Virus record (IMG/VR): IMGVR_UViG_3300006919_000200
Location: 1-34,008 of that record
From: a virus
DNA length: 34,008 nt
Reading direction: 5' to 3' (one strand)
In this document: piece by piece, positions 1 through 34,008 of the stretch
Numbering within the stretch: position 1 is the stretch's first letter
Layout of the letters: the number at the start of each line of letters is the position of its first letter
Notes under the pieces: model-generated
Database searches by the model: none
What the model saw: only the letters and a program-made list of their open reading frames with translations
Told to the model about the DNA's origin: nothing
Translations under genes and position numbers: made by a program

Positions 1-1
1 A

Positions 2-532
2 GCAGATAGTAGTAACTCATCTGGAACTTTAGCTACAACATGGGCATCAGTAACAGCAGCTAATAATGCTGTGGGTCAAGTCAATCTTGCAGATAGCACA
101 GATAATGAATGGTACATCACAGGCTTACAGTTAGAAGTAGGGCAGAACCCAACAGAGTTTGAGCATGAGCCTTATGAGAGGACGTTGGCTAAATGTCAGA
201 GGTATTGTGAAATCATACCCTCAGGTCATCAGATGGTAGGCAGAATTGAGTCATCTTCAAATAATTGGGGAAAGGGTCAATATTCTTTTACAACAACTAA
301 AAGAAGTGGTTCTTCTTTGGATATATCACATTCAGATACGTCAAGTCCTTTAATGAGTGTTGAATGGACATCAACTAATTTTTCTACTCCTTTTAGCGAT
401 TTGAGTGTTAGCACAGAAACAGTCCAAGGTATCACATTTAAATTAGATGATACTGATTTTGATTTAAATGATGGTGGAGCAACACACATATCTCCAGATG
501 GGGGATATTTGATTATTGAGGATGAATTGTAA
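2..532 (+). CDS. Tail fibre/appendage protein, C-terminal part (truncated by window edge)
   Basis: The reading frame is open from base 2 to the stop at 530-532, so the gene starts upstream of the window; the GTG at 71 is not needed as a start. About 176 residues are visible. The segment reading WYITGLQLEVG, then PTEFEHEPYERTLAKCQRY, is a pattern I recognise from C-terminal regions of phage tail fibres and tail appendages, where a carbohydrate-binding-like beta fold is followed by a short knob domain. The rest is Ser/Thr/Asp-rich and beta-like, as expected of a trimeric receptor-binding tip. The next gene starts on the last base of the stop codon. The receptor is unknown. Confidence is good for a tail appendage protein, low for any finer role. 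Confidence 0.7.
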   Translation, partial: ADSSNSSGTLATTWASVTAANNAVGQVNLADSTDNEWYITGLQLEVGQNPTEFEHEPYERTLAKCQRYCEIIPSGHQMVGRIESSSNNWGKGQYSFTTTKRSGSSLDISHSDTSSPLMSVEWTSTNFSTPFSDLSVSTETVQGITFKLDDTDFDLNDGGATHISPDGGYLIIEDEL

Positions 533-705
533 TGTACATAGAAGCAAAATATAAAACTAATGAAGAAAATAAAATTACTCACGTTTGGGTAAAAGATTCA
601 AATGGAAAACAATATTTAATTCCAACAAATCCAGATAAAGATAAATATGCACAAATACTAAAACAAGTAAAAGAAGGCACACTAACTATTAAGGACGCTG
701 ACTAA
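532..705 (+). CDS. Small hypothetical protein (57 aa)
   Basis: The ATG at 532 overlaps the stop of the tail-fibre gene (TAATG), and the frame closes at 703-705, where it again overlaps the next start. It encodes 57 charged, soluble residues beginning MYIEAKYKTNEENKITHVWV, with no signal peptide or membrane segment. The chained stop/start overlaps on both sides imply translational coupling and support it as a real gene. I do not recognise a family. Its position directly after the tail fibre may mean a role in fibre assembly, but nothing in the sequence proves that. Confidence 0.6.
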   Translation: MYIEAKYKTNEENKITHVWVKDSNGKQYLIPTNPDKDKYAQILKQVKEGTLTIKDAD

Positions 706-869
706 TGGAAGATGAACATGTACAAAAGGTATTAACCGATATGGCTGTTATGCATACGCGGATGCAGTCATTAGAAAAACGTTTACATAGATTAGAAATG
801 ATATTAATCGCTTTGATAGGTGGTTATGTCGCATTTACAATAAGTATATTCACACAAATAATAACGTAA
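705..869 (+). CDS. Small coiled-coil plus single-TM protein (54 aa), XhlA/holin-accessory-like
   Basis: The ATG at 705 overlaps the preceding stop. The product has an amphipathic, heptad-like N-terminal half (residues about 5-33, ending KRLHRLEM) and one C-terminal transmembrane helix (about 32-54, ILIALIGGYVAFTISIF). This layout, a short coil then a tail-anchoring helix, matches XhlA-like hemolysin/holin-accessory proteins of phage lysis cassettes. The similarity is in layout only; I cannot show homology. It lies about 1.3 kb upstream of the holin-like gene, in the same small-gene block. Confidence 0.55.
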   Translation: MEDEHVQKVLTDMAVMHTRMQSLEKRLHRLEMILIALIGGYVAFTISIFTQIIT

Positions 870-881
870 GAAAGGACCGAG

Positions 882-1124
882 ATGGAGTCAATAGCGATAT
901 ACATTATTTACGCAGTTATAAACTTTGGAGATATAATAATTACGCAAGAGTTTAAACCTATACAGTTTAAAGATAAAGATAAATGTGAAGCGTATTTACA
1001 TCTCAATGCTGAAGCTATTAACATGAGTTTAATAGATCACTTTGAAACTTTAGGAAGACCTAAGTCTACAGTATTAGAAGTTGGCTGCTTGGATAAAACC
1101 CGTTTCATATGGGAAGAAACCTAA
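882..1124 (+). CDS. Hypothetical protein with N-terminal hydrophobic segment (80 aa)
   Basis: The start ATG at 882 follows a Shine-Dalgarno-like AAAGGA about 6 bases upstream. Residues 3-20 (SIAIYIIYAVINFGDIII) form a hydrophobic stretch that could be a signal peptide or anchor. The remainder is soluble and charged, with two cysteines (C35, C70) that could pair if it is exported. The next gene starts 12 bases downstream. Family not recognised. A periplasmic or inner-membrane role in lysis or superinfection exclusion is possible but unproven. Confidence 0.55.
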   Translation: MESIAIYIIYAVINFGDIIITQEFKPIQFKDKDKCEAYLHLNAEAINMSLIDHFETLGRPKSTVLEVGCLDKTRFIWEET

Positions 1125-1136
1125 AGGAAAACAAGC

Positions 1137-1628
1137 ATGGATCCAGTAACGATTAGCGCAGCACTAGGTGTAGCGAGTACAGCATTTAACGGAATTAAGA
1201 GAGCCTTTGCGGCAGGTCGTGATTTGGAAGCTATGAGCCAAGACCTGTCTAGATGGATGGGTGCAGTGTCAGATGTAGATGCAGCTCATAAGTCTGCTAA
1301 AAATCCTACAATGTTTCGTAAAGTACTAGGCGGTGGATCCATAGAACAAGAAGCAATAGAAGCTTTTACAGCTAAAAAGAAATTAGAAGAACAACGCTAC
1401 GAACTACAGCAGTTTATAAAGTTTACGCATGGTACGGCAGCTTGGGACGACTTATTAAGAATGGAAGGACAAATACGTAAACGCAGACAAAAAGAAATTT
1501 ACGATAAAAAAATATTTAGAGAAAAGGTTATTGGATATGTCGCGCTTACAGTGGTTATTATTGTTGGTACTGGTGCTTTGGTGCTGTTTACTGCTACCCT
1601 TGTGGGGGTCGACAGAGGGTGGTTATAA
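1137..1628 (+). CDS. Coiled-coil protein with C-terminal transmembrane helix (163 aa)
   Basis: The ATG at 1137 has AAAGGA upstream. The N-terminus (TISAALGVASTAFNGIKRAF) is amphipathic. A long charged helical region follows (about 85-128, rich in K, E, Q and R), then a C-terminal transmembrane helix at about 133-157. This is a tail-anchored protein whose bulk would face the cytoplasm or the virion interior. I have an impression of similar proteins beside tail and lysis genes in marine podoviruses, but cannot name a family. Its TM codons are reused in another frame by the start of the next gene (1537). Candidate roles are lysis control or membrane attachment during assembly. Confidence 0.65.
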   Translation: MDPVTISAALGVASTAFNGIKRAFAAGRDLEAMSQDLSRWMGAVSDVDAAHKSAKNPTMFRKVLGGGSIEQEAIEAFTAKKKLEEQRYELQQFIKFTHGTAAWDDLLRMEGQIRKRRQKEIYDKKIFREKVIGYVALTVVIIVGTGALVLFTATLVGVDRGWL

Positions 1629-2016
1629 AACAAGAGATAAGTGTATAAGAAAACAAGGTGGGCAAGAAACTTTTGAGTGGCTTTGCACTGATGGTTATAT
1701 TATATATTTATCTAAGTCAGATAATATTAAACAATGTTATACCTGCTTCCTTAAAAAGTTTAGTGACTGGACATGGGAACAAGAAAAAAGATTAGGTATA
1801 AGAGAAGATCCAAAGTATATCACATGTCGTAGATATAAAAGAAAAACAGCTAAAAATGGCCAACAAGTTTGTTTATATAAAGGAGCTAACGATACATATC
1901 AGTTAGTTGTAGAAGGACAGTGCCCAATAGAGTATCAATGTAAATATGATCCTAATGGACAAGAGCCTAATATAGATAGCGTTGTTGATTCATTAAACGA
2001 TAGTTTTAAGAAATGA
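1537..2016 (+). CDS. Exported cysteine-rich protein (about 159 aa)
   Basis: I prefer the ATG at 1537 over the TTG at 1531. The product begins with a strongly hydrophobic signal/anchor (residues about 4-22, Leu-rich) and continues as an ectodomain containing eight cysteines, including a CYTC motif, with many Lys/Tyr residues. An even number of cysteines behind a signal sequence suggests a disulfide-bonded periplasmic or secreted protein. No clean lipobox is visible: the residue before the first Cys is Trp. The first 92 bases overlap the preceding gene out of frame. The stop overlaps the next start (ATGA). Overlapping membrane and exported genes near a holin resemble a spanin pair, but the usual spanin features are absent, so function is unassigned. 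Confidence 0.6.
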   Translation: MSRLQWLLLLVLVLWCCLLLPLWGSTEGGYKTRDKCIRKQGGQETFEWLCTDGYIIYLSKSDNIKQCYTCFLKKFSDWTWEQEKRLGIREDPKYITCRRYKRKTAKNGQQVCLYKGANDTYQLVVEGQCPIEYQCKYDPNGQEPNIDSVVDSLNDSFKK

Positions 2017-2348
2017 GACATGGATATAGATTTAAAGAATACCATATAGAATTAGAAAATAACGTTGGAGTTTTATACAAAAATAACTGGCTTCTTTTTA
2101 AAGGAGAAAGGCGAGATGCAATGACTGAATTTGTTCTTGCTTGCAATGATAAAACTATATACAATAAATTTAAAGGACAAACAAATGTTGACAACCTTGG
2201 TAGGACCTGTGACGGGTCTATTGGACAAGTTCATAGAGGACAAGGACCAGAAAGCGAAGCTAGCCCACGACATAGCAACGATGGGAGAGAAGCACGCACA
2301 ACAACTAGCACTCGCACAAATAGAAGTAAACAAAGCAGAAGCAGCTAG
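2013..2348 (+). CDS. Small hypothetical protein whose tail overlaps the holin gene (111 aa)
   Basis: The ATG at 2013 overlaps the previous stop as ATGA. The first about 57 residues look like an ordinary small soluble protein (MRHGYRFKEYHIELENNVGV, then Trp/Phe/Lys-rich). The rest, from about residue 58, runs out of frame over the start of the holin gene and becomes Arg/Ser/Thr/Asn-rich low-complexity sequence, as expected from a shifted reading frame. The N-terminal part is probably genuine; whether the basic tail has a role is unclear. Family not recognised. Confidence 0.5.
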   Translation: MRHGYRFKEYHIELENNVGVLYKNNWLLFKGERRDAMTEFVLACNDKTIYNKFKGQTNVDNLGRTCDGSIGQVHRGQGPESEASPRHSNDGREARTTTSTRTNRSKQSRSS

Positions 2349-2580
2349 TGGCTCATTCTTTAAAGGAGGATGGAGACCATTTATAGGTTGGGTTTGTGGT
2401 ATAGCTTTTGCTTACCACTTTATATTACAACCGTTATTAGTGTTTATATTAGCTACTTTTAATGTAGCAATACCTGATTTACCTGAGTTTGATATGGGTA
2501 CGTTGTTGCCTGTACTCGGTGGTATGCTAGGTATAGGGGGTTTACGTACATATGAAAAACAAAAGGGGTTAACTAAATGA
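2185..2580 (+). CDS. Three-TM holin of the GTA type (about 131 aa)
   Basis: I choose the ATG at 2185 because AAAGGAC lies about 8 bases upstream and the next residues (MLTTLVGPVTGLLDKFIEDK) match the usual start of this family; the frame itself is open from 2131. A charged helix with a KAKLAHDIATMGEKHAQQLA stretch follows, then GGWRPFIGWVCGIAFAYHF and two hydrophobic helices at about 68-90 and 101-120. This is the pattern of the 'holin of 3TMs, for gene-transfer release' family (GTA_holin_3TM). Such proteins permeabilise the inner membrane so that lytic enzymes or particles are released. No separate endolysin gene is visible in the window. Confidence in the family is high, in the exact start moderate. 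Confidence 0.8.
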   Translation: MLTTLVGPVTGLLDKFIEDKDQKAKLAHDIATMGEKHAQQLALAQIEVNKAEAASGSFFKGGWRPFIGWVCGIAFAYHFILQPLLVFILATFNVAIPDLPEFDMGTLLPVLGGMLGIGGLRTYEKQKGLTK

Positions 2581-2732
2581 GTAAAAGAGGTTTATGGGAT
2601 AACATTCACGCAAAAAGAAAAAGAATTAAAGCAGGTAGTGGCGAAAAAATGAGAAAGCCTGGATCAAAAGGAGCTCCAACAAAACAAGCTTTAATACGCT
2701 CTCAATCTAAAAAGAAAAGGAAGAAATCATAA
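2577..2732 (+). CDS. Small basic conserved phage protein (51 aa)
   Basis: The ATG at 2577 overlaps the holin stop (ATGA). The product is strongly basic. The core LWDNIHAKRKRIKAGSGEK, followed by MRKPGSKGAPT, is a motif I recognise as widespread in small proteins of marine phages, usually close to lysis and tail genes. The function is unknown; Lys/Arg richness allows nucleic-acid or membrane binding. It ends in a lysine cluster and its stop overlaps the next start (TAATG). Confidence 0.7.
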   Translation: MSKRGLWDNIHAKRKRIKAGSGEKMRKPGSKGAPTKQALIRSQSKKKRKKS

Positions 2733-2854
2733 TGGCATATCATAGTAATAAAGGCAAAGGTAAAATGGGTAAAAAGTTAACAAGTAAACAAAAAACTCTT
2801 CCAAAAATGCTACAACAAAAGATAGCAAAATCTAAAATGAAGAAGAAAAAATAG
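2732..2854 (+). CDS. Very lysine-rich micro-protein (40 aa)
   Basis: The ATG at 2732 shares a base with the preceding stop, and the frame closes with TAG at 2852-2854. About 40% of the residues are lysine, and the C-terminus is a run of lysines. Coupling to the 51-aa gene supports it as real. No family is recognised. It could be a DNA- or RNA-binding accessory peptide, but that follows only from composition. It is the last gene before the hairpin-containing RNR leader. Confidence 0.5.
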   Translation: MAYHSNKGKGKMGKKLTSKQKTLPKMLQQKIAKSKMKKKK

Positions 2855-2860
2855 TTAAAG

Positions 2861-2896
2861 TGTCTCCTATTAGAGACAAAATTTTTTTAATAGGAG
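2861..2896 (+). promoter_or_regulatory. RNR leader: terminator-like hairpin competing with an SD-masking hairpin
   Basis: Bases 2861-2866 (TGTCTC) pair with 2873-2878 (GAGACA) around a six-base loop. Three A and seven T follow, giving a short, rather weak intrinsic-terminator-like element. Alternatively, 2864-2872 (CTCCTATTA) pairs perfectly with 2888-2896 (TAATAGGAG), which holds the Shine-Dalgarno of RNR. The helix can extend four more pairs, two of them G-U. The two structures share bases and cannot coexist. This is seen directly in the sequence; regulatory use is inference. Confidence 0.45.
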
Positions 2897-2903
2897 CACA
2901 AAA

Positions 2904-4637
2904 ATGCATTACAACGGACCTGAAACACCTATATCTATAGAGATAGATGAAATGAAATATCGACAAACAGGTGAAAGCTTTGAAGAAAAAATAAAAAGAA
3001 TATCAAGAGCTTTGATGGATGACGTAAACCATAAGAATGCATTAGAAGATATATTAGGTAATATGAGATTCCTTCCGGCTGGTAGAGTACAATCAGCAGT
3101 AGGAAGTAACCGTATAACTACAGCCTACAACTGTTTTGTTTCTGGAACTATAGAAGATAGTATGAATGGAATAATGGAGAAGGCAAGTGAAGCAGCTGAA
3201 ACAATGCGCAGAGGTGGTGGGATTGGCTACGACTTCTCAAGGATACGGCCCAGGGGCAACAAGATTAAATCGCTCGATAGCCAAGCTAGTGGTCCGGTCT
3301 CCTTTATGGGCATCTTTGATTCTATCTGTCAGACCATCGCTAGTTCGGGACACAGACGCGGGGCGCAGATGGGTGTCCTCAGGGTCGACCATCCGGACAT
3401 TGAGGAATTCGTTACTGCTAAACGTAATTCTGATCGTCTTACTGGTTTTAATATTAGCGTAGGTATAACAGATAAATTTATGGAAGCCTTAACTAATGAA
3501 AGTGATAGCTCATTTGATTTAGTATTTGAAGATCAAGTGCACAAAACTATATGCGCTAAAAAGTTATGGGATCAGATAATGGAGTCTACCTGGGACTGGG
3601 CAGAACCAGGAGTATTATTCATTGACCGTATACAGGAGATGAATAACTTATATTACTGTGAAGAAATAGTAGCCACAAATCCGTGTGGTGAACAACCATT
3701 ACCTCCTTATGGAGCGTGCTTGTTAGGAAGCTTTAACCTAACTAAGTACATACAAGAAGATATACAAAATTTATTTGACTTCGATCAGTTTAAAAAGGAT
3801 ATACCTGATGTCGTAAGAGCTATGGATAATGTTATTGATAGAACTATATATCCGTTAAAACAACAATCTGATGAAGCAAAGGATAAGAGGCGCATGGGGT
3901 TAGGCGTAACCGGTCTCGCTAACGCCGGCGAAATGCTCGGGTTACCCTATGCGTCCGAAGAATTTATGGCATGGGCAGAAAAAGTATTTGCCTGCCTAAG
4001 AGATAACTGCTATAGAGCTTCTGCTTTATTAGCTAAAGAGAAGGGAGCGTTTCCTTTATATAGAGAACCGTATTTAAAATCAAACTTTGTGAGAAGCTTA
4101 CCTCACTCAGTAAGGAAGTTAATCAAAGAGCATGGCATCAGAAACTCTCACCTTACGTCTATCGCTCCTACTGGCACTATTAGCTTGGTTGCTGACAATG
4201 TTTCAGGAGGGATTGAGCCTGTCTTCAGTCATTACTACGATAGAACAATTCAAACTTTTGATGGACCTAAAGTTGAGAGAGTAGAGGATTATGCCTACTC
4301 AAGAGGAGTAGAGGGTAAAACAGCTAATGAGACTACTGTCCAAGAGCACTTATCTGTTTTATTATTAGCTCAGCATTATATTGATAGTGCTTGTTCAAAG
4401 ACTTGTAATGTAGGGGACGAAGTTGAGTATAGTAAATTTAAGCAAGTTTATGTTGATGCCTGGAAGGGCGGGGCGAAGGGATGCACAACGTTCCGACTCA
4501 GTGGTAAAAGATACGGAGTACTCACGACCGTGGAAGAAGAAAAGAAGGATACGGCTGAGATTGAATCAATTCAAGAAGAAGATAAAGTCGAAGCGTGTTT
4601 CATTGATCCACAGACTGGGATTAAGGAATGCGCATAA
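2904..4637 (+). CDS. nrdJ: Adenosylcobalamin-dependent (class II) ribonucleotide reductase
   Basis: This enzyme reduces ribonucleotides to deoxyribonucleotides using a cobalamin-generated thiyl radical, supplying dNTPs for phage replication. Visible motifs are C77 in YNCF, the GGGIGYDFSRIRPRG stretch at about 104-118, the active-site loop NPCGE at 259-263 (N259, C261 radical cysteine, E263), C272 eleven residues after C261 as in Thermotoga NrdJ, and PTGT in the phosphate-binding region. A C-terminal cysteine pair (C565, C576) is suited to reduction by thioredoxin. At 577 residues it is compact and shows no N-terminal ATP cone. No NrdB-like radical subunit is seen nearby, which supports class II. 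The SD AGGAG lies 7 bases before the ATG, inside a hairpin. Three segments (about 3181-3420, 3891-3960, 4455-4530) are far richer in GC than the rest of the gene. Confidence 0.93.
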   Translation: MHYNGPETPISIEIDEMKYRQTGESFEEKIKRISRALMDDVNHKNALEDILGNMRFLPAGRVQSAVGSNRITTAYNCFVSGTIEDSMNGIMEKASEAAETMRRGGGIGYDFSRIRPRGNKIKSLDSQASGPVSFMGIFDSICQTIASSGHRRGAQMGVLRVDHPDIEEFVTAKRNSDRLTGFNISVGITDKFMEALTNESDSSFDLVFEDQVHKTICAKKLWDQIMESTWDWAEPGVLFIDRIQEMNNLYYCEEIVATNPCGEQPLPPYGACLLGSFNLTKYIQEDIQNLFDFDQFKKDIPDVVRAMDNVIDRTIYPLKQQSDEAKDKRRMGLGVTGLANAGEMLGLPYASEEFMAWAEKVFACLRDNCYRASALLAKEKGAFPLYREPYLKSNFVRSLPHSVRKLIKEHGIRNSHLTSIAPTGTISLVADNVSGGIEPVFSHYYDRTIQTFDGPKVERVEDYAYSRGVEGKTANETTVQEHLSVLLLAQHYIDSACSKTCNVGDEVEYSKFKQVYVDAWKGGAKGCTTFRLSGKRYGVLTTVEEEKKDTAEIESIQEEDKVEACFIDPQTGIKECA

Positions 4638-4649
4638 TAGGAGATAATT

Positions 4650-7600
4650 ATGGCAGAAGATCCAGGTTTAACAATTGCAGACGTTGCAAGCCAAGGTGTT
4701 GTTAAAGATACTCCTCCGGTTTCCTTAGCACATAATATATTTACTGACGTACGCAATGTGAGATTTAAGGATGGAGCTATAAGAAAAATAGAAGGAGAAC
4801 TATTACTTAATAATATAACTGATGATCAAAGTAGCCCTAAGTCTCTTGGTAAAGTAAGATACTTTGCTGTATGGCAAAACCCAAACTTACAACCAACCGG
4901 CTGTTATTATATATTTGTAGTTGATTTGCTTAATAACAATATTATTGTTGGACAAAAAGTTTATATTCAAAATCATACTGGAACTAAAAGAGACATTACG
5001 CCTACTGGTTTAAACAGTGGTAACGGCTTTACATTTACAACAAGTGGTTGGCAACATACATTATTTAGTGGTGGTTTTAATCTTATTATAAATAATGGAA
5101 TAGAAAAACCTCACTATATACAAGATACTCCTGGTAACACAAATATAAATAATATAGTATTAGCTGAATTACCTGGATGGGATAGTTATAATGCTGAAAC
5201 AGTTACATACGATGATACATTTGTAACAGGTGATAGTAACGTATTTGACTTAGGACAAAAAGTAGACTTTGTTAATAACTCTATTATAGTAACAGGAACT
5301 AATACAAAGTCTTCACAAGCAGGATCTCCAGCAGGAAGTGGAACACATAACGGAACTAACTTTGTACCTGGAGATTTACCAGGAACTACTCCAACAGTAA
5401 CTGGAGATAACTTTCAAACCTATACAGATACTGCAACAAATACTACAGTTATAGTTGTTGGCAACTTAAGTAATAGTAACACAGTAAAAGTAACAATAAA
5501 ATCTAGAAACCCTGTACTTGTACGATGTGGTATTATAGAATCGTTTGGAGACTTGTTAGTTGCTGGAAACTTAACAGAAGTAGATTCAGTTACTCCCGCA
5601 AACATAGTTAGAAGATTATCAGGGGTTGTTAGAACTTCTGATGTTGCTGCTCCGGGTGGTATACCTAATAACTGGAATCCTTTTAAAGCGGGTGTATCGA
5701 CAGCTGATGAATTTACTTTATCAGATACTAGTGTTATTCAAGATATGAAATCACTACAGGGTAATATGTATATTTACTCTGCAGATTCTATACATGTTAT
5801 GAGACTTACAGGAAACGTAAATGCTCCTGTGGCTTTTGCTCCTGTAACAGATGAATATGGATCTCTTACAACCGGTAGTGTTATAGAATATGATGGTAAG
5901 CATTTTGTAATAGGAAGTAATGATGTATACTTATTTTCAGGTAACCCAGGAAATATACAATCATTAGCTGATGGTAGAATAAGAAATTATTTTAAAGATA
6001 ATCTTAATCCTACTCACGAAAAACAATTACAATTACTGCATAACTATCCTGAAAACGAAATATGGATATGTTATCCAACACTAGATTCTATTGGTGGTGA
6101 GCTTGATGAAGCTTTAATTTATAATTACAGATATAACACATGGACTATACGAGACTTAGATAGTGTTATGTCAGCAGACATGGGTCCAATAAAAGGTGGT
6201 GGAGTACCTACAGCTACTGTGGCTTTAACTGGAAATAGTGGTAACTTTGGCTACATTAATAGAGGTCGTAAAGAAGTACAAGCAGTAACTATAAATGGTA
6301 AAACTCCTAGACGTACTATTGGTACTAAAGCAAGGAAAACCGTAGCTGTAGCATCGTTTTCTAATTTTACAACTGATACAAGAGAAGTTGTTGATTTAGC
6401 TATAACAGGAGATACAGGACCTAACGTTGTTAATCAAATAACTACATTAACATTCCCTTCTTCTGCTACGTTTACGTATGATAGAGATCAAAGCAGTTAC
6501 CTTGATGGTGGTGCTAGTGCTGTTATAAAAGGTAGCGCATCACATGGTATAGGTGACGTTAGTTTTCCTGCTAAAGTTATATTAGGAAATGATCAAGCTA
6601 ATGGCGCAACGATTAATATGACAACTTTTGTTGCTGCTGTAAAAGACTATATAAACTCTAACGCTGCTTTAGGAAACTTTACAGCAACTGCTAGTACTAA
6701 TGTATTGACTTTAACTTCAGACGTACCTGGGCCTAGAACATTTAATACTAGTACATTTGCTATTAGTGGTGGATCTACAAGTAACCTAACAACTAACGTT
6801 AGTACAGCCGGGGTTGGTGTATATGGTGTAGCTGCAAGTTTAAGTCCCGCTATATCTATGAGACTACAATCTTCTGAAGCCTCAGGTATACACGCAGCTA
6901 TAGATCAAACAATAACGTTAGCTAAAAATAAGACTGCAGCTGCGGATATACGTGACGATATAATAACTAAATTACAAGCTTTGGATCAATTTAATGGAGA
7001 CAGTAGTTCTATTTATAGTGTTGCAGCTAGTGGTAATAACGTTAGGCTTACCTCTAGAGTAGGTGGAAATCATAATGCTATAACCATAACGTTTAAAACT
7101 ACTCACGGTGGTACTGATTATACTGAAACTGAATTTGGTGGTAACCTAAACTCAAGTGTAAGTGTAGTTACTGCTGGTGTAGATAATAGTCAAGATCTTG
7201 TAACACTAACTGTAACATTTCCAGATGGTACAACTTCAAGTAAAGTATTAGATGGTACGTTTAGTAGAGCAAATATTGTTACAGAAGTAAGCACATTAAT
7301 TAACGCAGCCTCAGGTTGGAGTACTGCAACTAGTACCGGATTGGTAACTGCTACAGCTGCAACCGAAGGTATAATCACAAACAACTTCAGTGTGGCTCTA
7401 ACATGCGCTGGGTCATTACCAACAGGCTTTACTAATAGTACGTTCACCGGAGCACAAACGCGCGCTGGTGTGGCTCCTGCGAGCACTACGGATACTGTTA
7501 CATTAACGCCTCCTTTAGGTAATGCTGTGTCAGTTAACTTCAATGATCTTTCTGCTTACCCTGCTTATGAGCCTGATGGTTCACAAACTACAGCTGAAGT

Positions 7601-8912
7601 AACAGATGTACAGATTGCTACAGCTTTACAAGCAGCTTGGACTGACAGTACTCACTTTACTGTAACAAGAAGTAATGAAGTGTTAACGTTTACTGCTACA
7701 AGCAGGAAAGTTATTTCAGGTAGTTTTGCTTATACAGTTACGCAAGGTACTTCAAGAACAGGTACATTATTAACTGGTTTAATAACTAACTCAACTGGTG
7801 GTAACATTTCAACAACAGAGGGGGTAGATATAGTCTATGCTAGAGGGACCCGCGTTACTCTTAGTGCAAATACTGCTAGCGGCAGTAGCGTGTTATTTGA
7901 TAAGCATTATGGCGAAGGGCCTGGACGACTCTTAGATCCTACGTTTGTTAAAGCAGCTAATGATAGTGACTATGGACAAACAGGCCACGGTAGTAACTCA
8001 GCTTACTTAGCAGCTTATTATAATACTGATGCTACACAAAACAGTACAGAGCTTGCTAAGCCTAATGGTGCTGTTCAGAATATGCAACAAGCTTTATTAG
8101 ATATATTAACTGCATTAACTAATAATACTTTATTATCAGTTACCCCTGATAGTTCAGGGTCGCCTACTAATATTGTTTTAGAACCTACTCAGTTTAGTGC
8201 AACAGCTAATTATGTTACGGCTTTTGCGCCAGTGACTGAAGTTATAGCTAGTAAAGTTGCTCCAACAACTACAAATCTTACTAATGCTGCAGAAGGAACT
8301 GATGTTGCAACAACTAATCCTACGTTTAGTACTAGTGGTACATCTATTAGTACTACGTTTAATATAGTAAGACCTTGGCAATCTACAAATATAAACCCAA
8401 GTAAAATCTTTCCAATCTTTTTAGAATCTGTTACAGCTTCTAACGGTGATATAACTAATAGAATAAGAGCTGGAGATTTAGGTTACGATTTTGCTGGTAC
8501 AAATTATGTATCTTACTTTGAAAGAGTTCAGTTATCTATAAGTCCTTCTTTTGATACTGAGCAGTTAACTAGTATAGCTTTGTGGGCTGATGGTGGTAGT
8601 ATCGAAACTGTTGGTGGTGAACCTGTAAGGGCTACATTACAAGTAAGAGCTAGAGCTACTAATAACCCAGGTCAAAAAGCTTTTCTTACTGTAGCAGAAG
8701 ATAATACTCAATCAGATGCTAAAGCTAATAAGCTAGTAGTAAACGGTTTTTCTGTAGCTTCTGATTATAAAACTGATGCACGAATGTTTGGAAGATTTTT
8801 AAATTATCGTATTGATGATGCTCAAACAGCTAATGCATTAACAGCTAATAATAATAAAGCTTGGAATATATCTGGACTTCAGTTAGACGTGAAGAAAGGA
8901 GGAACTCGATAA
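4650..8912 (+). CDS. Large tail protein, T7 gp12-like (tail tubular B/nozzle) with inserted repeat modules (1420 aa)
   Basis: The start at 4650 follows AATAGGAG. The N-terminus (ASQGVVKDTPPVSLAHNI, then DVRNVRFKDGAIRK) is the typical opening of podovirus tail-nozzle/tubular-B proteins. YNYRYNTWTIRDLDS at about 491-505 is another family signature in the beta-propeller part. From about 638 to 1045 lie at least four divergent beta-alpha-beta modules of roughly 90-110 residues. The C-terminus (about 1200-1420) returns to tail-like sequence and ends ISGLQLDVKKGG, resembling the end of the fibre at the left edge. T7 gp12 is about 800 residues, so the inserted modules explain most of the extra length. 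The protein would form the distal tail tube and may display the modules outward for surface contact. Confidence 0.8.
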   Translation: MAEDPGLTIADVASQGVVKDTPPVSLAHNIFTDVRNVRFKDGAIRKIEGELLLNNITDDQSSPKSLGKVRYFAVWQNPNLQPTGCYYIFVVDLLNNNIIVGQKVYIQNHTGTKRDITPTGLNSGNGFTFTTSGWQHTLFSGGFNLIINNGIEKPHYIQDTPGNTNINNIVLAELPGWDSYNAETVTYDDTFVTGDSNVFDLGQKVDFVNNSIIVTGTNTKSSQAGSPAGSGTHNGTNFVPGDLPGTTPTVTGDNFQTYTDTATNTTVIVVGNLSNSNTVKVTIKSRNPVLVRCGIIESFGDLLVAGNLTEVDSVTPANIVRRLSGVVRTSDVAAPGGIPNNWNPFKAGVSTADEFTLSDTSVIQDMKSLQGNMYIYSADSIHVMRLTGNVNAPVAFAPVTDEYGSLTTGSVIEYDGKHFVIGSNDVYLFSGNPGNIQSLADGRIRNYFKDNLNPTHEKQLQLLHNYPENEIWICYPTLDSIGGELDEALIYNYRYNTWTIRDLDSVMSADMGPIKGGGVPTATVALTGNSGNFGYINRGRKEVQAVTINGKTPRRTIGTKARKTVAVASFSNFTTDTREVVDLAITGDTGPNVVNQITTLTFPSSATFTYDRDQSSYLDGGASAVIKGSASHGIGDVSFPAKVILGNDQANGATINMTTFVAAVKDYINSNAALGNFTATASTNVLTLTSDVPGPRTFNTSTFAISGGSTSNLTTNVSTAGVGVYGVAASLSPAISMRLQSSEASGIHAAIDQTITLAKNKTAAADIRDDIITKLQALDQFNGDSSSIYSVAASGNNVRLTSRVGGNHNAITITFKTTHGGTDYTETEFGGNLNSSVSVVTAGVDNSQDLVTLTVTFPDGTTSSKVLDGTFSRANIVTEVSTLINAASGWSTATSTGLVTATAATEGIITNNFSVALTCAGSLPTGFTNSTFTGAQTRAGVAPASTTDTVTLTPPLGNAVSVNFNDLSAYPAYEPDGSQTTAEVTDVQIATALQAAWTDSTHFTVTRSNEVLTFTATSRKVISGSFAYTVTQGTSRTGTLLTGLITNSTGGNISTTEGVDIVYARGTRVTLSANTASGSSVLFDKHYGEGPGRLLDPTFVKAANDSDYGQTGHGSNSAYLAAYYNTDATQNSTELAKPNGAVQNMQQALLDILTALTNNTLLSVTPDSSGSPTNIVLEPTQFSATANYVTAFAPVTEVIASKVAPTTTNLTNAAEGTDVATTNPTFSTSGTSISTTFNIVRPWQSTNINPSKIFPIFLESVTASNGDITNRIRAGDLGYDFAGTNYVSYFERVQLSISPSFDTEQLTSIALWADGGSIETVGGEPVRATLQVRARATNNPGQKAFLTVAEDNTQSDAKANKLVVNGFSVASDYKTDARMFGRFLNYRIDDAQTANALTANNNKAWNISGLQLDVKKGGTR
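6561..7784 (+). repeat. Array of four divergent protein modules inside the tail gene
   Basis: Protein residues of about 638-722, 735-845, 848-940 and 947-1045 share a pattern: beta strands with a PDGT- or PLGN-like turn, a helix of the form (I/V)xTxLxxxIN or LQAAW, then a strand pair such as SGNNVRLTS or SNEVLTFTATS, ending in a G/T-rich strand. The repeats have diverged at DNA level, so no exact DNA repeat is present. I recognise this module type from phage tail and other surface proteins. Bases 7441-7500, between modules three and four, are about 60% GC. Confidence 0.55.
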
Positions 8913-9079
8913 TGGCAATCAGCAATCCTCCTCAAACTGATGATCCTAACGTAAACTTTATTTTGTTAGAGATTATTAAAGAACTTAATTTACGACAAGA
9001 AGAACACTTAAGGCTATTGGCAGACATACGCGCTGCCACTAGTCTTTCAGATCTACAGGAAAGGATCGATAAAAAATGA
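8912..9079 (+). CDS. Small helical hypothetical protein (55 aa)
   Basis: The ATG at 8912 shares a base with the preceding stop. The SD GGAGG is encoded by the Gly-Gly codons at the end of the tail gene. An upstream in-frame start at 8861 would lie wholly inside that gene and lacks such a site, so it is rejected. The 55 residues have a flexible N-terminus (ISNPPQTDDPNVNF) and then an amphipathic charged helix with heptad character. The end overlaps the next start by four bases. It may be an assembly factor or bundle-forming linker; family not recognised. Confidence 0.65.
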   Translation: MAISNPPQTDDPNVNFILLEIIKELNLRQEEHLRLLADIRAATSLSDLQERIDKK

Positions 9080-9543
9080 TAAGAGCTATAGGCCATAACG
9101 ATGTTTTGGAAGCTTTATTATTAATGAAACAATCTACTAAACAAAACGAATATAAGAATACTGAGTATAACGAAAATGCTTGGATAACTTTTTTCTGTAG
9201 TTTAATAGATAAACAAAGCAAACAAGACCCTAATGCATTAGTAATAGGGTATTATGATAATACATTAAAGGGGTTTTTATCTGCGTCAACGTTTAATAGT
9301 TACTATAATAACTCAGTAGTTATGGATGTTAGGGATTGTATCGTAGATAAGAATAATAAAAACAACGGTAAAATAGTACACCAATTATTTACTCATATGA
9401 TAAATCATACAAAAAAATATGGTGGTAAATATTGGAGAGCAGATTCTATACAGGGATTTGATGATGCTTTAAGATACGGTAAATTTTTACAAAAAAGATT
9501 TAATGGTACTTTACAAATTTCTGTAAGAGGAAAAATAGAATAG
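9076..9543 (+). CDS. GNAT-like acetyltransferase-fold protein (155 aa)
   Basis: It begins MIRAIGHNDVLEALLLM and continues with NALVIGYYDNTLKGFLSAST and VVMDVRDCIVDKNNKNNGKI. This strand-turn-helix order is typical of GNAT proteins that phages carry between tail and core genes. The stretch NKNNGKIVHQLFTHM occupies the position of the acetyl-CoA-binding Q/RxxGxG/A loop but is a poor match, so catalysis is uncertain. It overlaps the previous gene by four bases and is followed after 9 bases by the first core-protein gene. It may modify a virion or host protein, or be a structural relic of the fold. Confidence 0.6.
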   Translation: MIRAIGHNDVLEALLLMKQSTKQNEYKNTEYNENAWITFFCSLIDKQSKQDPNALVIGYYDNTLKGFLSASTFNSYYNNSVVMDVRDCIVDKNNKNNGKIVHQLFTHMINHTKKYGGKYWRADSIQGFDDALRYGKFLQKRFNGTLQISVRGKIE

Positions 9544-9552
9544 GAGAATAAT

Positions 9553-10098
9553 ATGGGCGGTGGAGGCGGAAGCAGCACTACAATAGCTACATCTGGATTA
9601 ATAGATGATCTAAAACCAATAGTCACAAAACTGATTGGTGATAGAGTAACTGCATATGATGAAGATATAAAAGACCCTAGTAAAATTGTAGCAGACTTAT
9701 CACAACAACAGAAAGATTCGTTTACAGCATCTACAAACACAGCAAACGATATGATAAGTGGTCAAGGTGCATTTGACTTAAGTGGTAGATTAAATAGAGA
9801 TTTAGCTAATACACTGGGAACAGGCATGGGAGCCGCTTCAATGGGAGGAGCGTTAGGCTCTGCGAGATCTATGGCAGCTACTAATAAAGCTCTTGGTGAT
9901 GTGTCAATGAATTACTTAGAAAAAGAACAAGGTAATATATTGAAAGGATCTGAGTTATTAGGAAACGTAGGTACTGCTATGCAACAACAAAAACAAAAAC
10001 GGTTAGATGCTCCACATACAGCTACGTCTAGAATTTTTCAGTATCTTGGTGCTGGACCTACACAATCTGTACAAACTACTAAAGGTGGAGGAAAGTAA
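9553..10098 (+). CDS. Probable small virion/core protein, Gly-rich ends (181 aa)
   Basis: The SD AGGAG lies before the ATG at 9553. The N-terminus MGGGGGSST and a helical, Ala/Gly/Met-rich middle (GTGMGAASMGGALGSARSMA, about 92-111) are characteristic of a family of short virion proteins encoded just before the large internal proteins of marine podoviruses. The position is comparable to T7 gp14, a small core protein ejected into the outer membrane, but I cannot show homology. The C-terminal GGGK codons supply the SD of the next gene, which starts immediately after the stop. Confidence 0.6.
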   Translation: MGGGGGSSTTIATSGLIDDLKPIVTKLIGDRVTAYDEDIKDPSKIVADLSQQQKDSFTASTNTANDMISGQGAFDLSGRLNRDLANTLGTGMGAASMGGALGSARSMAATNKALGDVSMNYLEKEQGNILKGSELLGNVGTAMQQQKQKRLDAPHTATSRIFQYLGAGPTQSVQTTKGGGK

Positions 10099-11268
10099 AT
10101 GAACGTTAATAGCATGTCACCTCAACAAAGAGCAATGTTAATGGCTCAGCTTCAAAACTCTTCGTCTGTTATGCCTACCATGGTTGTACCAGCTCCAAAA
10201 GTAGCTGAAGGTCCAAAGACTGTTGTAATAAAACAATCTGAAAAACCGCAAATAAAAGCAAAACAAAAAAGTGAAATGGATCAACTTAGAATGGCAGCTA
10301 AGTTAGGAGCGCTTAACATGGGCATGGATGCTGGAATGAAATCTTTTGCACCTAAAGCTGCTGCAACTACTGCCGCCGCGGCTGCAAATCCTATAACTGC
10401 ACCATTACTTATGGCAGCTGCGCTGTTTGCTAAAGGAGGAACTAAAGTTCCTGGTGGACCATTATATAATTATGGTGGATCAAAAGTAAAATACTATGAA
10501 GAAGGAGAAAAGGCAGACGATGGTGTTAACTTACTTCCGTTAGGAATGCTAAGAACTCTAATGAACTATGGTGCAAAGCAAGGAGTTATTGGACCACGCG
10601 GAGGTGCTAATATTCCTGGTTATAGATACCAACATAGTCCTAAAATACATCCACCATATACTCCTAGAATGCAGGCTATAATGGATGCTAATAAAATGAT
10701 TGACAAAATGCAGAGGTACGATAAGATGTACCCTGTATCTGGTAGAGATAGATTTATATTAAATGAAATAAAAGCAGAACAAAAAACTCCTGAATACAAA
10801 AAGCGAATGGATAAGTTTGAAGAACGTATGATGGATACCTTTAAGAAACTAGAAAAAGATGGATACAATATTAAAGCTAGTAAAGCTCCTATTAAACAAG
10901 TTGATCTATCAGGTACGCTAAAAGATAACAAAATGGTAAAAGCAAAACCACCTCTTACTCCTGATCAAATAGAAGATAGAAAATATCTTAAGTCTGTTGG
11001 AGTTTTAGGAAGCGAGTTATTAAGTGATTATGGAGATGTAGGTAAGAAAGCTGTTACAGCTGCTGCGCCATTTGCAATGGGAATGCTTAACTTTCCTTTA
11101 GCTGTAGCTTCCTATCTTGGTAGCGCAGGACCTTTAAATGAAGGTGCAGAAAGACAAGGTAAAAATGTACCGTTAATGAAGCAAGGACCTGGTCCTATAG
11201 TAGCTGTTCCTGAATCGTTTGCGGGGATGAGTGACGAACAAATTAAATCGTTAACGTCAGGAGAGTAA
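10099..11268 (+). CDS. Probable internal virion protein with Ala-rich hydrophobic segment (389 aa)
   Basis: The start follows directly after the preceding stop. It has a Met/Gln-rich N-terminus, a basic stretch (about 50-65), a hydrophobic Ala-rich segment (about 92-115, ANPITAPLLMAAALFAKG) and a GGT...GGPLYNYGGSKVKYYEEG motif at about 113-135. The GG-x-YY motif is common in virion proteins of this gene neighbourhood. A second hydrophobic region (FAMGMLNFPLAVASYLG) lies near 323-339. Membrane-insertable segments in a core-cluster protein fit a role in the ejection channel. The end encodes AGGAG, the SD of the next gene. Confidence 0.55.
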   Translation: MNVNSMSPQQRAMLMAQLQNSSSVMPTMVVPAPKVAEGPKTVVIKQSEKPQIKAKQKSEMDQLRMAAKLGALNMGMDAGMKSFAPKAAATTAAAAANPITAPLLMAAALFAKGGTKVPGGPLYNYGGSKVKYYEEGEKADDGVNLLPLGMLRTLMNYGAKQGVIGPRGGANIPGYRYQHSPKIHPPYTPRMQAIMDANKMIDKMQRYDKMYPVSGRDRFILNEIKAEQKTPEYKKRMDKFEERMMDTFKKLEKDGYNIKASKAPIKQVDLSGTLKDNKMVKAKPPLTPDQIEDRKYLKSVGVLGSELLSDYGDVGKKAVTAAAPFAMGMLNFPLAVASYLGSAGPLNEGAERQGKNVPLMKQGPGPIVAVPESFAGMSDEQIKSLTSGE

Positions 11269-11270
11269 TT

Positions 11271-12161
11271 ATGGCCATAGGATTTAGAAGAGAATATACA
11301 CCATCAACAATAGATTTTAGTTATTTAGATGTTGATGTGCCAGACTTTAAGTCAACACCTAAAGTTGGTCAAACTTCGCAAGCTCCGGCTATGGATCAAT
11401 CAGGATCTAACGATTCCGGTACGTCTATGCAGCAATCTTATATACCTGCGATACCTCCTATGGCACCAATACAAGTTCCTGATAATTACGATTTTGATAA
11501 TACTGTTTACAATCCTGATACAAATGAGTTTCAAGCTCATACTTATCCAAAAATACCTACGTTACTAGGAACTAAAGCTGTTGAAAATACTATGATGTAT
11601 GGTAAGCCAAGTGGTTCTAGTCATTTAAATCCAGGTCAAGTAAAAAATATACAAGATAATGCTTTAGCCCATCAGGCAAACATATTAGAAACTACACAAA
11701 ATATGCCAGTTGGTTCGACAGCTATGGATATTCATAATATGGCTCATTTACAATCAACTGGATTTGACCAATATGGAAACTACCATCCTGAATACGATCC
11801 TGGTGTAGCTGCTCATGCAGCTCATATGGCTGCAATACCTACTTATGGAGCTCATTCATCTGGTTCGGCAGGAGGAAATATGATTGATGCTATTACAAAT
11901 GGTATTAACTTAGGTGGTCCTGATACTTCTGCAACAAATATAGGAGTTCCTTTCTTTGATGCTAATACAATGATGGGTATAAACAATCCAGCAGAAGGGT
12001 ATCAACCTAGTCCTTTTATAGAAGCTAATCAACATTTACTTACTCATGGTCCTGTTGATACAAGTTTTATACCTAGTTCAGGAGCTGAAGAAAGTTCGGG
12101 AGGAGGATCTAATATGAGTATTCAGGATAGTAGCGGCGGCGCGTCAGGAGGAGGTAAATAA
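11271..12161 (+). CDS. Probable internal virion protein, low complexity (296 aa)
   Basis: It starts two bases after the previous stop, behind AGGAG. The product is rich in Pro, Asn, Gly, Ser, Met and His, with few charged residues and no predicted membrane segment (for example YIPAIPPMAPIQVPDNYDFD). It ends in a Ser/Gly tail finishing GGGK. Such disordered proteins are often packaged scaffold-like components between small and large core proteins. Its function is not recognisable and the assignment rests on its place in the core-protein operon. Confidence 0.5.
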   Translation: MAIGFRREYTPSTIDFSYLDVDVPDFKSTPKVGQTSQAPAMDQSGSNDSGTSMQQSYIPAIPPMAPIQVPDNYDFDNTVYNPDTNEFQAHTYPKIPTLLGTKAVENTMMYGKPSGSSHLNPGQVKNIQDNALAHQANILETTQNMPVGSTAMDIHNMAHLQSTGFDQYGNYHPEYDPGVAAHAAHMAAIPTYGAHSSGSAGGNMIDAITNGINLGGPDTSATNIGVPFFDANTMMGINNPAEGYQPSPFIEANQHLLTHGPVDTSFIPSSGAEESSGGGSNMSIQDSSGGASGGGK

Positions 12162-12163
12162 TA

Positions 12164-14623
12164 ATGATGAACTTACCACCTATTGAAAAGATCGATAAGG
12201 TAGATCGATATGGTAATAAAGTTTCTATGCAATACGAAAACAACAGGCAAAAGAAACATAAAGTACAGGATCGACATGGTAATAGTTTGACACTTACATT
12301 TGCTTCACCTGATATTACTCCACCGCCTTCTATGACAGAAGTACCTAATTATTCTGCAAAAGGCGGAAACTCTAATAATCACCCTGGTAATCCAAAAGGT
12401 ACAGATACTGTGCCAGCTTGGCTTACACCTGGCGAGTTTGTAGTAAATAAAGAAGCAACACAAATGTATGAACCACTCATACGACAAATGAATAACCATG
12501 GACGACAAGTTCAAAATGAAAAAGCTATGTATGCTTCTCATGGTAGTTCAGTAGATGTAGATTGGATTACTGAAGATCTATTAGATAAACTACGATTTGC
12601 AGAAGTAGGCAACTTAAAACCTGAACAAATGGTTTCACCTGCTGGAGCTAGAGGACCATACCAAATTATGCCAGCTAACTTTGATGGTGGAGCTGGGTTT
12701 GGTACAACTCCTATTTCAGCTGCTGATGCTTTTAACGAAGAAAAGTCTAGAAGATTTGCAGCAGAATATTTAGCTGGAATACAAAACGCTTTTCCTGGTT
12801 GGAGCCCAACAGAAGTTTTACAAGCCTACAATTGGGGACCGGGTAATATGAGGAAATATAAGTCAGGCGCAGGAAATACTATGCCTACAGAAACTACTCA
12901 ATATCCTATGAAAATTTTAGGACCTGGTAAACAATATGCTAGCAATACTCCATTTAAGTTAAGTGATCTTTTTGGTATGTCTGCTTATGCTGCTGATACT
13001 AATAAACAGGTTCCTCAATTAGCTCAGAATAATGTAAGTGATATAAACTCTATTATATATGGTGGAACACAACCGGTTGATAACACTGTAAAACCAGCAG
13101 TAACCAATGATAGTCCTTTACCTGATTGGATGAAAGGATACCACACTTTTGGAGAAGAGGTTAAAAAAGATTTTGAATCTACTGGTGAACTACCTATTAT
13201 TTCTGAAAGCCAAATGGTTCCATTGTCAAGTGATAAAGGCGTAGAGCTTAGACCTTCTGATGTTAAGTCTAATGAACCTGGATTAAAGCAAGATCCTGGT
13301 ATGTCAAAGGAAGAAAAGTCTAGCATTGTACAAAAGATTAAAGAGCAGCTAGCGGCTAAGGAACTTGAGGAAGAAGAAAAGAAAAAGGCTGCTGAGGCAG
13401 GAGCTAATATTGCTGATGGCGATACAGGTGATGGAGATGCTGGCGCAAAAGAAATGAGTAAAGCCGAAAGGTTTTTAAAAGATTTATTAGGACCGTTGTT
13501 TAATAGATCAGAACTAAAACGAATGGCTATCTTTTATCTTGGCGCTAGAGCTATGAATAATACTCATGGAGATAGTTTAGCGTTTGCTCTTGAGAACTAC
13601 ATAAATCGAGTAGACTCTTTGGAGGAAGCTGCTTTAAGGTTTACATATAGTGAACAAGGACAAAAGCACACTGATAAATCTTTACAAGATTTTCTAGATA
13701 ACGACTATGATAGAAGTTTATTAATAGAAAAAGGATCACCAGTACGAAATACTGCTCAGTTTGTAATGGCTTATAGTTTGAAGAACCGTAATGTTAAAAG
13801 AAGACTTGAAAAAGTAGAAGTTGGAACAGGTAATAATAAAAGAACTTTACATAGAGATGTTAAAACTAATACCATTATACCCGATAGTTTTTGGAATGAC
13901 TGGACTACTAATGAAACATACGCTTATGGTACTGATAAATATAACGCAGAGTCAGCTAGATTAATTAAACTATTTGAAGATACTTTAAAAGCAGCTAGAA
14001 ATCTAAACTCTACTACAGTAAAAGATAGAACTGTAAAGAGTCCATACGATAAGTTAAACATTCCAAAAGAAGCACAAAAGATGGCAGCCTTTGTAATGCA
14101 AAAAGGACCAATAGATGCACAACGAAAAACTGGTGTTGATGCAAACTTGTTTGGAGCTGCTATAAACAATGCTTATTCTTTAGCGATGCAAGATGCTATG
14201 GCTGATGAAGTAGAGTTTACAGACTTATTACCTTATGTAAAGTATTTACAGTTTGAAACTAAAACTAATGCTAACCCTAAATTATTTGAAAGTGAACTTG
14301 ATACTCCTACAGAAAAGAAAACAGGTGTAGGCGATCCTATTAGTATGAGAGAGTTTGACACCTTAAAAGAAGGTATCGTTACAATGATGTTAACAATGCC
14401 AGACCCTGATGGAGAACCAGGTAGTAAACCTTTTGCTACTATGGATCCTGATACAGCATTTAATATTTATGTGACAGACACTGAAGAGCGTTGGAATAGT
14501 TTAACTAAAAATGAAAAAGGTGTTTGGAGAAGCAGAGCATTAGGTAAAGGTAAAGGTAAAACTTCAGGGTTCTTTGAGTTTTTGCGTGCCAGATATTTAC
14601 TTAATATAGCAGGAGATGATTAA
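12164..14623 (+). CDS. Internal virion protein with lytic transglycosylase (SLT) domain (819 aa)
   Basis: The SLT domain at about 135-240 shows catalytic E147 in FAEVGN, then SPAGARGPYQIMP at 158-170 and AYNWGPGN at 221-228, matching the E, GxxQ(I/M)MP and AYN-GPG signatures of soluble lytic transglycosylases. It would cut peptidoglycan glycan strands as the DNA-translocation channel crosses the wall, like the N-terminal domain of T7 gp16. Upstream, GTDTVPAWLTPGEFVVNKEA (79-98) is a motif common in phage structural proteins. Residues of about 385-420 are highly charged and helical. Either ATG, at 12164 or 12167, may be used. The stop overlaps the next start (TAATG). Unlike T7, the SLT domain sits on its own core protein and not on the largest one. 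Confidence 0.82.
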   Translation: MMNLPPIEKIDKVDRYGNKVSMQYENNRQKKHKVQDRHGNSLTLTFASPDITPPPSMTEVPNYSAKGGNSNNHPGNPKGTDTVPAWLTPGEFVVNKEATQMYEPLIRQMNNHGRQVQNEKAMYASHGSSVDVDWITEDLLDKLRFAEVGNLKPEQMVSPAGARGPYQIMPANFDGGAGFGTTPISAADAFNEEKSRRFAAEYLAGIQNAFPGWSPTEVLQAYNWGPGNMRKYKSGAGNTMPTETTQYPMKILGPGKQYASNTPFKLSDLFGMSAYAADTNKQVPQLAQNNVSDINSIIYGGTQPVDNTVKPAVTNDSPLPDWMKGYHTFGEEVKKDFESTGELPIISESQMVPLSSDKGVELRPSDVKSNEPGLKQDPGMSKEEKSSIVQKIKEQLAAKELEEEEKKKAAEAGANIADGDTGDGDAGAKEMSKAERFLKDLLGPLFNRSELKRMAIFYLGARAMNNTHGDSLAFALENYINRVDSLEEAALRFTYSEQGQKHTDKSLQDFLDNDYDRSLLIEKGSPVRNTAQFVMAYSLKNRNVKRRLEKVEVGTGNNKRTLHRDVKTNTIIPDSFWNDWTTNETYAYGTDKYNAESARLIKLFEDTLKAARNLNSTTVKDRTVKSPYDKLNIPKEAQKMAAFVMQKGPIDAQRKTGVDANLFGAAINNAYSLAMQDAMADEVEFTDLLPYVKYLQFETKTNANPKLFESELDTPTEKKTGVGDPISMREFDTLKEGIVTMMLTMPDPDGEPGSKPFATMDPDTAFNIYVTDTEERWNSLTKNEKGVWRSRALGKGKGKTSGFFEFLRARYLLNIAGDD

Positions 14624-17600
14624 TGTCAGAACTTGTAAGAACGCTAAGAGATTCCGGCAAGTTACCTAAGTATGGATCAGTTGAAAGTAACCCATTTGCG
14701 TTAACAAACGACTACATTTTTATTGATGCTGATACTATAAAGTCTAAGTCTGATCCTACTTTTAGTGGAAGATTAAAAGGTATTGACGCTCCTGAAGTTG
14801 CAAAATTCTTTTCTCCTACTGATACTGAAGGTTCTACGGCTGGTGGTTATAGAGCCGGCGCTTCATTAATGGAGCTTGCACAAAAGCAAGGGTTTACTAA
14901 TGTTGTTAGAACTGGAGAGCTAGATGCGTTTGATAGAGAGCTTGTAGAATTACGAGACGAAAGAGGTAGAGACTTTGTAGATACTCTAATGAGAACTGGA
15001 GTAATGGAACCTACTAGATACTCTACAGCTCAGCATATTAAATACGCTGATATGGCTAAGATCTTTGGTGTAGCTGATTTAGGTGAAGACTTCGATATAG
15101 CTCGTAACGCTATTGCTGATACGATCGCTGAAGAAACTCAGCACCATATGGTATTCAGAGACTTAGCTACCACTGAACAGCAGTTAGCTTATGGTGGTGG
15201 CTATTATATGCCTGGTTCCGTAGCTATTAGAGATCCTAAAAGAACTCTACAAAATAAAGCAAAGAATCCGTTATCTGAAGCATGGGATATAGGTTGGGTT
15301 GGTGCATACGAAGGACTGTCAGGGTTTTTAGCAATGGGAGGAGAAAGCACTGGTATTAAATGGGCTGAAGAATTAGGAGAAGCTTCAGTATACAGACAAC
15401 AAAGATACCTAGCTAATAAACCTGAAATTGTTACTAGCTTTAAAGATATTGATGGTATATTTGGAAAGCAAGGCGCATTTCAGTATTTATTAAATAACGC
15501 TGTAATATCTGTTCCCTATATGGCAGCTACTGCAGCTGGTTATCTTGCTGCTGGTCCTACTATGGGTGCGTCTATGTTGCTTCCTATAAGTTTGTATACA
15601 GGTACTATATATAATGATCAGCCTGAAGATGGAAAGAATGCTGGCTTAGCTATTGCTGGTGGTTTAACTCAATCTGTTTTAGATAGACTTGGTTTGCAAC
15701 TGCTAATTAGAGGTGGTGCAGGTACTATGCTCACCAAAAAAGGTAGAGACGAAATAATAGAGGCATATGCAAAGAAAGCTAATGTAAGTCCGGAAGAAGC
15801 TAGCAGAGTAGTACTAAATACTACTAGAAAAGAGATGGCTAAACTTGCTAAGGACGCAGCTGCTTTTGCTAAACAACAGATTTCTGCTAGAAATGTATCT
15901 AGAAACTTAATAAAGAGAATGGTAATAGGTGGTGCTGGTGAAGGTACTACTGAATTTATGCAAGAAGCTATTGGCTACACTGCTGCTCATGCAGGTAACG
16001 GGTTTAAAGATTGGGATGCCAATGAGTTTAATACTAGATTAATTGATGGTGCAATCGCTGGTACATTTATAGGTAAAGCTTTTACAATCCCAGGTACTAT
16101 GTGGGATTATGGTGTATGGAGAGACGTTCAATATAAACTGTCCCCTAGTACAGGAAAGCAAATATCTGAAGCGGGTGTTTCTGCAAATGAAGATATTCAA
16201 AAACATGGTAGACAGTTTAACATTCAACAAAACAACGCCAATCTTCAAGCAGCTATGGATACAGCTAAACAAAGAATTAGTACTCTTACTAAATCTATAA
16301 GTGGTTTAGAGAAAAAACTTAAGGTAGCTAAAGCAAAAAATAAAAGAGAACAGTTAAAGTCTGATATAGATAGACAAAGAGAAAAGCTAGAAGAAGCAAA
16401 GTCGCTTTTAAATTTTGAAGATATAAACGATAGAAGCGCAAGACACGAAAAAGCTTTACAAAAAAGAACTGTTACTGAATTTAGAAACGATTTATGGAAT
16501 AACCTGCCAGCCTTATGGAGAGGTTTGACTAGGCATATATTTCCTTTTGATTTACAATTAAAAGCTGATAACACAGCTGAACAAATAAAGAAAGATAAAT
16601 CGTTAGTTGGTGATGTTCCAGCTATTAGGCATTTAGCTGAAGCTCATAGTGGTAACCTTGAAAAGTCTATGACTGGTATGCATTATGAAAACCGCATGCA
16701 CCATTATATTTCAGCGCTTAAAGAAAAATTAAAAGACGTTAACACTACACTTTTTGCTTTTGGCAGAACAGATACTAGAGCAAGTCGATTAAAATTTAGT
16801 GAAGAGTTTTATGATGCATTTGTTAAGGCTAGAGAAAACGCTAAAGCAAAAGGTCGTGAAAACAATATTAAGTGGGACGAAGATTTAGAAGGACCATTTA
16901 GAGAGCACTTACCTGAGTTTAAAGCTTTAATAGCTAGAATGGAAAAAGTTGCTAACGATATTTTTAATATGCAAAAGAAATATAATCCGTTTCTTGGTAA
17001 GATAGCTTACTTTTTAGCTAGAAGTAGAACTCTTGATAAAGAAAAAATTGCTCGTGATCGAGGTACATTTGAAAAATTATTGTCAAAGCACTTTGGTTAT
17101 TCAGATAAAAAAGCTAGAGAACTTACTACAGCTATTTTAGCTATGGATTCTACTGATGGCTTTGTAGATACTGGAATGTTAGATTACGATGGTAACTTTT
17201 CTGTTACATCAAGGCATACCTTTAGACCTAAAGCACAAAAGAAAAGAGAGCTTGGAATATCAGATATATCTGACTTTAAAGATTTTTTAGAAAACGATTT
17301 GTTTACTAACATGTCTAACAACCTTAAGTCTGCTGTAAGATATACTACTATAGAAGAGTATGTTGGATCTAATAACGAAAAAATAAATTACTGGTTAGAT
17401 AAAGCTGAAAAGCAACTAATAAAATCTGGTATGCCTGAAGACGAAGCTAAAGCTCTTGTAGATCAAATAGCTTTTAGAATGAAGAGATACTATGATGCTC
17501 AGTCAGGTAACTATAAACGAACTCATAAGCCTGTATGGGAGTTTGTTAAAAAGAATCTTATCTTTGTTACTACTGTAACACAACTACCTTTAGCTACTGT

Positions 17601-18816
17601 ATCTAATATCGTAGAACTAGGTACATCATTAAGAGGCCTTAGTAAAGATCAGATCTTTGGTACAAAAGAGGAGCTTAAAAGAGGAAAATTACAACCTGGT
17701 CAAAGAGGTAGTATTGCCGCAATAGTTTATACATTTGTAGAAGAATTTTACAATACTATACTTAGAGCATATAGCACTGTTGCTATGAAACCTATGCTTG
17801 ATCGAAGAACTAGTTACGGTTATCAAAGAAACAAAGAGCTAGGGTTTATGAGCTTTGAAGTTGGTGCTGCTCATACAACAGGTGTTAGTGAAGTTGGCCA
17901 TTTACGACAAAGAATACTTGATGTGTATTTTAAAGTTATTGGTTTGCAACAATGGACTAATGCTATGAGAGCGGGTAGAGCAGCTATTGCAGCTGATTAT
18001 ATCCTTGATAAGGTAGCAACTATAGCAGAACATAGAACTGCTAAGATTCAAGAGAAAGATCCTATATGGACTAACGAAATGGATGAGGCTCAAGAATCTT
18101 TGCGTAACCTAGGAATAGATCCTAACTTTATGGTTAAGTTTGTTATAGATCCGGAGATGCAGCTTAATAAAACACATGTTAATACTTTTAAAACTAATAT
18201 GCGTGAAGGAGAGTTTAACTTTGTTAATGAAGCTGTTGTATTACCTCAGTCCGCAAACAGACCTTTGATATTCCAAGATCCTCGGTTTGCTTTATTCACA
18301 CAGTTTCAAGGATTTATATCTACGTTTACTGCTTGGCATTTACCTAAAATGTGGAATGATCTTGTAAAACGTGGTACTCCTGGTATGAAGTATAACGCTT
18401 TTGCTACAGCAATGTCAATGATTGCATTAGGCTTTTTATCTCAGCATTTAAAAGACTTACTTAAGTTTGGCGAACCAAGCCCATACTTTACTGGTATGGA
18501 ATACATGAGAAGAGGCGTAGGTGCTAGTGGATTGCTAGGTACAGGAGAACGATTAATTGACTTTGCTTTTCCTATGTATGATAAGCGATACCCTAATACT
18601 ACTATGTGGGCAATTGGTACTGTTGCAGGAGAATCTGCAGCGGTAAGTAAAGCTTTAAGACTTGGTGGTATATCGTATGACGTTGCAGCAGGAGACAAAC
18701 CTCCTGAAACTCTATATAAACTATCGCCTTTTAGTCAAACATTATATAAACATCTTCACCCTGACAACGTATCTTGGGATTATGATCGTTTCCCTGATGA
18801 AGTAATTAATCAATAA
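14623..18816 (+). CDS. Giant internal virion protein with N-terminal staphylococcal-nuclease-like domain (1397 aa)
   Basis: Residues of about 30-128 form an SNase-like domain. FIDADTI (33-39) supplies metal ligands D35/D37; GRLKGIDAPE (49-58) supplies R50, D55 and E58; DAFDRELV (101-108) supplies R105. The spacings R50-D55-E58 (+5, +8) and D101-R105 (+4) equal those of S. aureus nuclease (R35-D40-E43; D83-R87), so the catalytic set looks intact. Residues of about 290-345 and 430-495 contain hydrophobic and Gly-rich segments, including GGAGEGTTEFMQEAIGY, that could insert into membrane. About 540-600 is a charged coil. The C-terminal third includes RPLIFQDPRFALFTQFQGFI and RRGVGASGLLGTGERLIDF, patterns of large phage core/polyvalent proteins. 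It would probably be ejected with the DNA. I have not seen a nuclease on this class of protein described. Confidence 0.75.
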   Translation: MSELVRTLRDSGKLPKYGSVESNPFALTNDYIFIDADTIKSKSDPTFSGRLKGIDAPEVAKFFSPTDTEGSTAGGYRAGASLMELAQKQGFTNVVRTGELDAFDRELVELRDERGRDFVDTLMRTGVMEPTRYSTAQHIKYADMAKIFGVADLGEDFDIARNAIADTIAEETQHHMVFRDLATTEQQLAYGGGYYMPGSVAIRDPKRTLQNKAKNPLSEAWDIGWVGAYEGLSGFLAMGGESTGIKWAEELGEASVYRQQRYLANKPEIVTSFKDIDGIFGKQGAFQYLLNNAVISVPYMAATAAGYLAAGPTMGASMLLPISLYTGTIYNDQPEDGKNAGLAIAGGLTQSVLDRLGLQLLIRGGAGTMLTKKGRDEIIEAYAKKANVSPEEASRVVLNTTRKEMAKLAKDAAAFAKQQISARNVSRNLIKRMVIGGAGEGTTEFMQEAIGYTAAHAGNGFKDWDANEFNTRLIDGAIAGTFIGKAFTIPGTMWDYGVWRDVQYKLSPSTGKQISEAGVSANEDIQKHGRQFNIQQNNANLQAAMDTAKQRISTLTKSISGLEKKLKVAKAKNKREQLKSDIDRQREKLEEAKSLLNFEDINDRSARHEKALQKRTVTEFRNDLWNNLPALWRGLTRHIFPFDLQLKADNTAEQIKKDKSLVGDVPAIRHLAEAHSGNLEKSMTGMHYENRMHHYISALKEKLKDVNTTLFAFGRTDTRASRLKFSEEFYDAFVKARENAKAKGRENNIKWDEDLEGPFREHLPEFKALIARMEKVANDIFNMQKKYNPFLGKIAYFLARSRTLDKEKIARDRGTFEKLLSKHFGYSDKKARELTTAILAMDSTDGFVDTGMLDYDGNFSVTSRHTFRPKAQKKRELGISDISDFKDFLENDLFTNMSNNLKSAVRYTTIEEYVGSNNEKINYWLDKAEKQLIKSGMPEDEAKALVDQIAFRMKRYYDAQSGNYKRTHKPVWEFVKKNLIFVTTVTQLPLATVSNIVELGTSLRGLSKDQIFGTKEELKRGKLQPGQRGSIAAIVYTFVEEFYNTILRAYSTVAMKPMLDRRTSYGYQRNKELGFMSFEVGAAHTTGVSEVGHLRQRILDVYFKVIGLQQWTNAMRAGRAAIAADYILDKVATIAEHRTAKIQEKDPIWTNEMDEAQESLRNLGIDPNFMVKFVIDPEMQLNKTHVNTFKTNMREGEFNFVNEAVVLPQSANRPLIFQDPRFALFTQFQGFISTFTAWHLPKMWNDLVKRGTPGMKYNAFATAMSMIALGFLSQHLKDLLKFGEPSPYFTGMEYMRRGVGASGLLGTGERLIDFAFPMYDKRYPNTTMWAIGTVAGESAAVSKALRLGGISYDVAAGDKPPETLYKLSPFSQTLYKHLHPDNVSWDYDRFPDEVINQ

Positions 18817-18828
18817 CTGGAGAAATAC

Positions 18829-21800
18829 ATGAGTAGATTTTCAACTGCAGCTGGACAGAGAAGAAAAATTGAAGCTACAAAAGATCTTTTCTATAATCAA
18901 GCTGGTCAGTCAGAACTATTAAAGAAGTTAAACGCTCAGCTTATAAAGGGACGAACACCTGAAGGACAAGCGGTAGATACTTCTTACTATGAAGGGTTTG
19001 GGTTATCTCCTGAAGTAGAACAAACCCCTATATACGATAGTTTAACAGAAGAAATAGTTGATCCAGACCAGGGAAGAACTGGACCCGCAGTAGTATCAAA
19101 GCTAAAAAGCAAAGCTCAGGAAGCTGGTTTATTAAAACCACCTATGGATCCTGATCGAGCTGCTAGACTTGACGACTACTTTAGAAAAGAAGAAGACGAT
19201 AAACGTCAACAAGCATACGACGATCTTATTGCTATGCAAAGAAACCAAGAAAGAGTACCAGGAGTTTCTGAAATAAGACCAGACTTTGCAGCTAGTTTTA
19301 AGGATAAGCAAGCAAGAAGAGATTATTTAGGTAAAGCTTCTCTTCCAATCCGTAGAACTCTGCAAGAAATACATAATGATCATAAAGAAGGTGAGCTACA
19401 AAACCGTACTATATCTAACTCGCCTTTATCTTATATTAAGAATGATGGCTTTGGAGAACTAATTAGACGCGGAGATCTTTTGACTAAAGCTTTTTTAACT
19501 ACGATAACCGATGACATAATAGATAAAGCAGATCTTAAACAGCAAGTTGCTAAAGATCAAATAAGATTTAGAGATAAAGATGGTAACCTTTTAAAGAGAG
19601 AACTTACACCTGAAAACTCTCCTAAAGGCGTAAGCACAAAGCAATCTTACTTAGAGCCTTATGAAATTTCTGCGCATATTGAGTCTCAGGTACTATCAGC
19701 TATTGATGAAGGACTAGTTGATTCACCTATTGTACGGAATATATTAGGTAAATTAAAAGATCCTTATTTAAAAGATGGTGAACTTACAGAGTCTGGAAGA
19801 GAGCAGTTGATAAAAGACTACGCTGAAGAGCAAGGGTTATCAATGGCAGAAGCTACAACAGAAGTTGATGGTGTTCTTGTAGATGAAAGGTTTTACGGAA
19901 GAGTATCTTTAGACGATAGAATAAGACAAGCTTTGAGATCGCCTGAAAGAAAGGCAATGGTAGCTGCAGGTAAAAGAACTAATGCTCGAACTCTTAAGAT
20001 AAAAGCTGAAGAGATAATGAAGCGTAGAGCTAAGAAGAAAGAGCAAGGTAAAGCTCCTGATCCGCTGCCGTTTATGTTTATACTAGAAGCACTACACCCT
20101 AACATAAACTTTAATGAACTAAATCTTAAAGGTATCTTGTTTGATCCTGATGGATTTAATGCTGGTATACTAGGAGTTAATCCATATATCAGACGTAAAA
20201 GCGGTGCAAGCCCTAGACGAATGATGATTGATCCAGTGTTTGGAAAGATCATGAGCTTTGTTACTGAAAAGTTTTTATTGCAAACTCAGTTTATACCTAC
20301 TGTAGGTGAAGCGCATCCTGATGCTGAAGCTTTAATACGAGAAGGCGTACTAGTTAGAACTCCTACTCCTGATACTGATAACATAACCCCTGACGACAAA
20401 AGAGATATTGGGTCTTATCTTGAAGCTCCTAGTATTGAAACAAGCGAAACAGGTGGCGTAACTTTATTAAAAGGTAACAGTCAACTTGGCAGAGAAATAT
20501 TTAAAGAGTGGAAGAGAGAACAAAACAGAAGATTAGGTAGACCGACTGATGAGTACTCATTGAAAGGAGTTCCTGAATCCTCGTTTGAAATAGTAGGTAC
20601 ATTTGCTAGAGAGCTTTATGCTGAAGTTAACCCTGACTTATATCAGAAAGAAACTCTTAATGATCAGACATACTACAATTTAACTGATAAAGGATTACAA
20701 GCTTTAAATGCTGCTGCTCGTGCAGCTCCTGACGCTTTTAGAAACGTAGAAAAAATGCCTAGGTTAGTTCCGCCAACTGATTTTATAGGAGAGAGAACAC
20801 CTACTAAGCAAACTACTACTGTTGTAAATAGGTATATAAGACAGATCGAACAGTCTAGAAAAAATATGAGTTCTATTGCGCATAAGGTAGACACATTAAG
20901 AAGTAAACTTATGAAGCAAGCGGCTGTTCAAGTTTTATCTAATGCTAAATCACAAACAGAGTTAGACAAGCTTGGAGACTTCTTTGGATTAGGACCTGAA
21001 AAGTATATTGAATTTAGAGGTACCTTTGATAAAAAAGTTTTTGAAATACAGAAGTATGCAGGCTTAGAAAAACGAGCTGCGCAAGAAAGAGTATATGAAA
21101 CGTATCGTCCTGATTACGAGATGGATAAACAGTTTGCTAGATTCTTAGAGTTTATGCATACAGTAGGCAGATACTCTGATGGCGCATACTATTTAGACTT
21201 TGTAGTACAGAACTTGCAAGGACGAATGCACGTTGATCAGACTAGATTTAATCCACAACTTATTCCTTGGGTTAGATATATTACTGGTGGCGTTGAGCCT
21301 GTTCAGTTTAATCCTTATACTGCTATAGGTGATGAGCATAATATATTTAAAGAGCATATGGCTAAGCAGTTTATTCCTGCAGCCAAAGGAGATTTACCTA
21401 ACGAAGCTATTAAAAAGTTTGATAGAGAATTTAGTAAACATCTTAATAACGAAACTGATAGTTTGTTTTCAGCTATTATTTCAGAAGGAGCTACTGTTGA
21501 ATCTAGTCTTATGAGTGACGAAGATAATAAAAGATACGACAAACTTCTTTCAGAAATTAAAATCAACGTTAATCCTGAAATGTATCAGGGTGAAATGGCT
21601 GAAATGGATCCTAACACTATAAGACCTAAAGGTAGTTCGTTATCAAATCCGTTAGCTGACATAGTTCCTAATGAATACATCGCAGTTCCAGATGAAGTTG
21701 CTCAAATGCCACCTCTTAATATACCTGATTCTTTATTAGCAAGAACTAGAAAGGGTGGTATGAAAGGACCTAGTGAAGGACTTGAGGGCTTTGCCAAGGT

Positions 21801-23544
21801 TGAAGCTGCCATTGAACTAAAGCGTTATGCAGATGCTTGGAAAAATAAGACGCCATTTAGAACTAATATAGCCATTGAGTTGGACGGTACAACTCATGGT
21901 CCTTCTTCTTGGTTGGCTATGCTTGGTGCTATTAAGTCTGCATTTAGAAGTGGGGTACTAAGAAAGGAAGGAGCTAAAAAAGTTTTAGATGACATGGTAG
22001 TTGCAGAACTTTTAGAAGTTGATGGATTACCTGCTGATATGCAGGACCAGGCAGCTGGTGATTTACGTGATGGATTAGCAACTTATATGCTAGAAAATGG
22101 TAATGATTATGCTAGTGCTTACCATGCAGATACTGAGTTTAGTCCTATATTATATTCTATTTTACAAAAAGCTGTCTTGGATCGTGATAACTTTCTTAAG
22201 AAACCTCCTATGACTTTGTCTTATGGTCAGTTACTTGGTAACCTTAGAAAAGCTATATATGATGTTATATATACTGGTGAGCAAGCTACTGCTATTAACG
22301 AGCTCATTGAAACAGAAGGCTTTAGAGATAGTTTAGCTAAGCAAGGTAAGAACGAACCAGCTGAAGAAGTTGTAGCTACTTACTTACATAACATATTAGC
22401 TGATGCTATTGATATGGAACTACATCCTGCAGTTGTTCAAGTCGGTCAGTTGTTAAGAGCTAACAATGCAATAGCTATGTTAAGCGATGAAATCATGACG
22501 GTTAAAAATGCTTTAGGCATTGATAACTATATTGGTGCAAAAGAAAGAGTAGTTAAGAGAGACACTGATGGTCAAGTTATGATTGGGGAGTTTCATTTAC
22601 AGACTGAGGGATCAGGCTCTGCAAGAAAGCCGATCGTGTTATATAAGTCTGAGCCAGCAGGAAGCGCTTTAAGAGATGGGATTCCTGGTGGATGGGGAAG
22701 AGGTAGAATTATACCTGCTATTATCCAAGGTATTGATGGAGCTTGGATGAACCTAATGTTTAGAGGTGAATCATGGAACGCTCTTGAAGGTAACTACATG
22801 CTACCTATTATGGATGCTGTTAAGACAGATCTTAGAGGAGCAGCTGAAGTTAGACGTCAAGCAAATAAGAACTGGTGGAAAGTTATTGAAGAGTATGATC
22901 CATGGACAAGTCTATTTATGGAATGGCAACCTGCCGCAGTAAATAAGTTTTACAATAAGATAGGTTATAATGCTAAAGATAACAAGTGGACTGAAAACCC
23001 TAAACAAATTATTCCGTTTAGAGATGGATTAACAGGACCTAAGTATGCTGAGCTGCCTCCGTTAAGAGTAACTCCTACTGCTCAAGGAATTAAAGGCTTA
23101 CAAGCTGCTGATTTATCTGGACCTTATAAAGGATTTTGGTATTTAACTCATCAGACAGCACCTTCAGAGTTTGTTGGGTATGGCGAGTTATCTTTACAAA
23201 ACTTACAAAAACTTATTGATGATACTATGGAGTTCAGAGCTAGAGATAAAGGCGAAGATATACAAGAGTATAATAATAAAAAGTGGGAAGCAGCTGGAGT
23301 GTTAGCTAAAAAGGTAGCTCAAGCTGAAGCTGCTAAAATATACGGTTCTAGTAAAGATAGAACACCACTTGATGGTATGAGTAGAGAGTACATGAAACAA
23401 TTCTTTGACAGACTTGTAGCCGTATTAGATATTGTAAAGCGTAATAAGATTAATACTGTTACGCTCAACAAAGAGAAGCAAGTACTAATACAGTTAGAGA
23501 AGAGTAAAAAGAGTAAAGGCGGAATACTTCAAGTTAACCTATAA
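18829..23544 (+). CDS. Giant virion-type single-subunit RNA polymerase (1571 aa)
   Basis: SD CTGGAG precedes the ATG. The core at about 780-1350 carries the T7/N4 single-subunit RNAP motifs in order. NLQGR with R799 is the TxxGR/DxRGR motif. IELDGTTHGPSSW has D1019, equivalent to T7 D537. KKPPMTLSYG has K1124 and Y1132, at the exact spacing of T7 K631 and Y639. IQGIDGAW (1299-1306) corresponds to T7 VHSQDGSH. LPIMDAVKTD has D1329, equivalent to T7 D812. The helix following D1329 also aligns with T7 after HDSFGT. About 780 N-terminal and 220 C-terminal residues are unassigned. Size, location after the core proteins and separation from the ordinary RNAP fit an N4-like virion RNAP that is packaged, ejected and transcribes early genes. 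Two T7 histidines are replaced (Q1300, M1328). Polymerase fold confidence is high; packaging is inferred. Confidence 0.82.
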   Translation: MSRFSTAAGQRRKIEATKDLFYNQAGQSELLKKLNAQLIKGRTPEGQAVDTSYYEGFGLSPEVEQTPIYDSLTEEIVDPDQGRTGPAVVSKLKSKAQEAGLLKPPMDPDRAARLDDYFRKEEDDKRQQAYDDLIAMQRNQERVPGVSEIRPDFAASFKDKQARRDYLGKASLPIRRTLQEIHNDHKEGELQNRTISNSPLSYIKNDGFGELIRRGDLLTKAFLTTITDDIIDKADLKQQVAKDQIRFRDKDGNLLKRELTPENSPKGVSTKQSYLEPYEISAHIESQVLSAIDEGLVDSPIVRNILGKLKDPYLKDGELTESGREQLIKDYAEEQGLSMAEATTEVDGVLVDERFYGRVSLDDRIRQALRSPERKAMVAAGKRTNARTLKIKAEEIMKRRAKKKEQGKAPDPLPFMFILEALHPNINFNELNLKGILFDPDGFNAGILGVNPYIRRKSGASPRRMMIDPVFGKIMSFVTEKFLLQTQFIPTVGEAHPDAEALIREGVLVRTPTPDTDNITPDDKRDIGSYLEAPSIETSETGGVTLLKGNSQLGREIFKEWKREQNRRLGRPTDEYSLKGVPESSFEIVGTFARELYAEVNPDLYQKETLNDQTYYNLTDKGLQALNAAARAAPDAFRNVEKMPRLVPPTDFIGERTPTKQTTTVVNRYIRQIEQSRKNMSSIAHKVDTLRSKLMKQAAVQVLSNAKSQTELDKLGDFFGLGPEKYIEFRGTFDKKVFEIQKYAGLEKRAAQERVYETYRPDYEMDKQFARFLEFMHTVGRYSDGAYYLDFVVQNLQGRMHVDQTRFNPQLIPWVRYITGGVEPVQFNPYTAIGDEHNIFKEHMAKQFIPAAKGDLPNEAIKKFDREFSKHLNNETDSLFSAIISEGATVESSLMSDEDNKRYDKLLSEIKINVNPEMYQGEMAEMDPNTIRPKGSSLSNPLADIVPNEYIAVPDEVAQMPPLNIPDSLLARTRKGGMKGPSEGLEGFAKVEAAIELKRYADAWKNKTPFRTNIAIELDGTTHGPSSWLAMLGAIKSAFRSGVLRKEGAKKVLDDMVVAELLEVDGLPADMQDQAAGDLRDGLATYMLENGNDYASAYHADTEFSPILYSILQKAVLDRDNFLKKPPMTLSYGQLLGNLRKAIYDVIYTGEQATAINELIETEGFRDSLAKQGKNEPAEEVVATYLHNILADAIDMELHPAVVQVGQLLRANNAIAMLSDEIMTVKNALGIDNYIGAKERVVKRDTDGQVMIGEFHLQTEGSGSARKPIVLYKSEPAGSALRDGIPGGWGRGRIIPAIIQGIDGAWMNLMFRGESWNALEGNYMLPIMDAVKTDLRGAAEVRRQANKNWWKVIEEYDPWTSLFMEWQPAAVNKFYNKIGYNAKDNKWTENPKQIIPFRDGLTGPKYAELPPLRVTPTAQGIKGLQAADLSGPYKGFWYLTHQTAPSEFVGYGELSLQNLQKLIDDTMEFRARDKGEDIQEYNNKKWEAAGVLAKKVAQAEAAKIYGSSKDRTPLDGMSREYMKQFFDRLVAVLDIVKRNKINTVTLNKEKQVLIQLEKSKKSKGGILQVNL

Positions 23545-23551
23545 AAAAAAT

Positions 23552-23577
23552 AAAGGGTACCTTAATTGGTACCCTTT
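23552..23577. terminator. Bidirectional intrinsic terminator between convergent clusters
   Basis: A perfect GGGTACC (23555-23561) / GGTACCC (23568-23574) stem with loop TTAATT is extended by AAA/TTT pairs. It is followed by nine T on the plus strand. An A-run lies on the left (23543-23554, one T inside), giving a U-tract in the opposite direction. It stands 7 bases after the stop of the virion RNAP gene and 7 bases beyond the stop of the minus-strand 60-aa gene, so it can end both transcripts. Confidence 0.9.
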
Positions 23578-23584
23578 TTTTTAT

Positions 23585-23767
23585 TTAGCATACGTCTTCA
23601 TGATACAAATGATGGTAGTCGTTTTTCTCTACGTAGTTCTTAATCCACTTAGGAGAGAAGTGTAGCTCCTCTCCATTTAGAAATACAATACCATACTTGT
23701 AGATAAGAGCTATATCCTTCTCTTCTACACCAATCATACCGTCTGCCTTTATTTTAAATATACTCAT
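23585..23767 (-). CDS. Small hypothetical protein, last gene of the minus cluster (60 aa)
   Basis: The frame starts at 23767, 9 bases after the RNA polymerase stop, and ends just before the shared terminator. It encodes 60 residues (MSIFKIKADGMIGVEEKDIA; later GEELHFSPKWIKNYVEKNDY) with a likely alpha/beta fold and no membrane segment. A small protein beside the phage RNAP could be a transcription or host-takeover factor, but no family is recognised. Confidence 0.6.
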   Translation of the reverse strand: MSIFKIKADGMIGVEEKDIALIYKYGIVFLNGEELHFSPKWIKNYVEKNDYHHLYHEDVC

Positions 23768-23776
23768 TTTATTTAT

Positions 23777-26140
23777 CTATGAAAAGAAATAGTCACTATC
23801 AGCTATTCCTTTTATATCTAGATCTCCTAACTTATAGTTGTAATTAAACTTCTCAGGTTCAAGCAATAGCATTTCTGCTATGTCTTTATAGAAATCATCA
23901 TGATCATACATTTTAATGAACACTTCCTTAGTTAAACCTAACAAGCTAGCTACATCACAAGCGTGAGTAGAAAATGAGTCATGAATAGCAGCAAAGTCTC
24001 CGTCCCAGTGATGGATAATTAGAGCCATATGTGCTGCGTCCATACTGTGAATGAAGTTTGGACTTATACCTGAGGCAAAGCCACCAGGACTAGGTATCTT
24101 TTTACCATACACTAGCCTATGTTCTTTACCTACATGCTGGATCCTCATATCAGAGATCCAACTTTTCCACTTGACGTCTTCCATTACATAGTTTTCGTAC
24201 CGTACTGGAAAGCCAGATGGAGTTTGCCAGTCAACTACAGGTTCCTTTAACTCAGCAATAATGTGGTTTGCTATAGCTTGCAGGTAACTCATAGTCTCTA
24301 ACGGGCCTGGACACACCTCATCGATAGCTTTTATAAGCTGAAATGCTAAGTCGTTACAGTCACTCATAGTAATATTGTACTTACTATGGAATCCTTCGGC
24401 ATAACAGTCAGCATACATGTTCAAAGCTATGGCTAGGTGGCCCGCAGAGTACGCTCTAGTCATCGCTCCGCGTTTCGATATACCTTTCCTTATGTGTTTC
24501 ATAGGCATGTCTCTCTGCGCGAACCAGGAGGGCACGCGAGCTATCAATGCTTTAGCTGTTTGCACATAAAAGTCCTTAGGTATGTCAGTTTTTACTAGTC
24601 CCACTAGTTCTCCGGCCTTTTTATCCTTAGATATAGCAGCTAAGTGCTGCCAGCCGTTGTTAGAACCGTCGATCGGGACAGGAAGATCGATGTAGTATAC
24701 ACCATCTTTAGACTCTTGATCCCATAGGCTACACCATGCCTTGCAACAAGCAAGAAAACCTACAGGCTTCTCAGCTTTTTCATGGATAGTACGATTTACC
24801 CATGTATTTCTAATGAAGTCTTCGTTATTAAGAACCCATTTAACTCGATCATCAATGGTCATTTTATCTACAGAAATATCTGTAAGACCTTCATTATCTA
24901 ACGCTGATTTATAATCGGCTTCACACCACTCCGGTATATTATCGATTGAATACGCCTGGTTGTATGAACATGCTGTATGCACAGCAAAGTAATACAAACC
25001 TTCTTCGGTCATTGGTTGTGCATTAGCAAACTTCAATAGACCTCGCTCCATATCTTTACCTTGGTAGTTTAAATACGATTCACGATAATACAATCTCCCC
25101 CTATAATCTGCATCTACATACTGAAAGAATATTTTATCTTTCAACGCTTCTGCTTTTTGAACAGTCATATTATATGCGTCAAACTTACTACGGTTTTTAA
25201 GTAATACTAACTTAGCGTTCCAATGCGTAGCAGCTTCATCGTACTTAGCTTGAGCTCGTATCAGTGGCTTTTTGTTAGGTTTATTACGTAACTTATTAGT
25301 CAGTCGTCGTAGTTCACCATAGTATTTCTTTTCAAGAGACTTATTACCTAACTCAGGTTTAAATACAACCTCATTCCAGTATAAGTTCTTGCCTTCTAAC
25401 TCTTTGTTGTTACCAAATATACAGTATCGGTAGTTCTTACCAGTTTCATCAGCAACTTTTAGAGTTTCAGTAACAAACTTACGCTTGTTTTTAAGTACAG
25501 CTTCTAATATATCGGAGTCTATTGTCCAAGCTGTACGTTGTAGTTTATTTATTGCATCAATAAATGGTTGGTCAAGCAATAACTTAAAGTCCTCGCTCTT
25601 ATCGTATCCCCAGTGTTTTATTACTGGGAATCCATTGTCTTGAAACAGATTACTTATACGCTTTATCTTAGTAGTAGATGTGTTTTGTATAAGCTCATTG
25701 ACTACCTGGTCAGGTAGCGATCCTATGTTTAGCCACTTATCAGATGTCTCAATCATATATGGTGCACGGCTGTAAGGTTTCTTACCAACCGGGTTTGCTT
25801 CCCATTTAATCTGAGCTTCTGTAGGTGCCCTCACTATTTTAATATATCCACACTCATAGAAAGCTTCAAGGATTAGGTCGCCGACTGTTACATCGGCTCT
25901 AAATCCTAACTCAACTCCTTTCTGTAGCAACACGTTCTTACCTATAGCTACTGAGGCTGCAGTAAGTTTACATGTTGCTGATTCAGATGTTGATGTTTTT
26001 CTAAAGTGATACTGCAGTATTGTTAACGCATCATACACAACTCTCTTCGGTTCCAGCTTGTGTTCGTTCACCAGCCGTACTGCCCACCTCTGAGGTGTAC
26101 TTATAATTTTCTGTTCTAAATACTCTATCACATTCTGCAT
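23777..26140 (-). CDS. T7-like single-subunit DNA-dependent RNA polymerase (787 aa)
   Basis: The SD AGGAG lies 7 bases before the ATG at 26140. Motifs in order are DADYRGRLYY (343-352, with R349 in the role of T7 R425), PVPIDGSNNGWQH (D491 ~ T7 D537), KRGAMTRAYS (K556, Y564 ~ K631, Y639), PNFIHSMD (H698 ~ H784) and AIHDSFST (H720, D721 ~ H811, D812). The C-terminus DSDYFFS resembles the T7 foot ending in FAFA. At 787 residues it is shorter than T7 RNAP (883), mostly in the N-terminal promoter-recognition half. It should transcribe middle or late genes from phage-specific promoters, which I could not identify. The motif B region (about 24421-24540) is about 54% GC, whereas a sample elsewhere in the gene is about 32%. 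Confidence 0.95.
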   Translation of the reverse strand: MQNVIEYLEQKIISTPQRWAVRLVNEHKLEPKRVVYDALTILQYHFRKTSTSESATCKLTAASVAIGKNVLLQKGVELGFRADVTVGDLILEAFYECGYIKIVRAPTEAQIKWEANPVGKKPYSRAPYMIETSDKWLNIGSLPDQVVNELIQNTSTTKIKRISNLFQDNGFPVIKHWGYDKSEDFKLLLDQPFIDAINKLQRTAWTIDSDILEAVLKNKRKFVTETLKVADETGKNYRYCIFGNNKELEGKNLYWNEVVFKPELGNKSLEKKYYGELRRLTNKLRNKPNKKPLIRAQAKYDEAATHWNAKLVLLKNRSKFDAYNMTVQKAEALKDKIFFQYVDADYRGRLYYRESYLNYQGKDMERGLLKFANAQPMTEEGLYYFAVHTACSYNQAYSIDNIPEWCEADYKSALDNEGLTDISVDKMTIDDRVKWVLNNEDFIRNTWVNRTIHEKAEKPVGFLACCKAWCSLWDQESKDGVYYIDLPVPIDGSNNGWQHLAAISKDKKAGELVGLVKTDIPKDFYVQTAKALIARVPSWFAQRDMPMKHIRKGISKRGAMTRAYSAGHLAIALNMYADCYAEGFHSKYNITMSDCNDLAFQLIKAIDEVCPGPLETMSYLQAIANHIIAELKEPVVDWQTPSGFPVRYENYVMEDVKWKSWISDMRIQHVGKEHRLVYGKKIPSPGGFASGISPNFIHSMDAAHMALIIHHWDGDFAAIHDSFSTHACDVASLLGLTKEVFIKMYDHDDFYKDIAEMLLLEPEKFNYNYKLGDLDIKGIADSDYFFS

Positions 26141-26501
26141 TTTCTCTCCTAGTTTTGCGGAATGGGTTATGTGTTACGTTAAACAAGTCAGACCCACGCC
26201 TTAAGCAACATTTAATTTCATGGGATTCTACAACAGTAGCTTCTTTGTCGGTCATCTGACCACCCTTGATTACTACAATGTCTTGAATCCTATGAGTACC
26301 TAGTTTATCTAGTAACCACACATGATGGTCGTAGCTGCGGTTAGTTATCTGATAAGCACGATGTAAGGTACCCTTACCTACATACGTTACTGTTTTACTA
26401 TCAGGATCTTGGTGAAAGTAAACACAGTACATATCTTCAGGATACCTTATAACTTCGTTAGTGTTTTCTCTAATCTCTATCTTGCGCAACTTCAACTCCA
26501 T
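26031..26501 (-). CDS. GIY-YIG family nuclease (156 aa)
   Basis: The domain at about 22-115 has CVY (26-28) in the GIY position, YVGKG (40-44) in the YIG position, R48 in the following helix, EATVVESHEIK with candidate catalytic E92, and LFNVTHNP with N108. This order matches GIY-YIG endonucleases, including free-standing homing types. The last about 36 codons run out of frame over the start of the RNA polymerase gene and are low in conserved character. The start lies inside the end of the dCMP deaminase gene. It may cut competing phage or host DNA, or act in homing; no DNA-binding tail such as NUMOD is visible. Confidence 0.68.
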   Translation of the reverse strand: MELKLRKIEIRENTNEVIRYPEDMYCVYFHQDPDSKTVTYVGKGTLHRAYQITNRSYDHHVWLLDKLGTHRIQDIVVIKGGQMTDKEATVVESHEIKCCLRRGSDLFNVTHNPFRKTRRENAECDRVFRTENYKYTSEVGSTAGERTQAGTEESCV

Positions 26502-26910
26502 TATCTTGCAGTAAATCTAACGCATAGTTTTGTGTTATACGTACACCATCAACCTCTTTTAGATAAGGCCACTTATACACTACACGCTTTATACCTGACT
26601 GCAAGATAAGCTTTGTGCATTCTGAACATGGAGCTACTGTTAGGTATAATGTAGCTCCTTCAGATGAAGACGTAGACGCAGCCAACTTAGCAATAGCATT
26701 TGTTTCTGCGTGTATGACTTCCCATTTAGTACTAGCATCGTGGTTACGGGTTTCATTATCCATACCATGAGGCGTACCATTCCAGCCGTAGCTAAGGATA
26801 TTATTACCCTTAGCTATTAGCGCGCCAACTTTATATAGTCTATCTCTAGATCTTTCAGATACTATCTGAGCTATCTCAAGATACATCTTATCGTTTTTAG
26901 ATAATGTCAA
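26470..26910 (-). CDS. Deoxycytidylate (dCMP) deaminase
   Basis: It converts dCMP to dUMP for dTTP synthesis. The zinc site is HAETNAI (H67, E69 proton shuttle) and APCSECTKLI (C95, C98), at typical spacing. The NGTPHGMDN segment at about 44-52 is characteristic of the dCMP deaminase branch rather than cytidine deaminase. At 146 residues it has normal family length. It overlaps the primase-helicase stop by 14 bases and the GIY-YIG start by 32 bases. Together with RNR and the MazG-like protein it forms the nucleotide-supply part of the genome. Confidence 0.9.
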   Translation of the reverse strand: MTLSKNDKMYLEIAQIVSERSRDRLYKVGALIAKGNNILSYGWNGTPHGMDNETRNHDASTKWEVIHAETNAIAKLAASTSSSEGATLYLTVAPCSECTKLILQSGIKRVVYKWPYLKEVDGVRITQNYALDLLQDNGVEVAQDRD

Positions 26911-28543
26911 AGCCTAATTCTCCTTTCAATAATCTGCCTGTGTCAGGGTTATATATGCTAATACCTGCAGGACCTGTTAGACCTGTAAACCTAGACTTAA
27001 GAACTGTAAACTTTATTTGGTTACGATCTTCTTGTTTAGGAGCTACTAGGTTTCTTGAAAATGCAATGATGTCAAATGATATTTGTTTGATACTACCACT
27101 GCCTTTGATGTCGTCGATAGAAGCCATGTTGCCTTCTTCGAAAGCATTACCATCTCCTGCTTTACGCAAGTGGCTTACAATACCTAGCCATATGTTATGC
27201 TTCTTAACGATCTTTAGTAGATCACTCATGACCTTGTCGACTGCTGCATTACCTGTTAGACCTTCGCTGCCTTCTGATACTGCAATAGTGATATGGTCTA
27301 GGAATAAATACTTACATCCCATAAGCGCCATGTATTCTATCTTATCTATTAAGGAACTATCCTCAACAGAACCTTGGTGGTCAAGCAGTACAAGCCGTTC
27401 ATCTGCAAATACTTTATCAAATCCTTGACGCATCTCTACTTCTGATACATCTAGGTCTCCACCAATTCTTTTACTAATGCTCATGCCGATAAGCTTCTCA
27501 GCTGTATCGCCAATACTTTCTTCCAAAGATATTAAGCCAACCTTTTCTTTACTTGTAGAAAGTAAATGCCATATAATCTCTTTGATTACAGTAGACTTAC
27601 CTGAGCCTGTACCACTAGTAAACAAAGTAATCTCACCATGCCTCATGCCGTCAAGCTTTTCATTAAGGCCATCAAGACAATCAGGGTAAGGTACTGATTC
27701 AGTTTGTTGGCGTTCTATAAACTTATCCCAGATCTTTTCGCCTGTTAGTATACCAGCTGGGTTGTACTTTTGTGCACCCCATATAGCATTAATAACTGCT
27801 GTAGATCCGTGATTAGTAAACAGATCAGACGCATCCTTACTTTCTGTTTCAATAACTTTTACTTTATCAAAGCCAATAATCTTTGCTGCTTCTCTTACAG
27901 CCTTTTTACCAGCATCGTCGTTGTCAAACCATAGTATAACTTCGTCAAACCTTCTTACCCATGACCGGTTATCTAGCAGCAAACTTAGCTGGTTAGCAGA
28001 AGGTATAGATACCACAGGATAAAATGTATTCTTCTTATCCATCATGGCTTGAGATACTGACAGTGCATCGATCTCGCCTTCAGTAATTACAAGCATTCGG
28101 CCATTGTTAAACTTATCTTGGCCAAACAGTTTCTTAGGTTTACCTATAACTCTGAAGTCTTTAGGTAGTATTCTAACCTTGTAGCAGTTCTCACCGTAAG
28201 GATAGAAATGTGCTGGTTTATCTTCATACTTAGCGGTCTTAACACCAAACCAAGATGTTACGTTACCTGATATGTTTCTACTAGTCATACCTAGACTAGG
28301 GTAATTGTTAATCTTTATTATGTCTGCAGGTGCACGAGTTGTATCATCGTACTCTACATGCGATACTACTTCTAAATTTCTTGTAAACACTTTTTCACTT
28401 TCTATTTCATCTGGAGCTGAGTTGCGGTAAGTATTGCAAGCAAAGCAATATGTATGGTTATCTGAAGGATCGTACATCATACCATCTGAGCTGCCACAAT
28501 CAGGGCAAGGGTATCTTGTATTATCTTTTAAGTTCTTCAACAT
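26897..28543 (-). CDS. Primase-helicase, T7 gp4-like (548 aa)
   Basis: It makes RNA primers and unwinds DNA at the fork. The N-terminal zinc-binding domain has C13, C16, C33 and C36. The TOPRIM primase core shows ITEGEIDA (E155, E157, D159) and FDNDDAGKKA (D207, D209, D210). The RecA-like helicase C-terminal half has Walker A GTGSGKST (311-318), a hydrophobic strand ending LDH as Walker B region and the SHLRK motif near the end. Length is close to T7 gp4 (566). The start overlaps the RusA-like gene by 23 bases. No separate helicase loader is visible. Confidence 0.94.
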   Translation of the reverse strand: MLKNLKDNTRYPCPDCGSSDGMMYDPSDNHTYCFACNTYRNSAPDEIESEKVFTRNLEVVSHVEYDDTTRAPADIIKINNYPSLGMTSRNISGNVTSWFGVKTAKYEDKPAHFYPYGENCYKVRILPKDFRVIGKPKKLFGQDKFNNGRMLVITEGEIDALSVSQAMMDKKNTFYPVVSIPSANQLSLLLDNRSWVRRFDEVILWFDNDDAGKKAVREAAKIIGFDKVKVIETESKDASDLFTNHGSTAVINAIWGAQKYNPAGILTGEKIWDKFIERQQTESVPYPDCLDGLNEKLDGMRHGEITLFTSGTGSGKSTVIKEIIWHLLSTSKEKVGLISLEESIGDTAEKLIGMSISKRIGGDLDVSEVEMRQGFDKVFADERLVLLDHQGSVEDSSLIDKIEYMALMGCKYLFLDHITIAVSEGSEGLTGNAAVDKVMSDLLKIVKKHNIWLGIVSHLRKAGDGNAFEEGNMASIDDIKGSGSIKQISFDIIAFSRNLVAPKQEDRNQIKFTVLKSRFTGLTGPAGISIYNPDTGRLLKGELGFDII

Positions 28544-28898
28544 GTATCTCCAATCTTTCTTCGCCTCTTTTTACAAGAGTTTTGTATGCGGCGATTTCAT
28601 AACAAAATTTATCGTTCCAATCAAATACTTTTTGCAGTGCATCCAATGTCGGTTTAAGTATATTATCGAGATCAGACGCACGGTTACTAAAGAAAGCATT
28701 AAATGTTATCTTGATGTCGGCAGTCTTTTCAAACTGCCAACTCAATTCATTTGTAGCTTCTGTGAAGCGTTCAAGAAACTCCTTGTACTGCTTCGTTGGA
28801 TACGTTTGCGTGAAGTTCCTTCCGTCCTTCGTCCTTATCGCTCGTATCCCTTCCATTCGGTTTGCGCTCATTGGCTTTCCTGGTATAACGATCTTCAT
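28521..28898 (-). CDS. RusA-like Holliday-junction resolvase (125 aa)
   Basis: The fold opens with IVIPGKPMSANRM. The acidic active site is SDLDNILKPTLDAL (D76, D78), followed by DWNDKF with D96, spaced like D70/D72/D91 of RusA; the basic strand with K106 follows. It would resolve branched intermediates before packaging, the job of T7 gp3. The start at 28898 lies inside the exonuclease gene, giving a 128-base out-of-frame overlap. The conserved N-terminal beta strand confirms that the upstream start is right. Confidence 0.88.
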   Translation of the reverse strand: MKIVIPGKPMSANRMEGIRAIRTKDGRNFTQTYPTKQYKEFLERFTEATNELSWQFEKTADIKITFNAFFSNRASDLDNILKPTLDALQKVFDWNDKFCYEIAAYKTLVKRGEERLEIHVEELKR

Positions 28899-29589
28899 AG
28901 TTCCACTCCTCTAAATCCCAAGTTCGTTTCATATAAATAAGGTTACCAACCATATTCAGTTGCTTTTCCCAGCCTCTGCCATATAGTCTTTTCCATTCAT
29001 CTATTACTACATCCATACGATTATCATATGTTGTACCAGCCAAAGCCTTTTCAGCTGTCTTAATACCATACCCTTTCTTAATCTTAGGTATGTCATCACC
29101 AGCATCACCAATAAGAAGTTGAATGCAGAAGTTCATGTCAGCTTGTTCATCATCAACAAAGTATACTTCCTTCTTATTGTAGTTGTAATGGTTACCAGGT
29201 ATTTGATTTATGTCTTTATCAATATGCCCAATAACAAATTCTTCTTCAGCTGCTCTAGCTTCATAAGCCCATATAGAAACAAGATCATCTGCTTCCATAC
29301 CATCAGCTTTAACAGCTTCCCACTTATCTAGCAGGTAATTGTAAGAGTTATTAAGTCTTTCCTTGAGTTCCTTCTCTAACTCTTGATCTTTACGAGAAGC
29401 TTTATAGCCATCGTATATATCATAACGAAAATTACCTTTACCTTTTACAGCAATATAAGTTTCATCAGCAAAACAATCGGCAATAGCATCCTCAATTATT
29501 TTACGAGTTACTACTCTAGTATCGTATTTACTGTCTTGAGTACAAGCAGCTTTAAACATAATACTATCGGCGTCTATAAATAGTTTCAT
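28771..29589 (-). CDS. 5'-3' exonuclease/flap endonuclease, T7 gp6-like (272 aa)
   Basis: Metal-binding acidic residues of the FEN superfamily are visible: D6 and D8 in FIDADS, E99/D101/D102 in GMEADD, D124 and D126 in HIDKD, and D162/D165 in LLIGDAGDDIP, followed by the helix-hairpin-helix-like KGYGIKTAEKAL. It removes RNA primers and degrades host DNA for recycling. The last about 42 residues are charged, Asn/Lys/Arg-rich and overlap the RusA gene out of frame, so they are probably a dispensable tail. The start sits inside the end of the 44-aa gene. Confidence 0.9.
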   Translation of the reverse strand: MKLFIDADSIMFKAACTQDSKYDTRVVTRKIIEDAIADCFADETYIAVKGKGNFRYDIYDGYKASRKDQELEKELKERLNNSYNYLLDKWEAVKADGMEADDLVSIWAYEARAAEEEFVIGHIDKDINQIPGNHYNYNKKEVYFVDDEQADMNFCIQLLIGDAGDDIPKIKKGYGIKTAEKALAGTTYDNRMDVVIDEWKRLYGRGWEKQLNMVGNLIYMKRTWDLEEWNYEDRYTRKANERKPNGRDTSDKDEGRKELHANVSNEAVQGVS

Positions 29590-29698
29590 CTTTTATCCCT
29601 TTACTTTTATCTCGTTTACGATTGTATTTCTTTTTATTAGGCACAACTTGTTTACCTTTCCTATCACGCAGCATCGCTTTTGCTACAGGATTTATCAT
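29564..29698 (-). CDS. Very basic 44-aa phage protein
   Basis: A frame from ATG at 29698 to TAG at 29564 bridges the gap between the 147-aa gene and the exonuclease, overlapping both by a few codons. It begins MINPVAKAMLRDRKGKQVV and continues PNKKKYNRKRDK. The arrangement 'RKGKxVVPNKKKYNRK' is one I recognise from short basic proteins in T7-like phages near replication genes. About 40% of residues are Lys/Arg, suggesting nucleic-acid binding. Function unknown. Confidence 0.65.
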   Translation of the reverse strand: MINPVAKAMLRDRKGKQVVPNKKKYNRKRDKSKGIKDETIYRRR

Positions 29699-30107
29699 CG
29701 AAGTTTTGATACTTTTCATAATAGATCTCCGGTCTTGGCCAACAGTTATTTAAGTATACTATGTCAGCCTCGTATACTGGTTCACCCGAGTTTACATTTA
29801 CAAATGTAGATGTTTTGTACGGGTTATACATTGCTTGTTGCGCATGAAGCATTCTATGGTTAGTATGAGTGCTATCAGCAGCAAGATCATACTTATTACC
29901 TAATACGAATCCTCTTATAAAAGCATGTACATTTTTCTTCTTTTCTTTAAGAACCTTTGCTCGACCAGCAGGTTGTACTGCAAACTTACAGTTATGTAAG
30001 GTTAGTAGGTTAGTATGAAACCATACTCTACCTGCGTGTCTTACTGAAAAGGTTTTCTTATGTAGGTTATAATATACTTCAACCCACGTGTTATATCCTA
30101 AGCTCAT
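29664..30107 (-). CDS. Conserved-looking hypothetical protein downstream of DNA polymerase (147 aa)
   Basis: The ATG at 30107 shares a base with the DNA polymerase stop (TAATG), so translation is likely coupled. The product is soluble and basic, with features such as NTWVEVYYNLHKKTFSV, KNVHAFIRGFVLG and YNPYKTSTFVNV. It looks like a globular alpha/beta protein with conserved aromatic and Gly positions, and I have an impression of similar proteins beside phage DNA polymerases. No catalytic motif is evident. It may be a replication accessory protein. Confidence 0.6.
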   Translation of the reverse strand: MSLGYNTWVEVYYNLHKKTFSVRHAGRVWFHTNLLTLHNCKFAVQPAGRAKVLKEKKKNVHAFIRGFVLGNKYDLAADSTHTNHRMLHAQQAMYNPYKTSTFVNVNSGEPVYEADIVYLNNCWPRPEIYYEKYQNFDDKSCSKSDAA

Positions 30108-31966
30108 TAGTGTACCTCCGCGTATGAGTTACCTATTACATAGTTACCACCATCCATGCATTCAACACCAAACCATTTAGGCGCTTCACGAAAAGACTCT
30201 TGTAGTATTTCACCAACACGATTAGAGTCTTTATCACTTGCAATCCATGCTTGCTCGTCATGATAGAATATAGCAGGATAAGCATCAAGCTTTTCCTCTT
30301 TGATTTTATTCATAGCATAACTCAAAGCTGCTTTACAAGTAATACCTTCGGTAGTTTGTAACAGGTAATTAAGTACTTGGTAATCAGATCTAGCATATAT
30401 CTTACGACCATCAAGACCTGGTATACAACCATACTGATTGTAAACGCCTTTTAGTTTATCAACTAGTTGCCCGAATCCAGGTAAATTTGCCATGAACTTT
30501 TGCCTAGCCGCTTTACCTTTAGGCGCGCTGCTAACCCCAGTAAGCGCTTGACCAAGCTTAGCATCACCTGCACCAAAGAGAATAGCGTAAAGAAAAGACT
30601 TAGCCACGCTCCGGCTACAACCAAGAACAGCAGCATTCCGTGCATGTTGATCTCCATTAACCACCAAGTCTGTGTAGGATCTGTCTCCCACGTAATGGCA
30701 TAAACCACGCAGCTGATTCCCAGCACTATCCGCACCGACAACCCTATAACCAGGCTCAGATACGAATAGTTCCCTAAGCATTCTACCATACGAAGCATCC
30801 ACTGCTGGCAGGTTAACGATAACCTCGTGACGGCATCGAAAACTAGGAGTACCAATAGTAAACATCCGACCATGAAGACGATAGTTTCCTGTGTCATCTT
30901 TCTCAATCCTTTCTAGCCATGATTCAATGGTAGCTTTACGGTTCTTGATAGTATAATATCTATCAATTAGCTTACCTTGTCTACCTAGTTTAGCCAATGA
31001 AGTTGACGTAAGCTTAGGACCTGTACGTACCCATTGGCCATTGTGTCCTTTCTTTACATTCCAATCATCAGGTTTCCAGCCAATAGTCTTAAGCCATTCT
31101 TTTACTAGTTCCATATTACTAAGCGTTACCTTTTCCATTTTAGATCTTTGGAACTCTTCACCAGGTTTTACAGGTGGATTATCACTGAGTGCATCTTCAC
31201 CTATAACTCTTTTGTTTAGGTATTCAGATAAGATTCTAGCTGTTGTTGCTGTATAGAATCCTGACTTAGTATACTTAGCTACCTTAGGTAACTTATCTAC
31301 ATACACTTTAGTCATACCTAGTTTTGGTTCAATGATAGCTTCAATCTTATTCATATGTCTAGTCATAAGTCTAAGGTTGTCTTGAGCTTTATTAAGATCA
31401 AACAGCCAACCTTTCTTACGTACCATAGACTCGAATACAGCTACATCATGCTCAACCCGTAAACCTTTCTTAATCAGGTCGTTAGTCTTTACTGCCTTAT
31501 GTAGTTCTGCTAGTAATACTTCGTATACTTTAGTATTAAGCTTAACATCATTCATACAATAGTTAATCATCTTAGGGTCGTATGTCTTGAACCCATCAGC
31601 TGCCCACTCAGAGTTATCTATCTTAGCAAAGCCTAGATGTTTACCCCATCCTGCAAGACCATGCTTATGGGTTCTATTAAACTGTAGCGTTTGACTCATA
31701 ACCCATGTATCAATAAGTCTAGTATTTTCAGACGGCTTCCAGCCATATAGCTTTTCCAATGCCATCAAGTCAAACCCAATAATGTTATGGCCTATTAGAG
31801 CTTCAGCTTTACTCATAAACTCTAGACCGTATTTAATAGGTGTATCACCGGGTTGATCAGTGTACACATATGTTCTTTTTGTAACTGCATCTTGGCAGAC
31901 TAGTACATAACAAGTTGTCATGTCTTCTAGAAAGCCATCAGTTTCTATGTCAAATACAAGTTGCAT
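30107..31966 (-). CDS. Family A DNA polymerase with 3'-5' exonuclease, T7 gp5-like (619 aa)
   Basis: The exonuclease domain has FDIETDG (D6, E8), GHNIIGFD (D66) and YCMNDVKLN (D140). Polymerase motif A is GADSAGNQLR (D413), motif B RSVAKSFLYAILFGAG (K456, Y460) and motif C YHDEQ (H569, D570, E571). Y460 occupies the E. coli Pol I residue-762 position, the Tyr form that T7 also has. At Q418 the Glu that normally acts in sugar selection (T7 E480, Klenow E710) is Gln. It is shorter than T7 gp5 (704 aa). Bases of about 30481-30790, spanning motifs A and B, are about 50% GC, above the rest of the gene. The SD AAAGGA lies 6 bases before the ATG at 31966. Confidence 0.94.
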   Translation of the reverse strand: MQLVFDIETDGFLEDMTTCYVLVCQDAVTKRTYVYTDQPGDTPIKYGLEFMSKAEALIGHNIIGFDLMALEKLYGWKPSENTRLIDTWVMSQTLQFNRTHKHGLAGWGKHLGFAKIDNSEWAADGFKTYDPKMINYCMNDVKLNTKVYEVLLAELHKAVKTNDLIKKGLRVEHDVAVFESMVRKKGWLFDLNKAQDNLRLMTRHMNKIEAIIEPKLGMTKVYVDKLPKVAKYTKSGFYTATTARILSEYLNKRVIGEDALSDNPPVKPGEEFQRSKMEKVTLSNMELVKEWLKTIGWKPDDWNVKKGHNGQWVRTGPKLTSTSLAKLGRQGKLIDRYYTIKNRKATIESWLERIEKDDTGNYRLHGRMFTIGTPSFRCRHEVIVNLPAVDASYGRMLRELFVSEPGYRVVGADSAGNQLRGLCHYVGDRSYTDLVVNGDQHARNAAVLGCSRSVAKSFLYAILFGAGDAKLGQALTGVSSAPKGKAARQKFMANLPGFGQLVDKLKGVYNQYGCIPGLDGRKIYARSDYQVLNYLLQTTEGITCKAALSYAMNKIKEEKLDAYPAIFYHDEQAWIASDKDSNRVGEILQESFREAPKWFGVECMDGGNYVIGNSYAEVH

Positions 31967-31989
31967 AAAAATCCTTTCATAGATTATTT

Positions 31990-32036
31990 ATTATATGGTT
32001 TTCAAGTAATTTGTGTTCAAACAAATTAGCTTGAAA
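31990..32036 (-). promoter_or_regulatory. Long hairpin and possible promoter upstream of DNA polymerase
   Basis: Between two minus-strand genes (31967-32045), TTTCAAGTAATTTGT (32000-32014) pairs with 32021-32036 around a six-base loop, 15 pairs with a single bulged base at 32029. No long U-tract follows in either direction, so it is not a standard terminator. On the minus strand a perfect TATAAT lies at 31995-31990. TTGAAC in the hairpin loop stands 19 bases upstream, a slightly long spacing for a sigma-70 promoter. It may be a host-type promoter, an operator or an RNA-processing stem. Confidence 0.4.
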
Positions 32037-32045
32037 TATATAGGG

Positions 32046-32246
32046 TTATTCAGTTTCTTTATGTCGGTCTTCTTCTAACTGCGCTTCACACTCTTTAATC
32101 CTACTCTTTAATACCTCTATAGTAGTGTCATAAATTATGATTGCATCGAGCTTTTTCATCTCAGCTCTTATGTCTCGACGCCCTTCAAGTACCGTAACTT
32201 CTGCCTTTAAGTGATTGATATGATTCATTAATTTACTTCTGTTCAT
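32046..32246 (-). CDS. Small coiled-coil protein (66 aa)
   Basis: I take the ATG at 32246 rather than 32267, because AGGAGG sits 9 bases upstream of it. The product is strongly helical and charged, with heptad-like leucine/isoleucine spacing (HINHLKAEVTVLEGRR; later IEVLKSRIKECEAQL), and probably forms a coiled-coil dimer. It overlaps the end of the MazG-like gene by 14 bases. No family is recognised. It is the last gene before the hairpin preceding DNA polymerase. Confidence 0.6.
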   Translation of the reverse strand: MNRSKLMNHINHLKAEVTVLEGRRDIRAEMKKLDAIIIYDTTIEVLKSRIKECEAQLEEDRHKETE

Positions 32247-32817
32247 AGTCAGGTTCCTCCTCTTCAATGTAATCTTTTCGCAAGAAAAGTGATGTCAATC
32301 CTATATTGTCGGTATGATTTGGATCTACCCATTCATCTGGCTTTATCATGTCGGGCAGCCCAAGTGGATTAGGTCTAGATTCTTTCTTACCTACTTCTTT
32401 ACTCATGTTAGCACGGTGCACTCTATGCCATGCTCTATGAGCATCAACACCTAGTATATCTAACGTACCAATAGCAATAACACATAGGTCTATAAGACCA
32501 TCAACAATATCATCTGCATGTCGGTACTTTACTGCTTCTTTAGTTTCATGTAGCTCCTCATCAAGGAATCTTAAACGAAACTGTAAGAATTCGTGCAAAG
32601 AATAGTAGTCTTTCTCTTCTATCTTCTTATTAATCCATTCATGCACCCCGAATTTGAGGTGCATGTCGTTAATATTCTTAACCCAATCAACGTCTTCAGG
32701 TATTCGAGCTCTTATTTTACCACCTGGTCTTGAAATGTTAGCCCATTTAGCGTTCATATCTTTCTCCTGTCTTAATTTCCATAACATCCAATCATAATAT
32801 CTTTCTGGTTCACGCAT
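32233..32817 (-). CDS. MazG-like/all-alpha NTP pyrophosphohydrolase (194 aa)
   Basis: The helical core at about 75-140 has DEELHETKEA (the EExxE metal-binding motif region) and DDIVDGLIDLCVIAIG (the ExxD-equivalent acidic helix), then AWHRVHRANMSK. This is the arrangement of the all-alpha NTP-PPase superfamily that includes MazG, phosphoribosyl-ATP pyrophosphohydrolase and dimeric dUTPase. It probably hydrolyses a (d)NTP to the monophosphate, cleaning the nucleotide pool or affecting the host stringent response. The tail after about 150 is acidic and likely disordered. The substrate cannot be told from sequence. Confidence 0.75.
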   Translation of the reverse strand: MREPERYYDWMLWKLRQEKDMNAKWANISRPGGKIRARIPEDVDWVKNINDMHLKFGVHEWINKKIEEKDYYSLHEFLQFRLRFLDEELHETKEAVKYRHADDIVDGLIDLCVIAIGTLDILGVDAHRAWHRVHRANMSKEVGKKESRPNPLGLPDMIKPDEWVDPNHTDNIGLTSLFLRKDYIEEEEPDYEQK

Positions 32818-33652
32818 ATCTTAATTCATGTGCTTTATCAGAAGATCCTAACACACGCCCATGCATCTCTCTAATAGGTGGAAACCTCTTAGTAAAGTCT
32901 TTACTTTGTGTATTAATACATTTCCACAGTACATTTCTTGACATACTAGGATACAATGGTGCGAAGATAGTTGCAAGATAGTTTGTATCGTAGTACTCAC
33001 TAAGCTTTGAGTACAGATACTTTGTGTTACCATCAAGCTCATGCTTGTAATCTTTTTGTGAAGCAAACGTACCGTAATGATCTATTATTTGAAAGCCTTT
33101 AGCTTCTAACACAGCACCAAACGCTTCATACGTCATCTCATTTACGTGGTTCTTGGCTGCTCCTACCTTTTCATCATAGCACGGTGTTGAGAAGTAACAC
33201 GTACCACCTTGTACTACTACATCGGCTAGCTTATCTAATATTGCTGTAGCTTTTAAAGGCTCAACGTGCTCAAGTACTTCAAGGCAGACACTAACATTAA
33301 AGCTATCTTCCATTATGTCGGTTTGTGTAAAGTCTACATCATCAATTAATTCAGGCTTAAACGTAGTGTTATCAAACATAGACGGTACTTGCATCTTGTT
33401 ATACTCTATGCCTACATATCTTCTTGGCGCCATGCGATTTGTCATTAGCATTCTAGCTAACGGCATATCTTTACCACATCCGACGTCTATTATGTCGGCT
33501 TCTTTATATTTACCACCAAGGTTTAGATCCTTGGCTATCTTAGTCCATCGTAAACAATGAGCTATATAATCTCTATGTATAAATCCTCTAGCTTCTGCTT
33601 GATCTATACTTAAATGCGTATTATCTATTTCTTTTCCTCTTGCGTTAGCCAT
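32810..33652 (-). CDS. SAM-dependent methyltransferase, class I (280 aa)
   Basis: Motif I is IIDVGCGKDMPLA (54-66), post-I YVGIEY (E83), and motif IV VCLEVLEHVEP (122-132), followed by GGTCYFSTP. This is a Rossmann-fold methyltransferase of the Methyltransf_11/UbiE-like type. It lacks DPPY/NPPY or PCQ motifs, so a DNA-base methylase is not indicated; small-molecule, protein or RNA substrates are all possible. The C-terminal about 90 residues are Tyr-rich and may bind substrate. It overlaps the next gene by 8 bases. Such enzymes are frequent in marine podovirus replication clusters. Confidence 0.78.
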   Translation of the reverse strand: MANARGKEIDNTHLSIDQAEARGFIHRDYIAHCLRWTKIAKDLNLGGKYKEADIIDVGCGKDMPLARMLMTNRMAPRRYVGIEYNKMQVPSMFDNTTFKPELIDDVDFTQTDIMEDSFNVSVCLEVLEHVEPLKATAILDKLADVVVQGGTCYFSTPCYDEKVGAAKNHVNEMTYEAFGAVLEAKGFQIIDHYGTFASQKDYKHELDGNTKYLYSKLSEYYDTNYLATIFAPLYPSMSRNVLWKCINTQSKDFTKRFPPIREMHGRVLGSSDKAHELRYA

Positions 33653-33655
33653 GCT

Positions 33656-33871
33656 CTACCTTTCTATATGTTTGGTTGATATTAACTTATCATTAAGATA
33701 TAATCTAAATCTTCTGGTATTTTTATCTAATACTTCTTGTGTTACTCTTACATTACCTATATGGTTACTATTATATTTACTAAAGCCAACATAGAAATCT
33801 ACATCGGCCATGTCTTTAAACCCCATATTCTTGGCATTACTTTTTACAAATACTGGAAAATGACTAGGCAT
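33656..33871 (-). CDS. Small hypothetical protein (71 aa)
   Basis: The SD AAGGAG lies 8 bases before the ATG at 33871, and the stop is 3 bases upstream of the methyltransferase gene. The product is soluble and basic (MPSHFPVFVKSNAKNMGFKD; later NTRRFRLYLNDK) with probable beta strands. No family is recognised. Its place in the tight operon and good ribosome site support it as real. Confidence 0.6.
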   Translation of the reverse strand: MPSHFPVFVKSNAKNMGFKDMADVDFYVGFSKYNSNHIGNVRVTQEVLDKNTRRFRLYLNDKLISTKHIER

Positions 33872-33881
33872 TTCTATCTCC

Positions 33882-33977
33882 TTAAAATATTACTCCGTGT
33901 ATTACTGCGTTAAATGCTAGTGTCATAGCTATTATTAAACCTATAATTAGTAACAGTGATTCTCCTTCACCCATCAT
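33882..33977 (-). CDS. Single-TM micro-protein (31 aa)
   Basis: A frame from ATG at 33977 (or the adjacent ATG at 33974) ends with TAA at 33882-33884. GGAG lies 4 bases before the first ATG. The product has an acidic N-terminus (MMGEGES) and one hydrophobic helix (LLLIIGLIIAMTLAFNAVI). Small membrane peptides occur in early regions of many phages, where they may act on the host membrane. Evidence is the frame, the ribosome site and the helix only. The 31 bases beyond it reach the window edge and show nothing assignable. Confidence 0.5.
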   Translation of the reverse strand: MMGEGESLLLIIGLIIAMTLAFNAVIHGVIF

Positions 33978-34008
33978 GTGCTCCTATATCTAATGTATCC
34001 ATTGCGTA

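Follow-up and report, generated by a model that had tools for sequence, protein, structure and literature searches.

The viral DNA analysed here (the window, positions 1-34,008 of IMG/VR record IMGVR_UViG_3300006919_000200) encodes a T7-like RNA polymerase (RNAP) on its minus strand. A first-pass annotation proposed that the block of genes facing it specifies a second, single-subunit RNAP, which would be ejected into the host with a transglycosylase and a nuclease. Is this second protein a polymerase, to which known RNAPs is it related, and does it enter the cell from the particle? The enzyme identities, conservation, kinship with N4, genome position, cysteine-free signature and conserved promoter-like sites described below were computed.

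Organization of the block

The block consists of six contiguous, tightly spaced ORFs, whose proposed extents on the plus strand were confirmed. Counted from the ORF that precedes the block, the gaps between ORFs are 9, 0, 2, 2, -1 and 12 bases. As the first-pass annotation had it, the three largest products are predicted, from sequence and from models, to carry three different enzymes (SLT, SNase-like and single-subunit RNAP domains).

9553-10098, plus strand: P0001, 181 aa, small, first gene of the block
10099-11268, plus strand: P0002, 389 aa; weak match to phrog_37426 (E 0.0062)
11271-12161, plus strand: P0003, 296 aa
12164-14623, plus strand: P0004, 819 aa, lytic transglycosylase (SLT), predicted ejection protein
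12560-12877, plus strand: SLT catalytic region of P0004, residues 133-238, E147 included
14623-18816, plus strand: P0005, 1397 aa, large predicted virion protein with an N-terminal SNase-like domain
14710-15027, plus strand: SNase-like domain of P0005, residues 30-135
18829-23544, plus strand: P0006, 1571 aa, predicted N4-type virion RNA polymerase (vRNAP)
20110-23541, plus strand: RNA polymerase domain of P0006, residues 428-1571, from an AlphaFold2 model and fold searches
23777-26140, minus strand: P0007, 787 aa (12 Cys), T7-like RNA polymerase, convergent with the block and outside it

Pfam and PHROG profiles gave no family match for P0003 and no convincing one for P0001, while P0007 matches the Pfam RNA_pol family with an E value of 2e-53.

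Wall-cutting and SNase-like domains

Residues 155-238 of P0004 match Pfam PF01464 (SLT; E 2.5e-8, 33.9 bits against a cut-off of 21.3), and E147 is located just ahead of this match, within FAEVGN...VSPAGARGPYQIMP. An SLT domain is also present in the corresponding protein of the relative G003. Roseobacter phage CRP-7 (MK613349) differs in that its gp35 has a lytic domain of another family, the Pesticin/lysozyme type, at the place where P0004 has SLT.

P0005 matches phrog_6958, a virion structural protein (E 3.5e-18), and its family is common to all three groups of relatives described below (hhalign, E 1e-38 and better). P0005 itself has no match to the Pfam SNase family; eight of its 24 aligned relatives match PF00565, with a best E value of 3.6e-5 and matches ranging up to E 1. 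Six P0005 residues, D35, D37, T38, R50, E58 and R105, are invariant in all 24 relatives, and we take them to be the counterparts of D19, D21, T22, R35, E43 and R87 of S. aureus nuclease. By its sequence, the N-terminus of P0005 is a staphylococcal-nuclease-like domain, with the putative catalytic set kept in the relatives.

Fold and catalytic motifs of P0006

Family matches of P0006 alone are weak (phrog_414, E 0.0037; N4 vRNAP phrog_2206, E 0.016), and the comparisons of structures and profiles were decisive for its predicted identity as an RNAP. The AlphaFold2 model of residues 428-1571 has a pLDDT of 71.7, with values below 50 at 219 of 1144 residues. Among the PDB matches listed for this model by Foldseek, 50 of 50 are T7, N4 or mitochondrial RNAPs (1.6e-11 for T7 RNAP, 3.4e-11 for N4 RNAP). 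With VIA-align, N4 RNAP scored a Z of 16.5 (686 residues) and T7 RNAP a Z of 16.1 (525 residues). TM-scores normalized by query length are modest, at 0.30-0.39. The RNAP domain extends to the C-terminus of P0006, with no C-terminal domain beyond it.

The motifs expected of a single-subunit RNAP are located as follows:

21208-21276, plus strand: motif T, residues 794-816 (QNLQGRMHVDQTRFNPQLIPWVR); R799, N808-Q810 and R816 invariant in 17 of 17 homologs
21877-21900, plus strand: motif A, residues 1017-1024 (ELDGTTHG), with catalytic Asp D1019, invariant in 17 of 17
22198-22227, plus strand: motif B, residues 1124-1133 (KKPPMTLSYG), with K1124 and Y1132, invariant in 17 of 17
22807-22827, plus strand: motif C, residues 1327-1333 (IMDAVKT), with catalytic Asp D1329, invariant

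The residues of motifs T, A, B and C, including the two Asp, the Lys and the Tyr, are thus invariant in all 17 group-1 homologs. In the profile alignment to N4, motifs A and T are in register at normal confidence (D1019 with N4 D559, R799 with N4 R424) and motif C at low confidence (D1329 with N4 D951, in a low-confidence stretch); motif B is out of register there, and its correspondence with N4 and T7 was assigned by visual inspection. By fold and motifs, P0006 is predicted to be a single-subunit RNA polymerase.

Relatives of P0006 and kinship to N4

A profile of 17 homologs matched that of nine Schitoviridae vRNAPs with a probability of 94.7 and an E value of 6e-8. The corresponding values were 0.8 for T7-like RNAPs and 0.3 for the reversed-alignment control, in which there was no match. 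The nearest sequence kin of P0006 are therefore, by profile, the N4/Schitoviridae virion RNAPs and not the convergent T7-like RNAP, which agrees with the original suggestion of a second single-subunit RNAP of N4 virion type, separate from the T7-like enzyme opposite.

Relatives were found through the T7-like RNAP; a scan of viral_contigs with P0006 as a single protein and a tblastn search of 50,697 phage records with it revealed none. A protein of the same position and type lies beside the T7-like RNAP in 52 of 52 sequences with a readable neighbour, one of them being CRP-7 gp33, which is annotated as hypothetical. The 34 unreadable neighbours all lack sequence at that place. Motif alignment and Cys counts used 36 of the 52, omitting copies of one contig, near-identical sequences and most fragments. 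The 45 complete relatives measure 1,163-1,689 aa, and the group-1 proteins are divergent (36-55% identical or below). Group 2, to which CRP-7 gp33 belongs, has Arg at the motif-B Lys of P0006. Pairing P0006 and CRP-7 gp33 in MAFFT left the motifs misaligned, and this alignment was excluded. Other carriers were sought among bacterial genomes (45 pattern matches, 0 relatives) and in Zobellviridae, where CRP-4 gp38 and gp39 had no match. The available text of PMC10654107 describes an IMG/VR search with an N4-vRNAP profile that left 287 contigs with vRNAP as sole hallmark, some of which could belong to the P0006-type lineage.

The assignment of groups 2 and 3 as RNAPs is less sure. Their AlphaFold2 model has a pLDDT of 49.8; the first 11 Foldseek rows are single-subunit RNAPs (best E 2.8e-3, none at 1e-3), as are the first 42 VIA rows, and these structural matches count as support only. 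When profiles of groups 1, 2 and 3 were run against PDB sequences, no RNAP was returned.

It might be argued, from the modest TM-scores and the poorly modelled residues of P0006, that the polymerase call is an artefact in which one large helical protein has been matched to a large helical fold. We regard this as extremely improbable, given that the profiles, as independent evidence, place the catalytic residues in register, that every listed PDB match belongs to a single fold, and that this fold ranks first even with the poor group-2 model.

Cysteine content and proposed virion location

All six ORFs of the block lack cysteine; the preceding ORF has 2 and the following one 12, and the limits of the block coincide with those of the cysteine-free run. 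The P0006-type neighbours contain 4 Cys in 45,998 aa, and the T7-like RNAPs 461 in 28,892 aa (1.6%), in counts restricted to second proteins longer than 600 aa and third proteins longer than 400 aa. Cysteine is also absent from T7 gp15 and gp16 and from N4 gp50-52. The signature is not RNAP-specific, as CRP-4 gp38 and gp39 are also cysteine-free. P0006 would be located in the virion, because its gene is the last of the structural cluster, like that of N4 gp50, and the block shares the lack of cysteine with the T7 and N4 proteins.

The alternative that P0006 is an active RNAP made late, working in the infected cell and not carried in the particle, could appeal to virion proteomics, which we found for no member ('proteom' does not occur in the available text of the CRP-7 paper, PMC6918029). 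It is nonetheless quite improbable: the gene belongs to a tightly packed operon that also encodes virion and lytic proteins, the product lacks Cys like N4 gp50 and T7 gp15-16 and unlike the T7-like RNAPs that these genomes also encode, and its sequence kin are RNAPs known to be packaged.

Promoter-like sites and early transcription

T7-class promoter-like sites are conserved, and the T7-like RNAP gene itself seems, by sequence, to be located behind a promoter of its own type. In the window, one such site is

2861-2876, plus strand: T7-class promoter-like site TGTCTCCTATTAGAGA, 27 bases upstream of the ribonucleotide reductase gene

For the conserved block that follows the leftward T7-type site, RNAalifold gave 4 pairs, none covarying, and RNA structure is therefore not claimed. 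N4-like promoter hairpins (perfect 7-bp stem, 3-base loop) are not in excess in any of five genomes or parts, which speaks against an N4-type vRNAP, and some early regions have single candidates. No conserved sigma70 promoter was seen across ten upstream regions; in one of the ten, a sigma70-like site beat all of its 60 shuffles, so that early transcription by host RNAP is possible.

This last site would suit a P0006 that descends from an RNAP but has lost catalysis and now serves in ejection or as a structural protein, with host RNAP transcribing the early genes as in T7. Such a protein could persist for ejection alone, since Schitoviridae vRNAPs are themselves also ejection proteins according to the portion of PMC12633501 consulted, and the Lys-to-Arg change in motif B of group 2 points the same way. 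We consider a dead P0006 unlikely, because retention of the motif residues is not what one would expect of a scaffold, and both catalytic Asp, the Lys and the Tyr are invariant in the 17 divergent group-1 proteins.

Proposed course of infection

The reading that we hold to be probable makes P0006 a compact vRNAP of N4 type that lacks a C-terminal domain, is ejected with the SLT and nuclease proteins and transcribes before the T7-like RNAP does; we infer its virion location, ejection and activity, the order of transcription and the target of the nuclease. The block would comprise the internal (ejection) proteins of a CRP-7-type podovirus, with P0004 opening the peptidoglycan and P0005 serving as a large ejection protein that carries a nuclease domain. 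Entering together with the DNA or before it, P0006 would begin to transcribe the phage genome, or at least the cluster in which the T7-like RNAP is encoded, and it may also help to pull the genome into the cell. Later, the T7-like RNAP would transcribe both arms from its own promoters, such as the site above. An injected P0006 would explain how a T7-like RNAP gene behind a promoter of its own type is first expressed, and the placement of a second RNAP next to wall-cutting and nuclease functions suggests that this ocean virus and its relatives bring transcription machinery of their own into bacterial cells.

Comparison with other phages

The first-pass annotation likened the block to the T7 gp14-15-16 core, and in gene order, sizes and lack of Cys, the features compared, it does fit an ejection-protein operon. 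Like gp14-gp15-gp16, it is a contiguous operon of proteins of rising size, here predicted to be internal to the virion, with a muralytic domain. The likeness is partial in that the RNAP comes last, which is the N4 layout (gp52-51-50), and in that SLT is found in the first of the large proteins, whereas the T7 endolysin domain is in the last, gp16. We know of no RNAP or nuclease among the T7 core proteins.

N4 gp50 and the Schitoviridae vRNAPs belong to the same sequence subfamily of single-subunit RNAPs as P0006, and the N4 operon gp52-gp51-gp50 is likewise cysteine-free with the RNAP gene last. N4 also has a further T7-related RNAP made after entry, RNAPII; unlike that of N4, the T7-like RNAP here is single-chain. 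N4 gp50 has 3,500 aa with a large C-terminal domain, as opposed to the 1571 aa of P0006, and the part of PMC12633501 available gives the N4 vRNAP plan as N-terminal, RNAP and C-terminal domains. Further differences from N4 are the SLT and SNase-like enzymes in the proteins adjoining P0006 and contigs of 56-60 kb. The portal of CRP-7 is in phrog_1216 with that of N4, while its major capsid protein (MCP) is in another PHROG than the N4 MCP. A tblastn search of G001-G003 and the window with the N4 MCP, portal, vRNAP and gp51 gave no match at E 0.01.

That T7-type ejection and N4-type early transcription are first united here was an overstatement. As far as the accessible text of PMC10925440 goes, gp73, gp72 and gp71 of phage DEV are functionally equivalent to gp14, gp15 and gp16, and Schitoviridae thus already combine the two functionally. 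Coupling of an ejectosome to a vRNAP is known from schitoviruses, and the novelty lies in the lineage and in the anatomy. The same text, on the DEV structure, terms the virion RNAP unique to Schitoviridae. We lean towards a second lineage of vRNAP carriers, marine podoviruses of the CRP-7 type whose portal is of the same family. They would inject a compact vRNAP lacking the C-terminal domain that restrains the N4 enzyme, accompanied by nuclease and muralytic proteins, and would then rely on a single-chain T7-like RNAP that has promoters of its own, the cascade starting without host RNAP. At less than half the size of N4 gp50, and lacking its regulatory C-terminal domain, P0006 would offer a simpler system for tail threading, refolding and activation, in which one could ask whether transcription pulls DNA in.

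This N4-type RNAP, in a lineage that probably lies outside Schitoviridae, has a cultured member in which its gene is annotated as hypothetical. CRP-7 gp35-gp34-gp33 have the same order (lytic, SNase-like, RNAP-like), and gp30 is a convergent T7-like RNAP, as is P0007. In the text seen of PMC6918029 (2019), ORF30 alone is called an RNAP, and our literature search found no description of gp33 as a vRNAP. CRP-7, whose host is FZCC0042, was isolated in culture, and the prediction is therefore directly testable. A vRNAP outside Schitoviridae has also been proposed for Stenotrophomonas phage StenR_269 (OR838459; 2,270 aa, no Cys), on the basis of size, helices and lack of Cys only in the available part of PMC10747016. 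That protein has no profile match to the three groups or to Schitoviridae vRNAPs, and it carries the N4-like string FDGYNLGLN.

Genome organization and relatives

The 34,008-base window has no end repeats. Structural genes occupy the plus strand from the left end to 23544, and replication genes and the gene for the T7-like RNA polymerase (RNAP), P0007, lie on the minus strand, running from the right end.

9553-23544, plus strand: block of six ORFs (P0001-P0006), with next to no gaps between them

These near-absent gaps confirm the six contiguous, tightly spaced genes claimed in the first-pass annotation, whose reading of the sequence was correct on all testable points.

The nearest isolate is Roseobacter phage CRP-7. 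Viral contigs were scanned with the window and CRP-7 versions of the T7-like RNAP (78 loci), and with the SNase-like protein P0005 and its CRP-7 counterpart gp34 (a further 6). With the window included, 86 sequences carry a T7-like RNAP gene, some sharing one contig. In 52 of the 86, an ORF of at least 200 aa on the opposite strand adjoins the 3' end of this gene; in all of the remaining 34, <1,250 bases are left beyond that end. The 45 complete neighbour proteins span 1,163-1,689 aa, and BLAST places the 52 neighbours in three groups, of 24 (group 1, the window's), 16 (group 2, that of CRP-7) and 12 (group 3). A later group-1 scan returned 22 loci, mostly on contigs found before, and found no relatives in bacterial genomes.

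P0006 as a single-subunit RNA polymerase

In family searches, P0006 matches RNAPs only weakly. Seventeen group-1 proteins share four clusters of invariant residues that fit motifs T, A, B and C of single-subunit RNAPs.

Residues among those invariant in P0006, by motif, with N4 and T7 counterparts
T: R799, M800, H801, N808-Q810, R816; N4 GRMQ..NPQ; T7 GRVY..NPQ
A: D1019, G1020, H1023, G1024; N4 EADGVTNG; T7 DGSCSG
B: K1124, M1128-L1130, Y1132, G1133; N4 KNPLTITIYG; T7 KRSVMTLAYG
C: D1329, A1330; N4 IFDG; T7 HDS

The profile of these 17 proteins matches nine Schitoviridae vRNAPs with a probability of 94.7 (E 6e-8), compared with 0.3 for the reversed-profile control, 0.8 against a profile of 15 T7-like RNAPs and just 18.6 against the N4 vRNAP alone. 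The alignment to the nine vRNAPs pairs R799 with N4 R424, Q810 with Q434 and D1019 with D559; D1329 pairs with D951 in a low-confidence stretch, and motif B is out of register.

A model of residues 428-1571 (pLDDT 71.7, pTM 0.68) matches T7 RNAP (1.6e-11), N4 mini-vRNAP (3.4e-11) and mitochondrial RNAPs, with Z of 16-18 for the best match of each kind; all 50 of the matches listed have the single-subunit RNAP fold. Among viral predictions, the top two rows are named coil containing proteins, and most named matches are RNA polymerases, including the virion-encapsulated RNA polymerase of Vibrio phage phi50-12. The motifs, the vRNAP profile match and the modelled fold bear out the single-subunit RNAP proposed for the block, and on these grounds P0006 is assigned as an RNA polymerase.

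Groups 2 and 3 and lineage

Group 2 keeps D685, R774, Y782, G783 and H986-D987-A988 in 8/8 proteins, with arginine at the motif-B lysine position, and group 3 keeps D724, G729, K815, Y823, G824 and D1014 in 11/11. Simple motif A, B and C patterns occur in 20, 20 and 20 of 20 group-1 proteins, in 15, 15 and 15 of 15 complete group-2 proteins, and in 10, 8 and 7 of 10 complete group-3 proteins. The combined groups 2 and 3 match group 1 with a probability of 66 (E 5.7e-5), motif C being in register and A and B out of register. RNAPs rank top for the groups 2 and 3 model, although this model is poor (pLDDT 49.8). With moderate confidence, we consider both groups RNAP relatives.

The relatives' genomes or contigs G001, G002 (58,114 bases, with a 55-base direct terminal repeat) and G003 share the MCP, portal and TerL of CRP-7 (47-58% identity by piece). 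The CRP-7 portal (L098 4712-6946) belongs to the same PHROG as that of N4 (E 2.4e-83), which hints at common portal and vRNAP ancestry with Schitoviridae, though the MCP PHROGs differ; the CRP-7-type lineage is possibly sister to that family.

Lytic and SNase-like proteins

The other two enzymes claimed for the large block products were also recovered. P0004 has an SLT domain (Pfam, E 2.5e-8). The N-terminus of P0005 is an SNase-like domain: Pfam detects it in 8/24 relatives, though not in the protein of the window itself, and the residues equivalent to staphylococcal nuclease D19, D21, T22, R35, E43 and R87 are unchanged in 24/24. P0005 also matches the virion structural family phrog_6958. 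In Pseudomonas phage JB8, the phrog_6958 member closes the plus-strand cluster, and small opposite-strand genes follow it.

The lytic domain type varies among groups, with SLT in the window and G003 and a Pesticin/lysozyme type in CRP-7 (gp35, L002 25696-29367). A 1056-aa protein of locus L086 has no Pfam match.

Cysteine content

All six block ORFs lack cysteine. Among relatives, there are 4 cysteines in 45,998 aa of vRNAP-like proteins (36 proteins), 0 in 38,970 aa of SNase proteins (31) and 0 in 13,946 aa of lytic proteins (21), compared with 461 in 28,892 aa of T7-like RNAPs (36) and 462 in 35,891 aa of 69 other ORFs. Cysteine is likewise missing from T7 gp15 and gp16, from N4 gp50-52 and from the N4 MCP; T7 gp14 contains one. 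Because CRP-4 gp38 and gp39 match no RNAP profile tested and yet have 0 cysteines, this signature is a mark of ejection proteins generally, not of RNAPs.

Promoter-like sites and noncoding DNA

2861-2876, plus strand, window: T7-class promoter-like site TGTCTCCTATTAGAGA
L099 13330, L103 5649, L104 7844, L105 2876 and others: further copies of TGTCTCCTATTAGAGA

The conserved site occurs at 21 distinct places, is partly palindromic, and lies upstream of late genes and of the replication arm. With at most one mismatch, it is found 3, 4 and 4 times in G001, G002 and G003; a single shuffle of each gives 0 copies, and CRP-7 has none. In each of the three, three sites point toward the structural arm and one toward the replication arm (window orientation; assigned by hand, one G001 site being counted with two mismatches). 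At seven of the 21 distinct exact sites, a 577-592-aa ORF begins 22-30 bases downstream; in the window this ORF is the ribonucleotide reductase.

The site resembles T7-class promoters and is probably the promoter used by the P0007 polymerase. In that case the gene for P0007 is itself downstream of such a promoter, and another polymerase has to act first. P0006 would fill that role; host RNAP is still a candidate for it. We consider the mechanism proposed for the block the best available, with packaging, activity and timing inferred.

Directly after the leftward site, about 100 bases of noncoding DNA are conserved in 10 loci.

L099 13348-13480; L103 5499-5631, minus strand; L122 5808-5940, minus strand; and 7 further loci: conserved noncoding stretch

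This stretch has a G-rich start, GGGTGATT and CCACC, with a TATAC..GTATA dyad in several loci, and 3/10 carry perfect hairpins with a 6-7-bp stem and a 3-base loop; an early promoter or origin could lie inside it.

L103 865-1069, minus strand, in G001: manA RNA motif (Rfam RF01745, 71 bits)
L102 17611, L102 19947 and L103 3387, in G001: perfect GCGCGAT/ATCGCGC hairpin, three copies

A5 flanks these three hairpins and reads as T5 on the strand of the replication genes; the hairpins are probably terminators.

Follow-up and report, generated by a model that had tools for sequence, protein, structure and literature searches.

The window analysed here is the whole of one viral IMG/VR record (34,008 bases), which is probably a fragment, since relatives reach 55–61 kb. 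On its + strand, an ORF that is intact from ATG to stop (18829–23544) encodes a product of 1571 amino acids without cysteine (P0001), predicted to be a compact single-subunit RNA polymerase that resembles virion RNA polymerases (vRNAPs). The product divides into a variable N-terminal part (residues 1–413; 18829–20067, + strand), which is helical and poorly conserved, and a polymerase core (residues 414–1571; 20068–23541, + strand), whose predicted right-hand fold runs up to the C-terminus according to AlphaFold2 and VIA. Upstream on the same strand are the genes of two likely ejection proteins, both lacking cysteine: an 819-aa virion protein with a lytic-tail/transglycosylase-like stretch (12164–14623; phrog_2013, 8.7e-12) and a 1397-aa virion protein (14623–18816; phrog_6958, virion structural protein, 3.5e-18) with a homologue in gp34 of Roseobacter phage CRP-7. 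Two further genes of the window are a ribonucleotide reductase large-subunit gene inside the structural module (2904–4637), B12-dependent in the CRP-7 annotation, and the gene of a 1420-aa virion protein (4650–8912), in which residues about 290–515 resemble a LUZ24-type virion/tail protein (34% identity).

In the window, the + strand carries the structural module and the − strand the replication module; they meet tail-to-tail at about 23.6 kb, with the vRNAP-like gene and a T7-like RNAP gene as their respective last genes. The convergent partner (23777–26140, − strand) is an ordinary T7-like RNA polymerase of 787 aa with 12 cysteines (PF00940, E=2e-53), and the record does hold the normal T7-like enzyme that the earlier note had named. 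Between the stops of both polymerase genes is a likely two-way terminator (23552–23577), the hairpin AAAGGGTACC-ttaatt-GGTACCCTTT, with a 10-bp stem, an A-run before it and a T-run after it. Farther along lies a family-A DNA polymerase gene (30107–31966, − strand; PF00476, 2.6e-15), downstream of a hairpin considered below. Where relatives are complete or nearly so, the early/replication module and the structural module run in opposite directions away from a single region, and each ends in a polymerase gene, the structural module in the vRNAP-like gene and the early/replication module in the T7-like gene.

Searches with P0001 as a single sequence produced no useful match in Pfam, NCBIfam, PDB sequences, a phage collection or viral contigs. 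PF00940 was not matched by P0001 and was matched by one of 40 family members (0.0013) in the Pfam search, and the family profile found low-complexity or chance matches only among PDB sequences. The family was reached via the T7-like RNAP neighbour, which led to 51 viral loci, many of them with a P0001 homologue on the opposite strand; a later profile search gave 71 loci, with some repeats. The resulting set comprises 80 full-length homologues (1117–1689 aa), reduced to 40 when near-identical sequences were removed, and to 41 with P0001 included. The pairing of the two polymerases is constant across these loci. The vRNAP-like gene is tail-to-tail with a T7-like RNAP gene in 101 of the 101 locus records having enough downstream sequence, which represent ∼79 different contigs (∼22 are counted twice) and include the record of the window itself; the converse, a T7-like RNAP gene that faces a convergent vRNAP-like gene, holds in 106 of 106. 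A little-known group of marine phages hence has a vRNAP-like enzyme beside an ordinary T7-type RNAP, and a trait regarded as the hallmark of N4-like phages appears to be more widespread. In two nearly identical contigs, the T7-like RNAP ORF is broken and the vRNAP-like gene intact (L079:13178-15698 and L082:13177-15697), while a third contig (L080) has the same vRNAP and an unbroken T7-like RNAP; the break is either a sequencing error or a real loss. Two Alteromonas phage records (MF278336 and MW043865) each have two places that match the T7-like RNAP query, and thus other marine podoviruses may carry two single-subunit RNAPs or a split one.

The catalytic motifs of single-subunit RNA polymerases are all found in P0001 at the residues that the earlier note had assigned to them: R799 in the GR motif NLQGR (codon 21223–21225, + strand; the counterpart of T7 R425 and N4 R1421), D1019 in motif A, ELDGTTHG (codon 21883–21885, + strand), K1124 and Y1132 in motif B, KKPPMTLSYG (22198–22224 for the stretch from K1124, + strand), and D1329 in motif C, IMDAVKTD (codon 22813–22815, + strand). 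R799, D1019, Y1132, G1133 and D1329 are invariant in 41 of 41 non-redundant sequences (P0001 and its 40 relatives), and K1124 is kept in 40, the exception being CRP-7 gp33, which has R. Members that share these invariant residues are down to 17–20% identical, and judged on the aligned sequences this invariance is far beyond chance, which argues for selection on catalysis. The spacing was described beforehand as T7-like, a description that holds from motif A to motif B and fails for the stretch from R to D. In P0001 the distances are 220 residues from R to D, 105 from D to K, 8 from K to Y and 205 from K to the second D; the R-to-D distance is about twice that of T7 (112), and in N4 vRNAP it is 135. 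P0001 is predicted to be catalytically active.

The predicted structure agrees with this assignment. The AlphaFold2 model of residues 414–1571, built from 40 sequences, has a pLDDT of 82 and a pTM of 0.83, and Foldseek with this core model returned T7 RNAP (4e-13), N4 mini-vRNAP (5e-13) and mitochondrial RNAP (8e-13); the best 50 PDB matches are all single-subunit RNA polymerases of these three types. VIA gave Z scores of 23.5 against T7 RNAP, in an alignment that reaches the last residue of T7 RNAP (883), and of 21.2 against N4 mini-vRNAP, with 727 residues aligned, and both matches extend over the full length of the modelled core. Several annotated Schitoviridae vRNAPs are among the predicted viral structures that were matched. 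The polymerase assignment was to be rejected, by a condition named in advance, if the fold was not the right-hand palm, and the predicted core is a right-hand RNAP. On the strength of this model, the 1571-aa product is a single-subunit RNA polymerase. The N-terminal 422 residues gave a poor model (pLDDT 62), and therefore we claim no domain there; residues 1–413 perhaps have a role in packaging or ejection.

Since the structure scores fail to separate N4 vRNAP from T7 or mitochondrial RNAP, we judged the lineage by sequence. When core profiles were compared with hhalign, the family matched ten Schitoviridae vRNAPs (Prob 99.0, 2e-18) better than eighteen T7-like RNAPs (97.7, 2e-12), and the two reference groups matched each other at 4e-8. 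Either half of the family alone still prefers the vRNAP profile, and the controls (reversed profiles, column-shuffled profiles and a family-A DNA polymerase profile) were null in hhalign. Full-length hhalign comparison of the family with the T7-like RNAPs of the same phages was poor, and only core profiles worked. A joint alignment of 44 sequences, T7 and N4 types included, brings the R, D, K and D residues of every sequence into shared columns, and the Y of 43. In the FastTree phylogeny, the family is the sister group of the Schitoviridae vRNAPs (support 0.983), apart from the T7-like RNAPs and from N4 RNAPII. Among PHROGs, 12 of 40 members match ‘virion RNA polymerase’ (PHROG 2206, best 2.5e-11) and 19 of 40 match ‘RNA polymerase’ (best 3e-7). 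The N4 vRNAP motifs GRMQMLGKYNPQSAKLVRE, EADGVTNGP and KNPLTITIYG have as their counterparts in P0001 GRMHVDQTRFNPQLIPWVRY, ELDGTTHGP and KKPPMTLSYG. The kinship with N4 vRNAP rests on sequence that is ∼15% identical, and because the divergence is this great, the sequence comparisons make it well supported, if not beyond doubt, that the compact family is the sister of the N4-type (Schitoviridae) vRNAPs and not a second T7 RNAP.

The position of the gene and its composition both bear on whether the polymerase is packaged. The vRNAP-like gene is the last of the ejection-protein operon, as gp50 is after gp52-gp51 in N4, and N4 gp52, gp51 and vRNAP are treated as ejection proteins in a recent study (PMC12633501). 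At the cysteine frequency of the remaining window genes, a protein of 1571 residues should contain about 12.8 cysteines (P about 3e-6 for none), and no gene of the window between 9553 and 23544 encodes any. Cysteine is likewise absent from 39 of 41 family members, with one residue in each of the other two, and from the 3500-residue N4 vRNAP, while the T7-like partner RNAPs have 9–14. This contrast between the family and its T7-like partners is consistent, though the relatives are not independent. For StenR_269, a vRNAP has been proposed solely on the grounds of its size, its helical content and its lack of cysteine (PMC10747016). Homology, operon position and the absence of cysteine together suggest, each of them indirectly, that P0001 is packaged. 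Fold, profiles, tree and synteny thus bear out the proposal of the earlier note that a second single-subunit RNAP ends the virion-protein operon beside a T7-type RNAP. Our main reading, to which we give a probability of about 0.8, is that P0001 is a compact virion enzyme belonging to the N4 (Schitoviridae gp50) lineage of RNA polymerases, most likely packaged and used for early transcription, with hairpins as its probable promoters.

Three other accounts of the protein were weighed against this reading. The protein could be a second, non-virion RNAP that is produced late, at the same time as the structural proteins, and serves late transcription or replication priming inside the cell without being packaged; its place in a late-type operon and its lack of the N4 C-terminal domain and most of the N-terminal domains would fit such an enzyme. 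We consider this unlikely, as the nearest relatives are packaged polymerases, the gene takes the last place in an ejection operon as in N4, the protein shares its lack of cysteine with the neighbouring ejection proteins and with none of the T7-like partners, and a late-made enzyme would duplicate the T7-like RNAP. Still less likely is a structural ejection protein that has the polymerase fold and does not polymerise, serving only to pull or anchor DNA. The variable N-terminal part and CRP-7 gp33, with its changed motif A and its R for the motif-B K, are points in favour of such a protein, but the retention of both aspartates, Y and R in every family member, and of K in all but one, at so low an identity speaks against it. 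That the motif resemblance is due to chance and the protein is no polymerase, to which the failure of P0001 alone to match Pfam, NCBIfam or PDB sequences might point, we regard as hardly credible, since the fold, profile and conservation results already refute it.

Two classes of promoter-like elements are found in these genomes: one is linear and T7-like, and the other consists of hairpins in the early module whose stems covary. De novo repeat analysis gave a T7-like linear site in most genomes examined, GTGTCTCCTATTAGAGA in the window and in G001-G003, and TCTCTAAGTTCCTTATAGGGA in G007, G011 and G012. These sites are intergenic in nearly all cases and sense-oriented in nearly every structural-module case; in the window, an exact match to the G001-G003 repeat, upstream of the ribonucleotide reductase gene (2861–2876, + strand), is a candidate promoter. 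In three genomes a T7-like site faces against the early genes, just downstream of the early hairpin (G011 36054, G012 7502 and G007 21034, at loci L142, L144 and L167, respectively); antisense transcription or a replication origin is possible there.

The hairpins were scanned for as perfect hairpins with a stem of at least 7 and a loop of 3–6, and the expectation was obtained from dinucleotide shuffling. Intergenic hairpins number 33 in the early module, compared to 7.2 expected, and 14 in the late module, compared to 6.7 expected. In G003, the loop is ATTC or ATCC, followed in most copies by TTAAAC or TTAAAAC, and the stem varies (GCGCGAT, AAATTTTAT); in G001, the loop is ACAAG and the stems are AGCCCAG, TGCCAG and CGCGAG. 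Loop sequences thus vary between genomes. The DNA polymerase gene is preceded by a hairpin in 12 of 14 near relatives, 26–41 nt before the start codon (0.4 expected), with seven different stems among these relatives, which are not all independent. In the window, the candidate early hairpin promoter is 34 nt upstream of the DNA polymerase gene (32000–32036, − strand; DNA fold −9.8 kcal/mol, z −6.6). Applied to N4, the hairpin scan recovered AAGAAGC-tcc-GCTTCTT and AAGCTGC-tcc-GCAGCTT, which by position and form are the N4 early promoters and are built like the early hairpins of the relatives.

Identification of the early hairpins as vRNAP promoters is suggestive only, because the complete relatives G006, G008, G009 and CRP-7 yielded no hairpins of this class and because a stem-loop could act in RNA. 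The polymerase may be as described and the hairpins RNA processing sites, stabilisers or attenuators, with other start sites used for transcription, and we take this as a serious possibility, although not one that we favour. Stem-loops whose stems are free to change may themselves be RNA elements, and both the differing loops and the four complete relatives without such hairpins fit this explanation. If the hairpins acted as RNA elements, their features would be unexpected in several respects: most are without a U-run, they are concentrated in the early module close before start codons, their build is common to the N4 vRNAP promoters, and no Rfam family matches the window.

Under the main reading, in which the compact polymerase is a virion enzyme, the two polymerases would act in succession. 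The compact vRNAP would most likely share the particle with the other ejection proteins, be threaded through the short tail either before the DNA or together with it, and refold in the cell. Its template there would be the early/replication module, read probably from hairpin promoters. Next, the T7-like RNAP, as the last gene of the replication module, would take over at linear promoters of the T7 type, chiefly the structural-module ones, and the compact vRNAP, as the last gene of the structural module, would be made late and packaged. The order of action, and which polymerase reads which element, are inferred.

The nearest isolate, and the only one found, is Roseobacter phage CRP-7, a podovirus whose homologue gp33 (L053:17862-21566) is annotated as a hypothetical protein. 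The 1235-aa gp33 adjoins gp30, a T7-like RNAP, is free of cysteine and scores 471 bits with the family profile; it differs from P0001 in its low identity (14%), its Arg for the motif-B Lys and its altered motif A (DARQSNAG), and the CRP-7 genome is without early hairpins, unlike the window. The CRP-7-type group is widespread in seawater (PMC6918029). We considered Naomviridae as the family of this group and rejected it, as CRP-7 is unclassified at the family level in the taxonomy and Naomviridae is another group. Literature on CRP-822-type and CHUG roseophages deals with other groups or mentions no RNAP.

In the open-licence literature we found no paper reporting a compact vRNAP lineage. A 2023 survey retrieved 3,786 N4-vRNAP-associated proteins in IMG/VR, after which additional hallmark genes served to filter for N4-like genomes (PMC10654107), so some compact vRNAPs may have been seen and not described. 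What is new here is a distinct compact sister lineage of vRNAPs in phages other than Schitoviridae, the invariable presence of a one-chain T7-like RNAP beside it, and the promoter candidates. The widest form of the proposal, to which we give nearly even odds, is a second, compact lineage of ejected RNAP, sister to the whole Schitoviridae lineage, that drives a two-enzyme programme in widespread marine podoviruses and starts at DNA hairpins with nearly free stems and a group-specific loop. In that case the vRNAP clade would have inherited hairpin-promoter recognition from its ancestor, and the trait would not be peculiar to N4; if the hairpins are vRNAP promoters, they provide many natural hairpin-promoter variants with changing stems. 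A compact sister without the large C-terminal domain would show the minimal needs of an ejected polymerase and, at 1.1–1.7 kilo-residues, would be an easier subject than N4 gp50 for questions of tail threading and refolding. The family profile could also relabel CRP-7-type proteins that are now annotated as ‘hypothetical’.

Among known systems, the T7-like (Autographiviridae, PF00940) RNAPs have the same fold and the same catalytic residues as the compact vRNAP, but the latter is below Pfam detection, has a weaker profile match to them than to vRNAP, is about twice as long, lacks cysteine and is encoded with virion proteins. The earlier note had drawn parallels to the packaged polymerases of N4 and of crAss-like phages. 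The first is apt, as N4 has the closest relative, while the second concerns a different class of enzyme: crAss-like vRNAPs are of a fused beta-beta' type, reach about 6000 aa and differ in fold from the right-hand polymerase predicted here; they are thought to enter the cell by ejection and to carry out early transcription (PMC10136315).

The family and the Schitoviridae gp50 have in common the right-hand single-subunit RNAP and the motifs GR...NPQ, E-DGxTNGP and KxPxTxxYG, and both N4 and the window encode a T7-family non-virion polymerase in the same genome. They differ substantially in size, with 1117–1689 aa in the family compared to about 3500 for N4 vRNAP; an Alteromonas schitovirus vRNAP has 2,083 aa (PMC11705849). 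The large C-terminal domain of N4, which autoinhibits the enzyme as a section heading of the preprint PMC12633501 states, is absent from the compact vRNAP, since the polymerase core of P0001 runs to the C-terminus, and the N-terminal part, about 1100 aa long in N4, measures about 410 aa in P0001 and is down to about 175 aa in the shortest of the near relatives. Without the C-terminal domain and most of the N-terminal part, ejection could differ from that of N4. The partner RNAP is one chain in phages with the compact vRNAP and a gp15 + gp16 pair in N4, and the candidate hairpin stems and loops differ from those of N4. With genomes of up to 55–61 kb and a one-chain T7-like RNAP, compared to about 66–78 kb and a two-chain RNAPII in Schitoviridae, these phages are a different group from the Schitoviridae, to which the giant vRNAP was called ‘unique’ in recent work (PMC12633501). 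The transcription strategy, which was proposed beforehand to be distinct, is not wholly so, because a virion RNAP combined with a T7-family non-virion RNAP is the strategy of N4 itself; it is a variant of that strategy, with a compact virion enzyme and a single-chain second enzyme, in a different phage group.
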